64,000 nt of DNA from Elusimicrobium sp. (GTDB lineage: Bacteria > Elusimicrobiota > Elusimicrobia > Elusimicrobiales > Elusimicrobiaceae): assembly GCA_015062115.1 (NCBI GenBank), contig SUVG01000007.1, forward strand, positions 1-64,000. The letters are read 5' to 3'. Positions 1 to 64,000 of the stretch are shown piece after piece (positions within the stretch are counted from its first letter, which is position 1; each line of letters starts with the position of its first letter). The notes beneath the pieces were generated by a model. The model saw only the letters and a program-made list of their open reading frames with translations. It made no database searches and was not told where the DNA came from. The translations under genes and the position numbers were made by a program.

Positions 1-126
1 AAAAAGAAGGGGTTTCTCGACGAGGACTTGACCCGTTTTTTTTTTTCTTACAATGTACCTAATCGGCAGGCAGGAAGAATTAAAATGTTGTTTGCTTGCC
101 GAAAACTTATTTATAAGAGGTTTTGT
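1..126 (+). promoter_or_regulatory. Pilin promoter-leader cassette, copy A
   Basis: The block contains CTCGACGAG (17-25), TTGACC (28-33), an 11-T tract (36-46) and TACAAT (49-54). The -35/-10 spacer is 15 nt. The leader then carries CGGCAGGCA (62-70), which can pair with TGCTTGCCG (92-100) as a 9-bp stem with one G-U pair, followed by the ribosome binding site AAGAGG (115-120). Near-identical blocks precede the pilins at 9184 and 46502, and there is an orphan copy at 28234. The upstream edge is cut off by the window. Confidence 0.7.
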
Positions 127-633
127 ATGAAAAAGGGTTTTACTTTGATAGAACTTTTAGTCGTAGTGTTAATCATTGGTATCTTGTCTGCCGTGGCTCT
201 TCCGCAATATACAAAGTCCGTAGAGAAGGCACGCGCTTCCGAGGCGGTATCTATGATGAAAAGCCTTTCTGCCGGATTTGAAGAATATGTACTCGCCAAC
301 GGCACTTTGCCAAACAGTTTTGAAGAGTTGACCTTGCTTCCTTCCAACACAACCCCGGATGCTGACGGTTGTATTGCTAGTAAAAATTTTAGGTATTGTA
401 TCCAAAATGGCCCTCGCTTGCAATCTTGGCGCAAAGGCGGGGCTTATGATTGGCAGTATGGTTTTATTTGGTATTCTTCTATGCAAAATATAGGAACTGC
501 TGGGAAAAAATTTTATTGTTATGTGCAAAAAAATTCTCAAGCGGATAAATTAAAGATTTGTCCCTCTTTGACTTCGGCCGCCAAAATACAGAGCCCTACA
601 GCTTCCAATTTTGAATGGTACGCTTTAGATTAA
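127..633 (+). CDS. Type IV pilin-like protein (prepilin, pseudopilin family)
   Basis: The 168-residue product starts with MKKGFTLIELLVVVLIIGIL, a class III prepilin signal. Cleavage is expected after the Gly at residue 4, followed by methylation of Phe, with the conserved Glu at +5. The hydrophobic helix runs to about residue 25, and the rest is a small periplasmic head with Cys pairs (GCIASKNFRYC). The ATG at 127 is chosen over an upstream in-frame ATG at 28 because AAGAGG sits 6 nt before it and the first ~20 codons match the other pilins. The gene stands alone with no assembly genes beside it. It is probably a minor pilin or pseudopilin; which machine uses it cannot be told from sequence. 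Confidence 0.9.
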   Translation: MKKGFTLIELLVVVLIIGILSAVALPQYTKSVEKARASEAVSMMKSLSAGFEEYVLANGTLPNSFEELTLLPSNTTPDADGCIASKNFRYCIQNGPRLQSWRKGGAYDWQYGFIWYSSMQNIGTAGKKFYCYVQKNSQADKLKICPSLTSAAKIQSPTASNFEWYALD

Positions 634-638
634 ATACG

Positions 639-2177
639 CTAGCGTTTTAGCGGAAGCGGCTTTACCGTCATTTTCTTTAATTCTTCGTCTATTGCTTTCT
701 TCATGTTTTGGGTAACTAAATGAAAGGGAGGCACATTTGTCTGCAGGAATTCTTCCCATTTTTGGGCCATTTTGATGTTATCCTGAGCATATTCCAACAC
801 CCAACCGCCGGACGGCAGGAGCAGGTTGTATTTTTCCTGGTAGGCATGTAATGTTTTTTCGGCAATTTCTTGCATTTGTTGGCAGCGTTGAGGGTCTTTG
901 GCCGAACAGGCTTCGTTTTGCCGGTGTTCCCGTTGGAAAATATAGTATTCGTTGGGGTTATCCCGGTTGTAGATATACACCGAGGCTTCACTGCGGGCTT
1001 GGAAACCTTCTTTTGTATTTACCATCACCGTTCCACCCCGGCCTAAAGGGGCGTCCCACACAAAATTAAATTCGTTATCCAAACGGGAGAACAAAAATAC
1101 CGTCCGCCCTTTGGAATCCGTAATGTGGGCCTGTAACGGGAATTGCGCCGTATGGGAAATGGTCAATTTTAACGGGTTTTCGTAAGAGGGTAAATCTACC
1201 ACAATTTCGTTATGGTGCGGAAATTCTGCGGGATAGGGTTTGTGTGCCAAAAAATCTTCAAAACTGTAGCGGGTGTGAGTCGCAAAAGAGGACGAAGGAT
1301 TGGCACATTCGTTTTTAACTTGATGTACATAAAGGGTTTGGGGGTTGCGGGGGTCAATTTCCGTCAATGTATGCACGGGGCCTTGCGGGCAGTAAGTGAA
1401 AATGGTGCGCTTTCCGCGGTAGTCCGTTTGTTGGGTTTTGCGGTTTTGCATTTGTGCATTTAAGAAAGTGCGGTTTTCCCGGCAAAAAGAGGTGAATACA
1501 AAATCTTCTTGGGGGTAGAGACCCAAGTTCTTTTGGGCCAGATAAAGGGCATTTACGATGCCGTCCGCATCATCACAGGTAAGAGTGGGGGACTCGTTCA
1601 TAATAGAATCTTGAATACCCGAACCGTAAGTACCGGCGGTTACCGGGTATTCTTGGGAGTACAAGTCCTCAAGCGACAGCGTGTGGCCTATCTCATGGAG
1701 AAAAATGGATTCAAACTTTTCGTTTTCCGGGTAAAAAATATACAGTATCCCGTTGGAAACGCAGGCGGCTCCGCCACAACGGCGGCGGACGGTTCGGGTA
1801 TCCGCAAAAGCAATGCGTAAGTTTTCACCGGTGCGTTTGTAGCGGTAATTTTGTTTTTCGGCTCCAAACCGAATGGCCGGCAATAAGGGTTGGATTTGTT
1901 TTTCCTGCACGGAGCCGGGTTCTATACGGGTAAGTACATTTTTGAACCAAACCGTAAAGGACTCTTGCGCCAGCGCAAAAAAGCGTTCATCATGTTGTAA
2001 GTGACTTGAAGGGCTGTTTAAGTCGTACACGAAAAGAAAAACGGGCTTTTGTTGGGCAATGTTACCGATGAGGGAAGTATAAGTTTTCCCCTCGGTAGCC
2101 AAGGCAAAAGGCTCCCCGAACAGGCGAAGAGGCCACATACAAATACAACACAATAACAAAAGCGAGAATTTTTTCAT
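639..2177 (-). CDS. Secreted zinc metalloprotease (metzincin-like)
   Basis: The product is about 512 residues with an N-terminal signal peptide (hydrophobic LLLLCCICMWPL, then LFGEP). It has a zinc-binding HEIGHTLSLED motif at residues 161-171: two His ligands, catalytic Glu162, and Asp171 where most metzincins have His. An SIMNE stretch about 45 residues later resembles the Met-turn. The family cleaves peptide bonds outside the cytoplasm; the substrate is unknown. The start at 2177 is chosen because TATAAT lies exactly six bases upstream, giving a leaderless message; ATGs at 2183 and 2228 are alternatives. It is convergent with the pilin at 127. Confidence 0.7.
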   Translation of the reverse strand: MKKFSLLLLCCICMWPLRLFGEPFALATEGKTYTSLIGNIAQQKPVFLFVYDLNSPSSHLQHDERFFALAQESFTVWFKNVLTRIEPGSVQEKQIQPLLPAIRFGAEKQNYRYKRTGENLRIAFADTRTVRRRCGGAACVSNGILYIFYPENEKFESIFLHEIGHTLSLEDLYSQEYPVTAGTYGSGIQDSIMNESPTLTCDDADGIVNALYLAQKNLGLYPQEDFVFTSFCRENRTFLNAQMQNRKTQQTDYRGKRTIFTYCPQGPVHTLTEIDPRNPQTLYVHQVKNECANPSSSFATHTRYSFEDFLAHKPYPAEFPHHNEIVVDLPSYENPLKLTISHTAQFPLQAHITDSKGRTVFLFSRLDNEFNFVWDAPLGRGGTVMVNTKEGFQARSEASVYIYNRDNPNEYYIFQREHRQNEACSAKDPQRCQQMQEIAEKTLHAYQEKYNLLLPSGGWVLEYAQDNIKMAQKWEEFLQTNVPPFHLVTQNMKKAIDEELKKMTVKPLPLKR

Positions 2178-2183
2178 AGTCAT

Positions 2184-2189
2184 ATTATA
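2184..2189 (-). promoter_or_regulatory. -10 hexamer TATAAT, leaderless start of metalloprotease
   Basis: TATAAT on the minus strand ends six bases before the ATG at 2177, so the predicted transcript begins at the A of the start codon. No ribosome binding site lies close to that ATG. Confidence 0.55.
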
Positions 2190-2307
2190 GTTAATATCCC
2201 CTCTTAAAAATAGGGGCAAAAGACCCACCTGTTCCTAGGTAGTAAGACCTATTTTTTATGAAGAAGAGCGTGGCTATTTTTTTATGTCGGGCATCTATAG
2301 AATTTAC

Positions 2308-2313
2308 TAAAAT
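2308..2313 (+). promoter_or_regulatory. -10 hexamer TAAAAT, leaderless start of MFS gene
   Basis: TAAAAT ends six bases before the ATG at 2320. A second hexamer, TATAAT at 2313-2318, overlaps it and would start transcription inside the gene, so this member of the leaderless set is less clean. Confidence 0.5.
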
Positions 2314-2319
2314 ATAATT

Positions 2320-3540
2320 ATGAAGAAATCTACCCGTCGCAGTATGATGATGATAGCCTTTGCCAACGGTTTATTGGTGTTTGGTTACGGTCTTTCCCTT
2401 CCTTTTTTTACCATTTATCTTATTTCCCAACGCGGCCTTTCCCCTTCCTGGGCGGGTTTGATAATTGCTTTGGCGGGTTTATCTCGTTGTGTATCCAGTT
2501 TTATTAGCGGTGAATTGGCCGATTCCTTTGGTCGCAAATTTATCATGTTGTGGGGGTTGGCCCTCCAAGTAATCGCCATGTTTGCGTTGGGAATGTCTAT
2601 TGAGTTTAATGCGCATATAGGGTGGATTTTAACCTGCCATGTGCTAACCACCTTTTTGGGGGCTTATTTCCGCCCGGTATCCAATGCGTGGGTAACGGAT
2701 AATACAACCCCGAAAGAAAGAGTAGAGGCTTTCGGCATTATTCGTATCGGGCTCAATATCGGTTGGGCCTTGGGGCCTGCCGTGGGGGGATTTTTGGTAA
2801 GCCACTCGTATAGCCTGGCCTTTTGCTTAACGGCTCTGTTGTATGCGGTAACAACCTTGTATTTAAGCCGTTTGATTGAAGATAAACACATCCCCTGTAA
2901 AACGCGTAAACCCAGTTTTGTATCGGCTTTATTGTCCCTTAAGGATACGCGCTTGGCCAAAATTTGCTTTTTTGTTTTATTGATTACGGCCGTTAATTCC
3001 CAATTGGTGGTAGGGCTTTCTATCCATTGTAAGCAATATCTGCAAATGCCCGAAAATTACATTGGTTGGTTCTTTACCATTAACGGTTTAGTGGTTGTGT
3101 TTTTGCAATACTGGGCTACCAAATTGATGACCAAAATAAGACTGACTACTTCCATGCTTTTGGGGTGTTTATTATACGCAGTGGGATATGGTTCGGTCGG
3201 GTTTTTCGACACCTTTGTTTTAATCGGGGTGGGGGTGTTTTTTGCAGGGATCGGGGAACTGATTGTGGCTCCGGGCGAGCAAACTTTGGTATCCAATATT
3301 GCTTCGCGTGAAACGCGCGGGCGCTATTTGGGTATGTTAATGGTATTTTACAATCTGGGGTCTTCCGTCGGTTTTTTCTCTGCCGGGTTATTGGGGACTT
3401 ATGTGGCCCCGCATTATTTGCCCGGCCCATGGTTGATTGTAGGGGCGGTGGCGGTCATTTCGGGCTTAGGTTTTTGGTCTATGCGTCGTGACCTTACCCC
3501 CGAAGAAAACGGAAAACCCGCAGAGTCTGTTTCCCGTTAA
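2320..3540 (+). CDS. Major facilitator superfamily transporter
   Basis: This 406-residue integral membrane protein has about 12 hydrophobic segments. The loop after helix 2 contains GELADSFGRK, the MFS motif A (G-x-L-x-D-x-x-G-R-K), which is diagnostic for the superfamily. A polar linker of about 20 residues (RLIEDKHIPCKTRKP) splits the two six-helix halves. Such proteins export drugs or move small solutes with ion gradients; the substrate cannot be read from sequence. There is no Shine-Dalgarno sequence before the ATG, in keeping with a leaderless message. A TATAAT-driven small-gene cluster follows at 3579. Confidence 0.85.
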   Translation: MKKSTRRSMMMIAFANGLLVFGYGLSLPFFTIYLISQRGLSPSWAGLIIALAGLSRCVSSFISGELADSFGRKFIMLWGLALQVIAMFALGMSIEFNAHIGWILTCHVLTTFLGAYFRPVSNAWVTDNTTPKERVEAFGIIRIGLNIGWALGPAVGGFLVSHSYSLAFCLTALLYAVTTLYLSRLIEDKHIPCKTRKPSFVSALLSLKDTRLAKICFFVLLITAVNSQLVVGLSIHCKQYLQMPENYIGWFFTINGLVVVFLQYWATKLMTKIRLTTSMLLGCLLYAVGYGSVGFFDTFVLIGVGVFFAGIGELIVAPGEQTLVSNIASRETRGRYLGMLMVFYNLGSSVGFFSAGLLGTYVAPHYLPGPWLIVGAVAVISGLGFWSMRRDLTPEENGKPAESVSR

Positions 3541-3578
3541 AAAGATATAATAAATTAAAATACGCTAGGAGACAAAAA

Positions 3579-3797
3579 ATGAGAGGAATTATTTTTGCGC
3601 TTTTAACTTTTGTAGTCGGGGGGCTTATCGGGCTCGGTTTGGAAAAACTGGCCGGTATGCTCGGCGGTGAAATCGGCAGCGCGCTGACCCGCGTTTACGG
3701 CATCGGTATTCACCCGATTTCCTTGCACATTACCATTTGCGGAGCCATTGGTTTGGTGCTGGGATATTTGATTATTGCTAAATTTGTAAAGAAATAA
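3579..3797 (+). CDS. Small membrane protein, DUF4321-like
   Basis: This 72-residue protein has two hydrophobic segments (about residues 3-22 and 47-68) separated by a short loop with GIGIHPISLHITICG. Size and layout match DUF4321 proteins, which in many bacteria sit just before maf, as here (1 nt between this stop and the maf start). Function is unknown; the position suggests co-expression with maf and trxB. A TAGGAG ribosome binding site precedes the ATG, and TATAAT at 3546-3551 could be the promoter for the three genes. Confidence 0.6.
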   Translation: MRGIIFALLTFVVGGLIGLGLEKLAGMLGGEIGSALTRVYGIGIHPISLHITICGAIGLVLGYLIIAKFVKK

Positions 3798-3798
3798 T

Positions 3799-4353
3799 AT
3801 GCGTTTGATTTTGGCCTCCAAATCGCCGCGGCGAATTGAATTATTAAAAAAACTTGGCAAAGAGTTTGAAATTATCCCTTCCCAAGCGCCCGAACATACC
3901 GATTATAAACGCCCGTCCTTGCGGGTGAAAGACTTGGCGATAAAAAAGGCTTTTGAAGTATCCAAAAAATATCCCCAAGCCGTGGTAATCGGAGCCGATA
4001 CTTTGGTGTATTGCAAAGGGGAAGTAATCGGCAAACCGAAAGATAAGGCCGATGCTTTGCGTATTTTGAAGAAATTAAACGCTTCCTGGCAAACCGTTTA
4101 TACGGGTATTTGCATTATTTGTTTGGCCGAACAGAAAATGCTTTACGGGCATGATATGTCCAAATGTAAGGCCCGCCGTCTTTCGACGAAAGAATTGGAG
4201 GAATTGGCCGGGAAACACATGGACAAAGCCGGTGCCTATGCCGTGCAGGACAAGGACGACCGATTTATTGAAAAAATCGTCGGCAGCCGCACCAATGTGG
4301 TGGGCTTTCCGGTAGAATTTTTTGAAAAATTATTTAAGGAGTTTTTAGCATGA
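3799..4353 (+). CDS. maf: Maf family nucleoside triphosphate pyrophosphatase
   Basis: The 184-residue length matches the family. The N-terminus has the diagnostic LASKSPRR, and GADTLVY carries the family's catalytic Asp region. Maf enzymes hydrolyse dTTP/UTP or modified nucleotides to monophosphates and act as cytosolic house-cleaning enzymes that also influence septation. The gene lies 1 nt after the DUF4321-like gene, and its stop overlaps the trxB start (ATGA), so translation is probably coupled. Whether it prefers dTTP/UTP (YhdE type) or m7GTP (YceF type) is not certain from the residues seen. Confidence 0.9.
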   Translation: MRLILASKSPRRIELLKKLGKEFEIIPSQAPEHTDYKRPSLRVKDLAIKKAFEVSKKYPQAVVIGADTLVYCKGEVIGKPKDKADALRILKKLNASWQTVYTGICIICLAEQKMLYGHDMSKCKARRLSTKELEELAGKHMDKAGAYAVQDKDDRFIEKIVGSRTNVVGFPVEFFEKLFKEFLA

Positions 4354-5278
4354 TGACCGAAACCGATTTGTTAATTATTGGAGCCGGGCCCGCAGGTTGC
4401 AGTGCGGCTATTTATGCCGTGCGCGCGGGGGTGAAAACCGTTATTGCCGGCGGAGCGGCCCCCGGAGGGCAACTGTTGCAAACCAGCGATATTGAAAACT
4501 ATGCCGGGTTTGTAAATCCTGTCGGCGGGTTTGAAATTATGGACGCCATGCACAAACAATGCAAACGCTTGGGGGTGGAATTTACCACGGATCAAGTGGT
4601 AAAAATCGAAGGCGAAAAAACACCCTTTACCGTTACTTGCGAAGGAGGAAAAACCTATCAAGCCAAAAGTATTGTGATTGCTACGGGTGCCAAAGCGCGT
4701 TGGCTGGGCCTTGCCGAAGAAGAAAAATTTAAGGGGCATGGTCTTTCTGCCTGTGCCACGTGCGACGGATTTTTTATGCGCGGTAAAAGCGTGTGCGTGG
4801 TAGGGGCGGGAACACGGCTTTTGAAGATGCGCTCTTTCTTTCCCAATTCTGCCCGAAAGTGTATTTAGTACACCGCCGTGATGCTTTCCGTGCCGACCAA
4901 GTAACGGTAGAAAAAGTAAAAAATACACCCAATATCGAACTGGTACTCAACAGCGTGCCCGCCCAACTGTTGGGGACGGACGCAGTAGAAGGCCTGAAAG
5001 TAAAAAATGTTCAAACGGGGGAAGAGAAGGAGTTGGCTTGCTCCGGCGTGTTTGTGGCTATCGGTGCCGTACCGCAGACGGATTTTTTGAAAGATTCTTT
5101 GGTGGCTCTGGCCGATAACGGCCTGGTGTTAGCCGACGAACGCACCCACACCACTTTGGAAGGAATTTTTGCCGCGGGTGATTGTGCTGACAAGTATTAT
5201 CGCCAAGCCATTATTGCCGCGGGTTCCGGGGCGAAGGCCGGCATAGAGGCGGCGGCTTTTGTAAACCTGCATCGTTAG
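4350..5278 (+). pseudogene. trxB: Thioredoxin reductase with single-base frameshift
   Basis: The first frame (4350-4868) holds the FAD-binding GAGPAGCSAA motif and the redox CATC centre (C135, C138). It then loses frame inside the NADPH-binding GxGxxA motif: the reading VVGAG-TRLLKM should be VVGAG-NTAFED. The correct frame resumes at once and runs to 5278 through VHRRDAFRAD and the FAD-binding GIFAAGDCAD. Three Gs at 4808-4810 where four would restore the frame explain it. The joined protein would be about 309 residues, normal for TrxB. Either this is a real inactivation or an assembly error in a G run. TrxB reduces thioredoxin with NADPH. The gene overlaps maf by 4 bp and has AAGGAG upstream. 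Confidence 0.85.
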
Positions 5279-5292
5279 TTTTTAAGCAACAG

Positions 5293-5323
5293 AAAACTCC
5301 CTCCGTTCATGGGGGGAGTTTTT
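5293..5323 (+). terminator. Rho-independent terminator after trxB
   Basis: ACTCCCTCC and GGGGGGAGT form a 9-bp stem with one G-U pair, flanked by AAAA and TTTTT. Confidence 0.75.
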
Positions 5324-5386
5324 CTAACCCGAAAAAAACCTTGCGTGTGTGCGCAAGCCCGGTTATAATGAACGAAAGGGGGACTT

Positions 5387-5899
5387 ATGCAAATTAAACG
5401 AGTCAATTTCAATTTTAATGCGGAACGGAATTTGGAAATTCTTTCCAAGGCTGCGTTTTTAACCACCAAATCCGGTAATAAAATAAACACCATGGTTATC
5501 GGTTGGGGTACGACTGGGGTAATGTGGCGTTTACCTGTGTTTATCGCTATGGTGCGTAAGTGTCGTTTTACCTATGAACTTTTGGAAAAATCGCGTGAAT
5601 TTACGGTTACTTTCCCGTATGCAGACCTGCCCCAAGCCGTGCAACTTTGCGGCAGTAAATCCGGCCGGAATATGGATAAACTGGCCCTTTGCGGACTGAA
5701 GACATTACCCGGGCAAAAAATCGATACACCGGTGTTAGATGTGCCGGGTATGCATTATGAGTGCAAAATCGTTTACGACCGTTTAATGGGGGCCGAAAAA
5801 TTGGATAAAGCCCTCAACGAACTGTGGTATAACAAAACGCCCGACGATTACCACGTCTTTTATATTGCGGAAATCGTGGACAGTTATTTAACCGATTAA
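5387..5899 (+). CDS. Flavin reductase-like FMN-binding protein (flavoredoxin type)
   Basis: The 170-residue protein fits the flavin reductase-like split-barrel family. The N-terminal part contains NTMVIGWGTTGVMWRLPVF, the usual FMN-contacting strand-loop, and the middle has EFTVTFP. Members bind FMN and act as flavoredoxins or small NAD(P)H:flavin oxidoreductases in the cytosol of anaerobes. TATAAT at 5365-5370 and a GGGGGA ribosome binding site precede the ATG. It is transcribed alone, with terminators on both sides. The electron donor and acceptor cannot be inferred from sequence. Confidence 0.75.
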   Translation: MQIKRVNFNFNAERNLEILSKAAFLTTKSGNKINTMVIGWGTTGVMWRLPVFIAMVRKCRFTYELLEKSREFTVTFPYADLPQAVQLCGSKSGRNMDKLALCGLKTLPGQKIDTPVLDVPGMHYECKIVYDRLMGAEKLDKALNELWYNKTPDDYHVFYIAEIVDSYLTD

Positions 5900-5909
5900 A
5901 AAACTTATG

Positions 5910-5939
5910 CCCGGGGTTATCTATCCCCGGGATTTTTTT
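5910..5939 (+). terminator. Rho-independent terminator after flavin reductase gene
   Basis: CCCGGGG (5910-5916) pairs with CCCCGGG (5925-5931), followed by seven Ts. The era -10 element starts two bases later, so terminator and next promoter are packed together. Confidence 0.85.
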
Positions 5940-5940
5940 G

Positions 5941-5946
5941 TACAAT
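5941..5946 (+). promoter_or_regulatory. -10 hexamer TACAAT, leaderless start of era
   Basis: TACAAT ends exactly six bases before the era ATG at 5953; the predicted start of transcription is the A of ATG. There is no ribosome binding site. Confidence 0.6.
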
Positions 5947-5952
5947 ACTTCT

Positions 5953-6864
5953 ATGGACGATAAAAACTTTAAGAGCGGTTTTGCCGTATTAGCGGGCCTG
6001 CCCAACGCGGGTAAGTCCACTTTGTTAAACAATTTGGCCGGTGGTCTTTTGTCCGCCGTTACCTGTAAGCCTCAAACCACACGCCAAAATATTTTGGCCA
6101 TTGCGGAAGGGGATAATTACCAGGTAGTGTTTGTGGATACCCCCGGGTTCTTAAAAGCGGAGTATAAGTTACAGCAGACCATGGCCGCCTGTGTGGATCG
6201 TGCCGTGGGAGAAGATGCCGATTTGGTGCTTTTTCTCGTTGATGCCGCCGCCGATTATGCCCAAAACGCCAAACTGGTAGAAAAATTAAAAACGCTTTAT
6301 TGTCCTATATTCCTGATTCTTAACAAAACCGATTTGGTGCAAGATGATGCAGTGTTAGATGCGTTGGAAGCCCGCGTGAAAGAGGACTTGCCCGTTCGCC
6401 AAACTTTCCGTATTTCGGCCGCCAAAGGGGAGGGAACTGCCGCCTTGAAAGAGGCCGTAGTGGACGCGTTGCCCTTCAGCCCCGCCTATTTCCCCGCCGG
6501 TCAATGGACAGACCGTTGGGAACGCTTTTACGCGGCGGAATTTATCCGCGAACAGATTTTCCTTTTATACAAAAAAGAAATTCCTTACAGTACTTTTGTG
6601 GAAATTGAAACTTTTACGGAAGATTTAGGCCCCAAAAATTATATTCGGGCCAATATCCATGTGGAGCGCGAAAGCCAAAAACCCATTATTATCGGCAAAG
6701 GCGGTGCCGCGATAGCCCAACTTAGAAAGTCTGCCCAAAAGCGCTTGGAAGAGTTTTTGGGCCGCAAATATCGTTTGGAACTCAATGTAGTGGTATCGCC
6801 CGGGTGGCGTAACAGCAGTAAAATGCTGGAAAAATTCGGCTACATTGTAAAAGACGAAAAATAA
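5953..6864 (+). CDS. era: GTPase Era
   Basis: The 303-residue product has the Era layout. The GTPase domain carries the P-loop GLPNAGKS at residues 15-22, DTPG (G3) and NKTD (G4). A C-terminal KH domain contains PIIIGKGGAAIAQL. Era binds GTP and the 3' end of 16S rRNA and helps mature the 30S subunit. An upstream in-frame ATG at 5938 lies inside the terminator/promoter region, so 5953 is preferred: TACAAT lies six bases before it, suggesting a leaderless message. A bidirectional terminator separates it from the convergent serC-like gene. Confidence 0.95.
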   Translation: MDDKNFKSGFAVLAGLPNAGKSTLLNNLAGGLLSAVTCKPQTTRQNILAIAEGDNYQVVFVDTPGFLKAEYKLQQTMAACVDRAVGEDADLVLFLVDAAADYAQNAKLVEKLKTLYCPIFLILNKTDLVQDDAVLDALEARVKEDLPVRQTFRISAAKGEGTAALKEAVVDALPFSPAYFPAGQWTDRWERFYAAEFIREQIFLLYKKEIPYSTFVEIETFTEDLGPKNYIRANIHVERESQKPIIIGKGGAAIAQLRKSAQKRLEEFLGRKYRLELNVVVSPGWRNSSKMLEKFGYIVKDEK

Positions 6865-6880
6865 TCTTTTACTTTACATA

Positions 6881-6910
6881 AAAACCCCCGCTCAAAAAAG
6901 CGGGGGTTTT
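6881..6910. terminator. Bidirectional terminator between era and serC-like gene
   Basis: AAAACCCCCGC pairs with GCGGGGGTTTT around a short A-rich loop, with runs on both sides that serve both convergent genes. Confidence 0.85.
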
Positions 6911-6919
6911 ACGGTTAAA

Positions 6920-8083
6920 TTAACGGTTGCGTAGTTGCCGCACAATTTCGTCTATCGTGTCCGTCAGTTTTCGGTATTCATCTGTTCCGTTTACATCTAC
7001 AAAAGGAAAGCAGGCTATACGAAGAGAATTTTGCAAAACGGTCTTATATTTTTTCACGCCGTCGGCCAAATTTGGTAAACCGGTGGCCTGCAGGGCGGCG
7101 GAAATGTCGGTATCGCGCAACGAAGGGTCGGTAATTTGCAAGGTAAGTGTGGTAAAAGAGCGGAAGGCCTCTTGTTCTATCAAGGGTTTCAGATAGTCCG
7201 TTTTCGCGGCCCAACGGAGCAGAAAATCGGCATGTTGTTTACAGAGTTTTTCCATGGCGTTTAGGCCCCCGTGCGCGTTCATCCAGTTGCAGGCTTCATT
7301 TAACATATACAAATTGGTATTGCAGGGAGTGTTAACGGTTTGCACTTTTTCGCGGGCTAATTGGGCGGCTTGTTTTAAGTCCAAAATGTACGGTACGGTG
7401 CGATAGTCGGTTGTTTCTTCCAAGCGTTGCGCGGCCTTAGGGCTGAGAATAATTACACTCGTTCCGCCGCCTGCTCCAAAACATTTTTGCAAGGAAAAAA
7501 CCATCACATCAAATTTGTTTGACGGCAACACGCGTCCGCCCACGCACGAAGTGGTATCCCAAGCAATCAGGGTGTCTTTGCCGCGTAAGTTCCAAGCATT
7601 TTCCAAGTATTCGTCAGGTATTTGAACCCCGGTGGAAGTTTCGTTGGGGGTGAGGAGCACCAAACTGGCATTGAAATCGGGTTTTTCCTTTGGGAAGAAG
7701 GCTCCTTCTTCGGGCGTGCGGATAGAACGGTGTACCGTCGGCCCTAAACGCGTGGCCAGTTTTTCGTTCCATAAATGGGAAAAGGCCCCGAAGGCAAGCC
7801 CTGAAATGGAATCTTTGGTTAAGTTCCACACAACGGCATCTAACGCGACGGTTGCTCCGCCGGGGAAGAAGATAACGGTGTAATCTTGCGGCAGGCCCAA
7901 AAGAAGGCGCAAATTGTCGGTCGTTTGTTTATAAAGCCCGTCGGTAGAAATATCGGCGGCGCGGTGGCTTCGTTCAAAAAAAGTTTTGTGTAACGGGGTT
8001 TGGCGCACGGCCTCTAACCCTTGGCTGGGGCCGCAGGCGAAGGTAACGGATGGTAATTGCTTGGGGTCTAAGGCTATTTTCAT
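6920..8083 (-). CDS. serC: Class V aminotransferase, phosphoserine aminotransferase-like
   Basis: The 387-residue PLP enzyme has the SerC arrangement: an N-terminal CGPSQGL segment, EELLGLP-like LLLGLPQDY, FPGGAT, DTTSCVGGR, and the PLP lysine in SLQKCFGAGGG (K200). SerC moves an amino group from glutamate to 3-phosphohydroxypyruvate in serine synthesis (and also serves pyridoxal phosphate synthesis). The segment after the lysine differs from textbook SerC, so another class V substrate is possible. It is transcribed alone and has an AAGGAC ribosome binding site. No serA or serB lies nearby, but cysE at 36958 would use the serine. Confidence 0.75.
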   Translation of the reverse strand: MKIALDPKQLPSVTFACGPSQGLEAVRQTPLHKTFFERSHRAADISTDGLYKQTTDNLRLLLGLPQDYTVIFFPGGATVALDAVVWNLTKDSISGLAFGAFSHLWNEKLATRLGPTVHRSIRTPEEGAFFPKEKPDFNASLVLLTPNETSTGVQIPDEYLENAWNLRGKDTLIAWDTTSCVGGRVLPSNKFDVMVFSLQKCFGAGGGTSVIILSPKAAQRLEETTDYRTVPYILDLKQAAQLAREKVQTVNTPCNTNLYMLNEACNWMNAHGGLNAMEKLCKQHADFLLRWAAKTDYLKPLIEQEAFRSFTTLTLQITDPSLRDTDISAALQATGLPNLADGVKKYKTVLQNSLRIACFPFVDVNGTDEYRKLTDTIDEIVRQLRNR

Positions 8084-8138
8084 AAAGTCCTTCTGTGCCG
8101 TGTGATTTTATTATTTTAGCAAAACTGAACAATAAAAG

Positions 8139-8166
8139 GGCGGGTTCCCCGTGAAAAGAACCCGCC
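8139..8166 (-). terminator. Rho-independent terminator of lexA
   Basis: GGCGGGTTC (8139-8147) pairs perfectly with GAACCCGCC (8158-8166). Read on the minus strand the stem is followed by TTTTATT. A second GC-rich hairpin (CCGGG/CCCGG near 8190-8206) lies between it and the lexA stop and has no assigned role. Confidence 0.7.
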
Positions 8167-8233
8167 TTGAGGTTACGACTAATTACCCCGGGTTCGGCTC
8201 CCGGAGCCAGCAGAAAGCGTATGTAGAACGGTT

Positions 8234-8842
8234 TTAGCAATTAAAACTGCGCTTAATAATACTGCGCACAATGCCTTCCACGCGGAACGAATCGCGGTCT
8301 GCCACTATCGGGTTATAGGAAGGGTTTTCGGACTGTAAAATCACATTTTCGCCGTCCTGCGTAAAACGCTTTACCATTACTTCGCCGTTGTTAACGCATA
8401 CAACCACATCTTTATTTTGGGGTTGGTGGCTTTGCTCTACAATCAGCCAATCGTGCGGAGCAATCAGGCTTTCCATGGAATTGCCCTTGGCTTCCACCAT
8501 AAAACCTTTGCAGGCGGGAAAATAAATCATGCTGGGGTCCACGGGCACGATACGGGTGGGGGTGCCGTCCAAAATAGTCCCTTCGGGGCCGCATTTGGCC
8601 ATGCCGTACATTTTAAGATAAATTACATTTCTTTCCGGGTCTTTTAAGATAATGTAATCGCGCGGGTTGGCCGGGTTGCGCTTTAGATAACCCTTTTTTT
8701 CTAACTGTTTAATGTGATGAAAAACCACACTTTTTCCGCTTACATTGAGGCGTTCTGCCAGTTCTTCCATGGTTAGCGGATCGGAAATATGGGTGCGTAA
8801 AATTTCCAACAATTCGGTTTGTTTGGGGTGTAACGCTTTCAT
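8234..8842 (-). CDS. lexA: LexA family SOS repressor
   Basis: The 202-residue length and layout match LexA. An N-terminal winged helix is followed by the S24 self-cleaving domain. The scissile bond falls at Cys84-Gly85, the same position as Ala84-Gly85 of E. coli. The catalytic Ser122 is in GNSMES and Lys158 in VMVKRF. RecA-stimulated self-cleavage would relieve repression of DNA-damage genes. AAGGAG precedes the ATG. Two sets of GTTC half-sites lie upstream (8869-8888 and 8964-8989) and probably mediate autoregulation. The Cys-Gly cleavage pair is unusual for LexA but used by related S24 proteins. Confidence 0.88.
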   Translation of the reverse strand: MKALHPKQTELLEILRTHISDPLTMEELAERLNVSGKSVVFHHIKQLEKKGYLKRNPANPRDYIILKDPERNVIYLKMYGMAKCGPEGTILDGTPTRIVPVDPSMIYFPACKGFMVEAKGNSMESLIAPHDWLIVEQSHQPQNKDVVVCVNNGEVMVKRFTQDGENVILQSENPSYNPIVADRDSFRVEGIVRSIIKRSFNC

Positions 8843-8868
8843 TTTGTCATCTCCTTTGTTTTGTTTCC

Positions 8869-8888
8869 GTTCTATACTATGTTCTATA
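8869..8888. promoter_or_regulatory. Candidate LexA operator, GTTC direct repeat
   Basis: GTTCTATA occurs at 8869-8876 and again at 8881-8888, an exact 12-bp period (GTTC-N8-GTTC), about 27 bp upstream of the lexA ATG. On the minus strand this overlaps a TATAGA -10-like sequence. Confidence 0.55.
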
Positions 8889-8963
8889 ATTTTTTATTAA
8901 AAAAGTAAAGACAATTTTGAAAACATATAAAATATAAGCATTTTTTATTTTAAGAATTATTTT

Positions 8964-8989
8964 ATTTGTTCTATATAAGTAGAACAAAT
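8964..8989. promoter_or_regulatory. Perfect 10-bp inverted repeat, candidate LexA operator
   Basis: ATTTGTTCTA (8964-8973) and TAGAACAAAT (8980-8989) are perfect inverted arms around six bases. They use the same GTTCTA half-site as the direct repeat nearer lexA. The site lies between lexA and the pilin cassette at 9085. Confidence 0.6.
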
Positions 8990-9084
8990 CAGTTGAAAAA
9001 TAACGCGTTTTATGCTTTTTTGAAAGGGGCCGCCCGGTGGGGGAAAAGGTAGTTTTTGTTAATAAAAGAAAGAGAAAAATGAAA

Positions 9085-9183
9085 AGACTTGACCCGTTTT
9101 TTTGTTACAATGTACCTAATCGGCAGGCAGGAAGAACTGAAATGTTGCTTGTTTGCTGAAAACCAGTTTATAAGAGGTTTTGT
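9085..9183 (+). promoter_or_regulatory. Pilin promoter-leader cassette, copy B
   Basis: TTGACC (9089-9094), a seven-T tract and TACAAT (9106-9111) are present, but the spacer is only 11 nt. In the leader, CGGCAGGCA (9120-9128) can still pair with TGTTTGCTG (9149-9157): three C-to-T changes all give G-U pairs. AAGAGG precedes the ATG. The CTCG-N-CGAG element of the other copies is absent. Confidence 0.65.
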
Positions 9184-9702
9184 ATGAAAAAGGGTTTTAC
9201 TTTGATAGAACTTTTGGTTGTAGTGCTAATTATTGGTATATTGACAGCGGTGGCTCTTCCGAAGTATCAAGTGGCGGTTGGGAAAGCACAGGCTATTGGT
9301 ATTATTCAGAGGTTAAATTCTATTAATAAAGCCCAGCAACTTTATTATTTGGCTAATGGGGCATATGCAACTGAGTGGGAAGATTTAGATATAGACTTAC
9401 AGGGACATACTGTTTCTCACAACAGAAATCTATATTTTTCAGATAACAGTTATTGTATTCCAATGCCAACGGGGCTTAATTCGGCTCGGTGTTATATTGG
9501 CTCTAAGAAAGTTGTTTCATATCTAAAACTGGAAATTTATTTTGCACCTCAAACATTTACCAAGAATAAAAAAATAGAATGTGGTGCTTTGCCTGATGAA
9601 CCATTGGCACAAAAAATTTGTAAAGCGTTGATTTTAGATCATAGCATCACCCAATCGGATTGTGGCTCTGCTGTGTGTAATTATACTTTAGAAAAATACT
9701 AA
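9184..9702 (+). CDS. Type IV pilin-like protein
   Basis: The 172-residue prepilin has the MKKGFTLIELLVVVLIIGIL signal and transmembrane helix, with expected cleavage after Gly4. The head domain carries several Cys residues (YC, RC, EC, QKIC and a final CGSAVC). The first 60 bases of coding sequence are almost identical to those of the pilins at 127 and 46502, while the heads diverge, pointing to recombination or selection on the N-terminus. It is monocistronic, with the cassette promoter before it and a strong terminator after. Partner proteins are unknown. Confidence 0.9.
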   Translation: MKKGFTLIELLVVVLIIGILTAVALPKYQVAVGKAQAIGIIQRLNSINKAQQLYYLANGAYATEWEDLDIDLQGHTVSHNRNLYFSDNSYCIPMPTGLNSARCYIGSKKVVSYLKLEIYFAPQTFTKNKKIECGALPDEPLAQKICKALILDHSITQSDCGSAVCNYTLEKY

Positions 9703-9712
9703 TAATCTAAAT

Positions 9713-9742
9713 AAAAAACCCCCGATTTTCGTCGGGGGTTTT
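9713..9742. terminator. Bidirectional terminator between pilin and Pal-like gene
   Basis: AACCCCCGA (9717-9725) pairs with TCGGGGGTT (9732-9740), with A and T runs outside on both strands. Confidence 0.85.
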
Positions 9743-9759
9743 GTTTTTGTAATACAAAC

Positions 9760-10338
9760 TTAGTTGTTGGTGATTTCCAATTCCACGCGGCGGTTTTGAT
9801 AGCGGCCCGCGGCGGTTTTGTTGGTGGCAACCGGGTTGGCTTCGCCGTAACCGATGAAGGTTACATTTTTTGCCGGTACGCCGTCTCTTACCAATTCCAT
9901 GGCAACCGCTTTGGCACGGCGTTGGGAAAGGTCAATGTTGTAGTTGGCATCACCGTACGAATCGGTATAGCCGGCTACGCGCACTTTGGCGTTGGGGTAT
10001 TTTTTCAAAGCATCAGCCGTCTTTTTGATTTGATCCAAAGAAGATTCGGCGATAACATCGCTGTTGTAATTGAAGTTAATCGGTTCTTTATAGGAAAGAA
10101 CGGTTCTGCCGGCGGTTTGGGTTTTTACGGAAGCCACTTCGGCAAAATCTTTTTCTTCTACGGCTTTGGGGGCCGGTTTTTCAGCCGGTTTGGCGGCTTC
10201 TTTTTTGACAGGTTCTTGTTTTACGGTTTCTTTGGCCGCGGGTTTAGCGGCGGTGGTGTTGCATTTGGTGCAGGTGTTCGTGCAGTGGCAGGCACCCAAG
10301 AACAAAGCACCCATTAAAACGACGGCTACTTTTTTCAT
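9760..10338 (-). CDS. OmpA/Pal-family peptidoglycan-associated lipoprotein
   Basis: The 192-residue lipoprotein has a LGAC lipobox with acylated Cys17, a Lys/Ala/Pro/Glu-rich linker (about residues 30-65) that probably spans the periplasm, and a C-terminal OmpA domain. The OmpA domain has the peptidoglycan-binding pattern GYTDSYGDANYNIDLSQRRA. It would tie the outer membrane to peptidoglycan. Oddly, three more Cys (19, 23, 26) follow the lipid-bearing Cys in a short C-x-C-x3-C-x2-C cluster that could bind metal or form disulphides. No tol genes are adjacent. An AGGAGA ribosome binding site precedes the ATG. Confidence 0.85.
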   Translation of the reverse strand: MKKVAVVLMGALFLGACHCTNTCTKCNTTAAKPAAKETVKQEPVKKEAAKPAEKPAPKAVEEKDFAEVASVKTQTAGRTVLSYKEPINFNYNSDVIAESSLDQIKKTADALKKYPNAKVRVAGYTDSYGDANYNIDLSQRRAKAVAMELVRDGVPAKNVTFIGYGEANPVATNKTAAGRYQNRRVELEITNN

Positions 10339-10378
10339 TTTTGCTTTCTCCTGTTGAGTCTCACTTTCTATTCTAATT

Positions 10379-10876
10379 CTACAATATTCTACACTCGGGT
10401 GTTCCCTTTTTTTTCATTAAAGCCCGATACAATAAATAAACGGGTTTTTGAAGTTTGGGGTGCACATACTCCGGCAGAATATAAGAAAGGGGTTTTAATA
10501 CAAATTCCCGCTCGTGCAAACGCGGGTGGGGGATAAAGAGCATATACTCGTCATCATCTTCAAAGACGATTTGGTCGTCATAAAATAAAATATCCAGGTC
10601 AATCACGCGCGGCCCGTCCTTAAAAGTAGGTACGCGGCCCAGTTTGGTTTCCAGGGCTTTTAATTTTTTAAGTAAATCGAGCGGTTTGTACGGCGTACTT
10701 AAAATCAGCACCGTATTTACAAAATCGGGTTGGTTGGGGAACCCTTCGGGCTTGGACACAATGTAGGGGGCCACCTCTTTAACGGTGCCCAAATCGGCCA
10801 GGGCTTTTACGGCGCGGTCTATATTTTCTTTGGCGGGAGCAATGTTGCTTCCCAAAGCAAGAACGGCTTGAGCCAT
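10379..10876 (-). CDS. folK: 2-amino-4-hydroxy-6-hydroxymethyldihydropteridine pyrophosphokinase
   Basis: The protein is about 165 residues from the ATG at 10876, with GAGGAG just upstream; an ATG 36 nt earlier is inside the preceding gene. HPPK motifs are present: LALGSNI at the N-terminus, the FVNTVL strand, and DGPRVIDLDILFYDD with the two Mg-binding Asp residues, then IPHPRLHEREFVLKPL. It uses ATP to pyrophosphorylate hydroxymethyldihydropterin for FolP. It is the last gene of the DUF1189-queD-queE-folE-folP-ptpS-folK operon; its start lies just before the stop of the PTPS gene. Confidence 0.93.
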   Translation of the reverse strand: MAQAVLALGSNIAPAKENIDRAVKALADLGTVKEVAPYIVSKPEGFPNQPDFVNTVLILSTPYKPLDLLKKLKALETKLGRVPTFKDGPRVIDLDILFYDDQIVFEDDDEYMLFIPHPRLHEREFVLKPLSYILPEYVHPKLQKPVYLLYRALMKKKGTPECRIL

Positions 10877-10877
10877 A

Positions 10878-11228
10878 TTATTCTTCTCCTCTGTATTCAA
10901 TCCAGCGGTCACTTTCTTCGGCTACTTTTACGCTGTACACAAAAGGGAACTTCGCCTGTACCCGTTCAAACAACCAAATGGCCAAGGTTTCGGTAGTCGG
11001 GTTGGAAAATAAAGAGTTCAAATCGGCATGGTGCAAGCGGGTATTTATTTTATGTGTAAAAAAATCTTGTAATACCCGAAAATCAATTAAATATCCTTCC
11101 TCGTTTAAGGGGCCGTGGAAGGTAATTTCGTAGTGAAAATTATGCTCGTGAGAGGCTTCCGCCAAGGTGCCGCCGTGTCCGTGGCGGGCGGCAAACTGAC
11201 CGCACTGGGTAAGATAAACTTTTTTCAT
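10878..11228 (-). CDS. PTPS-III-type 6-pyruvoyltetrahydropterin synthase paralogue (FolB substitute)
   Basis: The 116-residue T-fold protein uses the ATG at 11228, where GGAG lies upstream. Zinc His residues are kept (AARHGH and H27, H29). The catalytic Cys of QueD/PTPS is missing, and Glu24 sits three residues before His27, giving the E-x-x-H-x-H signature of PTPS-III. This group is known to cleave the dihydroneopterin side chain and replace dihydroneopterin aldolase (FolB). The gene lies between folP and folK, and no folB is in the operon. A true QueD is encoded separately at 13139, so this copy is unlikely to make queuosine. Confidence 0.8.
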   Translation of the reverse strand: MKKVYLTQCGQFAARHGHGGTLAEASHEHNFHYEITFHGPLNEEGYLIDFRVLQDFFTHKINTRLHHADLNSLFSNPTTETLAIWLFERVQAKFPFVYSVKVAEESDRWIEYRGEE

Positions 11229-12019
11229 TTTGAAGACTCCAATTCTTGGTAAAAATTGATGATTTTGCGTGTCTCTTTTACGTCGTGCACACGCAGAATA
11301 TCGGCCCCGCCTTGCAAGGCCACTAAATTGGCGGCCAATGTTTGGGCTTTGCGTTTGGGGGCGCCTTCGCACTTTTGGCTTAAAAAGGTTTTTCGCGAGA
11401 GACCCGCAAGCATTTGTACGCCCAGTTCTTTGAACTCGCTCAGATGCTTTAAGAGTTGGTAATTTTGCGCGCGTGTTTTGGCAAAACCAAAACCCACATC
11501 AATAATAATTTGCTCTTTGGTAAGGCCGAATTTTTCGGCTTGGGCAATTTTAGCGGCGAGAAAAGTTTTTACTTCGCCGATTAAATCTGCATAGTCGGTA
11601 TGTTCCTGCATGGTTTGCGGCGTTCCGCGCGTGTGCATGAGCACAATTTGGGCCTTAAAATCTTTAATCAGTCGGAACATATCCGTGTCGGGCGTACCGC
11701 TGACATCATTGATGATGCATATGCCCTGCTTGAGCCCTTGCTCGGCCACGGGAAGTTTTACCGTATCTAAAGAGAGGGGAATTTTCGGCCAATTCTTTTT
11801 TGCAGCCGTAATAACCGGGAGCACGCGGGAAAGTTCTTCTTCGGCGGATACGGGGGTTGCCCCCGGGCGGGTAGATTCTCCGCCGATATCAAGCATATCG
11901 GCCCCGCTTTGCACATATTCCTGGCACTTCGCTACCAGGGCCGGCAGGTTATTTTGCGGGTTTCCGTCAAAAAAAGAATCGGGCGTGGCATTTACAATGC
12001 CCATGAGTTTTGCGGTCAT
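11225..12019 (-). CDS. folP: Dihydropteroate synthase
   Basis: The 264-residue TIM-barrel enzyme has the DHPS signatures MGIVNATPDSFFDG near the N-terminus and DIGGESTRPGA. The pterin-binding IINDVSG and the C-terminal ILRVHDVKET are also present. It condenses hydroxymethyldihydropterin pyrophosphate with p-aminobenzoate. It lies 6 nt after folE and overlaps the PTPS-III gene by 4 nt at its end, so coupling is likely. Residues 60-80 are the family's usual sulfonamide-interaction loop; nothing unusual is visible. Confidence 0.95.
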   Translation of the reverse strand: MTAKLMGIVNATPDSFFDGNPQNNLPALVAKCQEYVQSGADMLDIGGESTRPGATPVSAEEELSRVLPVITAAKKNWPKIPLSLDTVKLPVAEQGLKQGICIINDVSGTPDTDMFRLIKDFKAQIVLMHTRGTPQTMQEHTDYADLIGEVKTFLAAKIAQAEKFGLTKEQIIIDVGFGFAKTRAQNYQLLKHLSEFKELGVQMLAGLSRKTFLSQKCEGAPKRKAQTLAANLVALQGGADILRVHDVKETRKIINFYQELESSK

Positions 12020-12025
12020 AAAAGA

Positions 12026-12646
12026 TTATTTAATCATTTCCAAAAATTCACTGCGAACTTCCAACTTTTTGAACGCGCCGCGAATAGCACTGGTTACCAT
12101 AACGGCGTTGTGTTTTTCGATACCGCGGGAACTGATGCACATATGCTTGGCTTTGCATACCACCATCACACCGTGCGGCTCCAAGGTTTCCATTAAGCTG
12201 TCGGCAATTTCCGCCACCAGTTTTTCTTGGATTTGCAAGCGCCTTGCGAACACTTCCACCAAACGGGCCAATTTGGATATACCGAGCACGCGGCCTTTGG
12301 GTAAGTAGCCAATGCTGATGGTGCCGAAGAAAGGTTGAAGGTGGTGTTCGCAGGTAGAATAAAATTCAATATCTTTCAGGACGACCATTTCTTCGCAAGA
12401 ACCTTCCGTAAAGGTTTTAAGCACATCTTGCGGTTTCATTTTGTAACCGCCGTAAAGTTTTTTCCAACTGCGTAAAATGCGGTGGGGGGTTTCCAATAAA
12501 CCTTCGCGGGCCGGATCGTCGCCGATATAGGCTAAAATTTCGCGCAGATTATTTAGAATTTTTTCTTCGGTTAACGAATGTTTATCAGTTTGTGCGTTTG
12601 CAGGCTTAACCGCGCGGCGGGATGTTTTTTTAACAGTTTTACGCAT
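12026..12646 (-). CDS. folE: GTP cyclohydrolase I
   Basis: The 206-residue protein contains the FolE signature: the zinc ligands in STCEHHLQPF and in VVCKAKHMCISSRG, then VTSAIRGAF. It converts GTP to 7,8-dihydroneopterin triphosphate. In this operon that product feeds both QueD (queuosine) and the PTPS-III/FolK/FolP route (folate). A basic N-terminal tail of about 25 residues (RKTVKKTSRRAVK) is extra. The ATG at 12646 overlaps queE by 76 bp, but AGGAG lies 10 nt before it and supports this start. Confidence 0.95.
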   Translation of the reverse strand: MRKTVKKTSRRAVKPANAQTDKHSLTEEKILNNLREILAYIGDDPAREGLLETPHRILRSWKKLYGGYKMKPQDVLKTFTEGSCEEMVVLKDIEFYSTCEHHLQPFFGTISIGYLPKGRVLGISKLARLVEVFARRLQIQEKLVAEIADSLMETLEPHGVMVVCKAKHMCISSRGIEKHNAVMVTSAIRGAFKKLEVRSEFLEMIK

Positions 12647-13164
12647 AGGGCTATATTCTCCTGTAAGTTACTTTCGGGTTGTAGATAAATTTGTGTTTTG
12701 TCGTTTTCGTAATTATAGTATTTTTCCAAATCGGCAAGGTCGGTTTCTTGGCCTACTACGATTTTGATAACATCGGCCTTTTTCAGCATTTCCTGGCTGA
12801 CATATTTTTTGGGCGAAACGCAGACAAAATCTGCCCGGCTTACATCGCAATCGTGCGCGCCGTTTGTTTCCAAGTGGACGCAATATCCGGCCGATTTTAA
12901 GGCGGCAATGAGGGAGGGCAAATCTTGTTCGGCAGGTTCTCCGCCCGTAATTACCACCGTTTTGCAGGGGTATTCGGCCAAGGCCACAAGCACTTGCAGG
13001 GAGTTCATTTCTTCCCCTGTTTGGAAGGCGTATTTGGTATCGCAAAAAGAACAACCCATGGTGCAACCTGCTAGACGCAAAAATACGGCGGGCATACCGG
13101 TATGGCGGCCCTCGCCTTGGATAGAATAGAAGATTTCGTTAACCTTCCACGATGGCTGCGGCAT
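12571..13164 (-). CDS. queE: 7-carboxy-7-deazaguanine synthase
   Basis: The 197-residue radical SAM enzyme has its [4Fe-4S] cluster Cys at 34, 38 and 41 (CTMGCSFC, followed by DTKYAF as in QueE). FYSIQGEG at the N-terminus and VITGGEP are also typical. It converts 6-carboxy-tetrahydropterin to 7-carboxy-7-deazaguanine in queuosine synthesis. It overlaps queD upstream by 26 bp and folE downstream by 76 bp. The C-terminal LSLQTHKLINIR matches the family end, so the long overlap with folE is real coding on the queE side. Confidence 0.93.
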   Translation of the reverse strand: MPQPSWKVNEIFYSIQGEGRHTGMPAVFLRLAGCTMGCSFCDTKYAFQTGEEMNSLQVLVALAEYPCKTVVITGGEPAEQDLPSLIAALKSAGYCVHLETNGAHDCDVSRADFVCVSPKKYVSQEMLKKADVIKIVVGQETDLADLEKYYNYENDKTQIYLQPESNLQENIALCVKLLKKHPAARLSLQTHKLINIR

Positions 13165-13483
13165 TGTCGCTCTCCCAAATTTCCAAGGTTTTAAGCGTTA
13201 AATTCATTTGGGCGAGTTCCGCTCCGATTTTTTGGAACAGAAACTGGGCCAAGTTTTCCGCGGTGGGGTTTTCTACCCAGTCGTTTAAGAGTTGATGGTC
13301 GGGCAGGTTTTCGTCCAATAATTTTTTGATTACTTTGAAATCGCATACCATACCGTCTTCTTTTACGGGCCCTTCAATGACAAAAACGGCTTTCCAGGTA
13401 TGTCCGTGCAAATCGTGGCAGGGGCCGTCGTAATGCGGAAGGCGGTGGGCCGAACTAAAAGAACGAATCAGTTTAATAAGCAT
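13139..13483 (-). CDS. queD: 6-carboxy-5,6,7,8-tetrahydropterin synthase
   Basis: The 114-residue T-fold protein has complete QueD residues: zinc His13 in SSAHRLPHYDG, catalytic Cys22, and His26/His28 in CHDLHGH. A DFKVIK segment and the late PTAENLA are also family hallmarks. It makes 6-carboxytetrahydropterin from dihydroneopterin triphosphate, the step before QueE. It overlaps queE by 26 bp and starts 1 nt before the DUF1189 stop. The intact C-x3-HGH motif contrasts with the PTPS-III copy at 10878 and separates the two roles. Confidence 0.93.
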   Translation of the reverse strand: MLIKLIRSFSSAHRLPHYDGPCHDLHGHTWKAVFVIEGPVKEDGMVCDFKVIKKLLDENLPDHQLLNDWVENPTAENLAQFLFQKIGAELAQMNLTLKTLEIWESDNAAAIVEG

Positions 13484-14224
13484 CTATTTCTCCTCGGTTA
13501 AAGTGTTGAAAATTTGTTGCACATAAATGATGCATAAAATCACTTGAGCCAGCGTAAAAAGCGGAATATAGAACCACAGGCGCACATACCAAAGCGCGCA
13601 AAAGGGGCCTAAGATAAAAAACGCCCATTTGAAAATGGCCGCGCGGGGGATAAAAAGGCCGCCGAGCAACTTAAAGAAAAGCCCTACCGCCGAGGCTACA
13701 CAAAAACCGAATAGAAGAACAAAGGGGATAATCATTAGGCTTGCCATAAACGAAATGGCACTGAGCGAAAATTCCAACGTATCCTGTTGTTTAGCCAAGA
13801 ACTCTTGTGTGGTGGTGAAAGTGGCCTCTGCGGGAATAGGTTGGGCTTGTACTCCGGCCGAAGTGGGCATATACATTTGGTTCCCGGTTACCAACATCAG
13901 TATCCCTTTTTCCGCCATTTCGCTCTGTGTCGGAGGGACTTGGCGTGCGGCATCGAAAACAATTCGAAAATCAGTTTGGGGAATTGTAACGGATAAAGGC
14001 TCTTGCGGAGCGGTAAGCACCCCTTTTTCAAAGGTAACCTGCGGGAAGTTTTTTAGTAAAACGGGTAAGTTTTTTTCAATGTGGTGGTCAGCCGCAAAAT
14101 GAAAAACAAGTACGGAAAGCAAAAACAAATACACGCCAAACGCTATCATCTGCTTGCGGGAAGCAAACAAGAGGCGTTTGTAAAAACTAAAAGAAAAAAT
14201 CGTTTTGAAATGTAACCACAACAT
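13484..14224 (-). CDS. Membrane protein, DUF1189-like
   Basis: The 246-residue protein begins with a helix-rich FKTIFSFSFYKRLLFA segment and has about five transmembrane segments: one near residues 28-48, then several after residue 150. A periplasmic region of roughly 100 residues lies between. This fits the DUF1189 layout, which has no known function. It is the first gene of the pterin operon (1 nt before queD). TATAAT lies six bases before the ATG, with a TGG extended -10, so the operon message should be leaderless. Whether it takes part in pterin or folate uptake is only a guess from position. Confidence 0.6.
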   Translation of the reverse strand: MLWLHFKTIFSFSFYKRLLFASRKQMIAFGVYLFLLSVLVFHFAADHHIEKNLPVLLKNFPQVTFEKGVLTAPQEPLSVTIPQTDFRIVFDAARQVPPTQSEMAEKGILMLVTGNQMYMPTSAGVQAQPIPAEATFTTTQEFLAKQQDTLEFSLSAISFMASLMIIPFVLLFGFCVASAVGLFFKLLGGLFIPRAAIFKWAFFILGPFCALWYVRLWFYIPLFTLAQVILCIIYVQQIFNTLTEEK

Positions 14225-14230
14225 ACTTAA

Positions 14231-14236
14231 ATTATA
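14231..14236 (-). promoter_or_regulatory. -10 hexamer TATAAT of pterin operon, leaderless start
   Basis: TGG-TATAAT on the minus strand ends six bases before the ATG at 14224. It is the only clear promoter found for the seven-gene operon. Confidence 0.6.
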
Positions 14237-14280
14237 CCAAGTTTAGCCCCGGAGCCGTTTGGAAGATTGCCCGGTTTCAT

Positions 14281-14835
14281 CTACTTGGCTTGGCAAGAAA
14301 CGTCCGCGCCTAAAAAGAAAAATTGATTTTTCTTAAACACGCACGAAAGTTTTTGGGAACGGGGCGAGCCCGAAGGGGCATCGGGAAGAGATTTAAGGCA
14401 GGCAATGCGGGTGCAGGAATAGGTTTCCGCGCATTGGGTAAAAGAGGAAGACGGATAGTTGGCAATAAACCAGGAAAAGTCCAAATTGTATTTTAATTCT
14501 TGTAAAAAATTTTCACAGGTAAGGGTGTCGAACGGGCAGGAGGGCTCGGCGGTTGTGTTTTCTTCGGTCAATTTTTCATCCAACAGGGTGTAGCGTTCTT
14601 GAGCTATCGGGGTTCCTTGCACAAGGTATACATCAAAACATGAGAAGTCTTCCCCGTTGTTTTTGCTGCAGGTAAAAGGTTTTAGGATATCATGCCCGAG
14701 GCAGGTATCCTCCACCAACGAAGCATCAACCGACAGATACTGCGGTGTTTGGCGTACTGTTTTTAGTTTTGGGGAACTTCCTGCTAAATAAAAAGTTCCC
14801 AACAGGCAACACAAAATAAGTAAATTTTTTTTCAT
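14281..14835 (-). CDS. Secreted cysteine-rich protein of unknown function
   Basis: The 184-residue protein starts with a signal peptide (KKNLLILCCLLGTFYLAGSS). The mature part contains about ten Cys residues spread over its length (for example DTCLGHD, DFSCFDV, PSCPFDTLTCENF, TYSCTRIACLK and two near the C-terminus). This suggests a disulphide-stabilised periplasmic or surface protein. I recognise no family. AGAAGG precedes the ATG at 14835. It is transcribed alone between the pterin operon and the divergent PAS gene. Confidence 0.6.
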   Translation of the reverse strand: MKKNLLILCCLLGTFYLAGSSPKLKTVRQTPQYLSVDASLVEDTCLGHDILKPFTCSKNNGEDFSCFDVYLVQGTPIAQERYTLLDEKLTEENTTAEPSCPFDTLTCENFLQELKYNLDFSWFIANYPSSSFTQCAETYSCTRIACLKSLPDAPSGSPRSQKLSCVFKKNQFFFLGADVSCQAK

Positions 14836-14980
14836 GCCTTCTGCTCCCGTCTCTTACGGATAGTCTAGCGGGGGGAAAGATTTTTCCCCAGGGAAAAATA
14901 GGGTTAGAATCTTTCCCGAACGCACGCACTCGCTCGCGCGTTCGGTTTTGTATTGCAAGTGTGGACGGAATTTATTAGTA

Positions 14981-14986
14981 TATAAT
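14981..14986 (+). promoter_or_regulatory. -10 hexamer TATAAT of the PAS gene
   Basis: TATAAT lies 34 nt before the ATG at 15021. A GAGGGA ribosome binding site lies between, so this is a conventional leader of about 28 nt. No good -35 is visible. Confidence 0.5.
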
Positions 14987-15020
14987 CGTAGCACTATCTT
15001 TCTGCTGAAAATGAGGGATT

Positions 15021-18000
15021 ATGTCTAATAAATTATTTTCGTTTTTTTCTAAAGATGCCGAACCGACTACCGAACCCGTTAAAACCCTAACCCCGGAGAT
15101 GTATGCCTTTTTGGAGCATTTCCCCACAGCTGTGCTTTTATTGGAAAACAGCGGTAAAATCGTTTTTGCCAATATGGCTGCATCGGCTTTACTGCGCACG
15201 AAAGTTTCCGCTCTTACTTCTTCCACGGTAGATCGTTTCGGCCTTACCATGACCCAGGTGCGTTCTATGACAGACGCCCAAAACCCTCAAAAAATGGTGC
15301 ATGAAGTGGTAACTACGGATGCCGATTCCCTGACGGTCAGCGTAGGGGCCACCATTTTGGCTTCCACGCCGTTTATCATGCTTACCTTGGAAGATGTTCC
15401 TCATTTTCAGCAACTAAAAGAAGAAAAGGCCTTCTTTGCCTCTATCTTAAATAAAGAGCCGCAAGCGATAGTGGTGCAAAACTTTGCCGGCATCTGCGTA
15501 TTTTGGAACAAACACGCGGAAGAACTTTTCGGCCATAAAGTCGAACAGGTGGAGGGCAAATCTATTTACGACTTATTGCCCAAAGAAATGGAGCAAGCCG
15601 TCCGCCGTTTAGACGAAGAACTCCGCAAAAAACAGGAATCTCGCCGTGATGTGCAGTTTTCTTGTAAAAAAGAAGACGGGAAAGACCGGGTGCTTTCCGT
15701 GGATAAAGAGATTATTCCCGGCCCGGACGGAAAACCGCGCTACATTTTAAGCCTGTTTGACGATGTAACGGAGCGTAGCGAAAAGGAGCATGTGTTGTCT
15801 CAAAAACAAATTTTGTTGCAGGCTATTTTGGACAACGTCCCCTTAGGGCTTTACACACGCGACAACAAAGGTGTGATGACCTACTTTAACAAGCAAAGCA
15901 TGAAGGTGCTTAACGAAGCAGACCCCACCCGCACGGATAAACCCCATGCCTTGCAATCGCCCGACCAAGTGGAATTTCACCGCATACGCGAAGCGCAAAT
16001 TTTGCAAGAAGGTAAACGCCGCGATTTTCCGGAAGAGATATATACGGACGCGGAAGGCAACAAAATTATCCTGCACATGATTAAAGTTCCGTTGTGGGAC
16101 GCGGGCCCGAACCCGGTAGTGCTGACCATTGTGGAGGATATCACGGCGCGCCGCTTGCAAGAAAAAGAAATCAAGCGCGTAAACGGCCTTCTCTCCGCTA
16201 TTCTGCAAAATGCTCCGATGGGCTTGTATGCGCGCACGGCGGACGGCCGCATGTTGTTACGCAACCGCAAATGTGCGGATTTGTTTGGGGAAGAAACGGA
16301 ATCCGCTTTTGATTCTACCGGTAAACTCCCGCACGAAACAGAGGAACAGGTAAATGCGTATGTAGCCCGTGAGCAGGAACTGTTGAGAAGCGGACAAATC
16401 ATTGATATTCCCGAGGAACCTTATGTTACTGCCGCCGGAGAAGAACGCCTGCTCCACCTCATTAAAGTTCCCGTAAAAGAAGAATCCGGGCAAGAATCGT
16501 TTGTGGTAACCATGGTGGAAGATGTAACGGAAAAACGTGCGCAAGAACGCAGTTTGATTGAAACCAAGAACTCTCTGCAAACTATTTTGGAATATGTGCC
16601 TGTGGCCATTTATGCCCGCAAAGTGGACGATACGCTTTGCTACATTAACCGCCGCGCGCATGAAATTTTCCCGGACGAAAGAGAATATGTCGCCAAGGAC
16701 GACTTCTACGGACAACGCGAGAAAAACATCTTCAAAGAAGGGAAAGTGTTGGAATTCCCGGAAGAGTGGTACACCACCTTGCGCGGGGATAAAATTTTGT
16801 TACACCTCATCAAAGCCCCTGTATTTGATAAAGAAGGAAACCCCTTCATGGTGCTGACCGTAGCGGAAGACATTACCGAGAAAAAGCAACAGGAAAAAGC
16901 CATCGTGGATGCCAAAAACTTCCTGCAGACGGTTATTGACCAATTGCCTCTTTCGTTGTCGGTTAAAAACTACGACGGTAAATATATCTTATGGAACAAG
17001 AAAAGTGAAGACTTGTTCGGTGTAGGTGCGGCGGATGTAATCGGTCGTACCTCTTATCGGGCCGATATCAACAGGGAGCAAGCGGAATTTTTGCGCGAAT
17101 CGGACTTGCGTGTGTTTGAAAACAAAAAAGAGCAGGATATCCCGCAAGAACTTATTTCTACCGCTGCTGACGGCGTAAAAATTATGCATACCGTTAAAAC
17201 CCCGGTGTTTAATTCGGACGGCACCCCGAACTGCTTGCTTGTCGTGTCTGAAGATATCACCGCCAAAACCCGCATGGAAAAACAGATTCGCGAAGCAAGC
17301 GATAAAAATACACTCTTGGTAGAAAACGCGCGGGAAGGGATTGTTATTTTAGATGACGGAAAAATTATTTACACCAACCGCGCCTTCTGCCATATTTTAG
17401 GTTACGAAGACCCCGCGGATATCAAAGGCCAAGCCCTGCTGGACTTTGCCGCAGAAGACCACCGCCCCTTCCTTAAGGATAAATGTGATTCCGTCTTGGC
17501 CGGGGCGGATAACGCCTCCAACGCCATGGAAGTACATTTTGTAAAGAAGAAAGGAGGCGAGGTAGAGGCCGAGTTTGCCGCCGTTGCCAGCAAATACCTG
17601 GGCCGCCGTATTACCCTGTGCTTCGTGCGCGATGTAACCACCTCCAACCGTATGCTGCGCGATATGAAGACGGAGCGCGAATCGTTGCGTTCGGCGTTCG
17701 AAAAGAGCATCACCCCGTCTTTTATCCTTTCCAGTAAAGGTTATATTACGGTAATGAACGAAGCCTGCCGCAATTTGTTCGGTTTTACGGAAACAGACAA
17801 AAAGTTCTACCGCAATGTGTATATCAAACCGGCGATTCGCCTGGCGGTTCGCAAGAATCTCAAAATGGGTCAGCCCGCTCAAATGGACTATACCTTTGAT
17901 TTCGAACGTGCCGCAGAAAAATTCCCCGGCCGCATTGAAGGAACGGGCCAACTGCATCTTTTGGCCAATTTTGTGCCGATAAACAAGCGCGATACCAAGG

Positions 18001-20138
18001 ATGGCACGGTAGAAGCAGACTACATTGTTTTTTTAGAGAAAAAGGAACCGAAGGACGAGCCTGAACCGCCCTCCTCGGTACCTCCTGCGCCTAAACCCCC
18101 GGTTGCCCCGGTTGAAGAACCCAAAGCACCGGTCGTTTTACCACCTCCACCGCCGGAAAAGCCCCAACAAGCGCCGGCGGCGCTTTCTTCTCACGCACGG
18201 GAAACTTTAGTGCTCCCCAACAGCGAGCCCTATGCGCTTTGCTCCAAAGATTTCAAAATACTTTCCTGCAACGCGCTTTTTCGTTCTTTGTGCCAACTGG
18301 AAGAAAACGAACTGATCGGTCAGCCGATTATGTATGTTTTCCATAGCGATTTTCAAGCAGCTCTTACGCAAGATTTATTCACTCTTTCTGCGGACGGGGC
18401 TATTTCCAACCGGGAATACCGGCTTAACCTGGCCAGCGGGTTGGAAAGCACTTCCGTCCGGGTCAGCGCGGTAAAGGAAGCGGACGGGCGGTATTTGTTT
18501 GTGTTGCGCAATTTGGCTTTTCATCAGCAAATTATGCGTATTTTGGAAGAACGCTCCGCTCAACTCAATGCTTTATTGGAAGCGACGGACGGCATTGTTT
18601 TTTCCGTTTGGTTTGAAAAAGACCGTTTCGGCCAAATTGAACAAGCCAATAAATTTCTTTCCCGCAAACTGGGCTATTCGCACGAAGAATTGGTGCGGAT
18701 GTCTTTTGCCGATCTCTTTACAAACGGGGAAGGGGCGGCTGCTAACCCGGCCCAAGTATTAGCCCAAGCAGAAGGGGAACTTGCCTCTCATGGCAAAACT
18801 TCCTTCCGCTTGCCGGTGCGTAAAAAAGACGGCGAAGTGTTTGAAGCACAAGTGATGCTTAGCGCATTGGATCTCCCTTCCAAAGATGCCGCTTTGGTAA
18901 TTATTTACGATCTTTTCCAGCAACTCGACCGTGTGGCCAAAGATTCCAAAGAAGCCAAAGAACTCAAATGTGTCCGCCAAGCGTTGCCGGGGTTGTACTT
19001 AAAAACGGATAGCGAAGGGTTGGCCTTGGAAGTATATTCCAATTTAGATTATTTGGATAACGAACAAACGCAGGATATCTTTTTGGACAGATTCCCCGGT
19101 CAGTATTGGTCTGCGGAAACTGCTTCGCGGGCACTTTTTGCCATTAAAGAGGCGTTGTCTATCAATGTGAGTACTCGGTTTGAATTTGAGTGGGAAGTAT
19201 CCGGTAAGGTTCGCTATTACGAAGTACTTGTTACACCTATTTCCGGGTGCGGAGAAGCGGTACTGTGGATAAAAGATGTATCGGGCAAACACGCCTATGA
19301 CGAAAAAGTGCACGAACTTTACCGCATTACACGCGAACCGGGCCTTTCCCTTACCGAACAGGTGGAAAAGATTTTGGCTTTCGGGCGTAAAATTTTCCGC
19401 AGTGATGTGGGGCTGGTGTTGCGTTTCCACAAAAATCGGGAGCAGTTGGAAAGTATGGTGGCATATGCTACCAAAAACGATTTGCATTTAGAACGCCATA
19501 TGGAGTTTGCCGTAGAAGAGTGCTTGACCGATGTAGCCGACGGAAATGTAGTGTTAATTTCCGACGGGGAAGCCCTTTCCTGTACGCGTTGTTTGCACAA
19601 AGCCAAAGGGTTAAATGCTCTTTTAGCCGCTCCTTTATATATGGGGGGAAAGGTTACCGGGGCGCTTTGTTTTGCTTCTCAGGAACCGTGCCGCAATTTC
19701 CCGGAAGGAGCCGAGGAGTTAATCGGCATTATGGCGCGCATTTTAAGCCTTCGTTTGGAACTGCGCCAAACGGGTAAAATGTTAAGCGAAGCCTCGCGTT
19801 CCTTGGCAAAAACCCTGGAATATGTGGAAATGCCGGCTGTTATTATTGGGCTTGACTATCATGTCACCTTTGTAAACCATGCCATGTTGCGCATTACCGG
19901 CAGACGAACGAGTAATATGTTAGGGAGAGATTTTTTCGAAGAAGTTATTCGCAATGATGACCTTTCTAAACAAATGTTCAAGGCGGCGGAAAAATCTTCT
20001 ACCGCGCAGGCTTTCCAAGTGCGGTTAGATTTACTGCGCGAAAATGGTCTCTACGAAGATACTCCGTGGGACGTTTTTGTGTGCAAAAATGCAGAGGGGA
20101 AAGTGGACGGTTATGCTTTAATAGCCTCTGCTGTATAA
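15021..20138 (+). CDS. Giant multi-PAS/GAF sensory protein without visible output domain
   Basis: The product has 1705 residues and no signal peptide or transmembrane segment. About twelve PAS folds can be delimited. Eight run from residue 25 to 1010; repeats 3-6 share a PEE-Y-T-x-x-G-x-K-x-L-H-x-I-K-x-PV block and end in V-x-x-V-x-EDIT linkers. A Pro-rich linker lies at 1013-1060, three PAS at about 1070-1430, a GAF domain at about 1440-1590 and a last PAS to the end. There is no histidine kinase, GGDEF, EAL, receiver, phosphatase or methyl-accepting domain. It could be a ligand- or redox-sensing scaffold acting through partners. It is monocistronic. Confidence 0.85.
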   Translation: MSNKLFSFFSKDAEPTTEPVKTLTPEMYAFLEHFPTAVLLLENSGKIVFANMAASALLRTKVSALTSSTVDRFGLTMTQVRSMTDAQNPQKMVHEVVTTDADSLTVSVGATILASTPFIMLTLEDVPHFQQLKEEKAFFASILNKEPQAIVVQNFAGICVFWNKHAEELFGHKVEQVEGKSIYDLLPKEMEQAVRRLDEELRKKQESRRDVQFSCKKEDGKDRVLSVDKEIIPGPDGKPRYILSLFDDVTERSEKEHVLSQKQILLQAILDNVPLGLYTRDNKGVMTYFNKQSMKVLNEADPTRTDKPHALQSPDQVEFHRIREAQILQEGKRRDFPEEIYTDAEGNKIILHMIKVPLWDAGPNPVVLTIVEDITARRLQEKEIKRVNGLLSAILQNAPMGLYARTADGRMLLRNRKCADLFGEETESAFDSTGKLPHETEEQVNAYVAREQELLRSGQIIDIPEEPYVTAAGEERLLHLIKVPVKEESGQESFVVTMVEDVTEKRAQERSLIETKNSLQTILEYVPVAIYARKVDDTLCYINRRAHEIFPDEREYVAKDDFYGQREKNIFKEGKVLEFPEEWYTTLRGDKILLHLIKAPVFDKEGNPFMVLTVAEDITEKKQQEKAIVDAKNFLQTVIDQLPLSLSVKNYDGKYILWNKKSEDLFGVGAADVIGRTSYRADINREQAEFLRESDLRVFENKKEQDIPQELISTAADGVKIMHTVKTPVFNSDGTPNCLLVVSEDITAKTRMEKQIREASDKNTLLVENAREGIVILDDGKIIYTNRAFCHILGYEDPADIKGQALLDFAAEDHRPFLKDKCDSVLAGADNASNAMEVHFVKKKGGEVEAEFAAVASKYLGRRITLCFVRDVTTSNRMLRDMKTERESLRSAFEKSITPSFILSSKGYITVMNEACRNLFGFTETDKKFYRNVYIKPAIRLAVRKNLKMGQPAQMDYTFDFERAAEKFPGRIEGTGQLHLLANFVPINKRDTKDGTVEADYIVFLEKKEPKDEPEPPSSVPPAPKPPVAPVEEPKAPVVLPPPPPEKPQQAPAALSSHARETLVLPNSEPYALCSKDFKILSCNALFRSLCQLEENELIGQPIMYVFHSDFQAALTQDLFTLSADGAISNREYRLNLASGLESTSVRVSAVKEADGRYLFVLRNLAFHQQIMRILEERSAQLNALLEATDGIVFSVWFEKDRFGQIEQANKFLSRKLGYSHEELVRMSFADLFTNGEGAAANPAQVLAQAEGELASHGKTSFRLPVRKKDGEVFEAQVMLSALDLPSKDAALVIIYDLFQQLDRVAKDSKEAKELKCVRQALPGLYLKTDSEGLALEVYSNLDYLDNEQTQDIFLDRFPGQYWSAETASRALFAIKEALSINVSTRFEFEWEVSGKVRYYEVLVTPISGCGEAVLWIKDVSGKHAYDEKVHELYRITREPGLSLTEQVEKILAFGRKIFRSDVGLVLRFHKNREQLESMVAYATKNDLHLERHMEFAVEECLTDVADGNVVLISDGEALSCTRCLHKAKGLNALLAAPLYMGGKVTGALCFASQEPCRNFPEGAEELIGIMARILSLRLELRQTGKMLSEASRSLAKTLEYVEMPAVIIGLDYHVTFVNHAMLRITGRRTSNMLGRDFFEEVIRNDDLSKQMFKAAEKSSTAQAFQVRLDLLRENGLYEDTPWDVFVCKNAEGKVDGYALIASAV

Positions 20139-20229
20139 AATTTTGGCTATTTGCCCCTTGTTTTTTGGGGATAAAATAGTACAATATCTGTAAGTGTTGT
20201 TTTTTGAAATTCCTTAAGGAGTTATAACT

Positions 20230-21468
20230 ATGAAGAAATTTATCTTATTGGGTGCCGCGCTGTTTGCGTGTGGTGCCTTGTACGCGGAGAGTATGCAATT
20301 TGTAACCTTGCTTTCTTCTCCGTTAGGAACCTTCAGCCGTTTGGAAACGGCTGACCCTGCTGTTGCTACAAGAAGTCAATTTGTTAACTTTGGTACTACC
20401 AAGGTAGGGACGGGCCAAATCGATTTGGTAAAAAAAGCCCCCAGTATTAAATTCCTTCACTTAGCGTCCGGAACGACCCTGAGTAGTGGTAATTTGGCGG
20501 CCTATTATACTACGGGCCGTTTTGAAATTGGGCCCGGGGGCACCGTAACGGGGAAATCTCTTTTAGCGACGAGTTTATCCTATAAAGGATCGACTAGTGC
20601 CAAAAGTGAAGTAAGCGGAACATTAACGCTTGCGAATACCGGTAAGTTTGTTGGCGGCTATGCAGGGTCTATGATTCTCGGAAAAGCCAAAACGGTTGCA
20701 AGCCGGCCCGACAATGTAGGCCTTGATATGCACTGGAGTAACATCCATAAATGCGAGGCTTATAAAACGGATGGGACATGTCCTACCGGGAAGGAAAGCA
20801 CTTATGCTAAATCTTTTGTACTTAAGAGCAAAGCCTCTTTTGATGCTCCCTGCGGAGAAGGGCCGAAAGGTGCAAGTTATACGGACTTTTGTCCTACAGG
20901 CCAAACCGGCTCTATTACTATGACTTGGGACACAGGTCTCTGTGCATATAAAGAAACAAAAAACACCTGTAAAAATACTAAAAAGAGATGCTTAACCAAA
21001 CGCAGATGGTGTAAACTGTTGGATGTCGGTACCGGGGCATTAAATAGCGGCGCATATAATGAAGATACGCTTACCGATTGTAGCGATCTTAAAAGGGGTT
21101 TTGGCCACTTGAATGGTTGTGCTGTTGCTATTGGTATGTATGGCGGAGATGATTTTAACAGCACTTTTAAGCAAGTTCCTATGGGGTGTTCTTGGGGGCA
21201 GGAATGTGATTCCTGTGAGTTAAATGCCTACTATGCCAGTAGTTCTAATGGTGTTTACTGCGCTACTTGTAAAAATATGATGCAGTATGCGTATGGGCCG
21301 GGTAGCGTAAGAACCCTCTATAATGTGGCTTATGCTGTCTGTACGGAATTGGACGACTGTGCGGAAGGCGAGGAAAGAACAGACTGTTGGGATATTGGAA
21401 GTGGTTCTAATTCGGATGTTCCGATAGATGTTCCTTTAACGCCTGTTCCTATGGATCCGAACTTGTAG
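20230..21468 (+). CDS. Secreted protein with Cys-rich C-terminal half
   Basis: The 412-residue protein has a clear signal peptide (KKFILLGAALFACGALYAES). Residues 20-160 are Ser/Thr/Gly-rich, β-strand-like and free of Cys. Residues about 170-400 hold 18 Cys, including C-x2-C in YCATCK and C-x2-C in ECDSC, and a basic NTKKRCLTKRRWCK stretch. It ends in a Pro/Asp tail. The pattern suggests an exported surface or matrix protein with many disulphides; no known family is recognised. AAGGAG precedes the ATG, and a strong terminator follows at 21482. Confidence 0.65.
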   Translation: MKKFILLGAALFACGALYAESMQFVTLLSSPLGTFSRLETADPAVATRSQFVNFGTTKVGTGQIDLVKKAPSIKFLHLASGTTLSSGNLAAYYTTGRFEIGPGGTVTGKSLLATSLSYKGSTSAKSEVSGTLTLANTGKFVGGYAGSMILGKAKTVASRPDNVGLDMHWSNIHKCEAYKTDGTCPTGKESTYAKSFVLKSKASFDAPCGEGPKGASYTDFCPTGQTGSITMTWDTGLCAYKETKNTCKNTKKRCLTKRRWCKLLDVGTGALNSGAYNEDTLTDCSDLKRGFGHLNGCAVAIGMYGGDDFNSTFKQVPMGCSWGQECDSCELNAYYASSSNGVYCATCKNMMQYAYGPGSVRTLYNVAYAVCTELDDCAEGEERTDCWDIGSGSNSDVPIDVPLTPVPMDPNL

Positions 21469-21481
21469 ATTTAGTTTTAAT

Positions 21482-21515
21482 AAAAAACCCCCTCAAATAC
21501 CGAGGGGGCTTTTAT
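21482..21515 (+). terminator. Rho-independent terminator after Cys-rich secreted protein
   Basis: CCCCCTC (21488-21494) pairs with GAGGGGG (21502-21508), followed by CTTTTATTT, with A6 before the stem. Confidence 0.8.
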
Positions 21516-21557
21516 TTGTACTCTTTAGTGTATTTATATTGTTTGGCTGTCGTTTTT

Positions 21558-22289
21558 TTACTCTTGTTCTTCTTGGGCCCTTTCTATTTTTTGTGTGAGG
21601 GCCTTTTTAATTTCTTTGGCTGCTTTTTTATCTTTCTTTTCCAATTGTTCCAATAATTTTTTTTGTAATTGCGCAGGCAATTTTTCCGCCCCATATTGCC
21701 GCAGTAAACGGACGGCCTGTGCGTTTTGCAGGGCTGCCGCATAGAACAAGGGCGGAAGGCCTTTTTTATCGGCCAAATTGGCGTCTGCGCCGCGTTTTAA
21801 GAGGTAGAGCAGTAAATCTTGCCGAACTTTTTCCGAGGGGTATTTTTGGGTAATAGCCATGAGTAACGGCGTGGCGCCCAAATCGGTTTGGATATTAAGT
21901 TTTGCTTCTTTGAAAACTAACAGTTTGGCCGCCTCGGCTTGTCCGTCCCGCGCGGCGATAAATAAAGGAGTCCACCCTTGCGGAGTGGCGGCGTTGATAT
22001 CTAAGCCTTTTTCCAACAGAAATAAAATAATATCTTCATTCCCGCCGGAGGCCGCCGCATGCAACGCATTAAACTCTATTCCGCCATATCCGCGTTCTTC
22101 GTCCGAAAAATAAAGCGTACGATGCAAGGGCGCGCCCTGCTCTAAGCCTTCTTTTACGGCCAGTAAATCGCCATAATAAGCATCGGCAATCAGGGTTTCT
22201 GCGCGTTGGGTTTTGTCGGCTTGATGATAAGTAAAAACCAACCCTCCCACAACCGCTACTACCAATGCCAAAGAGATTTTGCGCATCAT
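21558..22289 (-). CDS. Membrane-anchored ankyrin repeat protein
   Basis: The protein is about 243 residues, with an N-terminal hydrophobic anchor or signal (ISLALVVAVVGGLVF). Four ankyrin repeats span residues about 50-190, recognisable by NALHAAASGGNEDIILFLL, GWTPLFIAARDGQAEAAKLL, GATPLLMAITQ and LPPLFYAAALQNAQAVRLL. A Lys/Glu-rich tail follows. Ankyrin repeats bind proteins; being exported, it probably works in the periplasm. The ATG at 22289 overlaps the stop of the upstream oxidoreductase (ATGA), with AAGAGG before it, so the two are co-translated. Confidence 0.8.
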   Translation of the reverse strand: MMRKISLALVVAVVGGLVFTYHQADKTQRAETLIADAYYGDLLAVKEGLEQGAPLHRTLYFSDEERGYGGIEFNALHAAASGGNEDIILFLLEKGLDINAATPQGWTPLFIAARDGQAEAAKLLVFKEAKLNIQTDLGATPLLMAITQKYPSEKVRQDLLLYLLKRGADANLADKKGLPPLFYAAALQNAQAVRLLRQYGAEKLPAQLQKKLLEQLEKKDKKAAKEIKKALTQKIERAQEEQE

Positions 22290-23392
22290 AAACAAACCTC
22301 TTGGTTTGTATCGGCTGAACGGTACATGGCATCTAACACTTTTTGTACTTCTAATCCTTCCGCTATTGAAGGGGAACTTTGCTTTTCCTGATGCACGGCC
22401 TGCAAAAAGGTGTACAGACTGTCCGCATGGCCCCGAATCCAACCCAAGGGGTGACGGGAAGGGGGGAAGTTGTTTACTTCCGAGTATTTCTGCACGGTTT
22501 CAATGCGGGTATAACCGGCAAGCGGATTGGCTACATCATAAAAATACAACCAGTTGCCGTCCATAAAATCAATTTTTAGGGCACCTTTTTCCCCGTGAAT
22601 TTCGATAAATAAGTCCGTATTGGTACCGGTGGCCAGTTTGTTGGCTTCCACCGTGCCCACGGCTCCGTTTTGAAGGGTAACAACGGAGTAGGAAGCGTCG
22701 TCCGTGTCAATGAGGCAGATACCGCCTTTTCCGTCGGGTCGGGTGGCATAAGCCGTTTGATTTTTGGTATAAACACGCGCCACCGGCCCGGCCAACCAAG
22801 TGAGCATATCAATTACATGGGCGCCCAAATCATACAAAGTTCCTCCGCCGGCCGCTTGGCGGCTGTTGCGCCAACGGGCGGGCTTGGTAGGATCTATATG
22901 AGAAGGCATAATCATGTGTGCCCGAAAGGAAAGAATTTTTCCCAGGCGGTTTTCGTCCATGAGTTTTTTGGCTAATTTGGCCGCCGGAATAAAGCGGTTG
23001 TTAAAAGCCGTTTGGGTGGTTACGCGGGTTAAATTCGGGTGCGCCAAAATGCGTTGGGTTTCTTCTTCCCCGCAGGCAACGGGCTTTTCGCAATAAATGT
23101 GTTTATGGTGGTCTAACGCTTGCAAAATAGCCTGTGCGTGTTGTGCATTGGGCGTGCAAATATCAATGATATCTATATCGGGTAAAGACAGTACTTCTTC
23201 TAAGTTATGGCAAGCGTGTTCAAAACCATAGCGTTCTTGGGCGGCTAAAGCATTTTCGTAGCGGCCGCTACACACGGCGGCGAGGCGAATATTAAAATCC
23301 GGCTCGTAATAAAGCGGAATCGTTTTGTATCCGTAAGTGTGGGTTTTCCCCATAAAACCAAAGCCGATAACGGCAACATTAAGTGTTTTCAT
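22286..23392 (-). CDS. Gfo/Idh/MocA family oxidoreductase
   Basis: The 368-residue protein has an N-terminal Rossmann fold (VAVIGFGFMGKTHTYGY) for NAD(P). CEKPVACGEEE carries the family's catalytic Lys region, and GGGTLYDLGAHVIDML holds the conserved Asp/His of the C-terminal domain. Such enzymes oxidise sugar or inositol derivatives; the substrate is unknown. A TAGAAT hexamer lies 11 nt before the ATG, so the leader would be only about five bases, close to the leaderless class elsewhere in the window. The ankyrin gene follows with a 4-bp overlap. Confidence 0.85.
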   Translation of the reverse strand: MKTLNVAVIGFGFMGKTHTYGYKTIPLYYEPDFNIRLAAVCSGRYENALAAQERYGFEHACHNLEEVLSLPDIDIIDICTPNAQHAQAILQALDHHKHIYCEKPVACGEEETQRILAHPNLTRVTTQTAFNNRFIPAAKLAKKLMDENRLGKILSFRAHMIMPSHIDPTKPARWRNSRQAAGGGTLYDLGAHVIDMLTWLAGPVARVYTKNQTAYATRPDGKGGICLIDTDDASYSVVTLQNGAVGTVEANKLATGTNTDLFIEIHGEKGALKIDFMDGNWLYFYDVANPLAGYTRIETVQKYSEVNNFPPSRHPLGWIRGHADSLYTFLQAVHQEKQSSPSIAEGLEVQKVLDAMYRSADTNQEVCL

Positions 23393-23433
23393 AAGTTGGT
23401 TTTATTCTAGCAAAAAAGAAGGGCCGGTTGGTA

Positions 23434-23466
23434 ATAAAAAAACCCCCGCCGTGAAGCGGGGGTTTG
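23434..23466. terminator. Bidirectional terminator between nifJ and oxidoreductase promoter region
   Basis: AACCCCCGC pairs with GCGGGGGTTT with A and T runs on both sides. It chiefly serves nifJ, which ends at 23481 on the minus strand. Confidence 0.8.
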
Positions 23467-23480
23467 GGTTTTAGTCTAAA

Positions 23481-26400
23481 CTATTTTTCTACTTTTTCGG
23501 TAGGCTCAATAGCGGCGAGTTGTTTGTACAAGTCGCGTCTCCAAGCATATTCCGATTCAGCGCGTTTGATAAGTTCTTTCGCGAGTTCGGGGTTGTCTCT
23601 CATGAGGCCTTTGAAGCGGTTTTCGCCGCCCATGTAATCGGCCAACGGGAGGGTGGGGGCGCCCAAGGGGCTATCCACATGCAAGGGGTTTTTGCCTTCG
23701 TAGCGGGCTTCGGGGTTGAAGCGGTAGAGGATCCAGCGGCCGGCTTGTACGGCGCGTTTGGCTTCACCCATACCTTTGGACATATCAATACCGTGAGCAA
23801 TGCAGTGCGCATAGGCAATTACCAAGGCCGGGCCGTCGTAAGCATCGGCTTCCGCCAAGGCTTGGATGGTTTGGTTCATGTTGGCACCCATGGCTACTTG
23901 CGCTACATAGATGTTGCCGTAGGTCATGGCAATCATACCGAGGTCTTTCTTCGGCATGGTTTTGCCGCCGGCGGCAAACAAGGCTTTGGCACCGAGCGGA
24001 GTGGCTTTGGACATTTGACCGCCGGTGTTGGAGTACACTTCGGTATCGAGCACCAAGATTTTGATGTTCTTGCCGGAAGCCAAGACGTGATCCAAGCCGC
24101 CGTAACCGATATCGTAGGCCCAGCCGTCACCACCCAAGATCCACACAGATTTGCGAACCAAGTAGTCGGCCAAGCTTAAGAGGCGTTTGCAGCGGGGGCA
24201 ATCTCTGCCGGTTAAGAAGGCTTTGAGTTCGGCCACGCGTTTGCGTTGTTCTTCTACGCCCGCATCGGTGGTTTGGTCGGCATTTAACAAGGCATCAACC
24301 AAGGCGGTGTGATCTTTGAGGCATTGTTCTCTGTTTTCGACGAGCAAGGCTTTGGCATCGGCGTTTAATTGGTCAAATGCTAAGCGCATACCCAAACCGA
24401 ATTCGGCGTTGTCTTCGAACAAGGAGTTCGCCCAAGCCGGCCCTTTGCCGTCATCGCGTTTGCAATAGGGGGTGGTGGGCAAGTTACCGCCGTAAATGGA
24501 GGAACAACCCGTAGCGTTGGCAACAGCCAAGCGGTCACCGAAGAGCTGGGTTAAGAGTTTCACATAAGGCGTTTCACCGCAGCCCGCGCAAGCGCCGGAG
24601 AATTCAAACAACGGTTGTTTGAGTTGGGAACCTTTCACAGATTCTTTTTTGGTTTTTACTTCGGCTTGTTTGAGGCCCAAGAAGAAAGCATAGTTATCGA
24701 TTTCATCATTGCGAACATCTAATTGATGTACCATGTTGATGGCTTTCTTTTCCGGGTTTTCTTTGTTTTTAGCCGGGCAGTTGAATACACAAGCGCCACA
24801 GCCGGTGCAGTCTTCCACCGCTACTTGTACGGTGAATTTGAGGCCGGCCAAGTCGGCTTTTCCGTCGGCAGATTTGAAAGTTTTAGGAGCATCTTTCAAA
24901 GCTTCGCCGTCATAGGCTTTAATGCGGATAGCAGCGTGCGGACACACCAAAGAGCAGAAACCGCATTGGATACAAGTGTTCGGATCCCAAGCCGGTACCA
25001 TGATGGCGATATTGCGTTTTTCATATTGCGTGGTAGCGGTAGGATAGACGCCGCCTTCCGGCATGGCAGAGGTGGGAAGTTCGTCCCCGCGGCCGGCAAT
25101 CATTTCGCCCAACACATCTTTTACAAAAGCGGGGGCTTCGGCCGGTACAGCGGCTTTGGTGTGGAGTTTGGAAGTTACTTCAGCCGGATATTTTACTTCG
25201 TGTAAACCCGCCAAGGCGGCATCTACGGCTTGATAGTTCTTCTGTACGATTTCTTCACCTTTTTTGGAATAGGTTTTCTTAATAGCGTCTTTAATATCGG
25301 CGATGGCTTTTTCAGCCGGGATTACACCCGCAATACCGAAGAAGGCGGTTTGCATGATGGTGTTGGTGCGGCTGCCCATACCGGTTTTGAGCGCAATTTC
25401 GGAAGCGTCGATGACATACACTTTGAGTTTGCGGTCAATGATGGTTTTTTGTACTTCGGCGGTTAAGTGGTTCCATACTTCTTCCGGCCCGTAGGGGGAG
25501 TTGATAAGTACGGTGGCGCCTTCTTTGGCTTTACCGAGTACATCGTATTGGGCCAAGAAGTCAAACATATGCACGCCGATGAAGTCCGCAGATTGGATAA
25601 GGTAAGGCGCGCGGATATAGTTTTTACCGAAGCGGATGTGAGAGGTGGTCATAGACCCGGATTTTTTGGAGTCATAGACGAAATAACCTTGAGCAAAGAA
25701 GCCGTTGGCGCTGATGATTTTCATCGTGTTTTTGTTGGCGCCTACGGTACCGTCGGAACCTAATCCGTAGAACAAGGCGGCAAAAATATCGCCGGCGGCT
25801 TTGCTTTCCAATTTGCAAACGGGCAAAGATTTGCCGGTCAGGTCATCATGGATACCGACCACAAAATCTTTCACGGGTTCGTCTTTGGCCAAGTTTTCAA
25901 ATACGGCCTTTACGTGAGAAGGCGTAAAGTCTTTGGAACCGATACCGTAGCGGCCGCCGATGATAAGCGGGGTGGCGGCAAATTTGGCTTTGGCTTCAGC
26001 GGTCAAGAAAGCGGCGCAAACGTCTTGGAACAAAGGTTCGCCCAAGGAGCCGGGTTCTTTGGTGCGGTCAAGCACGGCCACTTTTTTGACGGTGGACGGA
26101 ATAACTTTGATGAAGTCTTCAATGGAGAAGGGGCGGAACAATTTAACTTTCAAAACACCCACTTTTTCGCCTTTCATGGCATCAATGGCGTTTTGGGCTA
26201 CGTCCGCACCGGAACCCATAATGACGATAAGTCTTTCGGCATCTTCATCACCGAAGTATTGGAACAAATCGTATTTGCGGCCGGTCAATTTTTCGAATTT
26301 GGCCATTTCTTCTTTTACGATGGAAGGAACAGCGTTGTAGAATTTGTTGACGGCTTCGCGGGCTTGGAAGTACACATCGGGGTTAGCGGCGGTACCGCGC

Positions 26401-27041
26401 ACGGTGGGGTGTTCGGGGTTCAAGCCGCGGGCTTTGTGTTCGGCGACGAGTTCGTCGTTAATCATTTCCTTCATTTGTTCTTTAGACAAGGGTTCCACCA
26501 TGTTCAGTTCGTGGCTGGTGCGGAAACCGTCAAAGAAGTGTACAAAAGGAATGCGGGAGCGCAAGGTGGAAGATTGGGCGATTAAGGCCAAGTCCATGGC
26601 TTCTTGCGGGTTATCGGAACACAACATGGCCCAACCGGTTTGGCGGACGGCCATTACGTCGGAGTGATCACCGAAAATGGACAAAGCGGTCGTGGCGATG
26701 GCACGCGCAGACACGTGGAACACGGTCGGGGTGAGTTCGCCCGCGATTTTGTACATATTGGGAATCATCAAAAGTAAGCCTTGAGAGGCGGTAAAAGTGG
26801 TGGTTAAAGCACCGGCTGTCAGCGCACCGTGTACCGCACCGGAGGCACCGCCTTCGGATTGGAGTTCGCTTACAGAGGGAACGTTACCCCAAATGTTCGT
26901 TTCGCCTTTGGCGCTTTTCGCGTCGCAGATTTCGCCCATCGTGGAAGACGGGGTAATCGGGTAAATAGCGATTACTTCGTTGGTGGCATGGGCGACGTGG
27001 GATACAGCACCGTTGCCGTCCATAGCAACTAGTTTAGCCAT
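23481..27041 (-). CDS. nifJ: Pyruvate:ferredoxin (flavodoxin) oxidoreductase
   Basis: The 1186-residue single-chain PFOR has all domains in order. The N-terminal pyrimidine/transketolase part has YPITPSSTMGE. A central ferredoxin domain carries two [4Fe-4S] motifs, CIQCGFCSLVCPHAAI and CTGCGACVFNCP. The C-terminal thiamine diphosphate domain has GCSSIYGGNLPTTPY and GGDGWAYDIGYGG, with NTGGQMSK. It splits pyruvate to acetyl-CoA, CO2 and reduced ferredoxin, the central energy step of fermenting anaerobes. With the HydG maturase at 51163 this suggests that electrons leave as H2. Transcription starts from a good promoter with a structured leader (27042-27159). Confidence 0.97.
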   Translation of the reverse strand: MAKLVAMDGNGAVSHVAHATNEVIAIYPITPSSTMGEICDAKSAKGETNIWGNVPSVSELQSEGGASGAVHGALTAGALTTTFTASQGLLLMIPNMYKIAGELTPTVFHVSARAIATTALSIFGDHSDVMAVRQTGWAMLCSDNPQEAMDLALIAQSSTLRSRIPFVHFFDGFRTSHELNMVEPLSKEQMKEMINDELVAEHKARGLNPEHPTVRGTAANPDVYFQAREAVNKFYNAVPSIVKEEMAKFEKLTGRKYDLFQYFGDEDAERLIVIMGSGADVAQNAIDAMKGEKVGVLKVKLFRPFSIEDFIKVIPSTVKKVAVLDRTKEPGSLGEPLFQDVCAAFLTAEAKAKFAATPLIIGGRYGIGSKDFTPSHVKAVFENLAKDEPVKDFVVGIHDDLTGKSLPVCKLESKAAGDIFAALFYGLGSDGTVGANKNTMKIISANGFFAQGYFVYDSKKSGSMTTSHIRFGKNYIRAPYLIQSADFIGVHMFDFLAQYDVLGKAKEGATVLINSPYGPEEVWNHLTAEVQKTIIDRKLKVYVIDASEIALKTGMGSRTNTIMQTAFFGIAGVIPAEKAIADIKDAIKKTYSKKGEEIVQKNYQAVDAALAGLHEVKYPAEVTSKLHTKAAVPAEAPAFVKDVLGEMIAGRGDELPTSAMPEGGVYPTATTQYEKRNIAIMVPAWDPNTCIQCGFCSLVCPHAAIRIKAYDGEALKDAPKTFKSADGKADLAGLKFTVQVAVEDCTGCGACVFNCPAKNKENPEKKAINMVHQLDVRNDEIDNYAFFLGLKQAEVKTKKESVKGSQLKQPLFEFSGACAGCGETPYVKLLTQLFGDRLAVANATGCSSIYGGNLPTTPYCKRDDGKGPAWANSLFEDNAEFGLGMRLAFDQLNADAKALLVENREQCLKDHTALVDALLNADQTTDAGVEEQRKRVAELKAFLTGRDCPRCKRLLSLADYLVRKSVWILGGDGWAYDIGYGGLDHVLASGKNIKILVLDTEVYSNTGGQMSKATPLGAKALFAAGGKTMPKKDLGMIAMTYGNIYVAQVAMGANMNQTIQALAEADAYDGPALVIAYAHCIAHGIDMSKGMGEAKRAVQAGRWILYRFNPEARYEGKNPLHVDSPLGAPTLPLADYMGGENRFKGLMRDNPELAKELIKRAESEYAWRRDLYKQLAAIEPTEKVEK

Positions 27042-27082
27042 AGTTAGGAAGTCTCCTTTTTAGAATTTAAATCGGTAAAATT

Positions 27083-27159
27083 CCGTGCATAAAAACACGG
27101 GAGCCCGGAGGGATACCCCGGCTCCTATATATTGTATAACTTTGGGGGGTATTTGGCAA
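27083..27159 (-). promoter_or_regulatory. nifJ promoter and structured 5' leader
   Basis: On the minus strand TTGCCA (27154-27159), 17 nt, then TACAAT (27131-27136) form a good σ70-type promoter, with a predicted start at about 27124. The first transcribed bases form a hairpin (GGAGCC 27125-27120 with GGCTCC 27105-27100). A second stem follows at once (CCGTG/CACGG, 27100-27083). The whole leader is about 83 nt, ending in AAAGGAGA before the ATG. Confidence 0.65.
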
Positions 27160-27266
27160 ACCTCATTTTATAGGGAAAAAGACCTGTTTTTAAGTAGGCC
27201 CTTTGGCCCTTGAGTAATTGCCCCGATTTTTGAGATAATTTAGCATATCTTGTTTTTGGAGTGTCT

Positions 27267-28169
27267 ATGAAAAAAACTTTTATTTTGATTTTTCTAACCT
27301 TTATTTCCATAAATGTTTCTGCCCAAGGGAACATAGGTAAAAATATTTGGAACGGAATTAAACAAATTGCGGCTCCCAATGCTACGGGCCGAGCATTTGC
27401 CTTGCAGGTGGAGCGCCGCGTGGCCGAGGCCACTATTCGCCAAACCATCGGGGCCCAAACCTATGCGCAAGGGTTACAACACGCTCACCAGGGCTTGTTC
27501 ACTTCGCGCGATGAGTTGTTGAAGGAGCTGGGGGCCTATCCTTCCGTAGAAAAAATGGCGGAAGTGGACTACATTAACAAAAAGGTTTCCTTAAAAGTTC
27601 TTACGCACCGCATCGGCCGAAAATTTGTGGAGGCTCAGGAAGATTTAATAAAAGTAGGCGGTTGGGTGTATAAAAACAATTATCAGCAAGAACTTCAACT
27701 GGATAATGTAGGCCTGAACAAAGTGAAAAAAGAGTTGGAAAAAGCCGGTTTTGTGCGCCTGTTGGAACACGGGGAAATGTTGGCGGAGCGCTATGAAGTG
27801 CTTGCCCCTCTTTTGGACAGAGCCTCCCTGTTAAATATGCAGAAAATTTCGCTGGAACAAATGGCCGTATATTCTTACTTAAACGATATTGTCAAACAAT
27901 CTTATCAACATGTTCAAGAGTTAAAAAGAGAATTACCCGCCGATTTTGCCACTACCAGTGAACGGAACTTGTCCTCTCACTTTTCCTTCCTTCGTATGCG
28001 CGAAGCAACTTTGCAACTGAACAGAAACCTGTTAGATTTGCTCGTGTTTGTAAGGGAAGAAAATATTATGGAACTAAATCAACTCCGCCAAGGCCACGGA
28101 GACCTTCCTTCCCGCTTATTGCCTGCGTGGAAAAACTTTTTGGAAATTTACGGCTATATCGAACCGTAA
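27267..28169 (+). CDS. Secreted helical protein of unknown function
   Basis: The 300-residue protein has a signal peptide ending in SINVSAQG. The mature part is rich in Leu, Glu, Lys and Gln, with long predicted helices (for example KVKKELEKAGFVRLLEHGEMLAERYEVL and the stretch from HVQELKRELP). It has no Cys and no recognised domain. The ATG at 27267 is chosen because TTGGAG lies just before it; a GTG two codons earlier is possible. It is transcribed alone, divergent from nifJ, and closed by the terminator at 28191. Confidence 0.65.
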   Translation: MKKTFILIFLTFISINVSAQGNIGKNIWNGIKQIAAPNATGRAFALQVERRVAEATIRQTIGAQTYAQGLQHAHQGLFTSRDELLKELGAYPSVEKMAEVDYINKKVSLKVLTHRIGRKFVEAQEDLIKVGGWVYKNNYQQELQLDNVGLNKVKKELEKAGFVRLLEHGEMLAERYEVLAPLLDRASLLNMQKISLEQMAVYSYLNDIVKQSYQHVQELKRELPADFATTSERNLSSHFSFLRMREATLQLNRNLLDLLVFVREENIMELNQLRQGHGDLPSRLLPAWKNFLEIYGYIEP

Positions 28170-28190
28170 AACCCGATTCTTATTTGCTGA

Positions 28191-28218
28191 AAAACCCCGC
28201 TTTTACGCGGGGTTTTTT
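28191..28218 (+). terminator. Rho-independent terminator
   Basis: AAAACCCCGC pairs with GCGGGGTTTT, followed by more Ts. Confidence 0.85.
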
Positions 28219-28233
28219 ATTAAAAAAAAGAAG

Positions 28234-28337
28234 TGCTTTCTCATCGAGGACTTGACCCGTTTTTTTTACAATATACCTAATCGGCAGACAGGAAGAATTA
28301 AAATGCCGTTTGCTTGCCGTAAACTTATTTCCAAGGG
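28234..28337 (+). promoter_or_regulatory. Orphan pilin promoter-leader cassette, copy C
   Basis: This copy has TTTCTCATCGAGG, TTGACC (28252-28257), an eight-T tract, TACAAT (28267-28272, spacer only 9 nt) and the leader up to AACTTATTTCCAAGGG. No pilin follows. The similarity stops where the ATG would be, and the ruvC stop (minus strand) is at 28340. One base of the leader stem is now mismatched (A facing C). It is probably a decayed relic. Confidence 0.6.
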
Positions 28338-28339
28338 TT

Positions 28340-28906
28340 TTATTTCTTTTTGATTTGCTTTTCATGGGCGGCTTTCAGTTTGGCAAGGAAGGCCGCTTTT
28401 ACATTTAATTTATTGTTTAAGGGAGCCGTTTTAAGGTGGCAAATACCAATGGCCACGGCATCGGCTGTATCGTCGGGGGACGGGGCTTTATCCAAGTTCA
28501 GTGTCAATTGCACCATGCGTTGTACTTGTTTTTTATCCGCGGTGCCTGTGCCGCAAATCATCATTTTTACACGGGTGGGGGGATAGAAAGTAACCTCCTT
28601 TCCGGCCTGTTCGCAGGCCAGTAAGATAACGCCGCGCGTCATTACGGTGTTGGCCATGGTTTGGGCTCTTTTTAAGAAGTAGTTTTGTTCCATGGCTACT
28701 TGATCGGGTTGGTAAGTTGAAAGAATTTTTTGAAGTTCCGCAAAGATATAATCCAGCCTTTTGGGGAGGGGTTGTTCCGCCCCGGTGTGAATGAGCCCGC
28801 AGGCGCGCAAAGAAAGAACGGAACGGGCGCTCCTGGTTAGGATTGCCCATCCCGTTCTGTCTAAACCGGGGTCTATACCTAAAACGGTGGTATTCGTTTC
28901 AGTCAA
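28340..28906 (-). CDS. ruvC: Holliday junction endonuclease RuvC
   Basis: The 188-residue resolvase has its acidic active-site residues in GIDPGLDRTG, MEQNYF and the C-terminal SPDDTADAVAIGICH. It cuts Holliday junctions after RuvAB branch migration. The C-terminus has a Lys-rich tail (KLKAAHEKQIKKK) of about 20 residues beyond the usual end. It lies 12 nt after yebC on the same strand, a common pairing; ruvA and ruvB are elsewhere (49421-51051). The stop abuts the orphan pilin leader. Confidence 0.93.
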   Translation of the reverse strand: MTETNTTVLGIDPGLDRTGWAILTRSARSVLSLRACGLIHTGAEQPLPKRLDYIFAELQKILSTYQPDQVAMEQNYFLKRAQTMANTVMTRGVILLACEQAGKEVTFYPPTRVKMMICGTGTADKKQVQRMVQLTLNLDKAPSPDDTADAVAIGICHLKTAPLNNKLNVKAAFLAKLKAAHEKQIKKK

Positions 28907-28918
28907 GTTTCCTCTGTC

Positions 28919-29677
28919 TTACTCGGCTAATTTAGCGGCAATGGCTTCGTCAATGTCGGAGTTGTCGTACACGTTTTTGGTGTCATCGTGGTCATCGAGA
29001 GCATCCAACATTTTCATCAAAGTTTCGGCGGTGTGTTCATCGGTAATGGACACTTCCGTATCGGGCAACATGGAAAAATCGGCCGATACCGGGGTGACGC
29101 CTTTGGCTTCAATGGCTTTTTTCACGGCATCCATTTCGGCTACATCGGGGTTGGTGAGTACTTCAAACACATCACCCGCGGTGCGCACATCTTCGGCGCC
29201 GGCTTCCAAAGCCACATCCATAAGTTCTTCTTCGGAAATATCTTCGGCTTTTACAACAATCAAGCCTTTGCTTTTGAACATATAAGATACGCAGCCAGCC
29301 GTACCGATAGAACCGCCGTGGCTGGTGAAAATTTTACGGATTTCGGCGAAGGTGCGGTTTTTATTGTCCGTGGTGCATTCTACGATTACAGCCACAGAAC
29401 CGGGGCCGTAACCTTCATAGGTGATTTCTTCGTAAGATACACCGGGGAGTTGGCCCGTACCTTTCATGATAGCGCGTTTGACGTTGTCAGACGGCATATT
29501 CGCGGCGCGCGCATCGTCCATGGCTTTGCGCAAGCGCGGGTTTTGATCCGGGTTACCGCCGCTCATTTTGGCGGCGATGGTGATTTCTCTTAAAATTTTA
29601 GTGAATACTTTGCCTTTTTTGGCGTCTACGAGGGCCTTTTTGTGTTTAATACCGGCCCAGTGCGAATGTCCACCCAT
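28919..29677 (-). CDS. yebC: YebC/TACO1-family protein
   Basis: The 252-residue protein has the strongly conserved start GGHSHWAGIKHKKALVDAKKGK and, further on, YEGYGPGSVAVIVE and a long acidic C-terminal domain. YebC proteins act as transcription regulators in some bacteria and, in recent work on the family, help ribosomes through proline-rich stretches. It has AAGGAG before the ATG and is the first gene of yebC-ruvC. A TAGAAT hexamer on the minus strand lies upstream near 29712. Sure of the family; the exact role in this organism is open. Confidence 0.93.
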   Translation of the reverse strand: MGGHSHWAGIKHKKALVDAKKGKVFTKILREITIAAKMSGGNPDQNPRLRKAMDDARAANMPSDNVKRAIMKGTGQLPGVSYEEITYEGYGPGSVAVIVECTTDNKNRTFAEIRKIFTSHGGSIGTAGCVSYMFKSKGLIVVKAEDISEEELMDVALEAGAEDVRTAGDVFEVLTNPDVAEMDAVKKAIEAKGVTPVSADFSMLPDTEVSITDEHTAETLMKMLDALDDHDDTKNVYDNSDIDEAIAAKLAE

Positions 29678-29750
29678 GGGTATACTCCTTACTGCAGATT
29701 TAGATACTTCTATTCTAGCAAATTTTTAGTGAGCCTAATGATAGAAGTTA

Positions 29751-29770
29751 TTTTACCCCGCATGGGATTC
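29751..29770. repeat. Duplicate of tRNA-Arg 3' end (distal copy)
   Basis: The 20 bases TTTTACCCCGCATGGGATTC are identical to 29938-29957, which cover the acceptor and T-stem end of the tRNA gene plus three flanking bases. The copies are 187 bp apart, as direct repeats. Confidence 0.8.
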
Positions 29771-29937
29771 CCCTACGGTCATTTTGTTGACTCAAAATGC
29801 CTTCGGGCCGGACCTCGCGGTTTTTGCCTTTTCCCGATGGAAACTGCCATCGGCTCAAACAAAAACATCGCTCCGGTCTTCGAATCCCAACGCAGGCAAA
29901 GCAGTTTGTCTGCTTGTGTGTTAAAATTTTTTCAAAA
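29771..29937. other. Hairpin-rich spacer between the two tRNA 3'-end copies
   Basis: This 167-bp stretch has no credible gene. It holds CATTTTG/CAAAATG inverted arms around TTGACT, CCGATGG/CCATCGG around AAACTG, and an AGCAG/CTGCT stem. It also carries a TTCGAATCCC piece like a T-loop near 29878. It lies 3' of the tRNA, so it could be a structured trailer or the scar of an integration. Confidence 0.4.
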
Positions 29938-29940
29938 TTT

Positions 29941-30013
29941 TACCCCGCATGGGATTCGAACCCATACCACCGGTTCCGAAGACCGGTACTCTATCCAGTT
30001 GAGCTAACGGGGC
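29941..30013 (-). tRNA. tRNA-Arg (anticodon UCG)
   Basis: The minus strand folds into a full cloverleaf: acceptor GCCCCGT/GCGGGGT (with two G-U pairs), D-stem GCTC/GAGT, anticodon stem CCGGT/ACCGG with loop CTTCGGA, and T-stem ATGGG/CCCAT around TTCGAAT. The discriminator is A and A20 is present, both arginine identity features. CCA is not encoded, which fits the cca gene at 30789. It would read CGA codons. Confidence 0.92.
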
Positions 30014-30153
30014 ATAACACTTACTTTATTGTAGCAAAAAAGAACACTCGGCGGTAGCGTAGCGCAATAAAGATGCCCTCTGCAAAAAACTAATATAAAA
30101 TTGCGGGTAGAAAAAAATGGTCAAAAAAAAATTTTTTTGATATAAATAAGAAT

Positions 30154-30792
30154 ATGAAATCTATTAAAAACGACGGAGCAGCCCGCTGCCCCAATAACTG
30201 TGAACCTTTTGAAGTAGAATACTGGTCGCTCATCAGTGCCGACCAAAACCCCGATTTGAAAGAAGCCGCTTTAGGCGGAGAACTCAACTTGGTACAATGC
30301 CCCGAATGTGGCACTTTTTTTCACCATGACGGAGATTTAATTTATTTTGATGCCCCTGCCGAAATGCTTATTTTTGTATTTTCGGAGAAAGACCGCAAAA
30401 AAGAACCCGAACTTATCAAACGCATGCAGGAAGATTACGGCATTATTAAAAACACTTTGTTAAAACAATTAAATATGGATTATCCTCCATTATATGTATT
30501 TGGCCTGGAGGGCTTAAAAAATATCTTACAAGAAGAAGAAAAAATAGTGTTCGAGTCGGAAGCGGTTGCCGCTTCTGCCGCAGAACAAGGCTTTAGGGTG
30601 GTGCGCCTGAAACCGTCATACGCCAGGCAACATCATTTCCCGTATTATGTACCGGCCGCTACCGGGGGGGAGGCAAACGATTATGCTATCGCGGCCGCGA
30701 AAGTGCTCAAAGGGGGGGTAAAAAGCCCTTTGCTTGCTAACTTTAAGGATCGAATGAGTGAGGAGGGGGCCCAAAGCCCGTTACTTTTATGA
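30154..30792 (+). CDS. CpXC domain protein (zinc-ribbon type)
   Basis: The 212-residue protein has an N-terminal domain with paired Cys motifs, RCPNNC at residues 11-16 and QCPECG about 38 residues later. This matches the CpXC family, a presumed zinc-binding domain of unknown function. The rest (residues 60-212) is mixed α/β without a known match. Translation of cca is coupled to it: stop and start overlap by 4 bp. A TATAAA hexamer ends seven bases before the ATG, with no ribosome binding site, so this message is probably leaderless or nearly so. Confidence 0.7.
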   Translation: MKSIKNDGAARCPNNCEPFEVEYWSLISADQNPDLKEAALGGELNLVQCPECGTFFHHDGDLIYFDAPAEMLIFVFSEKDRKKEPELIKRMQEDYGIIKNTLLKQLNMDYPPLYVFGLEGLKNILQEEEKIVFESEAVAASAAEQGFRVVRLKPSYARQHHFPYYVPAATGGEANDYAIAAAKVLKGGVKSPLLANFKDRMSEEGAQSPLLL

Positions 30793-31901
30793 AGTCCTTT
30801 ATCCCAAGAAAGTATAAAGAGCAATTATATGCGGTGGGAGCATATGCAAATAAACTAGGCCTCAAGGCATGGGTAGTAGGCGGGGCCGTGCGCGATTTTT
30901 ATCTCAAGCGTTCTACTTCGGATATAGACTTGTCTTTCGACGGGAACCAAGAATCCGTAGCCAATTTTTGTGTGAAACAATGGGGCGGCGGAAAACGGAA
31001 ATTTTCCCAGTTTTCTACCTTTCGCGTGAATATGGCTAACGGCCTTAAGTTTGATATGGTGCGTGCTCGGCGCGAATCTTACCCATATCCCGGTGCGCTT
31101 CCCGTAGTGGAGCCGAACGGAGTGATTAAGGATGATTTATTCCGCCGCGATTTTACGGTAAATGCGTGGTGTTTTTCCATTAACCCGCTTACTTTTGGTA
31201 AACCCTACGACCCGTACGGAGCACAGAAGGATATTGAGGCGGGGCTGATTCGCATTTTGCATGATAAAAGTTTTTTGGACGACCCTACCCGTATGTATCG
31301 TGCCGTGCGTTTTGCGGGGCGGTTCGGTTGGAAATTGGCCCCCAAAACGGAACGCCTCCTTATGGAAGCGGTGCGGGAAGAATATCCGCTTCTTCTAACG
31401 CGCGAGCGATTCAGCCGTGAATTTTTGAAAGTATTAAAAGAGCCGAAAATCAAAGAAATTTTTGCGCTCATGGAAAAATATGATTTACTCAAGTTTGCTT
31501 ATCCCGGCCTTCAATGGAGCGATGCGTTATTACGCACGGACGATGTGGCCGAGCGCACGGGGATTTTGGTGTGTTTGCTAGGCCCAAGCGGCGAAGATTT
31601 TTTGCGGAGCCTTCATCTGCCGAAAGAATTTTCCCAAGAAATTTTGGGTGCTTGGAAAGTGACACAAGAAAAAATGAGCCCGCTTTCGCAACTCTCTCCG
31701 CTGCAAACAGAAATTTTAAAAGCGGTGTTGCCGGGCTTACCTCCGGGTGCGTTGGAGCCTTGTTTCTTAAAAGGGCGCGAAGTAAAGGAAATGGGACTGA
31801 TGGGGCGCCGTATTTCGGGCGCGTTAGACCGCGTACGCCGTGCCCAGTGGGAAGGTTCCGTTAAAAACCACGAAGAGGCGGTAAAACTCTTGAAGCTGTA
31901 A
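30789..31901 (+). CDS. cca: CCA tRNA nucleotidyltransferase
   Basis: The 370-residue class II nucleotidyltransferase shows VVGGAVRDFYL at the N-terminus and DIDLSF with the metal-binding Asp pair. RRDFTVNAW, the DPTRMYRAVRFAGRFGW motif and an ERFSREFLK helix follow in order. It adds or repairs the 3' CCA of tRNAs, essential here because the nearby tRNA-Arg gene lacks CCA. Poly(A) polymerases share the fold, but the motif spacing favours CCA addition. It overlaps the CpXC gene by 4 bp and is followed by a terminator at 31923. Confidence 0.88.
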   Translation: MKSFIPRKYKEQLYAVGAYANKLGLKAWVVGGAVRDFYLKRSTSDIDLSFDGNQESVANFCVKQWGGGKRKFSQFSTFRVNMANGLKFDMVRARRESYPYPGALPVVEPNGVIKDDLFRRDFTVNAWCFSINPLTFGKPYDPYGAQKDIEAGLIRILHDKSFLDDPTRMYRAVRFAGRFGWKLAPKTERLLMEAVREEYPLLLTRERFSREFLKVLKEPKIKEIFALMEKYDLLKFAYPGLQWSDALLRTDDVAERTGILVCLLGPSGEDFLRSLHLPKEFSQEILGAWKVTQEKMSPLSQLSPLQTEILKAVLPGLPPGALEPCFLKGREVKEMGLMGRRISGALDRVRRAQWEGSVKNHEEAVKLLKL

Positions 31902-31922
31902 ATTATTTTTTCATAACTTTCT

Positions 31923-31954
31923 CCCCCGGTTATTTATTACCCGGGGGATTTTTT
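31923..31954 (+). terminator. Rho-independent terminator after cca
   Basis: CCCCCGG (31923-31929) pairs with CCGGGGG (31941-31947), then ATTTTTTG. Confidence 0.85.
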
Positions 31955-31980
31955 GTGCTGTTTTACTCCGGCCTATTTGT

Positions 31981-31986
31981 TATAAT
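31981..31986 (+). promoter_or_regulatory. -10 hexamer TATAAT of pilin 32008
   Basis: TATAAT, then 21 nt with AAGGAG to the ATG. This pilin does not use the shared promoter-leader cassette. Confidence 0.5.
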
Positions 31987-32007
31987 TAGTGGCATAAGGA
32001 GAATTAT

Positions 32008-32493
32008 ATGAAAAAAGGTTTTACTTTAATAGAACTGCTAGTAGTTGTTTTAATCATTGGTATTTTGTCTTCTGTAGCCTTGCCGCAGTATCAAAAAGCG
32101 GTATATAAAGCCCGCGTGAATAGGGTATGGGCTCTTCTAAAATCAATCAAAGATGCACAAGAAGTGTATTATATGGCCAACGGAACCTATACTGATGATT
32201 TAAGCCCATTGGATATACAAATTCCCAAAGGAGATGTCCACTCCATTACCACTTCCGGTGAGGAAATTTATTCTAACGGAACCTGTATCAACAATTTAGC
32301 CGGCTCCGCTACGGATCCCACCAAGTGGTATGCTTACGGCGGATACGGAGATGATTGCGGCAACTACAAAAGTGAAAGCGTTAAGGGTTGCTATTTGTAT
32401 GTATATTTTGATCACCATGCTAAAGGCGGACAAGTGGAATGCCGCGGGACTGCGGACTGGTGTGCTTCTGTTTGCAAAACACTGAACCTTTAG
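32008..32493 (+). CDS. Type IV pilin-like protein
   Basis: The 161-residue prepilin begins MKKGFTLIELLVVVLIIGIL, then SSVALPQYQKAVYKARVNR, with expected cleavage after Gly4. The head carries about five Cys (NGTCINN, DDCGNY, GCYLY, VECRG, WCASVCK), so disulphides are likely. AAGGAG precedes the ATG. The upstream region is unlike the cassette of the pilins at 127, 9184 and 46502, so its control should differ. It is a stand-alone gene; it could be a minor pilin or a secretion pseudopilin. Confidence 0.9.
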   Translation: MKKGFTLIELLVVVLIIGILSSVALPQYQKAVYKARVNRVWALLKSIKDAQEVYYMANGTYTDDLSPLDIQIPKGDVHSITTSGEEIYSNGTCINNLAGSATDPTKWYAYGGYGDDCGNYKSESVKGCYLYVYFDHHAKGGQVECRGTADWCASVCKTLNL

Positions 32494-32566
32494 CGGGCTT
32501 TGTGTCTTGTTCCGGTTGTGGAAAAACTAACCCTTTTTTTGACTGGCAAGGGAGAATTTTGTTTTC

Positions 32567-32572
32567 TACAAT
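32567..32572 (+). promoter_or_regulatory. -10 hexamer TACAAT of DUF302 gene
   Basis: TACAAT lies 54 nt before the ATG at 32627, with TGGCAA 17 nt upstream as a weak -35. Confidence 0.4.
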
Positions 32573-32626
32573 ATCCGCAGGAGCGGCGTGTCTTTTGAAG
32601 GGGCCGTATTACCAAAGGAGGGGTTT

Positions 32627-33088
32627 ATGAGGCTTGCAACCGACGGGCAAAACGATTTGGAAAAAGAACTCTATATACTTCCGTGCGAATTGGGGGTAGA
32701 AGAAACCATCAAGCGTTTGGTAAGTATTTTAGAGGAAAAACAATTTCCCGTGTATCATGTGTACAATCATGCGGAAGAGGTAGCCGGCGAGGGGGTAACG
32801 CTTCGGCCTGTGCAAGCGGTGGTTTTTGGGCTTTTAAGTGCCCGTGCCAAGGCTTTGGAGCAGGAGCCCAGTTTGGCCGCGGTACTTCCTTTACGTATTG
32901 CCGTTTGGGAAGATGCCCAAGGAAAGGTGTGGCTTGGGTTCAGCCGGGTCAGTTTACTGGCGGAGCGTTTTTCCAAAGCGCAGGCAGAACTGGCGGGGCA
33001 TATGCAGAACTTGATGGAGAATATTGCTCACCGTGCTTCCAAAACGGCCTCGGCCCGCCATGAAGAAATGATTAAAAACTTGGAATAA
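32627..33088 (+). CDS. DUF302 domain protein
   Basis: The 153-residue protein fits DUF302 (TT1751-like fold). It has an ELGVEETIKRLVSILEEKQF helix-strand start, VYNHAEE, RPVQAVVFG, and the core LPLRIAVWEDAQGKVWLGF. The fold is known but the function is not; heme or ligand binding has been suggested for relatives. A C-terminal helical extension (residues 115-153) is added. The ATG at 32627 is chosen over one at 32588 because AAAGGAGGGG lies just before it. It is a single gene with its own promoter. Confidence 0.75.
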   Translation: MRLATDGQNDLEKELYILPCELGVEETIKRLVSILEEKQFPVYHVYNHAEEVAGEGVTLRPVQAVVFGLLSARAKALEQEPSLAAVLPLRIAVWEDAQGKVWLGFSRVSLLAERFSKAQAELAGHMQNLMENIAHRASKTASARHEEMIKNLE

Positions 33089-33107
33089 TTCCAATTTGCA
33101 GACTTCT

Positions 33108-33140
33108 CAAACGCCCCGGGCAAACCGCTCGGGGCGTTTG
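33108..33140. terminator. Strong hairpin after DUF302 gene
   Basis: CAAACGCCCCG (33108-33118) pairs perfectly over 11 bp with CGGGGCGTTTG (33130-33140). A long T run is absent, so termination may be weak. Confidence 0.55.
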
Positions 33141-33161
33141 CATTGGGGCCGAGCAAAAAAG

Positions 33162-33167
33162 TACAAT
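33162..33167 (+). promoter_or_regulatory. -10 hexamer TACAAT, leaderless start of HAD gene
   Basis: TACAAT ends six bases before the ATG at 33174, and the signal peptide begins right there. Confidence 0.65.
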
Positions 33168-33173
33168 TTATAT

Positions 33174-34154
33174 ATGGCGTATTCATCATTTTTTCGCTTT
33201 CTTATTTTGTTTTTGACGGTTTGTTTTCCGTTTCTTTCCGCTTACGCAAGCGGGCCGTTAAAAACTTCCCGTTTTTTGAAAAAAGCCGCCCAACCTTCTG
33301 CCCGTTTCAGCGTTTCCTCCGTTCGCGAAATTCCTTCTCTTCGCTTGGCTGCAACCGTGTATCAACACTCGGTGGTTTCGGTAGGTTTTGATTATACGCC
33401 GCCGGTTGCTCCCCAGCATTTGACCTCTTTGGTGGAGCGGGCAATCCTTCGTCAAAGGGTTTTCCCGCCCGTTCTTCCCGCGCTAAAACCGCTCCTTCCC
33501 GATTGGGAGCAAATAGATGCGGTAATTTTCGATTTAGACGGTACCTTGTTAGATTCTTTGGCCGCTTGGGAACACTCGGGCACGAACTATTTGCGTTCGC
33601 AAGGTATTACCCCGGCGGAGTGGTTGGACGAAGAATTGGCTAAAATGTCTTTATTGGACGGAGCCAATTTGGTAAAAGAAATGTATAACCTTCCCGAAGA
33701 AGCCGAAGAAATTTTACGCCGCACCCTGGCCCCTATTTATAAACGCTATGCCACCGACTTACCCTTAAAACCCGGAGTGGCGGAAATGCTGTTTCATTTG
33801 AAATCTCTGGGGATAAAACTGTGCGTGGCTACCGCCTCGGATCGGGTGCTTGCCGAAACGGCTTTGGAACGGTTAGGGGTGTTGCCGTTTTTTGATTTTA
33901 TTATTACTTGCGATGAAGTCGGTGTCGGCAAAAGAAGTTCCGCCGTTTACGAGCAAGCCCTTAAGCAATTGGGTACTGCCAAGCCGCATACGCTGGTAGT
34001 GGAAGATGCCCCCTATGCGTTGGAAACTGCACTGCAGGCGGGTTTTCCCACTTTGGGTGTTTTTGAGCCCAAACACGGGGCCGCGGCGGCTACTTACCTC
34101 TCCCAAACGGCCGACTATTATATCCTCTCTTTCTCCAGTATTTTGTCCCGTTAA
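33174..34154 (+). CDS. HAD-family phosphatase with N-terminal export signal
   Basis: The 326-residue protein has a signal peptide (FFRFLILFLTVCFPFLSAYASG) and about 90 residues of basic, unstructured lead-in. A complete HAD fold of the phosphoglycolate/β-phosphoglucomutase type follows: VIFDLDGTLLDS (nucleophile and acid Asp), VATASDR (motif II), VGVGKRSS (motif III Lys) and VVEDAPYALETA (motif IV). These enzymes hydrolyse sugar or small phosphates and normally stay in the cytosol, so export is odd. An upstream in-frame ATG at 33096 lies in a terminator hairpin; TACAAT six bases before 33174 supports this start. Confidence 0.8.
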   Translation: MAYSSFFRFLILFLTVCFPFLSAYASGPLKTSRFLKKAAQPSARFSVSSVREIPSLRLAATVYQHSVVSVGFDYTPPVAPQHLTSLVERAILRQRVFPPVLPALKPLLPDWEQIDAVIFDLDGTLLDSLAAWEHSGTNYLRSQGITPAEWLDEELAKMSLLDGANLVKEMYNLPEEAEEILRRTLAPIYKRYATDLPLKPGVAEMLFHLKSLGIKLCVATASDRVLAETALERLGVLPFFDFIITCDEVGVGKRSSAVYEQALKQLGTAKPHTLVVEDAPYALETALQAGFPTLGVFEPKHGAAAATYLSQTADYYILSFSSILSR

Positions 34155-34240
34155 AACTAACCCTTTTTTGTCGGGTTTAATCTCTTATAATTTAGTATAG
34201 TAACAAGTGAAGAAGTAGTACTTAAAAGAGAGGTTTTACT

Positions 34241-35455
34241 ATGTGGGAAAAAGATATTAACATTCACGAAGTACGCGAAATCCGCAGCCGCTCTACGGTA
34301 TATTTTGGGGTAGGGGCGATTGCAAAAATCGGGGATATTTGTAAAGATTTGAAAGCCCGCGGATTAGATAAACTAATCGTGTTAACGGGCCGCGGTGCTT
34401 ACAAAAAAACAGGTGCTTGGGAGTATGTTACCAAAGCATTTGCCGATAACGGCATTGAATATGTGCATTACGATAAAGTAACTCCTAACCCGAACACGCA
34501 CCATGTAAACGAAGCCACCAAAATGGCGCTTGATTTTGGTGCAAAAGCCATGTTGGCCATTGGCGGCGGCTCTGCCATTGATGCCGGTAAAAGTGTGGCT
34601 ATTTTGATGAAATACCCCGGCAAAACGGCGGAAGATTTGTACGAATTTACCTTTACGCCCACCGAAGCGGCGCCGATTGTGGCTATCAATCTTACCCACG
34701 GCACCGGCACGGAAGCCAACCGTTTCGCGGTAGTATCCATCGAAGAAAAAGATTTCAAGCCGGCTATCGCTTATGATTGCATCTATCCGCTTTATTCCAT
34801 TGACGACCCGGCTTTGATGACCGGCCTGGCGGAAGACCAAACGCGCTATGTGTCTATCGACGCGGTTAACCACGTGGTAGAAGCCGCTACCACCAAAGTA
34901 ACTTCGCCTTATGCGATTGATTTGGCCTTATCGGTAGTGAAATTGGTTTCCGCCTACCTGCCCGTGGCACTCAAAGACCCGAAAAATTTGGAAGCGCGCT
35001 ATTTCTTGGCGTATGCGGCTTTGATTGCGGGTATTAGTTTTGATAACGGTCTCTTGCACTACACGCACGCGTTGGAACATCCGCTTTCCGGCGTAAACCC
35101 GAACTTAACCCACGGCTTGGGGCTTGCCATGTTGTTGCCGGCGGTTATTAAAAACATCTACAAAGCCAAACCCGCCACCTTGGCTGATGTTTTGGCCCCG
35201 ATTGTGCCCGGTTTAACCGGTTGCGCGTGCGAAGCCGATAAAGTGGCCGAAGGTGTGGAAAAATGGCTGTTCTCCGTGGGTTGTACCCATAAATTGGAAG
35301 ATGAAGGTTTCAAAGCCGAAGATGTGGAAAAATTAGTGGAACTGGCTTTTAATACTCCTTCGTTGGGGGGCTTGTTGTCTATCGCGCCGACGGAGGCCGA
35401 CCGCGAAGCAGTACGCACCATTTATACCGAGTCGTTGAAACCTTATACCAAATAA
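34241..35455 (+). CDS. Iron-containing alcohol dehydrogenase
   Basis: The 404-residue group III dehydrogenase has the NAD-binding GGGSAIDAGKS and an HGTGTEANRF region. Metal ligands fall in the His-rich stretch HALEHPLSGVNPNLTHGLGLA, with an upstream Asp. It probably reduces aldehydes to alcohols with NADH, an electron sink in fermentation beside PFOR. GAGAGG precedes the ATG, and it is closed by a terminator at 35475. The closest subgroup (butanol-, lactaldehyde- or hydroxybutyrate-type) cannot be settled by eye. Confidence 0.9.
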   Translation: MWEKDINIHEVREIRSRSTVYFGVGAIAKIGDICKDLKARGLDKLIVLTGRGAYKKTGAWEYVTKAFADNGIEYVHYDKVTPNPNTHHVNEATKMALDFGAKAMLAIGGGSAIDAGKSVAILMKYPGKTAEDLYEFTFTPTEAAPIVAINLTHGTGTEANRFAVVSIEEKDFKPAIAYDCIYPLYSIDDPALMTGLAEDQTRYVSIDAVNHVVEAATTKVTSPYAIDLALSVVKLVSAYLPVALKDPKNLEARYFLAYAALIAGISFDNGLLHYTHALEHPLSGVNPNLTHGLGLAMLLPAVIKNIYKAKPATLADVLAPIVPGLTGCACEADKVAEGVEKWLFSVGCTHKLEDEGFKAEDVEKLVELAFNTPSLGGLLSIAPTEADREAVRTIYTESLKPYTK

Positions 35456-35474
35456 TTATTGGAAGAAAACTAAA

Positions 35475-35503
35475 AAACCCCGCTTTGTACGGGCGGGGTT
35501 TGT
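35475..35503 (+). terminator. Rho-independent terminator after alcohol dehydrogenase
   Basis: AAACCCCGC (35475-35483) pairs with GCGGGGTTT (35493-35501). Confidence 0.8.
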
Positions 35504-35530
35504 GTTTATTTTTGGGAGAGAAAAAGAAGA

Positions 35531-35576
35531 ATTTCTCGTCGAGGACTTGACCCGTTTTTTTTTGTTTCTTACAATG
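35531..35576 (+). promoter_or_regulatory. Pilin promoter module, copy D (no shared leader)
   Basis: CTCGTCGAG (35535-35543), TTGACC (35547-35552), a spacer of 17 nt containing a nine-T run, and TACAAT (35570-35575) are present. The leader after TACAAT differs from the other copies: it is about 144 nt long with a perfect GGGGCGC/GCGCCCC hairpin at 35688-35706 and AAGAGG before the ATG. Confidence 0.65.
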
Positions 35577-35725
35577 GAAAAAACAGGGAGTTTTTGGGCT
35601 GTTAAATTTAAGAGGCTTGTTGTTGGCGTTTTTAGAGCCGTATAATCGTTTTCCCGGACTGCCCTCCTTAAAAGTGTAGAAAGGGAAGGGGCGCGTTCAG
35701 CGCCCCTATATAATAAGAGGAAAAA

Positions 35726-36388
35726 ATGAAATTAAATAAAAAGAAAAAAGCATTTACATTAACGGAACTCTTGGTGGTAGTAATTATCATTGGGGTATTG
35801 TCTGCTGTGGTACTTCCCAAATTTAATAAGATTTTGGAAACCCGCAAAACGACGGAAGCGGAAGAACTGATGGCGGCCGTACGCACGGAACAGGAAAAAC
35901 GCTGTGCGTTGGATAAGGACTATTTAACAGAAGTTACAAAACTTACCGAAGTGTTGCCTACGGACACCACCAAAAATTTTACATATACGCTTACCTCTAC
36001 GGGTATTAAAGCCTCGAGCAAAGGCAAATACGCTTACGAATTACAAATGCCGTCTTATGCGGACGGCCGCATTTGCTGTGAAAATGAAACGGAGTGTTTG
36101 AAATTAAATAAAGACTATCCGTTATGCAGTGAACTTTTAGCCAAAGCCGATTATGACGACGGAACTGCTTGTGCGGGAACGGTTGCCGCTCCGCCGCCCG
36201 TGTATGAATGTTCCGGCCCTTCCACGCAAACTTGCGGTTGCAACAATGCGGGTGTTCAAACGCGCACTTGCAATACTTCTACCGGGGAGTGGAGTGAATG
36301 GAGTGCTTGTGATGCCCCGGCTACGTGTACTTGTTCCGGCACCAAACCGGCCTATAGCCAAACTTGTAATATTGCGGTACTCAATTAA
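35726..36388 (+). CDS. Pilin-like protein with thrombospondin-like repeat (5' part of a frameshifted gene)
   Basis: The 220-residue product starts MKLNKKKKAFTLTELLVVVIIIGVLSAV, a prepilin signal with Ala at the -1 cleavage position. After a normal head, residues about 155-215 form a Cys/Trp-rich module (TQTCGCN, QTRTC, STGEWSEWSAC) that resembles a thrombospondin type 1 repeat with its W-x-x-W-x-x-C core. The frame ends at 36388, but the next frame continues at once with a second such module (CGTQLRTVSC, STGEWSVGSWGAC). One missing T near 36371-36374 explains this. The intact protein would be about 386 residues. Confidence 0.8.
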   Translation: MKLNKKKKAFTLTELLVVVIIIGVLSAVVLPKFNKILETRKTTEAEELMAAVRTEQEKRCALDKDYLTEVTKLTEVLPTDTTKNFTYTLTSTGIKASSKGKYAYELQMPSYADGRICCENETECLKLNKDYPLCSELLAKADYDDGTACAGTVAAPPPVYECSGPSTQTCGCNNAGVQTRTCNTSTGEWSEWSACDAPATCTCSGTKPAYSQTCNIAVLN

Positions 36389-36885
36389 GAACCGTTTCTT
36401 GCGACACCAGTACCGGGGAATGGTCTGTTGGCAGTTGGGGAGCGTGTAGTGTGAAAGACTCCTCGTTTTGTAGCTGCACTCACCCGGTGGACTTAGGGCT
36501 TGGGGCCTTCCCGGATTACGGTAGTTGTTGTATCAATGGAGATATATACAGTTTAGCCGGAGTCAAAGTGGATATAGAACAACACAATAACGGCCTTTGC
36601 TGTAATTATAATTGTGACGGTGCCACAGTATATGAAGACGGTACCAGAGTGGGCTGTACCTGTATAACTGGCGGTAGCAGTTCCGGCGGTGGCAGTAGCA
36701 GTACCAGATGCCCGTCTCCTTCTTCCTTTGAGAAAGTTGCAGATTGCGGAGCTAGAACCTGTGCTGCTTTGCATTTCATTGCTTGTAGTGGAGAATGCTG
36801 TAATTGTTCAGTCAGCATATCGTCTGAAACAAGAGTATCTGATGACGGCGGTTGTCTTATCAAAGGTACTGTTTACTATCAATAG
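36389..36885 (+). pseudogene. 3' part of the frameshifted thrombospondin-repeat pilin
   Basis: In frame +2 relative to the pilin, the second thrombospondin-like module is followed by a Cys-rich region (DYGSCC, LCCNYNC, CTCITGG), a Ser/Gly linker, and a last Cys-rich domain (ACSGECCNCS) ending in GTVYYQ at 36885. No promoter, start codon with ribosome binding site or signal peptide precedes it, so it is not an independent gene. It belongs to the pilin at 35726, cut off by a single-base deletion or an assembly error. Confidence 0.7.
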
Positions 36886-36908
36886 TTTGCGTAAATAGTT
36901 GTCGTTGT

Positions 36909-36939
36909 AAAAACCCCGCTCTGTGGAGCGGGGCTTTTG
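36909..36939. terminator. Bidirectional terminator between pilin and cysE
   Basis: CCCCGCTC (36914-36921) pairs with GAGCGGGG (36926-36933), with A and T runs outside. Confidence 0.85.
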
Positions 36940-36957
36940 TTTGGTTACAGTACACGC

Positions 36958-37782
36958 TTAAATTTTGCTGTTGGGGGGGATATCTTCCGTAATCCATTTA
37001 TTGGCCCCGATTACGCTATTTTCGCCAATGGTTACATTGCCAAGCACGGTAGATTCGGCATAGATAATTACATGGTCCCCCAGGTTAGGGTGTCGTTTGA
37101 TGCCTTTAACGGGGTTTCCGTTTTCATCAAGCGGGAAACTTTTGGCTCCCAAAGTAACCCCTTGATAGAGTTTCACATGCGCGCCAATCACGCACGTTTC
37201 GCCGATAACCACACCCGTGCCGTGGTCAATAAAGAAAGACGGGCCGATTTGCGCTCCGGGGTGTATATCTATGCCTGTTAAACTGTGTGCATATTCCGTT
37301 ACAATGCGCGGAATTAACTTGACGCCTTCTTTGTACAGGAAATGTGCCATGCGCTGATAGGCAATGGCCGTTACGCCCGGATAGCACAAAAGTGTTTCCG
37401 CAGGGGTAACGGCGGCCGGGTCTCCTTCGTAGGCGGCTTGCACATCGGTCATTAACAAGCGTTGGATAGAAGGCAAGATTTGAAAGAATTTTTCCGTAAT
37501 TTCTTTGGCGCGCCGTTCGCAGGAGTGGCAGTCGGTCTTTTCTTCGCAGAAAAAGCAAAAGGAATTTTTGATTTCCTTTTCCAAACGAACCGCCAAAATT
37601 TCAAGAGGTGTAGCGCAAGAGGAATTGTTACAAACCAGCGGATATTGGTATAAGAAGTCTTTGAGCGCGGAAAAAATTTCCACCGTTTCTTTGGCGGACG
37701 GCAGATACTTGGCCCGTTCAAAAAAATTTTTATCAAAAGTATTTTTTAACTCTTTGGCAACGGTGGAAAATAAATCGCTCAT
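36958..37782 (-). CDS. cysE: Serine O-acetyltransferase
   Basis: The 274-residue protein has the serine acetyltransferase layout. A helical N-terminal domain is followed by a left-handed β-helix: GIDIHPGAQIGPSFFIDHGTGVVIGE, then VKLYQGVTLGA and HPNLGDHV. It acetylates serine for cysteine synthesis. Oddly, the N-terminal domain contains C-x2-C and C-x2-C pairs (FCFFCEEKTDCHSCERR, about residues 76-92) that look like a small zinc site not usual for CysE. It starts 11 nt after lptB and is likely the last gene of the Kdo/Lpt operon. A terminator follows. Confidence 0.88.
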   Translation of the reverse strand: MSDLFSTVAKELKNTFDKNFFERAKYLPSAKETVEIFSALKDFLYQYPLVCNNSSCATPLEILAVRLEKEIKNSFCFFCEEKTDCHSCERRAKEITEKFFQILPSIQRLLMTDVQAAYEGDPAAVTPAETLLCYPGVTAIAYQRMAHFLYKEGVKLIPRIVTEYAHSLTGIDIHPGAQIGPSFFIDHGTGVVIGETCVIGAHVKLYQGVTLGAKSFPLDENGNPVKGIKRHPNLGDHVIIYAESTVLGNVTIGENSVIGANKWITEDIPPNSKI

Positions 37783-37793
37783 ATCCCGGTTCC

Positions 37794-38513
37794 TTACATT
37801 TTGAAATCTTCCCCTAAATAAAGGCGGCGGGCATTGGTGTCGTTAAGAAGGGTGTTTTGGTCTCCTTCTACCAAGATTTTACCGTCGTAGATAAGGTAGG
37901 CGCGTTCGGTAAGGGGCAAGGTTTCGCGTACATTATGGTCGGTAATCAGCACACCGAGGCCCTTATCTTTAAGTTTGAAAATCATTTGGCGCAAATCGGA
38001 TACGGTAATCGGGTCAATCCCCACGAAAGGTTCATCTAACAAAATGATTTTGGGGTTGCTGATCATACAACGCGCAATTTCCATGCGGCGCTTTTCTCCG
38101 CCCGAAAGCGTCCAGGCTTTTTGCTTGGCCAGTTTGGTAAGGCCAAATTCGGTTAGCAGTTCGTCCACGCGGCGCTTCTGTTCTTTTTTATCGTCCAAAA
38201 TGCGTTCCAACACGGCGAGCAAATTTTCTTCTACCGTAAGACCCTTAAAAATGGTCGGCTCTTGGGCCAAGTATCCAAGCCCGTGGCGGGCGCGTTCGTA
38301 CATGGGCAGAGCGGTAACATCTTCGTCATCGATAAACACACGCCCCGTGGTGGGACGGATAAAACCTACCATCATGTAGAAAGAGGTGGTTTTTCCGGCT
38401 CCGTTAGGGCCCAGCAATCCTACGATTTCACCTGTTTTTACATGAATATCCACGCCTTTTACGACCATGCGGTCTTTGTATACTTTAACAATTTGTTCGC
38501 TGCGAAGTTGCAT
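37794..38513 (-). CDS. lptB: LPS export ABC transporter ATPase LptB
   Basis: The 239-residue ATPase has Walker A GPNGAGKTT, signature LSGGEKRR, Walker B IILLDEPFVGID and H-loop DHNVRET, all with LptB-like context. It powers extraction of LPS from the inner membrane with LptFG (not in this window). The ATG at 38513, with GAGG upstream, is chosen over an upstream in-frame ATG inside lptA. It follows lptA and lptC in one operon with the Kdo genes, which supports a genuine LPS pathway. Confidence 0.93.
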   Translation of the reverse strand: MQLRSEQIVKVYKDRMVVKGVDIHVKTGEIVGLLGPNGAGKTTSFYMMVGFIRPTTGRVFIDDEDVTALPMYERARHGLGYLAQEPTIFKGLTVEENLLAVLERILDDKKEQKRRVDELLTEFGLTKLAKQKAWTLSGGEKRRMEIARCMISNPKIILLDEPFVGIDPITVSDLRQMIFKLKDKGLGVLITDHNVRETLPLTERAYLIYDGKILVEGDQNTLLNDTNARRLYLGEDFKM

Positions 38514-38524
38514 AATAAAAACCT

Positions 38525-39418
38525 CTAAAATTTGGAATTGATGTCCGCCTCGTTTAACTTCGGGGCTACCACCCACCCTTGCACTTTACCGTCCAACACG
38601 ATTTTTTTACCTTCGTTGTCGGCAGATACTTGGTCGGCGATAATGGCAAAAGTGTTTTCTTCGTTTTTTCCGTAAGCCATGGGGCGGGCGCCGTAGGCAT
38701 AAGAATAATTTTTATTTCCGTCATAGACGATAGTTTGCGCGTCTAAAGTGCGTAACCCGTCCGTTATTTTAGCGTCGCCTTCCAGTATGGCATAATTAAC
38801 CGATTGCTTGAAGGTAACTTTTTGGGCCGTCAAAATTTCCTTCCCGGCAGGCGTAGGGCGTTCTACCCGTACATTTCCTTCCAGAGTAAAAATCTTTTGG
38901 GCTAAATCAAAGGTGGCTTTGTCCGTCCAGGCAGTTCCCGTTTGTTTCTTTTCGTCCGTGTAGATGAGTTTAATTTGTTTTTGCGCGGAAGATTTCAACT
39001 CGCCTTGTTGGGTTTTGTAGTTGTAACGGGCATAATGGGCGTATGCTTCATAGGAAGAACCTTGCGGATCATTTTGTTTCAGATAGACGTTTCCGCGTGC
39101 TGTAAAACGGTTTTTGGCGCGTTCGGAAAGGGCATAATCGGCGCGGAATTGATAGGTGCCGTTATCATACGAAACATTACCGGAAAATTCTTCCTGTTGT
39201 TTGTCTTTGTAAATAACCCACGAATCACTTTGCACAATTCCGCCCAACACGGCAGGCAGTTCGGTAGGGGCTTTCGATTTAAGCGTCTTTTTGGCTTCGG
39301 CAATTTTCGGCTTGACCGCCGGGGCGGGAATTTCCGGCCCTTGAACATGAACGGTTCTGCAACCGTTTAACGCGGTGCAAACCAAAGCCGTAAGAAGGAT
39401 AATGAAGGTCTTTTTCAT
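38525..39418 (-). CDS. lptA: LptA/OstA-like LPS transport lipoprotein
   Basis: The 297-residue protein has a lipobox LNGC (Cys20), so unlike E. coli LptA it would be lipid-anchored. It contains repeated β-strand segments typical of the OstA fold: GNVSYDNGTYQFRADYA, RGNVYLKQ, LEGNVRVERP, ILEGDAKITDG and LDGKVQGWV. It should form the periplasmic bridge that carries LPS to the outer membrane. Length is nearly twice that of soluble LptA. It overlaps lptC by 4 bp and precedes lptB by 11 nt. Confidence 0.8.
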   Translation of the reverse strand: MKKTFIILLTALVCTALNGCRTVHVQGPEIPAPAVKPKIAEAKKTLKSKAPTELPAVLGGIVQSDSWVIYKDKQQEEFSGNVSYDNGTYQFRADYALSERAKNRFTARGNVYLKQNDPQGSSYEAYAHYARYNYKTQQGELKSSAQKQIKLIYTDEKKQTGTAWTDKATFDLAQKIFTLEGNVRVERPTPAGKEILTAQKVTFKQSVNYAILEGDAKITDGLRTLDAQTIVYDGNKNYSYAYGARPMAYGKNEENTFAIIADQVSADNEGKKIVLDGKVQGWVVAPKLNEADINSKF

Positions 39419-39954
39419 TTGCTTTTCCGTTGCAATTCCCGGGTTGATTGCGGAAGTTGGGTAGATTGTTTTTTCATTTCGATTTTAACAAGTTTGGAAT
39501 CGGTTTCAATCCCTCCGCGTGCCGTGATTTTGGCTCCCCCGCGGGTGATAACCGTTTTCCCTTCCGACCAGACCCTATCCTTATCTATATCGTAAAAAAA
39601 GCGGTTGGCCGTAATTTTTACATCTTCCAAAAACGAATCAATTTGTGCGTTTCCCTCTACCGTTACCAATTTTTTAATATAGTCAAAAGTACCCGTTTTC
39701 CCGGTTACGCTTGCGCTATCCTTCCCGTCTTGTTTCAGCAGAAGTTGCGGGTTTTTGAGTGTGGCACTTTTAAGATCTGCAAAGTCCACCGTATCGGCCT
39801 GCAAAATCCATTGTTTTTGGTTGTCTTTTGATTCAAAAATAGACACACGGGTAGCCAGTTGCATATCGGAAGCATCGTTGGGGGAAATATCCCCGCTTCC
39901 GCCGCAAGCGGTTAAAAAAACAAAGGCAAGTAAGAGGGCAATGTTCTTTCTCAT
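39415..39954 (-). CDS. lptC: LptC-like LPS transport lipoprotein
   Basis: The 179-residue protein has a lipobox LTAC (Cys17) and an OstA-type β-jellyroll (QKQWILQADTVDFADLKSATLKNPQLLL, then KLVTVEGNAQI and KTVITRGGAKITARGG). LptC of E. coli is anchored by a transmembrane helix; here the anchor would be lipid. It sits between kdsD and lptA with 4-bp overlaps on both sides, and its place in the operon supports the call. Sequence identity to known LptC is expected to be low. Confidence 0.75.
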   Translation of the reverse strand: MRKNIALLLAFVFLTACGGSGDISPNDASDMQLATRVSIFESKDNQKQWILQADTVDFADLKSATLKNPQLLLKQDGKDSASVTGKTGTFDYIKKLVTVEGNAQIDSFLEDVKITANRFFYDIDKDRVWSEGKTVITRGGAKITARGGIETDSKLVKIEMKKQSTQLPQSTRELQRKSK

Positions 39955-40949
39955 TTTTTATCCAATAACGCTAAAAATTCAATTAAATCTTTTTCGTCCA
40001 CAATGCCCACCACTTTGCCCGATTTGTTCAGTACGGGCAAGTTATCTACATGGGTGGTGTGAATCATCTTGGCGGCTTCTATGGCGGGCATAGTGTCCAG
40101 CAAGTGATGCGGATTTTTTGTCATTACGTCCGTTATTTTTTTACCCAACACATCTTCGCCCGTTTGCAAGAGGCGGCGCAAATCACCGTCCGTAAAGTAT
40201 CCGGCCAATTTACCTTGTTTGTTAACCACGCTGGTAGCACCTGCCCCGTCGGTTTTCGTCATCACAAAAAGAGCATCTTTTACGGTAGCCGTCAGCGGAA
40301 CAACGGGGTTATTTTTTCCCGTACGCATGACATCTTTTACCTGTTGGGTAAGCAATTTCCCCAAAGAACCTCCGGGGTGGAAGGTAGCAAAATCACGCTT
40401 TTCAAAATTTTTCACTTTCATTAAGCACAGCGCCAACGCATCGCCTAACGCCAAAGTAGCAGTGGTAGAGGCGGTGGGGGCCAAATTGTACGGGCAGGCC
40501 TCGCGTTCAATATGAACGGGAATATGAATATCCGACATCAAAGCCAGTTTGCTTTTTTCGTGCCCCGTCATGGAAATAATGGTCAGTTTGCGGCGTTCCA
40601 AAGAGGGCAGAATTTTATTGATTTCTTCCGTCTGGCCGGAAAAGGACAAGGCCAAAATAATATCCCCGGGGGTAATCATACCCAAATCGCCGTGTAATGC
40701 TTCTACCGGGTGAACAAAAAAGGAAGGGGTGCCCGTAGAGGCCAAGGTCGCCGCTATTTTCCGTCCGATAAGCCCGCTCTTGCCGATTCCAAGAACCACT
40801 ACGCGCCCTTTGCTTTTGGCGATTACTTTAACGGCTTGCAAAAAATTATCGTTGATACTTTTTTGGCTGAGTTCCAACGCTTTGTGTTCTACGGAGAGAA
40901 CTTCTTTAGCCATTTTTTTGATAGCGGAATCAGAATAAGTTTTAATCAT
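39951..40949 (-). CDS. kdsD: Arabinose-5-phosphate isomerase (Kdo pathway)
   Basis: The 332-residue protein has an N-terminal SIS domain (GIGKSGLIGRKIAATLASTGTPSFFVHP, ALSFSGQTEEI) and two C-terminal CBS domains (from about residue 205). This is the KdsD/KpsF layout. It converts ribulose 5-phosphate to arabinose 5-phosphate, the precursor used by KdsA. It overlaps lptC by 4 bp. The gene order kdsA, small ORF, kdsD, lptC, lptA, lptB is a coherent LPS assembly unit. Confidence 0.93.
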   Translation of the reverse strand: MIKTYSDSAIKKMAKEVLSVEHKALELSQKSINDNFLQAVKVIAKSKGRVVVLGIGKSGLIGRKIAATLASTGTPSFFVHPVEALHGDLGMITPGDIILALSFSGQTEEINKILPSLERRKLTIISMTGHEKSKLALMSDIHIPVHIEREACPYNLAPTASTTATLALGDALALCLMKVKNFEKRDFATFHPGGSLGKLLTQQVKDVMRTGKNNPVVPLTATVKDALFVMTKTDGAGATSVVNKQGKLAGYFTDGDLRRLLQTGEDVLGKKITDVMTKNPHHLLDTMPAIEAAKMIHTTHVDNLPVLNKSGKVVGIVDEKDLIEFLALLDKK

Positions 40950-40959
40950 AATTTTTCCT

Positions 40960-41142
40960 TTATGCGGGGTTTTTTATCCACGGAGTTGCTTGCGCGGAAG
41001 GCTGTTTTGTTTGGTATGGGGCGGGGAGTTTGGCCGTCACATATAAGAAAACAAAGTACCCCGCCAAACACACCGCTAACAGCGCACCCAAAAACCGGGC
41101 GTGCCATTTAAGAGAGGGAATAAAGGCGGGGGTATAGGTCAT
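40960..41142 (-). CDS. Small membrane protein in the Kdo/Lpt operon
   Basis: The 60-residue protein has one transmembrane helix (FLGALLAVCLAGYFVFLYV, residues 18-36) and a Pro-rich polar tail. Its ATG overlaps the kdsA stop by one base, and it ends 10 nt before kdsD. Tight packing and codon use like its neighbours argue it is real. The position is where some bacteria have a bitopic LptC or a KdsC-type gene, but it is far too short for either. Function is unknown. Confidence 0.55.
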   Translation of the reverse strand: MTYTPAFIPSLKWHARFLGALLAVCLAGYFVFLYVTAKLPAPYQTKQPSAQATPWIKNPA

Positions 41143-41969
41143 TATTTGAATTTTTTTACTACTTGATCAATTAAGCAAAGTTCGCGAGCCATTTTTTCGG
41201 CCAGTTTCATATCCAGCGAATTGGGCCCGTCAGACAAAGCCGTATCCGGCGTGGGGTGTGCTTCAAAAAATACGCCTGCGATACCCAAGGCGGTAGCCGC
41301 TTTGGCCAAGATAGGGGCCATTTGGCGGTTGCCGCCGGTGCAAGAGCCCAAGGCTCCCGGTTTTTGTACGGAGTGGGTGGCATCAAAAATAACCGGATAT
41401 CCAAATTCTTTCATGGTTTGCAGGGAACGCATATCCACTACTAAATCGCCATAACCGAAACTGGAACCGCGTTCGGTAAGAAGAATTTTTTTGTTTCCGC
41501 GCGATTCGATTTTTTTGATGACTTGTTCCATTGCGCCCGGAGCCAAAAATTGGCCTTTTTTCACATTGATGGCGCGGCCGGTATCGGCACAGGCAAGTAC
41601 CAAATCGGTTTGGCGGCACAGGAAGGCCGGAATCTGCAAAATATCGGCTACCTGGGCAGCTTCTTCGGCTTGCCACGGTTCGTGTACATCTACCACCACG
41701 GGAAGCCCGGTCAACTTTTTGGCCTTAGCCAAAATGTCGAGCCCTTTGGTGAGCCCCGGCCCGCGGTACGCTTCCACCGAAGTGCGGTTGGCTTTATCGA
41801 AAGAAGCTTTTAAGATAAAAGGGTGTTTGGTTTTGGCAAGGATAGATTTTAATTTTTTTGCCGTCTCCAAATAATGTTTTTCGCTTTCAATAACGCACGT
41901 CCCCGCCATAAAAGAAAGGGGCCGGGTGTTGGAAATTTTATAACTGCCGATTTGAATAGTTTTTTGCAT
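41142..41969 (-). CDS. kdsA: 3-deoxy-8-phosphooctulonate synthase
   Basis: The 275-residue enzyme has KdsA signatures: FMAGTCVIESE at the N-terminus, KASFDKANRTS, RGSSFGYGDLVVDMRSL and FDATHSVQKPG. It condenses phosphoenolpyruvate with arabinose 5-phosphate to make Kdo 8-phosphate. GTCVIESE carries the Cys found in metal-dependent KdsA enzymes. It is the first gene of the operon. A TATCAT hexamer on the minus strand ends seven bases before the ATG, with no ribosome binding site, so this message may carry only one untranslated base. Confidence 0.95.
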   Translation of the reverse strand: MQKTIQIGSYKISNTRPLSFMAGTCVIESEKHYLETAKKLKSILAKTKHPFILKASFDKANRTSVEAYRGPGLTKGLDILAKAKKLTGLPVVVDVHEPWQAEEAAQVADILQIPAFLCRQTDLVLACADTGRAINVKKGQFLAPGAMEQVIKKIESRGNKKILLTERGSSFGYGDLVVDMRSLQTMKEFGYPVIFDATHSVQKPGALGSCTGGNRQMAPILAKAATALGIAGVFFEAHPTPDTALSDGPNSLDMKLAEKMARELCLIDQVVKKFK

Positions 41970-42085
41970 ATACTTAATGATAGCAAATTTTACCCGTTTT
42001 CTATAGGAAAAAGAAAGTAAAAAAACTTGTAATTTGGCTCCGGGTGTTTTATACTATAAGTCAGGAGTTTATTTTAGGAGGAACT

Positions 42086-42550
42086 ATGCAGAGAGGTTTT
42101 ACCCTTATAGAATTATTGGTTGTTGTGCTGATTATCGGCATTTTATCTTCGATAGCATTGCCGCAATATACGCGTGCGGTAGAAAAATCCCGTGCGGCAG
42201 AAGCCATGTCCAACGGGAAGGCATTACTCGATTCCATGAATCGTTCCATCAATGAAATCCCCAAATTACAAGCGGGGGAAGTGAGTAACAAAAATTTGTT
42301 GGACATTCGCTTGAACAAAGGTTCTTGGAACGCTACGGGTACGGTCTTTACGAACAAAGATTTTTCTTACGATATTTCCAACCGGGACTATCTTAGAATT
42401 ACGCGCCGCATTGATTCCAGCAATTCTTACGAGCTTATCCTTTACACTGTGCAGAGCAACCAGGACGGAATCCGCACCTGCAAAGGGGTAGGGAAAACCG
42501 GCATCGGTGTTTGTAAATCGTTAACCTCTGCCGGTTATAAGGTGATTTAG
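42086..42550 (+). CDS. Type IV pilin-like protein
   Basis: The 154-residue prepilin starts MQRGFTLIELLVVVLIIGILSSIALPQYTRAVEKSR, with cleavage after Gly4. The head is less Cys-rich than the other pilins, with two Cys near the end (IRTCKG and GVCKSL). The ATG at 42086 is preferred over 42044 because TAGGAGGA lies just upstream and the prepilin signal starts there. It does not carry the shared promoter cassette. It is monocistronic between the Kdo operon and dut, closed by a strong terminator. Confidence 0.9.
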   Translation: MQRGFTLIELLVVVLIIGILSSIALPQYTRAVEKSRAAEAMSNGKALLDSMNRSINEIPKLQAGEVSNKNLLDIRLNKGSWNATGTVFTNKDFSYDISNRDYLRITRRIDSSNSYELILYTVQSNQDGIRTCKGVGKTGIGVCKSLTSAGYKVI

Positions 42551-42562
42551 TTTTAGGAAAAT

Positions 42563-42595
42563 AAAAAACCCCGGGTTTCGGCCCGGGGTTTTTTT
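42563..42595. terminator. Bidirectional terminator between pilin and dut
   Basis: CCCCGGG (42569-42575) pairs with CCCGGGG (42582-42588), with A and T runs outside. Confidence 0.88.
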
Positions 42596-42603
42596 CGGTA
42601 AAG

Positions 42604-43035
42604 TTATTTGTTTCCGGTACTGCCGAATCCGCCGTTTCCTCTGGCGGTATCCGTCAGTTCTTCGGCTTCTTCAAAGGCGGGATAGAGCGTGGGCAATACC
42701 ACAAGTTGCGCTACTTTTTGGCCTTGTTCAAAAGTAAATTCCGTATCGTTGAGGTTATACATACACACAATCAGTTCTCCGCGGTACGGCGCGTCCACAA
42801 GCCCTGCCATGGCTTTGATGCCTTTGCTTTCCACGGAACTTTTCCCCCAAATAATGCCGGAAGTACTTTCCGGAAGTTCTACGGCAATTCCGGTATGCAC
42901 ATAAGTGATGGCACGGGGCGCCAGAACCGTGCGTTCCAAAGCGAACAAGTCCGCACCGGAATCGGTAGCGTGGGCGCGAAGGGGAAGTTTGGCGTGGGGG
43001 GCTAATTTTTTTACTTTCATGGTCAGGTTGCTCAT
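42604..43035 (-). CDS. dut: dUTP diphosphatase
   Basis: The 143-residue trimeric-type dUTPase has all five motifs: TDSGADLFA, GKSSVESKG, GLVDAPYRGE, QGQKVAQLVV and the C-terminal RGNGGFGSTG arm. It cleaves dUTP to dUMP and keeps uracil out of DNA. It begins 3 nt after the HEAT-repeat gene ends, so the two are probably one transcript. Confidence 0.95.
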   Translation of the reverse strand: MSNLTMKVKKLAPHAKLPLRAHATDSGADLFALERTVLAPRAITYVHTGIAVELPESTSGIIWGKSSVESKGIKAMAGLVDAPYRGELIVCMYNLNDTEFTFEQGQKVAQLVVLPTLYPAFEEAEELTDTARGNGGFGSTGNK

Positions 43036-43038
43036 AAG

Positions 43039-44073
43039 TTAATCCAATAATTTTTCAATTTGTTTCATCGCGTTTTGCGCGTAAGATTTGACTGTCGGGT
43101 TTCCCGTGCGGGCCAAGAGGCTCAATTGCGGGATAAGGCTTTTTAACAAACGAATATCAAAGGTGCGGTCGGTGGTGTAGTTAAATGCATCGTCGTTGGA
43201 AAGAACCCCGGCCATGTACGCAACGGCACGCAACGCATTGATACGGACATTTTCTTTGTCGCTGATAAGGCCTTGGCGTACATCTTCCACCGCGTTTCCG
43301 GTCATAAATCCAAGCGCTAACGCATAAGTGGCGGAAACGGGGGAATTATAATCTCTTTTTAATTCTTTGAAGACGGAATTTTGGGTAAAATCGCGGTTTT
43401 TAGCCAAAGCGGTTGCCAAGTGCGTTTGAACAGAGGCATCCTGTTCTGTTTTGGCCATTTTCAAAAGTTGTTTGGAGGCTTCTTCGCTATGCAAAGTGCC
43501 CAACCACGCAGCGGCCGCCGCACGGACGGAAGCATCTTCGTGTATGCAAGCCGTTTTGAGGTATTTTACCGCAGGCTTGGAAAACATATTGAGTGCGCGT
43601 TGGGCAAAAGCCGGGTCGTAGGCGTACAAGCGGACGATATCGTCCGCGTATGTTTCGTTTTGCGGGTTTAATAATGCCAGTGCACCTGCGGCATAGGAAC
43701 GGAGGAGCATGTCCTGGCTTAATAAGGCATTTTCCAACACGGGCAGAAGTTCTTCATGCGCAGAACCCATGGCTGTAATAATGATAGCGGCAAAAGTTTG
43801 TTTAAGGCTATCCCCTTGGCGTAACACCAAAGAGAATAAAGCAGGTTCCTGAATTTTAGCAGGCGGATTTTTGACCAAACTGGCCCCGGCGGCAAAAACC
43901 ACATCGGGCGTTTTAGAGGAGCGGAACAGTTGTAAAACTTGTCTGTTTTCGGCCTCGGTACGGTTATTTTTTTGCAAAAGAGGCAAGGCTTTTTGGAGTT
44001 CGCTTTGCGCCGTTAAAGAAGTGGCGCAAAAGAAAAACGCCAAGCACATTAAAATAAAATAATTCGTTTTCAT
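43039..44073 (-). CDS. Secreted HEAT-repeat protein
   Basis: The 344-residue protein has a signal peptide (FILMCLAFFFCATSLTAQS) and a chain of helical repeats from about residue 35 to the end. Repeated LLRSYAAGALALLNP, SVRAAAAAWLGTLHS and NVRINALRAVAYMAG segments are HEAT-like, with conserved Ala/Leu and an Asp/Arg turn. Such solenoids bind proteins; being exported, it acts in the periplasm or on the surface. TATAAT lies six bases before the ATG, with a TGA extended -10, so its message is predicted leaderless. dut follows 3 nt downstream. Confidence 0.75.
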   Translation of the reverse strand: MKTNYFILMCLAFFFCATSLTAQSELQKALPLLQKNNRTEAENRQVLQLFRSSKTPDVVFAAGASLVKNPPAKIQEPALFSLVLRQGDSLKQTFAAIIITAMGSAHEELLPVLENALLSQDMLLRSYAAGALALLNPQNETYADDIVRLYAYDPAFAQRALNMFSKPAVKYLKTACIHEDASVRAAAAAWLGTLHSEEASKQLLKMAKTEQDASVQTHLATALAKNRDFTQNSVFKELKRDYNSPVSATYALALGFMTGNAVEDVRQGLISDKENVRINALRAVAYMAGVLSNDDAFNYTTDRTFDIRLLKSLIPQLSLLARTGNPTVKSYAQNAMKQIEKLLD

Positions 44074-44079
44074 ACTAAC

Positions 44080-44085
44080 ATTATA
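44080..44085 (-). promoter_or_regulatory. -10 hexamer TATAAT, leaderless start of HEAT gene
   Basis: TGA-TATAAT on the minus strand ends six bases before the ATG at 44073; there is no ribosome binding site. Confidence 0.65.
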
Positions 44086-44118
44086 TCAATTATTTCGGGG
44101 AGTTTTAGGGATAAGAAA

Positions 44119-44141
44119 CCCCGCCCGAACGGAGGGCGGGG
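44119..44141 (-). terminator. Hairpin after the 54-codon gene
   Basis: CCCCGCCC (44119-44126) pairs with GGGCGGGG (44134-44141). On the minus strand a short T-rich run follows. Confidence 0.55.
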
Positions 44142-44162
44142 AATAGGGGGATAAACAAAAAA

Positions 44163-44327
44163 CTAGCGGGAGGAAAGGGCCTCGGCCAAGCGTTCGGGCG
44201 CGACGGAAGAACGCACGCGTTTATTTCTTTCTCCCGAATAAATTTTCAGTTCATCGTTTTCTTTCAGCACGACTACCTTGGTATTTCCCAAGGCCAGTAA
44301 AAAATGTAAATTGGAATTGGCTTTCAT
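44163..44327 (-). CDS. Small protein of 54 residues, unknown
   Basis: The ATG at 44327 has TAGGAG eight bases upstream, and the frame runs to TAG at 44163. The product begins MKANSNLHFLLALGNTKVVV, then a charged KENDELKIYSGERNKRVRSS stretch and a helical C-terminus (APERLAEALSSR). It has one weakly hydrophobic segment and no Cys, and matches no family I know. A strong start signal, a coding-like composition and a following hairpin support it. It stands alone between the HEAT gene and the esterase-like gene. Confidence 0.55.
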   Translation of the reverse strand: MKANSNLHFLLALGNTKVVVLKENDELKIYSGERNKRVRSSVAPERLAEALSSR

Positions 44328-44439
44328 AATATAACTCCTAAATCTTTCTTACTTATACTTTATTGTTTTACAAGGCTTAAAACAAGGGTCTTTGGGCCTA
44401 GGTGGGGATAGGCCCTAGCCTGAAAAAGAGAGTTTTTTG

Positions 44440-44445
44440 TAAAAT
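44440..44445 (+). promoter_or_regulatory. -10 hexamer TAAAAT, leaderless start of esterase-like gene
   Basis: TAAAAT ends six bases before the ATG at 44452; there is no ribosome binding site. Confidence 0.55.
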
Positions 44446-44451
44446 CGAAAT

Positions 44452-45420
44452 ATGAAAAAAATTATTTTATTTGCTTTATGTATTTTATGGAGCGGGTTTT
44501 TGTCCGCACAGGACAATACCGAACTGATGATTATTAACCCCGGACGGGAAACTTTTGCGCATTTCCCTTCCGCCACCCTTGGAAATAAATACAATTTAAC
44601 CGTATTTCTGCCCGAACCGTTCGTGCCGCTGAAAGGGCGTTATCCTTTGGCGGTGGTGTTGGGCATCGGGGCGGAAGAAAGCGAAGCCGCCGAAACCTTT
44701 TTACAGACGGATAAAATGATTGTTGCCGGGGTTAATTTTACGGAAAAAGATTATAACGAACCGGAAAAAATCGTACGGTTTGTATCCAAAGAGTTACTAC
44801 CTTACCTGGAGACCAATTATCCCGTTTTGCCCGGTGAAAAAAACCGCGTTATTGTTGCCAAGGGAAAAGGCGGCGCCCGCGTAGCGTTACTGCTGGCAGG
44901 TATCCCCAAAACCTTCGGTGCAACGGCGTTGCTTTCGCCCGGTGATGCCTTGCGTGCGTTTGTGCTTCCCGCGCGCGGGCTTACACGCATTTTGGCGGCA
45001 GGCACACAGGCAGAACTGGCCGCCACCCAACAAGCATTAGAAGAAAACGGTTGGGAATACGGCCCCGATTTTGCTTTGTTGCAAAATACAAAAAATAACA
45101 TTTGGGACTTGTTAAAAAAAGATTATTTATTAGCCGCCAAAGAGGATCTTGCCTTGGTTTCTTTGAAAGGCAAATTAGCCGCTTCCGCCCTCTCTTTATC
45201 GGGCAGGGAATCGGTGGGGCTGAAAGTAACGGCCCGCTTAAAAAATGCAACCGCCTTTGACTATGTGCCTTCCTCTCTTCGCATGAGCCCGCCTTTCTTG
45301 GTTTGGAATCCCTCTTTGGGGGCTCTTTCTGCTCTGCCCGGAGCCGAAACGGGAAGTGTAAAAATTCACTTTGTGCGGGAAAATGTGAACTTTTCTGTAA
45401 AATTAAGGCTTAAAAAATAA
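44452..45420 (+). CDS. Secreted esterase-D-like α/β-hydrolase homologue lacking the Ser nucleophile
   Basis: The 322-residue protein has a signal peptide ending in GFLSAQD. An α/β-hydrolase core of the esterase-D kind is recognisable: NLTVFLPEPF, YPLAVVLGIG, then VSKELLPYLETNYPV. The strand-turn-helix that should read G-x-S-x-G-G is AKGKGG (residues 136-141), with Gly138 at the Ser position, so it is probably inactive as a hydrolase. A C-terminal β-domain of about 85 residues is added. It may have become a binding protein. Confidence 0.6.
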   Translation: MKKIILFALCILWSGFLSAQDNTELMIINPGRETFAHFPSATLGNKYNLTVFLPEPFVPLKGRYPLAVVLGIGAEESEAAETFLQTDKMIVAGVNFTEKDYNEPEKIVRFVSKELLPYLETNYPVLPGEKNRVIVAKGKGGARVALLLAGIPKTFGATALLSPGDALRAFVLPARGLTRILAAGTQAELAATQQALEENGWEYGPDFALLQNTKNNIWDLLKKDYLLAAKEDLALVSLKGKLAASALSLSGRESVGLKVTARLKNATAFDYVPSSLRMSPPFLVWNPSLGALSALPGAETGSVKIHFVRENVNFSVKLRLKK

Positions 45421-45422
45421 CA

Positions 45423-45720
45423 TAAAATGCACAAAAATGCGTTTTTATGCAAAAAAAATACAACTTGTCAACAGTTTTTTTTAGATTTGTGAAAAACGGC
45501 TCCGAAAAGCAAACTATTAAAAAGCCCGACGGAGAAACGGGATAAAAATCGGTTGACCCCCTATAGAAAAGCCAAGTTATCCACAGAAAAACGAAGTTAT
45601 CCACAGGCCTTGTTAAAAAACGGGGTAAAAATAAAAAATGAAAATTTTTTTTGGGGATAACTCTAGGGAGAAATAGGGGTTATCCACAGTTTATCCACAG
45701 TATGTGGACAACTTATAAAT
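45423..45720. other. DnaA-box cluster, candidate replication origin
   Basis: Four perfect TTATCCACA boxes lie at 45577-45585, 45597-45605, 45680-45688 and 45691-45699. Near matches are TTGTCCACA (minus, 45703-45711), TTATCCCCA (minus, 45652-45660) and TTGTCAACA (45465-45473). An AT-rich stretch (45421-45480 and 45608-45650) flanks them. The region has no gene. Density and exactness far exceed chance; no dnaA gene is visible nearby, so a DnaA-titration or regulatory site is the alternative. Confidence 0.65.
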
Positions 45721-45754
45721 TGCAAAATTTTTACGCGTATGCGCGCGGTTTTGC

Positions 45755-45760
45755 TATAAT
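45755..45760 (+). promoter_or_regulatory. -10 hexamer TATAAT of Pal-like gene
   Basis: TGC-TATAAT (extended -10), 21 nt before the ATG at 45782, with AGGAGG in between: a short conventional leader. Confidence 0.55.
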
Positions 45761-45781
45761 TTTGACAGGAGGATTTTTACC

Positions 45782-46309
45782 ATGAAATTGAAAACTTTTT
45801 GTTTATTTGTTTGCTCTGTTGCCCTTTTTGCCTGCTCCTCTGCACAAAAAGAGGAAGATATCCCTACACCCACCAAACGGGACCCGATTATTGAAGAACA
45901 GGCCAAAAAGAACGAACGCCTGTATAACCAAAGCGAAGCCCGCATGGCCAAAACCTTGGAACTTCCCGCCATTACTTACGAATTTGATTCCGTCCGTCCG
46001 CCGGACTATGCCTACCCTTTCTTGGATAAAGTAGCCAATGTGATGAACGAACATCCTTCTTTGCACCTCATTGTGGAAGGCCACACCGATGTGCTCGGTA
46101 CGGAAGAATACAACTATTGGTTGGGGGCTTCCCGCGCGGCGGCGATGAAATCTTACTTAGTAAGCCGCGGGGTAAATGCGGAGCGTATCCGTATCCACTC
46201 CCACGGGAAGGACAGACCGCTTACTTTGGATAACTCCAGCGAAGGGCGCCGCACCAACCGTCGGGTAGAGTTTACTTTTACTAAACGCAGTTGGAACGCC
46301 ATTTATTAA
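45782..46309 (+). CDS. OmpA/Pal-family lipoprotein
   Basis: The 175-residue lipoprotein has a lipobox LFAC (Cys18), a charged linker and a C-terminal OmpA domain: YEFDSVRPPDYAYPFLDKVANVM, then VEGHTDVLGTEEYNYWLGASRAAAMKSYL, and GRRTNRRVEF. It should link the outer membrane to peptidoglycan. It differs clearly from the Pal-like protein at 9760, so the cell has at least two. It starts just after the DnaA-box cluster and is closed by a terminator. Confidence 0.88.
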   Translation: MKLKTFCLFVCSVALFACSSAQKEEDIPTPTKRDPIIEEQAKKNERLYNQSEARMAKTLELPAITYEFDSVRPPDYAYPFLDKVANVMNEHPSLHLIVEGHTDVLGTEEYNYWLGASRAAAMKSYLVSRGVNAERIRIHSHGKDRPLTLDNSSEGRRTNRRVEFTFTKRSWNAIY

Positions 46310-46323
46310 GTAATCATTTCTAT

Positions 46324-46359
46324 AAAAAAATCCTCGGGTAGATTACCCGAGGATTTTTT
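46324..46359 (+). terminator. Rho-independent terminator after Pal-like gene
   Basis: TCCTCGGGTA pairs with TACCCGAGGA around GAT, with A6 before and T6 after. Confidence 0.9.
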
Positions 46360-46384
46360 GTTTTTTTGGAGCCGTAAAAAAAGA

Positions 46385-46501
46385 GGGTTTCTCGCCCAAG
46401 GCTTGACCCGTTTTTTTTTTTCTTACAATGTACCTAATCGGCAGGCAGGAAGAATTGTAGTATTATTTGTTTGCCGAAAACTTATTTATAAGAGGTTTTG
46501 T
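46385..46501 (+). promoter_or_regulatory. Pilin promoter-leader cassette, copy E
   Basis: TTGACC (46403-46408), an 11-T tract, TACAAT (46424-46429), spacer 15 nt. The leader stem is CGGCAGGCA (46439-46447) with TGTTTGCCG (46469-46477), kept by two G-U pairs. AAGAGG precedes the ATG. The upstream palindrome is degenerate here (CTCGCCCAAG). Confidence 0.7.
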
Positions 46502-47035
46502 ATGAAAAAGGGTTTTACTTTGATAGAACTTTTAGTCGTGGTGTTAATCATCGGTATCTTGTCCGCAGTGGCACTTCCGCAGTACGAAAAAGCGGTTTGG
46601 AAAAGCCGTGCTTCCACGATGCTTCCCAACGTAAAGGCCCTGGCCACCGCGCAAGAAATATATTACTTGGCAAACGGAAAATATGCTACAACCTTTGGTG
46701 AATTAGACCTTTCCTTTGATAGTCTACCGGATAAAAACCCTGGAGAATTAAGTGGTTATTTGTCAGTGGCTTCATCAGATGCCGTACGTGCCAATAAAGA
46801 TTATAAATTGGTAGTGAATATTGCGGGAAAAGTGGTTGCCAGCACAGCGATGTTTCTCCGCGGGCCTTATAAAGGTGCTGGCCTGCTTATACTTTTGGTT
46901 CCTGCTGATGTTTCCTCCTTACAGAAAGGGGAATTGTATTGTTTTGAGCATACTGACGTTGGTTTTTGTAAACCCTTTTATGGAGCAAGTAAAATTGGAA
47001 AAATTAACCATATAGATTATTATAAAATGCCTTAA
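46502..47035 (+). CDS. Type IV pilin-like protein
   Basis: The 177-residue prepilin begins MKKGFTLIELLVVVLIIGIL, then SAVALPQYEKAVWKSRAST. The head has a conserved AQEIYYLANGKYATTFGELDL segment shared with the other pilins, and two Cys (YCFEHTDVGFC) near the end. The ATG at 46502 is preferred over an upstream in-frame ATG at 46358, because the cassette leader and AAGAGG lie between. Its first 60 coding bases closely match those of the pilins at 127 and 9184. It is monocistronic with a terminator after it. Confidence 0.9.
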   Translation: MKKGFTLIELLVVVLIIGILSAVALPQYEKAVWKSRASTMLPNVKALATAQEIYYLANGKYATTFGELDLSFDSLPDKNPGELSGYLSVASSDAVRANKDYKLVVNIAGKVVASTAMFLRGPYKGAGLLILLVPADVSSLQKGELYCFEHTDVGFCKPFYGASKIGKINHIDYYKMP

Positions 47036-47045
47036 ATTTACTAAA

Positions 47046-47076
47046 TAAAAAACCCCGATTAGTCGGGGTTTTTTTG
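47046..47076. terminator. Bidirectional terminator between pilin and queA
   Basis: AACCCCGA pairs with TCGGGGTT around TTAG, flanked by A and T runs. Confidence 0.85.
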
Positions 47077-47085
47077 TGGGTTTTT

Positions 47086-48123
47086 TTACAAAATCATCAT
47101 ACTGTCGCCAAACGAGTAAAAGCGGTACTTTTTTTCTACCGCTTGCAGGTAGGCCTCGTAGATAAAGTCCTCCCCGGCAAAAGCACTTGTCATGCACAGG
47201 GGGGTGGAATCGGGGAAGTGAAAGTTGGTAATCAGGCAATCTATCCCTTTGAATTGATAGCCGGGGTAAATAAACAAGTCCGTCCATTTTTTACCAGCAC
47301 TTGTATGTCCGTTTTCATCTGTAAAACTTTCAATGGTGCGCGTGCTGGTTGTTCCGCAGGAAAATACGCGTTTACCCGCTTTACGCGTAGCGTTTAACAG
47401 TTCTGCCGTTTCGGGCGAAATTTCGCCCAGTTCGGCTAACATTTTGTGTTCTTCGGGTTCTCCGCGAAGGGGCTTAAAAGTACCCCAACCTACATGCAAA
47501 GTAATGTAACAGATATTTACACCTTTCTCTTTTAATTTTTGCAATAGTTCCGGCGTAAAATGAAAGCCAGCCGTGGGGGCGGCAATAGAACCTTGGTGCT
47601 TGGCAAAAACGGTTTGGTAGCGTTCCTTATCGGTTTCTATGCTGGCCGTCATACCATTGTGTTTACGGGCTTTTTCAATGTATTGCGGTAACGGCATCAG
47701 GCCGTGTTTATCGCAAAAGGGCAAAATATCATCTTGGTTAAATTCCAAAATGGCTTCGTTATTTTCGGTTTTTCCCAAAGTGCGGGCGGTTAGGCCGTCT
47801 CCAAAATCTAAGGTGATATTTTCTTTATAGTCGCGCGTAAGAACGGCCCATGTGCGGCTGTTGACAGTAGGGCGTACCAAAAGTACTTCCACCTTTCCGC
47901 CGGTAGGTTTATGGGCAAACAGTTTGGCAGGGAATACTTTGGTGTTGTTTATCACCAAGGTATCGCCCGGGTTAAAGTATTCGTGGATATCCCTAAAAGT
48001 GCGGTGTTCAATGGTGTGCGCTTGGCGGTTTAACACCATTTGGCGCGAACTATCCCGCGGGGTGGCAGGTTGTTTGGCGATAAGGGGATCTAAATCTAAT
48101 TCTTTGAAGCGTTCAAAAGCCAT
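47086..48123 (-). CDS. queA: S-adenosylmethionine:tRNA ribosyltransferase-isomerase
   Basis: The 345-residue enzyme has the QueA pattern: DTLVINNTKVFPAKLFAHK near the N-terminus, PQYIEK, GSIAAPTAGFHFT, and LHVGWGTFKPLR and FHFPDSTPLCMTSAFAG later. It transfers the ribosyl part of SAM to 7-aminomethyl-deazaguanine in tRNA to make epoxyqueuosine. Together with queD and queE in the pterin operon this shows a complete-looking queuosine route in the genome, though the genes are far apart. AGGAC lies upstream. It lies 7 nt after the SpoIID-like gene. Confidence 0.95.
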   Translation of the reverse strand: MAFERFKELDLDPLIAKQPATPRDSSRQMVLNRQAHTIEHRTFRDIHEYFNPGDTLVINNTKVFPAKLFAHKPTGGKVEVLLVRPTVNSRTWAVLTRDYKENITLDFGDGLTARTLGKTENNEAILEFNQDDILPFCDKHGLMPLPQYIEKARKHNGMTASIETDKERYQTVFAKHQGSIAAPTAGFHFTPELLQKLKEKGVNICYITLHVGWGTFKPLRGEPEEHKMLAELGEISPETAELLNATRKAGKRVFSCGTTSTRTIESFTDENGHTSAGKKWTDLFIYPGYQFKGIDCLITNFHFPDSTPLCMTSAFAGEDFIYEAYLQAVEKKYRFYSFGDSMMIL

Positions 48124-48130
48124 AAGTCCT

Positions 48131-49417
48131 CTATTTCAATTCGGTGATCGTAGCACCGGGATAATAATTTTTCAAAATTTGTTTGTACGTTTTTCCATTT
48201 TTGGCCATGCCGTGGGCGCCGTCCTGACACATACCTACGCCGTGCCCGTATCCTTTGCCCTCAAACGCCACATTTTTTGCGGTAACGGAGAGTTTGGTGA
48301 TTTTGCAACTGCGGATACCCGTAGCCAGGCGAAAGTTTCCGCACGGCACGGTTTTGGAGCCTTTGGAGGTTCGAATCGTTAAGTTAGTGGCGCGCCCCGT
48401 AGCGGTTTTGCGGGCAATTTTAATACTCTTTAGCGTGCCCGTAAGGCCGACCTTTTTGGCATAGGCAAGAACTTTGGCATGGGAGACGTTCATTTTCCAT
48501 GAATAACTTTTGGAGTGGGAATCGGTTTTGCAGGACGCTCCCGACAACGGTTTAATGGAAGTGGAGGACGGACTCCAACTTTTTACATCGTCCGTTCCGC
48601 CGCCGCAGTTGGCGTGGTAGTAGGTGTGAAAGAGTTTATTGCTATAGGTAAGCACTTGTCCGCGGGTTTGGTCTACTGCTTTTTTGACGGATTCGTACTG
48701 CTTGCCGCCGCCTTTGTACATTTGGCTGCGCACATCACTATATACATCAAAATTTTTCCGCTTCACATTTTCCAAGGTTTTAAGCGTATAAGTGCGGGCG
48801 GCTACGGCTTGGGCTTTGAGGGCTTCCAAATGCCAGGAGTAACTCATTTCGTAGGGGAGTACACCGTACAAATAAGTTTCCAGCGGTGCGTGTTCCACCA
48901 AGTGAAAAGAATTTCCCGCCGGAATAATAACGATTTTCCCCGAATAGATGTTTTTGTTCCAAGTCAGTAAAGTTCCTTGGGCGGGTTCCAAAATAATGGG
49001 TTGGGTGGCTTGCAGAGTGCCCAGTTGAATTTTATTTTTATTAAGCGCCTTTACCATTAAAGTTCCGGGGGCGGAAACTTTGTATTTTTTGTCTAAATTT
49101 TGCGTATAAATATACACACGGCCCGAGTGTTTTATTTCTGCCGTTTTTTGGGAGTCCGCCAGTAATACACGCACGATTTTATCCGCGGGGCGTTTTTTAG
49201 CGGAAGGATCTTGGGCGGGAGGGACGGTTAAATCTCCCGTAACGGTAGGCGGCGGTAAAGCGGAGTCTTCCGCGTCCGCCAATACGGACGGAGTTTGCAA
49301 AGGGGCTACTTGCCCTTGCGTGTTTTGCAACGCGCGTTTTTGGGAAGGGGCCGCACATGCCGCGCACAACACGGCGGATAAACAAAAAATAACAACGGAG
49401 CGGAAGGTATTTTTCAT
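48131..49417 (-). CDS. SpoIID/LytB-domain lipoprotein
   Basis: The 428-residue lipoprotein has a lipobox with Cys21 (CAAC). After a Pro/Lys-rich linker, a full SpoIID domain runs from about residue 165: EMSYSWHLEALKAQAVAARTYTL, YYHANCGGGTDDVKSW, and the end GKGYGHGVGMCQDGAHGMAKNGKTYKQIL. SpoIID is a lytic transglycosylase of denuded glycan in spore formers. Homologues occur in many non-sporulating bacteria, where they probably remodel peptidoglycan, as expected here. It lies 3 nt after ruvB and before queA. Confidence 0.88.
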   Translation of the reverse strand: MKNTFRSVVIFCLSAVLCAACAAPSQKRALQNTQGQVAPLQTPSVLADAEDSALPPPTVTGDLTVPPAQDPSAKKRPADKIVRVLLADSQKTAEIKHSGRVYIYTQNLDKKYKVSAPGTLMVKALNKNKIQLGTLQATQPIILEPAQGTLLTWNKNIYSGKIVIIPAGNSFHLVEHAPLETYLYGVLPYEMSYSWHLEALKAQAVAARTYTLKTLENVKRKNFDVYSDVRSQMYKGGGKQYESVKKAVDQTRGQVLTYSNKLFHTYYHANCGGGTDDVKSWSPSSTSIKPLSGASCKTDSHSKSYSWKMNVSHAKVLAYAKKVGLTGTLKSIKIARKTATGRATNLTIRTSKGSKTVPCGNFRLATGIRSCKITKLSVTAKNVAFEGKGYGHGVGMCQDGAHGMAKNGKTYKQILKNYYPGATITELK

Positions 49418-49420
49418 GAA

Positions 49421-50443
49421 TTAAAAAAGAAGTTCCGTTTGAAGTTTGCGCCCTAAATGTTCGTAGGCTTTGCGCGTGGCTACACGGCCCCGCGGAGTGC
49501 GGGCAATAAACCCGGCTTTGATGAGGAACGGTTCTATTACATCAGTTAAAGTATCCACCGATTCCGAAACGGCAATCGCCAAGTTTTCTACCCCAACCGG
49601 GCCTCCCGAAAAGCGGTCAATCAACGCTTCCAAAATGCGCTTGTCAACGCTGTCTAACCCTTCGCAGTCAATGTCCAAAGAGTCCATGGCCATTTGGGCA
49701 ATCTCGTAGGTAATGATGCCTTTTCCTTTCACTTGTGCAAAGTCGCGCGCGCGGCGCAACAAGCGGTTGGCAATACGCGGGGTTCCGCGGGAGCGTTTGG
49801 CCAGTTCGGTTAAGCCTTCGCGGTCGGCTTCAATACCTAAAAGTCCTGCGGAGCGTTCCAAAATATCGGTGATTTCGGGGACTTCGTAAAAACCTAAATT
49901 AAACACAATGCCGAAGCGGTCACGCAGAGGGCCCGTAAGCAACCCCGAACGCGTGGTGGCCCCTACCAAAGTAAAACGAGGAACGGCGAGTTTAAGCGTA
50001 GTAGAGCCGGCGCCTTTACCGGTATTGATAAAGAAAGTAAAATCTTCCATAGCCGGGTAAAGGGCTTCTTCCACGGCGGGGTTAAGGCGGTGAATTTCGT
50101 CGATAAAAAGGATATCCCCTTCGGCGAGTTCGGTGGTAAGCATGGCGGCCAAATCGCCGGGGCGGGCCAGTACCGGGCCGGAAGTTACCTTAATGTTTAC
50201 ACCCATTTCGTGGGCTAAAATATTGGCCAGCGTAGTTTTACCCAGGCCGGGCGGTGCGTAAAAGAGGCAGTGATCCAAGGCTTCTTTGCGCGACTTAGCC
50301 GCATCAATAAAAATACGCAGATTATCTTTTAATTTTTCCTGACCGACAAACTCTTTTAAGGTAGCCGGGCGAAGAGCCGCTTCCATGCCTGCGGATTCTT
50401 CGGGGAGTTGGGTAACATCTAAAATTTCGTTTTGGTTGCTCAT
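49421..50443 (-). CDS. ruvB: Holliday junction helicase ATPase RuvB
   Basis: The 340-residue AAA+ ATPase has Walker [12 protein letters not shown], Walker [12 protein letters not shown], sensor [11 protein letters not shown], and a C-terminal winged helix ([20 protein letters not shown]). It drives branch migration with RuvA. It overlaps ruvA by 4 bp. A stretch of conventional recombination genes (ruvA, ruvB, then spoIID-like, queA) shares one strand and very short gaps, so it is likely one operon. Confidence 0.97.
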
Positions 50444-51051
50444 TTCTTTAACACCCGCAGGGCCTCTTTAATAATGTTTTCAATTTTATCGTTTGGATTG
50501 ATGCCTTCGGTTTGGAGTTTTTCCATCGCTCTGCGCGCTTCGGCCGCAGAATACCCCAGCGCACCCAAAGCTTCCATCACTCCGCTAAGATAGGGGGATT
50601 CGTCCAATACTTTAATTTTGCTTTCCCCTTGAACGGTAATAGCGTCCATTTTATCTTTCAGGGAGTTGATTAGTTTTTCGGCCGTTTTGGCGGTGAAACC
50701 AAAAATGCCCGTTAAAATTTTGGGATCTCTTTTTATAATTGCGTTATGAAAATCGGCCACCGAACGCAAGGCTTTGTTCAAAAATTCCATTGCTTTTTTG
50801 GGGCCTGTGTTGGGAATAGCCGTCTTGAAAAGATACCAAAGGTCTTTATCTTCTTTGGTTAAAAAACCGTACAAAACCGTTCCGTCGTAGGGGGAAATGG
50901 ACTCCGCTACATAAAAAGCGGCTTCGGTGCCGGCAGTCAGTTCCAGCGCAGAGGAGTGGGCCAAGTTTACTTCGTAGCCGACCCCGCCGCACAAGATAAT
51001 GGCGCCGTCTTCTTTTACTTCTAAAATTTCACCTTTCAAATACGCAATCAT
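50440..51051 (-). CDS. ruvA: Holliday junction DNA helicase subunit RuvA
   Basis: The 203-residue protein has an N-terminal OB fold ([30 protein letters not shown]), helix-hairpin-helix region ([13 protein letters not shown]), and a C-terminal RuvB-binding domain ([18 protein letters not shown]). TAAAAT lies exactly six bases before the ATG, with a TGG extended -10, so the ruvAB message is predicted leaderless. There is no ribosome binding site. It is the first gene of the operon. Confidence 0.95.
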
Positions 51052-51057
51052 ATTCTC

Positions 51058-51063
51058 ATTTTA
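51058..51063 (-). promoter_or_regulatory. -10 hexamer TAAAAT, leaderless start of ruvA
   Basis: TGG-TAAAAT on the minus strand ends six bases before the ATG at 51051. Confidence 0.65.
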
Positions 51064-51122
51064 CCATATTGGCACGGGAAAAAACGGGCCGTATCCTTTT
51101 TGATTTGTAAACAGGAACCAAA

Positions 51123-51150
51123 CAAAAAATACCCCCGATTTTTCGGGGGC
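51123..51150 (-). terminator. Rho-independent terminator of hydG
   Basis: CCCCCGA/TCGGGGG stem (51132-51149); on the minus strand it is followed by TATTTTTTG. Confidence 0.8.
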
Positions 51151-51162
51151 GTAAGCGGGTTC

Positions 51163-52545
51163 TTAAAAATATAAATCGCGTTTACCGGATTTAATGGTTT
51201 TTAAGTTTTCCTCAATCAGTTTGCGAATCGGTGTTCCTTCTGCAAACGCTTCTTTGGCGGTACTTTCGATAAGCGCGTACCCCTTGGCTTTTAGGTCGGC
51301 AGGGGCAAAGTCTTCCAAGTACTCGGCAAAGGTAAACATGGCATTAGGCAAACAGTGGGTTTTAATGAGGCCGGGTTTGGCCAAATCCATAAAATCTTTT
51401 CCCACGCGGCCTAACCGGTAACAACCGGTGCAGAAAGACGGCATATGTTTGGCATCTACCACCGCACTGATGACTTCGGCTAAACTGCGGTCGTCCGTGA
51501 GGGTAAACTGGCTGCCGTTATCTTTATCGTACGAATATCCACCGGGATTTACGCGGGAAGCCGCGGAAATTTGCGATACGCCCAACTCCAAGCAGGCATT
51601 ACGCATGGCAGGAGATTCGCGCGTACTTAAAATGATACCGGTGTACGGCACAGCCAAGCGCAAAACGGCAACGCATTTTTTGAAATCGTTATCGGTTAAC
51701 TCATCATTGGGATGTTGGCTGAATTCCGACCCTTCCGCCGGTTCAATGCGCGGAATGGAAATGGTGTGCGGCCCTACGCCGTAGGTTTTGTCCAAATACC
51801 ACGAGTGTTCGAGTGTCGCCAAGATTTCGTATTTGTGGTCGTAGAGCCCCAACAACGGGCCGATGCCCACATCGTGGATACCGGCTTTCAAGGCGCGGTC
51901 CATTGCATCTAAGCGGAATTGGTAATCTTTTTTGGCTCCTTCCAAGTGCAGTTGTTCGTATGTTTCTTTGTGGTAAGTTTCTTGGAACAACTGGTAGGTG
52001 CCGATGTTGCATTTTTTTAATTCTTCAAATTCGGGTTCTGTTAACGGGGCAATGTTCACATTTACGCGGCGGATATTTTGTCCGTTCCAACGGGTATCGT
52101 AAATGGTTTTAATGCTGTCGTACACATACTGAAGCCCTCCGCCGGGGTAGGCTTCACCCGCCACCATCAACACGCGCTTATGACCTTGCTGTAAAAGGGC
52201 GGTAATTTCCTGGCGGATTTCCTCTTGCGAACTGGCGTGGCGTTTTAGGTGTGTGTTCGACTTGCGAAAAGCACAGTAGATGCACTCGTTGGTGCAAATA
52301 TTGGAAATGTAAAGCGGTGCGAACAAAACAATGCGGTTTCCGTAAATAGCTTCTTTTACATATTTAGCCGTATCAAACAAATCGTTTAATAGTTTTTCGT
52401 CGGTTAGATTTAACAGGACGGCGGCTTCTTCCAAAGAAATTCCTTTTAATTCTTTGGCTTTGGTTAAAATGGAGGAAACTTCCGAGTCCGAGTGGGACTT
52501 GGCCTTCTCTAAAATTCGTTGTAATTTATCGTTATCAATAATCAT
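51163..52545 (-). CDS. hydG: [FeFe]-hydrogenase maturase HydG (tyrosine lyase)
   Basis: The 460-residue radical SAM protein has the first cluster motif C-x3-C-x2-C at C84, C88, C91 (CTNECIYC) and the HydG-specific second cluster C372-x2-C375-x22-C398. The C-terminal motif separates it from ThiH, which it otherwise resembles. It splits tyrosine to make CO and cyanide ligands for the [FeFe] active site. The hydrogenase and hydE/hydF are not in this window. TATCAT six bases before the ATG, with a TGC extended -10, suggests a leaderless message. Confidence 0.95.
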   Translation of the reverse strand: MIIDNDKLQRILEKAKSHSDSEVSSILTKAKELKGISLEEAAVLLNLTDEKLLNDLFDTAKYVKEAIYGNRIVLFAPLYISNICTNECIYCAFRKSNTHLKRHASSQEEIRQEITALLQQGHKRVLMVAGEAYPGGGLQYVYDSIKTIYDTRWNGQNIRRVNVNIAPLTEPEFEELKKCNIGTYQLFQETYHKETYEQLHLEGAKKDYQFRLDAMDRALKAGIHDVGIGPLLGLYDHKYEILATLEHSWYLDKTYGVGPHTISIPRIEPAEGSEFSQHPNDELTDNDFKKCVAVLRLAVPYTGIILSTRESPAMRNACLELGVSQISAASRVNPGGYSYDKDNGSQFTLTDDRSLAEVISAVVDAKHMPSFCTGCYRLGRVGKDFMDLAKPGLIKTHCLPNAMFTFAEYLEDFAPADLKAKGYALIESTAKEAFAEGTPIRKLIEENLKTIKSGKRDLYF

Positions 52546-52551
52546 ATCTAT

Positions 52552-52557
52552 ATGATA
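52552..52557 (-). promoter_or_regulatory. -10 hexamer TATCAT, leaderless start of hydG
   Basis: TGC-TATCAT on the minus strand ends six bases before the ATG at 52545. Confidence 0.65.
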
Positions 52558-52585
52558 GCACTTTTAGAGCGAGAAAACCGCCCAT

Positions 52586-52617
52586 AAAAAAGGGCCCCGA
52601 GGAATCGGGGCCCTTTG
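52586..52617 (-). terminator. Rho-independent terminator after nucleoside phosphorylase
   Basis: AAAGGGCCCCGA pairs with TCGGGGCCCTTT around four bases. On the minus strand a T6 run follows. Confidence 0.88.
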
Positions 52618-52620
52618 TTT

Positions 52621-53934
52621 TTATTTAATAATTTCTTTTACAATTTGATAAGGAGCCGGTTTTTTGCTTCCCAGTTTAACGGCTGTTTTGAATAAGGCGG
52701 TGCCTTCTTCCAGGCGTTTCTTGTCGGAGGCATATAAGGTGGCAATAACTTCTCCTTTTTTAACACTTTCTCCGGCTTTCTTTTCCAACCAAATGCCGGC
52801 CCCGTAGTCGATTTTATCTTCCATGGTGTTGCGGCCGGCACCTAACAATACGGCAGCCACTCCGGCGGTTTTGGCATCGATGTGTTGCACATATCCCGCT
52901 TTCGGTGCACAAAACTTGTAAGACAGTTTTGCATTTTTGAGATGTTTGGTCGGGTGGTCGGCCACATCCGGGTTGGCTCCTTGCCATTTGAGCATCTGGC
53001 GGAATTTTTCCAACGCGTTTCCGTTTTCGATTTGTTCTTCAAAGAAGGCTCGCGCTTTTTTGGCGTCTTTTGCTTTTCCGCTCAGCAAAAGCATTTGTAC
53101 GGCTTCTTGCATGAGAAGTTCATAGAAGTCCGGTGCGAGTGTTTTATTGCCTTTTAATATTTCAATGGTTTGGTAAATTTCGTTTGCATTTCCGATGGCA
53201 CGGCCCAAAGGCTGATCCATATAAGTAATCATGGCACGGCATTTAAGGCCCAGGAGTTTGGCGGTGGTAACTAAGGCTTTGGCCAGTTTGCGGCTGTCTT
53301 CCAGTTTTTGCATAAATGCGCCGGAACCGTATTTAACATCCATTAGTAAACTGCCGACACCTTCCGCGTATTTTTTGGAAAGGATACTGGCTACGATAAG
53401 CGGACGGCTTTCCACGGTGCCGGTAGCATCGCGCAAAGCGTAGAGTTTTTTATCGGCGGGGGCCAAATCTTTGGTTTGGCCGAACATACACAAACCCGTT
53501 TTTTCTACTTGTTTATAAACATCTTTTACGGGAACGGAAACAGTAAAGTTTTTCATGGCTTCTAATTTATCAAGCGTTCCGCCCGTATGCCCCAATCCTC
53601 TGCCGGACATCATGGGCACTGCCACTTCCGCACAGGCCACTAACGGGGCAAGCGCTACGGAAATACCGTCACCCACACCGCCGGTGGAGTGTTTGTCCGT
53701 TTTGGGGAATTTAATATGTTTGAAATCTAAACGCCCGCCGGAAAGGGCCATGGCTTTGGTGAAAGCGGCGGTTTCTTTGTCGGAAAGCGGGTTTAAGAAA
53801 CACGCCATTAAGAAAGCTGAAAGTTGATAGTCCGGCACGGTGCCTTTAGCCGCGCCGTTGGCGACAAAATTAAATTCCTCCTGTGTAAGCGTTTTACCGT
53901 TTCTTTTTTTGATGATAACATCAATCATTCTCAT
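52621..53934 (-). CDS. Pyrimidine-nucleoside (thymidine) phosphorylase
   Basis: The 437-residue enzyme has the family signature KHSTGGVGDGIS, SGRGLGHTGGTLDKLE, and SRPLIVASILSKKYAEG. The C-terminal domain has GAGIWLEKKAGESVKKGEVIATLYA. It splits thymidine and/or uridine with phosphate to base and (deoxy)ribose 1-phosphate for salvage or energy. A thymidine-only DeoA and a broader Pdp cannot be told apart by eye. AAGGAGG precedes the ATG pair (53934 and 53928); the first is annotated. It is monocistronic, with a terminator after it. Confidence 0.93.
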   Translation of the reverse strand: MRMIDVIIKKRNGKTLTQEEFNFVANGAAKGTVPDYQLSAFLMACFLNPLSDKETAAFTKAMALSGGRLDFKHIKFPKTDKHSTGGVGDGISVALAPLVACAEVAVPMMSGRGLGHTGGTLDKLEAMKNFTVSVPVKDVYKQVEKTGLCMFGQTKDLAPADKKLYALRDATGTVESRPLIVASILSKKYAEGVGSLLMDVKYGSGAFMQKLEDSRKLAKALVTTAKLLGLKCRAMITYMDQPLGRAIGNANEIYQTIEILKGNKTLAPDFYELLMQEAVQMLLLSGKAKDAKKARAFFEEQIENGNALEKFRQMLKWQGANPDVADHPTKHLKNAKLSYKFCAPKAGYVQHIDAKTAGVAAVLLGAGRNTMEDKIDYGAGIWLEKKAGESVKKGEVIATLYASDKKRLEEGTALFKTAVKLGSKKPAPYQIVKEIIK

Positions 53935-54068
53935 AAAGTACGCCTCCTTAAGTTAGAACCGTCTGCTGCCTGGAACTCTAGAATAGCATTTTCCCGCAAA
54001 AAAGAGAAGGGGGGTTTTCTAATTATTTTTTTAATGAAGAATTTTTTTATCCTCAACTTAATTATTGC

Positions 54069-54074
54069 TATGAT
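54069..54074 (+). promoter_or_regulatory. -10 hexamer TATGAT, leaderless start of ZIP transporter gene
   Basis: TGC-TATGAT ends six bases before the ATG at 54081; there is no ribosome binding site. Confidence 0.65.
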
Positions 54075-54080
54075 ATATTT

Positions 54081-54854
54081 ATGACGAATACCATTTTAAG
54101 TGCATTACTGCTCAGTTTTTTTGCCGGGGCGGCCACAGCCGTCGGCGGAGCGTTAGCTTTTTTTATTAAAAAGAAGAATTTATCCGCCCTTTCCATGGGC
54201 CTTGGTTTTTCGGCCGGGGTGATGATTTATGTTTCTTTTATGGAAATTTTCCCGCAGGCAACGCAAACCCTGCAAGGATTATACGGTGAAAAACCCGGTG
54301 CTTGGTGGGGGGTGGGAATCTTCTTCGGCGGGATAGTGATTGCGTGGCTGATTGATACGTTGTTGCCTTCTCACCATGTGGAAGAACATACCTTGGATAA
54401 ATCTTCCAAGTTAAAACATTTGGGTTTATTTACGGCGTTGGCACTTGCAATTCACAACTTTCCCGAAGGCTTGGCTACTTTTATGGCCAGTATGAAAGAT
54501 GCCACATTGGGGGTATCTATTGCGGTAGCGGTGGCTATTCACAACATCCCCGAAGGGGTGGCTGTTTCCTTGCCGATTTATCATGCAACGGGATCTCGCA
54601 AGAAAGCATTTTTTTATAGTGCTCTTTCGGGATTGGCCGAACCTTTGGGAGCCTTGGCGGGCTTTCTTTTACTGCGCTCCATTTTGCACGATGCCGCGTT
54701 TGGTGTGATGTTTGCTCTTATTGCGGGCATTATGGTGTATATCTCTTTAGACGAGTTGTTACCTACTGCCCACGAATACGGCGAAGGGCATAAAGTGATT
54801 TGGGGCGTTGTCGGCGGAATGTTTGTGATGGCGGTTTCGCTACTTATTTTTTGA
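54081..54854 (+). CDS. zupT: ZIP-family metal transporter (ZupT-like)
   Basis: The 257-residue membrane protein has eight hydrophobic segments. The two metal-site helices carry the ZIP signatures HNFPEGLATF (helix 4) and HNIPEGVAVSLP (helix 5). A His-containing cytosolic loop (PSHHVEEH) lies between helices 3 and 4. It imports zinc and probably iron or other divalent metals. TATGAT exactly six bases before the ATG gives a predicted leaderless message. A terminator follows. Confidence 0.92.
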   Translation: MTNTILSALLLSFFAGAATAVGGALAFFIKKKNLSALSMGLGFSAGVMIYVSFMEIFPQATQTLQGLYGEKPGAWWGVGIFFGGIVIAWLIDTLLPSHHVEEHTLDKSSKLKHLGLFTALALAIHNFPEGLATFMASMKDATLGVSIAVAVAIHNIPEGVAVSLPIYHATGSRKKAFFYSALSGLAEPLGALAGFLLLRSILHDAAFGVMFALIAGIMVYISLDELLPTAHEYGEGHKVIWGVVGGMFVMAVSLLIF

Positions 54855-54871
54855 AATAAATATAATGACTA

Positions 54872-54901
54872 AAAACCCCGCTCGTTTGAGCGGGGTTTTT
54901 G
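54872..54901. terminator. Bidirectional terminator between zupT and aldo/keto reductase
   Basis: CCCCGCTC pairs with GAGCGGGG around GTTT, with A5 and T5 outside. Confidence 0.88.
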
Positions 54902-54910
54902 TATTCAATT

Positions 54911-55888
54911 TTATTCGGCGCAGATAGCATCGATTTCTGCCAATTCTTCCTCAGTAAAGGTGGCTTTTTCGGCTACATACGCATTTTCGGCAATTTGCTC
55001 GGGCTTAGAGGCTCCTATAAGTACACTTGTGATATCTTCGTCTTTTAACACCCAGGACAAAGCCATTTGCGCGAGTGTCTGTCCGCGGCGTTTGGCAATT
55101 TCGTTCAACGCGCGAATTTGGGTCAAGCGTTTTTCCGTTAAATGTTCGGCTTTCAGGAATATTCCGCTTTTGGATATGCGGCTATCCTGCGGGATTCCGT
55201 TTAAGTATTTATCGGTCAAAAGTCCCTGCGCAAGCGGGCTAAAAGCAATCAGGCCCAGGCCGTTTTTTCCGGCCCATTTTTTAAGGCCGTCTTTTTCGAT
55301 GTGGCGGTCAAAAATGGAGTAGCGGATTTGGTTGATGATAAACGGGCATTTCAAGTCTTCCAAAATCTCTGCCGCGCGGCGGGTAGTTCGCTTATCGTAA
55401 TTGGAAATACCGGCATACAATGCGCGCCCGCTGTGTACCGCCGTGGCCAAGGCCCCCATGGTTTCTTCCAAGGGCGTTTGCGGATCCATGCGGTGAGAAT
55501 AAAAAATATCCACATATTTAATGCCCAAGCGTTTGAGGCTTTGGTCTAAACTGGAAAGAAGATATTTGCGGCTGCCCCAATCTCCGTACGGGCCTTCCCA
55601 CATGGTGTAGCCGGCTTTGGTGCTGATGATAAGTTCATCGCGATGGGCGGCTAAATCGGTGGCTAAAATTTTGCCGAAATTTTCTTCCGCCGAACCGGGA
55701 ACGGGGCCGTAATTGTTGGCGGCATCAAAGTGAGTAATGCCGTGGTCGAAGGCGGTTAAGCACATGGCGCGCATATTATTAAAATCGTCGTGAGTGCCGA
55801 AATTGTGCCAAATCCCCAAAGAAACGGAAGGCAATTTAAGTCCGCTTTTGCCGCTGCGATTGTATTTCATGCGTTCGTAACGAGACAT
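54911..55888 (-). CDS. Aldo/keto reductase (YghZ / potassium-channel-β-like)
   Basis: The 325-residue TIM-barrel enzyme has FDAANNYGPVPGSAEENFGK (Asp and Tyr of the catalytic tetrad), TKAGYTMWEGPYGDWGSRKYLLSSLDQSL (the Lys and the NADPH region), and FYSHRMDPQTPLEET (the His). This matches the E. coli YghZ/GprA class, which reduces L-glyceraldehyde 3-phosphate and methylglyoxal. AGGAG precedes the ATG. It is monocistronic, convergent with zupT and separated by a shared terminator. Confidence 0.93.
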   Translation of the reverse strand: MSRYERMKYNRSGKSGLKLPSVSLGIWHNFGTHDDFNNMRAMCLTAFDHGITHFDAANNYGPVPGSAEENFGKILATDLAAHRDELIISTKAGYTMWEGPYGDWGSRKYLLSSLDQSLKRLGIKYVDIFYSHRMDPQTPLEETMGALATAVHSGRALYAGISNYDKRTTRRAAEILEDLKCPFIINQIRYSIFDRHIEKDGLKKWAGKNGLGLIAFSPLAQGLLTDKYLNGIPQDSRISKSGIFLKAEHLTEKRLTQIRALNEIAKRRGQTLAQMALSWVLKDEDITSVLIGASKPEQIAENAYVAEKATFTEEELAEIDAICAE

Positions 55889-55931
55889 AGAAACTCCTAT
55901 AAAACAGCCGGCTGTCGGGCCGGTTGAAGAA

Positions 55932-56690
55932 TTAAAAAATGAGCGGGTCTAACCAAAAAGCAATTATCATGCCCAGTGAATAACTGGTTACATTGATGAC
56001 CAAACTGAGCAGGAAAGAATTTTTAAGAGACATTTTCCGCTTGTTCATCAGGCGGATAATGAAGGTTTCCGTCAGTAGACAGAAAAACCACAGGAAGGCT
56101 GTTTCTTTTACATAGCGGGCCAAAACAAGCCAAGAGACGGCAGTAGTCAGCAGGTTTGCCAAGGCTACGCTATACAACACGGTAAACGGTTTTTGGATAT
56201 AAGCCAAAAACATGGCGGCAGCCAACAGTTCCAATACCAGAATAATTCCCAACGATAGCCACGCATCCGTACGAACCCAATCGCCGGCAGGAGGGAGCAA
56301 GTCCGTCGGCTCAACGGTTAGTTTGTCTTCGTCCACATATACATTAAAACGGGAGCGTAACGAATCGGGCACTTGAAACACATTGCTTTCGCGTTTTGTT
56401 CCGTCTTCAAAGGCGATAATCAGTTTTTGGAAATGGTCATATTCGTAGGCAATGGAGAAGCAAGTGCCGGCCGAGCAGTAAAGTTTTTGAATCCCATATT
56501 TACCGAGGGGTTTTGTTTCCATGCATTGGTTATCTTTACATTGGATTTGTTCGCTATGGAGGGGGTCAATAAGCGGTTTGGCCTCGGTATTATAAATAAA
56601 CGAAAAGGCCATTTCCGGTTTGGGGGATACATCGGCCCAAAGCGGGGAAAAAAGAAAAGACAAAAGGGTTAAAAGAAAGATTTTTTTCAT
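55932..56690 (-). CDS. Membrane protein with N-terminal periplasmic domain, unknown
   Basis: The 252-residue protein has a signal peptide (FLLTLLSFLFSPLWADV), a periplasmic domain of about 120 residues with four Cys (QCKDNQC and YCSAGTC), and four transmembrane segments from about residue 145 to the end. The periplasmic part looks like a β-rich ligand or sensor domain. I recognise no family. It lies 43 nt before the aldo/keto reductase start on the same strand, but AGGAG before that gene suggests separate translation. It is divergent from the M29 peptidase. Confidence 0.6.
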   Translation of the reverse strand: MKKIFLLTLLSFLFSPLWADVSPKPEMAFSFIYNTEAKPLIDPLHSEQIQCKDNQCMETKPLGKYGIQKLYCSAGTCFSIAYEYDHFQKLIIAFEDGTKRESNVFQVPDSLRSRFNVYVDEDKLTVEPTDLLPPAGDWVRTDAWLSLGIILVLELLAAAMFLAYIQKPFTVLYSVALANLLTTAVSWLVLARYVKETAFLWFFCLLTETFIIRLMNKRKMSLKNSFLLSLVINVTSYSLGMIIAFWLDPLIF

Positions 56691-56755
56691 AAGGTTTCTC
56701 TCGTGTTTCTTTATTTGCTATTATAACATTAAATAGGTAGAAGGGGAAAATAAAA

Positions 56756-57958
56756 ATGTTTACGAAATTACAAAACGAAAGATATGCAGATGTGATGATT
56801 TGGGCCATGCAAGCCGCCCGCCGCAACGGAAAATTTAAAAAATACGATACCGTGCTTTTACGCACCGATACGGCAGCCTTGCCGCTTGCTGAAGTTATTT
56901 ATAAAAAATTATTGGCGGCCCGTTTTAATGTAGTTACGCGCATTATGGTGCCGGAAGGTTTTTCAAAATCTTTTTATGAATTGGGTGATAATAAACAACT
57001 TTCTTTTATGGCTCCCGGCGAAAAAGAATTTCAAGGAGCAATCAACGGGTTGATTGCGTTGCATGCTCCGCAAGATTTAACCCACTTAAAAAATATAGAT
57101 CCTGCCCGTATTGCCAAAAATGCCGTGGCGCGCAAACCTATCCGGGAAATTTTAGACGAGCGGGAACAACAAGGTCTTTTTTCGTGGACGCTGTGTAATT
57201 ATCCTACCGAAGAATTGGCCGGGCGTGCCGGGCTTAGTGTGAAGGAATACTCCAATCAAATTGTGCGGGCGTGTTTTCTTAACGAAAAAGACCCGGTAAA
57301 AAAATGGAAGGAAGTAACCAAGCAAATCGACGAAATCGGGGCGTGGTTAACTTCTTTGCCTATTGATACTTTGCGTGTAGAAAGCGAACATATGGATTTT
57401 GAAGTCCTTTTGGGTTCCCAACGCCGCTTTATTGCGGGCGGGGGGTGTAACATACCGTCTTTTGAAATTTTTACCTCTCCCGATTGGCGCGGAACCCGCG
57501 GGGTTTATTTTGCCGATTTGTCTTCTTACCGAAGCGGAAACTATGTAAAAGGCGTTCGGTTGGAATTTAAGAACGGGCGCGTGGTAAAGGCAGACGCCGA
57601 ACAAGGGGCAGATTTTGTACGCAAAATGGTGGCTATGGACCGCGGGGCGGCGCAAATCGGCGAGTTTTCGCTCACGGATCGCCGTTTTTCCAAAATCAAT
57701 AAATTCATGGCGGATATTTTGTTTGATGAAAACTTCGGCGGGAAATACGGCAATTGCCATGTGGCTATCGGTGCGAGTTATGCCGATACTTTCTCCGGCC
57801 CGCAAAGCAAGTTGGATAAAAAAATGAAGGAAAAATTGGGCTTTAACGATTCTTCCTTACACTGGGATTTAATCAATACCGAAAATAAACGGGTCACCGC
57901 CCGCTTGAAAGACGGCTCTACCCAGGTAGTGTACGAGAAGGGAGAGTTTAAGTATTAA
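56756..57958 (+). CDS. M29-family aminopeptidase
   Basis: The 400-residue enzyme fits peptidase family M29 (PepS/AmpS/AmpT). C-terminal metal-binding residues are visible in GGGCNIPSFEIFTSPDW (Glu), RRFSKINKFMADILFDENFGG (Glu) and GNCHVAIGASY, ending with SSLHWDLIN (His and Asp). It removes N-terminal residues from peptides in the cytosol using two divalent metals, fitting a peptide-fermenting life. AAGGGG precedes the ATG. The upstream TATAACATT stretch (56721-56729) could serve as a promoter. Confidence 0.88.
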   Translation: MFTKLQNERYADVMIWAMQAARRNGKFKKYDTVLLRTDTAALPLAEVIYKKLLAARFNVVTRIMVPEGFSKSFYELGDNKQLSFMAPGEKEFQGAINGLIALHAPQDLTHLKNIDPARIAKNAVARKPIREILDEREQQGLFSWTLCNYPTEELAGRAGLSVKEYSNQIVRACFLNEKDPVKKWKEVTKQIDEIGAWLTSLPIDTLRVESEHMDFEVLLGSQRRFIAGGGCNIPSFEIFTSPDWRGTRGVYFADLSSYRSGNYVKGVRLEFKNGRVVKADAEQGADFVRKMVAMDRGAAQIGEFSLTDRRFSKINKFMADILFDENFGGKYGNCHVAIGASYADTFSGPQSKLDKKMKEKLGFNDSSLHWDLINTENKRVTARLKDGSTQVVYEKGEFKY

Positions 57959-58063
57959 AGGGACAAGGGCCCAGAAAAAATCTAGGTCCAAAGACTCTTG
58001 TTATGTGCAGTTTGTTTTTTTAGAATAATAGTAAGAAGTAAACTTTTTACTCGGGAGAGTGTT

Positions 58064-59263
58064 ATGAGAAAACTGTTGGTTTTTGTAGTATTGACGGGTT
58101 TGTTAGCGCCGAACTTGTTTGCTGCGGCGGAAACGGCTAAATTATCTGCCAAGGTAGCAAGCAAGGCCCAAAGCGCACAAAAAACGCGCCAAGAAGAAGT
58201 GAGTGCGTTGAAAAAAGAAGTAATCTCCGATTTTGAAACCTTCAAAAAGAGTGTGGCCCGTGTGCATTACTCGGATTGGAGTTTTATTTTCCAATCTATG
58301 ATTTACTTGCGTGATTCCTACATGAAGCTTCGCCGTTTAGATGCTTCTGCCGCGCGCGAAGTGGCCCCTATCATCAACACTCCCATTTCCATTGATAACG
58401 GAAATTATTCTATCCGGGTGGAAAGTTATTGCAATATGGAATCGGTGATGATTTATTCCGAATCGCAAGATCGTGCCGATTTTGACAGTTTCCAAGAAGC
58501 GTTGGCTGCCGATTTGGCTGTAGCCACTGCTACGGAAAAAGTTAATGCCGAGTTGTATGTGTTGGCGGCTGAAAATCCTTCCTTTGCGAAAGAAATTAAC
58601 GCCGTTAAAGCCTCTCACGCCGCTTTGGTGGAAGGCTCCCAAAACCAAACGGGTTCTACTTGGGCGCAATCTCTCTTGTACAAAGTTGAATCTTTGAACG
58701 AAGATTTAGCCGCTTTGAAACTTAAAAACTATAAACTTTATCAAGAAGTCTACAAACTTTGTAACCATCCCTACGGTTCCATGAAAAACTTGCAAGCCGT
58801 AGAATACCGTGCGGAAGACAGTTTGAACGGTTATGGTTCTGTGCGTACCATTAGATATTATGAAGCCGAACTGATAGAGCAAATAGCTCCCCAAAAAGAG
58901 TTTACCAACGTAATGAAGGAAACTGTATTAAAGGAATTCGGTACCTTCAAAAAGCATGCGGCTAATTTAGATTATTACAGCTATGAAGCCATGTTTACCG
59001 CCCTGCGCAACGTGCGCGATTCCTATATGGCTTTGCGCAAAGCCAATGCGGCTGCCGCCAAAGATATCGCTAAAACAATCAATACGGAAGTAAAGATTGC
59101 CGGCGGTTCTTACCAAATTCATGTAGAATCTTATGTGCGCATGGAAAGCGTAGTCCTCTACGATAGAAGCGAACATTGCCAATGTGCCATGAGAGGCGGA
59201 AACCAAGAACGCGATGCCTTTGATGCCTTCCAAGAAGCGTTGGCAGAAGATTTAGGAAAATAA
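58064..59263 (+). CDS. Secreted protein with two-fold internal duplication, unknown
   Basis: The 399-residue protein has a signal peptide (LLVFVVLTGLLAPNLFAAAE). Residues about 53-151 and 288-398 are homologous: both contain F-x-T-FKK, RDSYM-L-R, A-I-NT, Y-I-VESY-ME-SV and a closing DAFQEALA-DL. A helical insert of about 135 residues separates them, and a CQC pair appears only in the second copy. No known family. The ATG at 58064 is chosen because GGGAGAG lies upstream; a TAGAAT hexamer is at 58020. Confidence 0.7.
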   Translation: MRKLLVFVVLTGLLAPNLFAAAETAKLSAKVASKAQSAQKTRQEEVSALKKEVISDFETFKKSVARVHYSDWSFIFQSMIYLRDSYMKLRRLDASAAREVAPIINTPISIDNGNYSIRVESYCNMESVMIYSESQDRADFDSFQEALAADLAVATATEKVNAELYVLAAENPSFAKEINAVKASHAALVEGSQNQTGSTWAQSLLYKVESLNEDLAALKLKNYKLYQEVYKLCNHPYGSMKNLQAVEYRAEDSLNGYGSVRTIRYYEAELIEQIAPQKEFTNVMKETVLKEFGTFKKHAANLDYYSYEAMFTALRNVRDSYMALRKANAAAAKDIAKTINTEVKIAGGSYQIHVESYVRMESVVLYDRSEHCQCAMRGGNQERDAFDAFQEALAEDLGK

Positions 59264-59280
59264 CATTTTACTCATAACAA

Positions 59281-59310
59281 AAAATCTCCGACATCGTCGG
59301 AGATTTTTTT
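59281..59310 (+). terminator. Rho-independent terminator after duplicated secreted protein
   Basis: ATCTCCGAC pairs with GTCGGAGAT around ATC, with A run before and T7 after. Confidence 0.9.
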
Positions 59311-59320
59311 GTGCTTTTGA

Positions 59321-59351
59321 CAAAAAAAAACCCGCTTTGAGGCGGGTTTTT
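59321..59351 (-). terminator. Rho-independent terminator of nrd genes
   Basis: On the minus strand ACCCGC/GCGGGT form a stem followed by a nine-T run. It lies just past the nrdG stop. Confidence 0.8.
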
Positions 59352-59368
59352 CGTAAAGCGGAAAAGGA

Positions 59369-59983
59369 TTAGTGTAACACCTTTAGCGAGGCCTTTTCTT
59401 TGGATACCGGCAGACACTCCTGTACGCGGTAGTTTTTACCTGCTACCAATTGGGAAATGGCCGCGATGTCCGCATCGGTTAGCACTTCTTTGTCGTAGGT
59501 AGTTCTAAATTCATAACCAAGACCGCTGGTGCGGATGAGGTCAATCGATTCTAAAAGCACGGAAGGGTTGAAATCTACCCCGGTAATAAGGGAGTATTTT
59601 TCCAACGGGGCTTTTAGATCCATAGCAATAAAATCTACCCACTTGTTTTCAATCAAATTTCTAAGCACTTCCGGGCGGGTTCCGTTGGTGTCCAGTTTGG
59701 TAGCATAGCCCATGTCCTTCAAATCGGCCATAAACTGGGGTAATCCCTCCTGCAGGGTGGGTTCCCCGCCGGAAACAACAACGCCCTCCAGGGTGCCCTG
59801 GCGGCGTTTTAGAAAGGCATATACTTCTTCCTTTGCCATGGGTTCGGTGAAAAGATGCGGATATACCAGTTCCGGGTTGTGACAATAACGGCAACGGAAA
59901 TTGCAACCTTGGGTGAATACTACCGCCGCCGGTCTTCCCGGAAAATCTATGAGCGTAAATTTAATCAATCCGCCTATTTTCAT
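59369..59983 (-). CDS. nrdG: Anaerobic ribonucleotide reductase activase
   Basis: The 204-residue radical SAM enzyme has a cluster motif at C27, C31, C34 (CNFRCRYCHNPEL) and GGEPTLQ, KLDTNGT and the DL-KAP stretch of activases. It generates the glycyl radical on NrdD. A short C-terminal CLPVSKEKA tail is present. It lies 26 nt after the small glycyl-radical ORF. PFL activase is related, but no pfl gene is present and the neighbours are nrd genes. Confidence 0.9.
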   Translation of the reverse strand: MKIGGLIKFTLIDFPGRPAAVVFTQGCNFRCRYCHNPELVYPHLFTEPMAKEEVYAFLKRRQGTLEGVVVSGGEPTLQEGLPQFMADLKDMGYATKLDTNGTRPEVLRNLIENKWVDFIAMDLKAPLEKYSLITGVDFNPSVLLESIDLIRTSGLGYEFRTTYDKEVLTDADIAAISQLVAGKNYRVQECLPVSKEKASLKVLH

Positions 59984-60009
59984 CCGAACACCACAGCAAT
60001 GGGGTTAAA

Positions 60010-60213
60010 TTATTTGCAGTCGCAGCCGCATTCCACATGCATGGTTTTGCGCATGGCAAATTCTTCTTTTTTACCGTTGTTCCAGTTTTGTACCGGGCGC
60101 AAATAACCTACTACGCGAGAGTAAACTTCACATTTGGAACCATGTACTTCGGCCATTTCTTTTTTAAGTTCGGAAATTTGGTTTTCTACGGCTTGTCTTT
60201 CTTGTGCGGTCAT
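60010..60213 (-). CDS. Free-standing glycyl-radical domain of class III ribonucleotide reductase
   Basis: The 67-residue protein begins with a short coiled coil (ERQAVENQISELKKEMAEV) followed by CEVYSRVVGYLRPVQNWNNGKKEEF, the motif that normally forms the C-terminal end of NrdD with the radical-bearing Gly (G36 here). A Cys-rich tail (ECGCDCK) closes it. It has its own AGGAG and ATG and lies between nrdD and nrdG. It looks like a trans-acting radical subunit; alternatively it is a spare-part protein analogous to GrcA. No frameshift joins it to nrdD. Confidence 0.8.
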   Translation of the reverse strand: MTAQERQAVENQISELKKEMAEVHGSKCEVYSRVVGYLRPVQNWNNGKKEEFAMRKTMHVECGCDCK

Positions 60214-60309
60214 AATTATTCTCCTAGAGTTTATGGCTGGTCTTACGGCATACGGGCCCGTGAAAACCCGTACTTTATTATGGCACTTTCGTACCCCCGT
60301 TTCAACTGC

Positions 60310-60348
60310 TTTTTTGGGTTATCTTTTGGCGAAAAATAACCCAAAAAA
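60310..60348. repeat. Perfect 13-bp inverted repeat between nrdD and the radical-domain ORF
   Basis: TTTTTTGGGTTAT (60310-60322) and ATAACCCAAAAAA (60336-60348) surround a 13-nt loop. No T run follows on the outer side of either strand, so a standard terminator is unlikely. Confidence 0.6.
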
Positions 60349-60364
60349 GGTATAGGTGGAAGAA

Positions 60365-62425
60365 CTATTTGCTATACAACTGTTCTTCTAAAAGTTTTAC
60401 TTTGCGTTCAAGTTCCTGCATCCGTTCTGCTTTACATTTGGGGCATTCAAAGTGTTCGCCTTCAATGTAACCGCATTTGGGGCAGACGCTGAACGTAGGC
60501 GTGATGGAGAAATACGGCAATACATATTTTTCACACACCGTTTTAATAAAGCGTTTCATCGCTTCCAAATCTTTGATTTTTTCACCGGTGAAGATATGTT
60601 GTACCGTTCCGCCGGTGTATTTGGATTGAATCGTCGCTTGTAAATCTAACATTTCGAACACATCGTCCGTATAGTTGACGGGCAACTGGGAAGAGTTCGT
60701 GTAGAAAGGTTGGTGGCCTTGTTTGTAAAGGGCTTCGTTGGCGCAGATAATTTCCGGGTAGCGTTCTTTATCTAATTTGGCCAAGCGGTAAGAAGTACCT
60801 TCTGCCGGGGTGGCTTCCAAGTTGTAGTTGTTGCCGGTTTCTTCTTGGAAAGAAACCAAGGTTTCGCGCATGAAGGTAAGCACTTTTTCGGCAAAGGCTT
60901 TTCCTTTTTCGGTACCGATATCTTCGCCGATTAAGTTTACCGCGGCTTCGTTTAAGCCCACCAAACCAATCGTGGAGAAGTGGTTTTTCCAGTATTCGTT
61001 GAAACGTTGGCGGACGCTGCGCAAGTAGAAACTCATGTACGGATAGAGGTTCCCTTTCGTGAAGCGTTCAATGATTTTACGTTTGATTTCCAAACTGGTT
61101 TTGGCCACTTCCATGCGGTCTTTCAAATTGGCAAAAAATTCTTCTTCATTTTTGGAGAGGTAACCCAAGCGCGGCAAGTTGATGGTTACCACACCGATAG
61201 AACCCGTCAGCGGGGCAGAGCCGAATAAGCCGCCGCCGCGTTTTCTGAGTTCGCGGTTGTCGATGCGTAAACGGCAGCACATGGAACGGGCATCTTCGGG
61301 GTTCATGTCGGAGTTGATGAAGTTGGCAAAGTACGGAATACCGTATTTGGCCGTCATTTCCCACAACGGGGTAAGTTTCGGGTTATCCCAATCGAAATCC
61401 CGGGTGATGTTATAGGTAGGAATCGGGAAGGTGAATACGCGGCCTTTGGCGTCCCCGGCAAGCATTACTTCGCAGAACGCACGGTTGAGCATATCCATTT
61501 CGTCTTGGAATTCTCCGTAGGTTTTGTCTTGCAATTTACCGCCGATAATGACCGGTTGGTCTTTATAGTAAGAAGGAACGGTCAAGTCCAGCGTTAAGTT
61601 GGTAAACGGCGTTTGGAAACCCACGCGGGTCGGCACGTTTACATTGAACAAAAATTCTTGCAAGGCTTGTTTTACTTCATCATAAGAAAGTTTATCGTAA
61701 TAGATAAAAGGAGCGAGCAATGTATCAAAGTTGCTGAAGGCCTGAGCCCCGGCACTTTCACCCTGTAAGGTATAGAAAAAGTTAACTACTTGTCCTAATG
61801 CGGTGCGGAAGTGTTTGGCCGGTTTGCTTTCGGCTTTTCCCACTACGCCGGTAAACCCGCTTAAGAGTAAATCTTGCAAATCCCACCCTACGCAATAGGC
61901 ACCCAAGAGGCCCAAATCGTGCAGATGGAAATCGCCTTCCGAGTGCATGCGTTTTACATTGTCCGGGTAGATTTTATTCAGCCAATATACTTTGCTGATT
62001 TCGGAGGAAATGTAGTTGTTAAGCCCTTGCAACGAATATCCCATGTTGCTGTTTTCGTTTACTTGCCAATCCATTTTTTGCAAATATTGGTCTACCAAAT
62101 CTACATTGAATTTGGAAGTAATTTCGCGCATACGGGCGTGTTGGTCGCGGTATAAGATGTAGGCTTTGGCCGTTTTGTGGTAGTTAGAGGTCAACAGCAC
62201 ATCTTCCACAATGTCTTGCACGTTTTCCACATTGGGAACCGTATCGGAATAAAGTTGTTGAATAATGTTAATGGCGCGGATCGTCAATTTTTTGGCGGTT
62301 TCCGCATCAAATTCTCCGGTTACTTCGGCGGCTTTAGAAATCGCTTTCGTAATTTTTTTAGAATCAAAACGTTGGGTTGTACCGTCTCTTTTGACGATAT
62401 GGGTGATTACTTCAGAGTTTTCCAT
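60365..62425 (-). CDS. nrdD: Class III (anaerobic) ribonucleoside-triphosphate reductase, catalytic part
   Basis: The 686-residue protein has an N-terminal ATP-cone (VITHIVKRDGTTQRFDSKKI up to about residue 95), then the ten-stranded barrel (SMCCRLRIDNRELRKRGGGLFG, SIGVVTINLPRLGY) and near the C-terminus the zinc ribbon CPKCG-x7-CPKC. It then ends in a coiled coil (ERKVKLLEEQL). The glycyl-radical loop that usually follows is missing and is encoded by the next ORF (60010). It reduces ribonucleotides to deoxyribonucleotides without oxygen. AGGA lies upstream. Two palindromes lie in the shared intergenic region before it. Confidence 0.93.
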   Translation of the reverse strand: MENSEVITHIVKRDGTTQRFDSKKITKAISKAAEVTGEFDAETAKKLTIRAINIIQQLYSDTVPNVENVQDIVEDVLLTSNYHKTAKAYILYRDQHARMREITSKFNVDLVDQYLQKMDWQVNENSNMGYSLQGLNNYISSEISKVYWLNKIYPDNVKRMHSEGDFHLHDLGLLGAYCVGWDLQDLLLSGFTGVVGKAESKPAKHFRTALGQVVNFFYTLQGESAGAQAFSNFDTLLAPFIYYDKLSYDEVKQALQEFLFNVNVPTRVGFQTPFTNLTLDLTVPSYYKDQPVIIGGKLQDKTYGEFQDEMDMLNRAFCEVMLAGDAKGRVFTFPIPTYNITRDFDWDNPKLTPLWEMTAKYGIPYFANFINSDMNPEDARSMCCRLRIDNRELRKRGGGLFGSAPLTGSIGVVTINLPRLGYLSKNEEEFFANLKDRMEVAKTSLEIKRKIIERFTKGNLYPYMSFYLRSVRQRFNEYWKNHFSTIGLVGLNEAAVNLIGEDIGTEKGKAFAEKVLTFMRETLVSFQEETGNNYNLEATPAEGTSYRLAKLDKERYPEIICANEALYKQGHQPFYTNSSQLPVNYTDDVFEMLDLQATIQSKYTGGTVQHIFTGEKIKDLEAMKRFIKTVCEKYVLPYFSITPTFSVCPKCGYIEGEHFECPKCKAERMQELERKVKLLEEQLYSK

Positions 62426-62813
62426 AATTACATTTCCTAAGTTTTAGTGGGGTGTTTCCGCCAGTGCAGAACTAGCGGTTATTAAAATTTTGACAAATAC
62501 AGACTAAAAATGCAAATCTCGTCTAAAAATTATTTTTTTAAGGCCCGATAAAAAAAGAGTTATCGTCGATAAAATCAAAATTTTATAAACCCGAACAAAC
62601 AAAAAATATTTTATTTGTTATTAGTAATTATTCCTAATAAGTGAGATATTTGTCAAGCAATTTTTTTAGAAAATGGCATATTGCTTAAAAAATAAGGAAA
62701 AAATTTTGCACTTTAGTTTGTATAAAGAAGTAATATAATCTTTTTTTAGGGTTGACGGAAAGGGCCCAAAGTAGTTAAATGAAGAAAAAGAAACCAATAA
62801 AGGGGGGATAAAT
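62426..62813. promoter_or_regulatory. nrdD / 62814 intergenic region with two palindromes
   Basis: This 388-bp AT-rich stretch has no gene. A near-perfect 26-bp palindrome (AACAAA...TTTGTT, 62594-62619, 11 of 13 pairs) overlaps a second inverted repeat, TTATTAG (62618-62624) / CTAATAA (62634-62640). TATAAT at 62734-62739 probably starts the 62814 gene. No clear -10 for nrdD is seen. NrdR-type or Fur/PerR-type control is possible. Confidence 0.45.
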
Positions 62814-63068
62814 ATGAACTTTTATCAATGGTGTGTATTAGTAGCCGTAGTGGCTTTTGTAGCGTTTGTAGTATTTGCGGTGCGGACGCTTTTGCAAATT
62901 TCCCGCACGGCCGAAGCCGTGGAATACTTGGCTGTAACTACCGCGGAAAATGTAGAAAAAACCAAAAGCACTTTTGAACTGATTGACAATGTGTCTTCTT
63001 TGTTAGACACCGGTTTTTATAAAGCGCTTAAATTGGGAATCAGTTTAGTAAAACAATTAAAGAAATAA
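62814..63068 (+). CDS. Small membrane-anchored protein, unknown
   Basis: The 84-residue protein has one N-terminal transmembrane helix (LVAVVAFVAFVVFAVRTLL) followed by an amphipathic region with heptad character (LLQISRTAEAVEYLAVTTAENVEKTKSTFELIDNVSSL) and a basic end. This resembles the start of DUF948-type proteins but is shorter. GGGGGGA lies before the ATG. A very strong hairpin follows at 63086. No function can be given. Confidence 0.65.
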   Translation: MNFYQWCVLVAVVAFVAFVVFAVRTLLQISRTAEAVEYLAVTTAENVEKTKSTFELIDNVSSLLDTGFYKALKLGISLVKQLKK

Positions 63069-63085
63069 AATATAAGAACTTATCA

Positions 63086-63117
63086 GTAAAGGCATAACCC
63101 ACAGGTTATGCCTTTAC
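63086..63117. terminator. Bidirectional hairpin terminator, 14-bp stem
   Basis: GTAAAGGCATAACC (63086-63099) pairs perfectly with GGTTATGCCTTTAC (63104-63117) around a CACA loop, followed by TCTTTTA. Confidence 0.75.
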
Positions 63118-63141
63118 TCTTTTATATGCTTGATTTAAGTA

Positions 63142-63606
63142 CTAACGGTTGAGCAGCCAGAATGCTCCGGTTAAATAAGTGGCAAAGGCAATCCATATCA
63201 TATAAGGAATCATCAGGTTGCCGGCCCAACGGCTTTGTTTGTAAAAGGCTTTTAACAGCCACACCCCTTCCGCCAGCATACCTGCCACCAAGATAAAAGC
63301 CGCTCCCAAGTTTTGTTCTCCAAAGAAAATAGGAGTCCAGCAAGCATTGAGTGCCAGTTGCAGTAAAAACAAACAAGCGGGTTTTTTGGTAGTTGACTTT
63401 GGAAAGTCTTTAAGTGCCAAAAAAGCTGCTATCCCTATCAGCACATACAATACGGCCCATACCAGCCCGAAAATGCCGTTGGGCGGAGTAAACGGCGGGG
63501 CCGTTAGTTGGTTGTACCAGTCCATGTTTTCCATGACGGCTTCCGAACCCACCAGGCCCGCCAGTTGGCAAAGAGCCAACCAAAAAATAAACTTAATGAA
63601 TTTCAT
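63142..63606 (-). CDS. TspO/MBR family protein
   Basis: The 154-residue membrane protein has five transmembrane helices and TspO signatures: WYNQLTAPPFTPPNGIFGLVWAVLY near the start, LNACWTPIFF, and the last helix WIAFATYLTGAFWLLNR. TspO proteins bind porphyrins and tryptophan-derived ligands and influence tetrapyrrole handling; the role in anaerobes is unclear. A GGGGG ribosome binding site lies before the ATG. It is convergent with the 62814 gene. Confidence 0.92.
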   Translation of the reverse strand: MKFIKFIFWLALCQLAGLVGSEAVMENMDWYNQLTAPPFTPPNGIFGLVWAVLYVLIGIAAFLALKDFPKSTTKKPACLFLLQLALNACWTPIFFGEQNLGAAFILVAGMLAEGVWLLKAFYKQSRWAGNLMIPYMIWIAFATYLTGAFWLLNR

Positions 63607-63747
63607 TTTTTAACCCCCTTGTTGTTAATTTAGAAAAACAAAAAAAAATCTAAACCCCTAAAAAAGGGTTAGGTGCTTTGTGCGGAGTCGGGCCAAAAAT
63701 GGTAAAATAAAAACAATCGTATTTATATTTTCAAATTCGAGGATTCT

Positions 63748-64000
63748 ATGGACACCAAACTGATTACGGAAATTACCAATTGGCTTAAGACCACCGATTT
63801 AGCCGAATTTTGTTACGAAAAAGACGGCGATTCTATCGAAGTAAAAACCCAAGAAGCCCTGCCCGAACCTGCGCAATTTGCTTGTTCTCTTGTCCCGGTC
63901 ACTTCCCCGGCGGTAGGTATTTATCATGCGGCGGAAAAAGGAAAAAACCTCGTTTTTAAGGAAGGCCAAGCAGTAAAAGAAGGGGATTCTTTGGGCTTTG
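63748..64000 (+). CDS. accB: Biotin carboxyl carrier protein of acetyl-CoA carboxylase (partial)
   Basis: The frame opens at ATG 63748, with GAGGA before it, and runs off the window end (84 codons). The product starts MDTKLITEITNWLKTTDLAEF, then YEKDGDSIEVKTQ, a Pro/Ala-rich linker and VGIYHAAEKGK, then KEGQAVKEGDSLGF, as in the biotinyl domain start. The biotin Lys (in the AMKM motif) would lie beyond 64000. It carries biotin in the first step of fatty-acid synthesis. accC probably follows. Confidence 0.8.
   Translation, partial: MDTKLITEITNWLKTTDLAEFCYEKDGDSIEVKTQEALPEPAQFACSLVPVTSPAVGIYHAAEKGKNLVFKEGQAVKEGDSLGF

Follow-up and report, generated by a model that had tools for sequence, protein, structure and literature searches.

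The operon at positions 10,379 to 14,236 (minus strand) of the window, a stretch of 64,000 nucleotides of Elusimicrobium sp. DNA, serves, with a probability of roughly 0.8, two pathways that part at dihydroneopterin triphosphate (DHNTP), the product of FolE: one PTPS copy, QueD, works for queuosine and the other, PtpS, replaces FolB in folate synthesis. The Cys-type enzyme QueD would convert DHNTP to 6-carboxytetrahydropterin for QueE and queuosine. PtpS, with Glu24 instead of the Cys and a zinc site of three histidines, would cleave the same compound to 6-hydroxymethyl-dihydropterin (6HMDP), which FolK would take on, PtpS thereby standing in for FolB. We infer that PtpS catalyses this reaction on this substrate and binds zinc, and that flux divides between the two copies. 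Most likely PtpS works like a PTPS-III enzyme, though it lies outside the strict signature of that type. The gene order is DUF1189-queD-queE-folE-folP-ptpS-folK, and a Pfam scan found named domains in all seven genes:

14231..14236, minus strand: −10 box TATAAT with TGG upstream, 6 nt before the DUF1189 ATG
13484..14224, minus strand: DUF1189 gene, the first of the operon (PF06691, 1.3e-10)
13139..13483, minus strand: queD (PTPS-I), PCHDLHGH and PDHQLLN kept (PF01242, 1.1e-28)
12571..13164, minus strand: queE (PF04055, radical SAM)
12026..12646, minus strand: folE, GTP cyclohydrolase I (PF01227, 2.9e-69; TIGR00063 above cut-off)
11225..12019, minus strand: folP, dihydropteroate synthase (PF00809, 4.9e-80; TIGR01496 above cut-off)
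10878..11228, minus strand: ptpS, divergent PTPS-III-like, 116 aa, proposed FolB bypass (PF01242, 9e-18)
10379..10876, minus strand: folK (HPPK), ATG start at 10876 (PF01288, 6.1e-33; TIGR01498 above cut-off)

The original prediction of a tight seven-gene operon has held up. DUF1189 and queD abut (gap 0), queD-queE and queE-folE overlap (−26 and −76 nt), folE-folP are 6 nt apart, folP-ptpS overlap by 4 nt, and a single nucleotide lies between ptpS and folK. The last figure takes folK to start at the ATG at 10876, 1 nt past the ptpS stop and with AGGAG shortly upstream; to judge by the sequence this is most likely the start, the GTG at 10912 upstream being less probable. The complete, ordered, same-strand set recurs in 31 of the 35 loci searched in relatives, and the other four are contig pieces without some of the operon genes. 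Among relatives a DUF1189 homologue (identity 24–61%) occupies the same place. The top NCBIfam match of the window queD is QueD TIGR03367, below its cut-off (79.8 vs 89.25 bits), and the best matches of queE are QueE models, every one below its cut-off. QueC, FolC and Tgt are present in the genome from which the window comes; an operon unrelated to folate is excluded, FolK, FolP and FolC all being there.

A single leaderless promoter at the DUF1189 start, also foreseen originally, is likely to drive the whole operon. When distances in the relatives are counted from the starts of the tblastn matches, TAWAAT lies within 20 nt of the DUF1189 start in 22 of 31 relatives, nine having no match, and within 20 nt of the queD start in 4 of 31, the rate in shuffled sequence being 2.8%. 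No TAWAAT occurs within 20 nt upstream of queE (0/32), folE (0/32), folP (0/34), ptpS (0/35) or folK (0/36).

The special features of PtpS are found in its active-site loop, which reads F12-A-A-R-H16-G-H18-G-G-T-L-A-E24-A-S-H27-E-H29 and contains two stretches of interest:

11175..11183, minus strand: H16 (zinc His)-G-H18 (extra loop His), the equivalent of H18 being present in 52 of 52 family members
11142..11159, minus strand: motif E24-A-S-H27-E-H29, with the PTPS-III Glu and two zinc His

H16, H18, E24, H27, H29 and E104 are invariant in the 36 ptpS sequences of the genus. According to PMC5041015, PTPS-III is marked by ExxHGH and QueD by CxxxHGH; PMC5615194 describes a Glu that replaces or accompanies the Cys. 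Against these, the PTPS-III motif expected for PtpS is confirmed as to the Glu of ExxH, at −3 from the leading His of the zinc pair, and fails as to the published ExxHGH, since PtpS reads EASHEH. In the ptpS family, defined as the sequences with a Glu at the ptpS spacing, one per genome (n = 52), HGH has become HxH in 51 members and the Gly is kept in one; in the window it is HEH. The predicted loss of the catalytic Cys is borne out: the loop between the zinc His contains a Cys in none of the 52, and Cys9 of PtpS, where other sequences have Ala, Ser or Thr, is not part of that loop. All 56 Glu-only sequences preserve the columns of the first zinc His and the C-terminal Glu, and the T-fold with its zinc His and C-terminal Glu is indicated for PtpS by PF01242 above cut-off, the structure model and Foldseek. 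Besides PF01242 the Pfam scan matched no family in PtpS, PF02152 (FolB/DHNA) included.

The QueD hallmarks, CxxxHGH and an Asp-His pair, are both lacking in PtpS and both present in the window queD (13139-13483), whose C-x3-HGH had been predicted. Its Cys motif, PCHDLHGH, is devoid of the Glu; Cys and Glu are divided between queD and ptpS, and neither copy contains CExxHGH, which was found in a single protein in two genomes of the same family, G105 and G091. Of 112 Cys-only sequences 111 have the Asp-His pair (the remaining one is truncated), as do all 91 with Cys and Glu. None of the 55 readable Glu-only sequences has it; these are the 52 of the ptpS family and three from families f3/f4, a 56th being masked at the pair. 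In the window ptpS the region reads LHHADLN, with His in place of the Asp and the second residue of the pair unchanged; 4 of the 55 Glu-only sequences, PtpS among them, have His at this second position. Single residues survive, but the pair as such is not under constraint in the Glu-only copies. The pair belongs to a catalytic triad whose role and numbering come from work on mammalian PTPS, where a 1995 paper, by its title, reportedly deals with an intersubunit catalytic triad.

With HxH and no Asp-His pair in the ptpS family, the known chemistry is not transferable residue by residue. A site that has diverged from PTPS-III in these respects, and in its extra His, could also belong to an enzyme that yields the same product from another substrate, either dihydroneopterin or its monophosphate, after the action of a phosphatase; the PTPS scaffold would then carry a true aldolase. 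Along these lines, a monophosphate substrate has been suggested for some archaeal PTPS-III enzymes (PMC5041015). Such a change of substrate is nevertheless unlikely here: a Pfam scan of the operon revealed no phosphatase domain among its seven genes, and purified Plasmodium PTPS gave its product from DHNTP only (PMC2229834). The same paper shows that the Plasmodium enzyme makes 6HMDP from DHNTP by means of Glu38, the equivalent of the PtpS Glu, and that the exchange E38C abolishes activity.

A protein without the Cys and the Asp-His pair might, on the other hand, be an inactive or regulatory partner of FolK or FolP, with some other enzyme replacing FolB, and the sharing of one frame with folK would be compatible with a scaffold role. 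There is very little to be said for this, because H16, E24, H27, H29 and E104 never vary in the 36 sequences, the median dN/dS of ptpS is about 0.11 (46 pairs), and the CE-type enzymes of relatives bear the Glu without any partner copy. A decaying gene is ruled out by the same invariant columns and dN/dS.

Replacement of FolB by PtpS presupposes that FolB itself is not there, and a genome-wide search for folB had been set beforehand as the test that could refute it. With PF02152 no folB was found in the genome of the window, nor in any of 61 genomes, i.e. this one and 60 relatives, the control genomes being positive in 10 of 14 cases. Together with a survey of 250 Elusimicrobiota genomes (≥85% complete), these profile searches exclude a hidden folB belonging to PF02152. 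In the phylum PF02152 was matched in 46 of the 250 genomes (43 above cut-off), all of them belonging to f5-f12, families within the same class, and none to f1-f4; G137-G139, with matches below the curated cut-off, were scored as FolB-positive. FolK was found in 217 and PTPS in 240 of the 250. Within the genus FolK occurred in 37 of 37 genomes in one search, and one genus genome (G070) was without matches to PTPS, FolK and FolB.

PTPS sequences were read in 209 of the 247 genomes having a match. The Glu is present in 139 of the 143 genomes read that have FolK and no FolB, in 83 of them through a protein with both Cys and Glu and in 56 through a Glu-only copy, mostly alongside a Cys-only one. 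It is found in 0 of the 39 FolB-positive genomes read out of 46 (0/38 with FolK, 0/1 without), G152, G153, G155, G157, G159 and G161 being left out and G167 having no PTPS match. Genomes read with neither protein carry it in 8 of 27 cases, the FolK-negative status of 13 genomes being deduced by subtraction from the FolK matches listed. Two of the four FolB-less, FolK-positive genomes without the Glu, G083 and G095, each have one unread copy, and the other two, G129 and G130, are real exceptions; a further listed PTPS copy was also left unread in G004, G081, G088, G151, G158, G193, G224, G226 and G239. Among the 44 single-copy genomes of the order, the Glu occurs in 27 of 27 with FolK and in 4 of 17 without (Fisher p 4.6e-8, kinship ignored), and these 44 contain two supported independent pairs, of which 1.7 agree on average. 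In all 144 single-copy rows there are five such pairs, of which about two agree, none opposes and about three tie. The independent events are too few for the association of the Glu to reach significance in the pairs; by counts the evidence that the Glu tracks FolK without FolB is strong, and no pair contradicts it.

Most of the single-copy relatives read that lack FolB have a PTPS combining both residues, Cys and Glu (CExxHGH). In G105, from another genus of the family, DUF1189-queD-queE-folE-folP-folK lie on one contig without ptpS, and its queD, the sole PTPS match of that genome, is of the CE type (GKCEALHGH). A CE-type PTPS adjoins folP and folK in G091. The genomes read from g1, g12 and g15 have a Glu-only ptpS, and every queD read from them has the Cys and no Glu. 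In G089 the operon is split, with queD next to queE-folE and ptpS next to folK, 147 kb between them. A single open frame of 285–334 aa holds both ptpS and folK in at least six genomes (G004, G015, G019, G022, G031, G068), and Pfam found both domains in all five shared frames scanned, G068 lying outside the scan. A literature search in which subscription papers were out of reach returned no description of such a fusion in the parts of the sources available.

The tree positions bear on the notion that PtpS is a PTPS-II enzyme or a second QueD duplicating biopterin or queuosine synthesis rather than serving folate, which can be practically dismissed: TIGR00039 and TIGR03367 (QueD) match PtpS weakly, both below cut-off, but the loop of the family is free of Cys, the protein forms its own clade outside QueD (99/99), and it shares the frame of folK in relatives and stays with folK, not queE, in G089. 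The careful tree of 85 rows, in which the Glu-only copies make up that one clade, places them as sister to the QueD clade of the family (95/85.8); the CE enzyme of G105 falls on the side of QueD, though its branch is weak (82/32). A quick tree, at variance with this, joined PtpS to the f3/f4 Glu-only enzymes, close to the CE enzymes from other classes. An AU test rejected neither of the alternative groupings tried (p 0.482 for both). The motif and dyad columns were removed before both trees, and the careful one omits 62 of the 147 rows, chosen after the quick tree and including the long G090 and G091 rows and a third homologue, so that its family clade excludes G090 and G091. The protein at 10878 is thus not nested in QueD, the other outcome that would have spoken against it. 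Absence of a detectable folB, the Glu-FolK association, the sharing of the folK frame, the G089 neighbourhood and the trees together support, at the level of sequence, the reading of PtpS as a FolB bypass.

An origin of ptpS by duplication within the family is plausible from the trees, transfer being the alternative, and the one-enzyme operon of G105 may be either the ancestral state or a reversion. It is conceivable, though somewhat less likely than otherwise, that a dual PTPS-I/III enzyme split into two specialists within its own operon, the folate one, released from the Cys chemistry, dropping the Asp-His pair and the Gly of HGH and gaining the loop His next to the zinc His. The second Glu-only group points the same way: the f3/f4 genomes (G061-G064) have FolK, no FolB match and two PTPS copies, one Cys-only and one Glu-only, and the latter keep HGH (NYHGADEPLHGH and alike), and have Tyr for the dyad His in 3 of 3 readable sequences. 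All four carry a loop His, at a position that is Lys in 55 of the 63 CE-type sequences matched. As these copies and the ptpS family both bear one, the loop His is common to the two Glu-only groups. If the split took place, retro-aldol cleavage on this fold would need only zinc, the Glu and perhaps a relocated His.

The AlphaFold model of PtpS (pLDDT 95.1, pTM 0.87) retrieved in the top Foldseek ranks P. aeruginosa PTPS (PDB 2oba), P. horikoshii PH0634 (PDB 2dj6) and E. coli QueD (PDB 3qna, 4ntk), with TM scores by query length of 0.85–0.88 in the top eleven; Plasmodium PTPS ranks lower. PH0634 is also the best match by sequence and is PTPS-III-like by motif, with WEDVHGH and LDHRNLN, i.e. Glu, no Cys and the Asp-His pair retained, whereas the ptpS family has lost the pair. 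PtpS thus resembles PTPS-III in its Glu at −3 from HxH, Cys-free loop, zinc His, folate gene context and a genome with no folB found, and departs from it in HxH, the absent pair, the extra loop His and the frame shared with folK in relatives. With E. coli QueD (PTPS-I, 4ntk) it has the fold (TM 0.86–0.88, query length) and the zinc His in common, but not the Cys, and Glu24 sets it apart. The CExxHGH hybrids, PTPS-I/III enzymes able to serve both pathways (PMC5041015), supply the same two routes from DHNTP, whereas the operon of the window assigns Cys and Glu to different genes. The FolB-FolK fusion of S. pneumoniae (PDB 2cg8) likewise joins a 6HMDP-making enzyme to HPPK, but the fusion partner in the relatives is PTPS-type, and in the window itself ptpS and folK are separate. 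PMC5615194 disputes the PTPS-III assignment proposed for Rickettsia in PMC4674097, and for eukaryotes PMC4224340 reports no clear PTPS/folB pattern.

The FolB bypass by PTPS-III and the CE hybrids are already known. New, as far as seen, are an ExxHxH branch that has diverged and lacks the Asp-His pair, the frames that it shares with folK, and relatives in which either one active site does both functions or two genes divide them. The phylum amounts to a natural experiment on how a one-residue change alters the outcome of a reaction: genomes read that have FolB are without the Glu, and those that make folate without FolB nearly always have it. Since the one-enzyme operon of G105 and the two-enzyme operon of the window are matched and syntenic, the conflict of two functions in one site becomes directly testable. 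PtpS would also provide a pared-down site for pterin cleavage of the PTPS type. Annotation by the strict ExxHGH motif would overlook PtpS and report a gap in the folate synthesis of such gut bacteria. A contig scan with the single PtpS protein as query returned three loci, from uncultured Elusimicrobium.

The proposed replacement of FolB by a Glu-bearing PTPS of the PTPS-III type meets two exceptions in family f5 of the Elusimicrobiota, G129 and G130, both of which encode FolK, the next folate enzyme; no match to FolB was found in either genome, and the one PTPS of each is without the Glu. Either a folB gene has been overlooked in these two genomes, or a further replacement for FolB is present. 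A third PTPS homologue of ≈ 200 aa, seen in two genomes (locus L253 in G083 and L254 in G097), reads GEAQYLHGH and lacks both the Cys typical of QueD and the Glu of PTPS-III.

Within the operon, queE and folE have 76 nt in common (12571-12646 of the window), read in different frames, and the aligned overlap amounts to 73 nt in 26 of the 32 relatives. This arrangement reflects either true dual coding or a folE start that is conserved further upstream. The stretch between folE and folP holds an extra gene in some relatives; it encodes ≈ 300 aa, and its N-terminus looks, by eye, like a signal sequence:

Genes inserted between folE and folP in loci from relatives
L046, 3670-4602, inserted gene
L050, 2488-3420, inserted gene
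L058, 3754-4695, inserted gene
L061, 3498-4400, inserted gene

In the sister family f2, a 545-aa frame of G038 (L255; G038:C20:25494-27068) matches both FolK and FolC and is probably a FolK-FolC fusion. The FolK frames in other f2 genomes are of similar length, the FolC match having been examined for the G038 frame. Outside the operon, the plus strand of the window holds a 1705-aa frame (15021-20138) with repeated segments which, by eye, resemble PAS sensors.

What the first reader, a model, noticed from the sequence alone, without database searches (positions are those of the whole stretch)
15021..20138. 1705-residue cytosolic PAS/GAF protein without an output module
About twelve PAS folds and one GAF, no kinase, cyclase, phosphodiesterase or DNA-binding part, and no membrane anchor. 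Four PAS units (about residues 265-755) are clearly recent duplicates. It is monocistronic, with no response regulator nearby. It could be a multi-input sensor that works by protein contact or a ligand store.
Basis: partly seen in the sequence, partly recalled or inferred. Interest (0 to 1): 0.6.

Follow-up and report, generated by a model that had tools for sequence, protein, structure and literature searches.

The report
Output-less twelve-PAS sensor hub protein
A gut bacterium's genome keeps nearly all of its detectable PAS sensor domains in one giant protein that has no signalling output of its own; the protein is conserved throughout a group of related gut bacteria and probably passes its signal on by touching other proteins.

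Summary
The ORF at 15021-20138 encodes 1705 aa: 12 PAS units and one GAF. AlphaFold2 models covering the whole chain (mean pLDDT 82.8 and 86.8) show no cryptic output domain; the chain ends on the last strand of the last PAS. Orthologs occur in 86 of 88 genomes of four genera of small-genome Elusimicrobiaceae (49 of 49 near-complete ones), with no full-length match in the other 217 genomes of a phylum search. In this genome all seven PAS_9 hits lie in this protein, while three histidine kinases carry no sensor domain. The gene is probably not monocistronic: an exported-protein gene follows 92 bp downstream, and its homologs lie near the PAS gene in all four genera. A single-copy Cys-rich exported gene is next to it in 49 of 61 congeners that have it. 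PAS6-7-8 is the core; outer units are lost in some lineages. The GAF carries a near-invariant Cys3-His set, possibly a metal or redox site. Best reading: a sensor hub acting in trans by protein contact, perhaps on sensor-less kinases. The partner is unproven.

The parts
15021..20138 (+). 1705-aa output-less 12-PAS/1-GAF protein
   Evidence: orthologs
15021..15074 (+). disordered N-terminal peptide (res 1-18); FSFFSK-like motif in most g1 and in g2 orthologs, a different short peptide in g5
15093..15401 (+). PAS1 (res 25-127)
   Evidence: model; 42% mean identity in the genus set
15435..15776 (+). PAS2 (res 139-252)
15813..16154 (+). PAS3 (res 265-378), paralog of PAS4/5/6
16191..16535 (+). PAS4 (res 391-505)
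16572..16883 (+). PAS5 (res 518-621); no clear ortholog in L060, doubled in L057
16920..17267 (+). PAS6 (res 634-749), slowest-evolving unit; MHTVK.P motif in 58 of 60 aligned proteins
17307..17645 (+). PAS7 (res 763-875), core
17688..18050 (+). PAS8 (res 890-1010), core, with the FYRNVYIKP-like segment; no sequence relative found in PDB
18054..18212 (+). disordered Pro-rich linker (res 1012-1064)
18216..18515 (+). PAS9 (res 1066-1165)
18579..18914 (+). PAS10 (res 1187-1298)
18948..19286 (+). PAS11 (res 1310-1422)
19320..19775 (+). GAF (res 1434-1585) with C1501, C1521, C1524, H1526
   Evidence: Pfam; model; Cys/His counts
19818..20135 (+). PAS12 (res 1600-1705), last fold; nothing follows it
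20230..21468 (+). exported Cys-rich protein (412 aa) 92 bp downstream, same strand; its N-terminal family recurs near the PAS gene in four genera
14281..14835 (-). exported Cys-rich 184-aa protein, divergent neighbour; single copy and directly upstream of the PAS gene in 49 of 61 congeners that have it
   Evidence: no Pfam match
21488..21508 (+). terminator-like stem followed by T run, after the exported-protein gene
   Evidence: consensus scan only

Best explanation
A conserved, lineage-specific sensor hub without an output. SHOWN (sequence and models): 12 PAS units and one GAF in a row, most joined by helices of about 22 residues; no other folded domain; conserved in four genera of small-genome Elusimicrobiaceae; PAS6-PAS7-PAS8 kept in every variant where that region could be read, outer units lost in some lineages; PAS6 by far the most constrained; a near-invariant Cys3-His set in the GAF; the genome's only protein with PAS_9 hits. 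INFERRED: the protein dimerises through its PAS units and helices; small molecules or redox state are read by several units, with PAS6 the obligatory input and the GAF Cys3-His site a metal or redox input; the resulting change in shape is passed on in trans by contact, through the PAS6-8 core, to separate signalling proteins. The likeliest receivers are histidine kinases of the same cell that have no sensor domain (a TM-anchored HK, a REC-HK and a 254-aa HK). The conserved exported-protein neighbours suggest that the controlled process concerns the cell envelope or surface.
For: No output family and no unassigned fold in confident full-chain models. Foldseek hits of the N-terminal model include the trans-acting NifL-NifA complex, though PAS hits are generic. 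Orthologs in 86 of 88 genomes of g1, g2, g5, g6 and in 49 of 49 near-complete ones (after removing the hits in g3 and g4, of which the loci read are PAS-HisKA-HATPase kinases). In one search, 77 of the 78 genomes with a match are of these genera; the 78th is one weak hit (G178, E 1.4e-23). In-frame losses: everything after PAS8 in G023 (1006-aa frame), PAS9-11 and GAF in G037 and in the partial G038, PAS9 in G016, PAS11 in G009; PAS6-8 kept where readable. Mean identity to g2/g5 orthologs: PAS6 58.5%, next PAS5 41.3%, PAS12 22.4%. All 7 PAS_9 hits of the genome are in this protein. Sensor-less kinases are present; an ortholog of the TM-anchored one lies 115 bp upstream of the PAS gene, same strand, in G076.
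Against: No partner is demonstrated. The TM-anchored sensor-less HK is near the PAS gene only in G076 (adjacent), G083, G086 and G088 (about 15-17 kb) and G037 (about 9 kb); in the loci read elsewhere it lies with rsmI and yrdC. It is found in only 73 of 88 genomes of the four genera and is missing from near-complete G003, G016, G072, G075 and G085, which keep the PAS protein, so it cannot be an obligate partner. The recurrent neighbours are exported proteins, which a cytosolic protein cannot touch directly. Ligands, dimerisation and the metal site are inferred from sequence only.
Confidence: 0.5

Rival explanations
1. Envelope-associated scaffold: the hydrophobic N-terminal peptide attaches the protein to the inner membrane, and the PAS array regulates export or pilus-type machinery that handles the neighbouring exported proteins, without any kinase.
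For: A single-copy exported Cys-rich gene is directly upstream of the PAS gene in 49 of 61 congeners having it, on either strand and in two unlike gene contexts. An exported-protein family lies within four genes of it in 14 of 36 inspected loci spanning g1, g2, g5 and g6, cross-checked by a profile trained on the other genera. MxNKxFSFFSK-like N-terminus conserved.
Against: No contact or topology data. The N-terminal peptide has a modest hydrophobic moment (0.45 for res 2-12 of the window protein against 0.30 +/- 0.15 for all its 11-mers). The 184-aa neighbour is found only in g1 (0 of 24 other genomes), and the exported family only in part of the g1 and g5 loci.
Confidence: 0.25
2. Remnant of a multi-PAS histidine kinase that lost its kinase and is decaying.
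For: Two genera of the same family with larger genomes have multi-PAS histidine kinases (L082, L083). Some lineages have lost outer units.
Against: Nearly all orthologs have an open frame (single stops reported inside listed matches of G057, G034 and G028, and several behind the short form of G023). PAS6 is 49-87% identical across four genera. Present in 49 of 49 near-complete genomes of those genera.
Confidence: 0.05
3. Ligand store or buffer: many PAS pockets hold a cofactor or metabolite.
For: Many potentially ligand-binding folds in one soluble chain.
Against: Units are strongly diverged and differ in conservation; outer units are dispensable; a store would favour uniform pockets.
Confidence: 0.05
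4. Divergent output domain hidden at the C-terminus or in PAS8.
For: PAS8 has no sequence relative in the PDB.
Against: Model confidence over PAS8 is about 84-97 and all C-terminal units are PAS or GAF folds; the Foldseek PDB list shown is PAS/GAF sensors; G023 lacks everything after PAS8.
Confidence: 0.05

Closest known systems
NifL (PAS sensor acting by contact on NifA; complex 9qq6)
   Same: PAS-rich soluble protein that acts in trans by protein contact; among the Foldseek hits of the N-terminal model
   Different: NifL has a kinase-like C-terminal part, a known flavin and a known partner (recalled); here there are 12 PAS, a GAF and no kinase-like part
NreA (stand-alone GAF protein acting with the kinase NreB)
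   Same: sensor protein without output that belongs with a cytoplasmic kinase; like the proposed way of working (passages of PMC4601167)
   Different: NreA is encoded in an operon with its kinase and is small (recalled); no such gene order here except in G076
PpsR/CrtJ and DosP (multi-PAS proteins)
   Same: tandem PAS units joined by helices; top Foldseek hits of both models
   Different: PpsR carries an HTH and DosP a phosphodiesterase; neither is present here
Cys-based redox sensors AirS, Chloroplast Sensor Kinase, NreB
   Same: Fe-S sites bound by Cys in sensor parts (passages of PMC4601167 and PMC6949291); the C-x19-C-x2-C-x-H set here is a plausible analogue
   Different: they are histidine kinases; the Cys spacing differs (AirS C-x7-C-x-C-x17-C); no cluster shown here
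Multi-PAS histidine kinases of related Elusimicrobiaceae (L082, L083)
   Same: same bacterial family, long PAS arrays
   Different: they end in HisKA-HATPase parts; no match to the three segments tested, res 1-130, 883-1010 and 1065-1702

Membership tests
PAS domain S-box proteins (TIGR00229 / Pfam PAS families) | PAS folds above curated cut-offs | tested here: met
   several PAS models far above cut-off; 12 PAS folds in the models
Sensor histidine kinase | HisKA and HATPase domains | tested here: not met
GGDEF/EAL/HD cyclase or phosphodiesterase sensor | cyclase or phosphodiesterase domain | tested here: not met
   no such Pfam domain; NCBIfam full-length cyclase/PDE models stay far under cut-off and match PAS stretches only
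PpsR/CrtJ regulator | family score and C-terminal HTH | tested here: not met
   TIGR02040 53 bits against cut-off 275; no HTH
NifL | family score and kinase-like C-terminus | tested here: not met
   TIGR02938 52 bits against cut-off 242; no HATPase
Trans-acting accessory sensor (NreA-like way of working) | sensor without output that binds a partner kinase | not testable with these tools
   first half met; binding could not be tested
Fe-S or metal GAF sensor | conserved ligand residues and a bound metal | tested here: inconclusive
   rows of A4 with a residue there: C1501 59 of 59, C1521 58 of 59, C1524 57 of 59, H1526 58 of 60; no Cys at these positions in g6; no metal shown

The most novel reading that the evidence does not exclude
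Genome reduction in gut Elusimicrobiaceae has split two-component sensing: nearly all PAS sensing sits in one output-less hub protein that serves several sensor-less kinases in trans, so that one protein is the shared input of a cell's signalling network.
Probability: 0.25. Interest if true: 0.75.

Novelty: new variant of a known kind. Interest (0 to 1): 0.5.

Why it matters
If the hub feeds kinases in trans, it departs from the usual plan in which a bacterial sensor and its kinase are fused in one chain, and it offers a compact system (about 1.4 Mb, few kinases, one PAS hub) in which the wiring of signals can be tested. Orthologs in Elusimicrobium, a genus with a cultured species (recalled), make it approachable.

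Tried and rejected
Cryptic output domain: rejected by full-length models and the G023 short form. Recent tandem duplication: rejected by unit-by-unit ortholog comparison. Obligate pairing with the TM-anchored sensor-less HK: rejected by its absence from near-complete genomes that keep the PAS protein. SlyD-type FKBP as partner: it is near the gene in g1, g2 and g5 loci, but with varying position and strand; not pursued. Pilin genes next to the gene: pilins are scattered everywhere (47 in 19 inspected loci), so adjacency means little. Ligand assignment from PDB sequence relatives: the PAS6 sequence and profile match only a few sensor PAS chains weakly, the GAF sequence and profile give only weak hits, PAS8 none. 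Literature: searches for Elusimicrobium + PAS domain, output-less PAS proteins, Elusimicrobia + histidine kinase + pilin, Avelusimicrobium, Fe-S GAF kinases, NreA and E. minutum two-component genes were seen as listings only; none of the titles or abstract starts shown describes this protein. Passages were read only in PMC6949291 and PMC4601167. The library holds open-licence PMC papers only; the original E. minutum genome paper was not seen.

Rows dropped: seven pattern matches (ankyrin, transporter and other proteins) were judged false by eye before the count 14 of 36 loci; the same profile family also has copies away from the PAS gene (6 matches at E <= 0.01 in this genome, counting the adjacent one). 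In one search the profile also hit one non-adjacent ORF in L062 and a weak one in L050 (E 0.067), missed L060, and gave one control hit at E 0.12. From the hits in g3 and g4 were dropped as generic kinases.

Full report
WHAT IS THERE. The ORF 15021-20138 (+) codes for 1705 aa. The window is contig C7:1-64000 of a 1.44-Mb, 8-contig genome, 95.6% complete. The named relatives, found by two peptide patterns from PAS6, are 68 loci; every title that names an organism group names Elusimicrobia, Elusimicrobiales, Elusimicrobiaceae, Elusimicrobium or Candidatus Avelusimicrobium, and some say only 'uncultured bacterium'.

DOMAINS. Pfam and NCBIfam see PAS and GAF only. AlphaFold2, run on the window protein with 59 orthologs, gives seven PAS units in res 1-882 (pLDDT 82.8) and PAS8, a disordered Pro-rich linker, PAS9-11, GAF and PAS12 in res 883-1705 (pLDDT 86.8). 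Low pTM (0.39, 0.44) means that the relative placement of units is not known. Foldseek returns DosP, PpsR, FixL, phytochromes, LOV-HK and NifL-NifA, that is, generic PAS/GAF sensors.

CONSERVATION. A family-wide search finds a match in 88 of 90 genomes, 51 of 51 near-complete. I dropped the hits in genera g3 and g4: they are weak and partial, and the loci read (L082, L083) are ordinary PAS histidine kinases. The ortholog count is then 86 of 88 in g1, g2, g5 and g6, and 49 of 49 near-complete; the two without it, G027 and G081, are 66% and 64% complete. Several of the 86 are partial matches on contig fragments. A phylum search with the C-terminal profile matches 78 of 294 genomes: 77 in these four genera and one weak partial hit, G178. 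The profile's rows come from the same genera, so remote relatives could be missed. The genera with it have assemblies of 0.9-1.8 Mb; g3 and g4, without it, have 2.2-2.3 Mb and more kinase candidates (21-22 against 1-11).

THE REPEATS ARE OLD. Within the protein PAS3/4/5 share 32-37% identity and PAS6 23-29% with them. Between genomes PAS6 finds its ortholog at 49-87% and other units at 20-34%. PAS3, PAS4 and PAS5 each have their own best match within the genus (except PAS5 in L060), but in g5 and g2 two of them can share one best match, so their history between genera is less clear. One lineage lacks a clear PAS5 ortholog (L060) and one has doubled PAS5 (L057).

CORE AND ACCESSORY UNITS. Natural variants show which parts are needed. 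G023 has a 1006-aa frame with PAS1-8 only; G037 and the partial G038 keep PAS8 and PAS12 but lack PAS9-11 and GAF; G016 lacks a recognisable PAS9, G009 PAS11; in g6 (G089) the units before PAS6 are mostly not recognisable. PAS6-7-8 is kept in every variant where that region could be read. PAS6 is the most constrained: 76.8% mean identity in the genus set and 58.5% to g2/g5, against 12.1-41.3% for the other units. The motif MHTVK.P is present in 58 of 60 aligned proteins.

GAF SITE. C1501, C1521 and C1524 are conserved in 59, 58 and 57 of 59 rows with a residue there, and H1526 in 58 of 60; they are missing in g6, and the two g2 rows have Cys in place of the His. Fe-S sites in sensor parts are known for AirS, NreB and CSK (passages in PMC4601167 and PMC6949291). 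A metal or redox site here is an inference.

NEIGHBOURS. Upstream, divergent, is an exported 184-aa Cys-rich protein. In g1 it is found once in each of 61 of 66 genomes; it lies directly upstream of the PAS gene in 49 of these 61 (32 divergent, 17 same strand, gap 94-293 bp), with one gene between in 3, 103 kb away in 1, and on another contig or without a PAS match in 8, some of which are contig-end cases. It keeps this place in two unlike gene contexts. It is absent from the 24 other genomes. Downstream, 92 bp away on the same strand, is an exported 412-aa protein. Relatives of its N-terminal part lie within four genes of the PAS gene in 14 of 36 inspected loci: 5 of 21 in g1, 3 of 3 in g2, 5 of 11 in g5, 1 of 1 in g6. 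A profile trained without g1 recovers four of the five g1 neighbours, one non-adjacent ORF in L062, one weak hit in L050 (E 0.067), and in eight control loci one hit at E 0.12. The profile spans the signal peptide, which may add to the scores. These links concern exported proteins, so they hint at a surface-related process rather than a physical partner.

KINASES. The genome has six histidine-kinase-type proteins among its HATPase matches, of which three carry no sensor domain: a TM-anchored HK (327 aa), a REC-HK (373 aa) and an HK of about 250 aa (read by eye). All seven PAS_9 hits of the genome are in this one protein; one kinase (L045) has a PAS-like stretch by eye that the model did not match. 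In G076 the ortholog of the TM-anchored kinase (47% identity over 236 columns) lies 115 bp upstream of the PAS gene on the same strand; in G083, G086 and G088 it is about 15-17 kb away and in G037 about 9 kb; in the loci read elsewhere it follows rsmI- and yrdC-like genes (names by eye). It is present in 73 of 88 genomes of the four genera (59 of 66 g1, 2 of 3 g2, 11 of 18 g5, 1 of 1 g6) and missing from near-complete genomes that keep the PAS protein. It is thus a lead, not a partner.

VERDICT. A real, conserved protein with no output found. The most likely way of working is signalling in trans by contact through PAS6-8. It is a new variant of a known kind (multi-PAS sensors), confined in these searches to four genera. 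The partner is the open question.

Noticed in passing
window 10379-13483: Folate/queuosine-type cluster (FolK, QueD-like, FolP, FolE, QueE, QueD; names by eye) with two QueD-like genes, next to the PAS gene in most g1 loci and about 12 kb from it in some g5 loci.
   Followed up: partly
window 20230-21468: Exported Cys-rich protein with an N-terminal 'VTLLSSPLGTFSRLE' segment; a family without Pfam match, 1-13 matches per genome in 89 of 90 genomes of the bacterial family.
   Followed up: partly
L077, directly downstream of the PAS gene (7103-11419): A very long ORF (2826 aa) follows the PAS gene in a g5 genome.
   Followed up: no
L055-L059, L068, L070, L071, L078, L079: A SlyD-type FKBP peptidyl-prolyl isomerase gene recurs within a few genes of the PAS gene in three genera.
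   Followed up: partly
G000:C5:46755-47735 (L162): Histidine kinase without sensor domain behind rsmI- and yrdC-like genes, a gene order seen in g1, g2, g5 and g6 loci.
   Followed up: partly
L182 (G023) 1671-4688: Natural in-frame short form of the protein (1006-aa frame) ending after PAS8, with a pilin-like gene on the other strand right behind it.
   Followed up: yes
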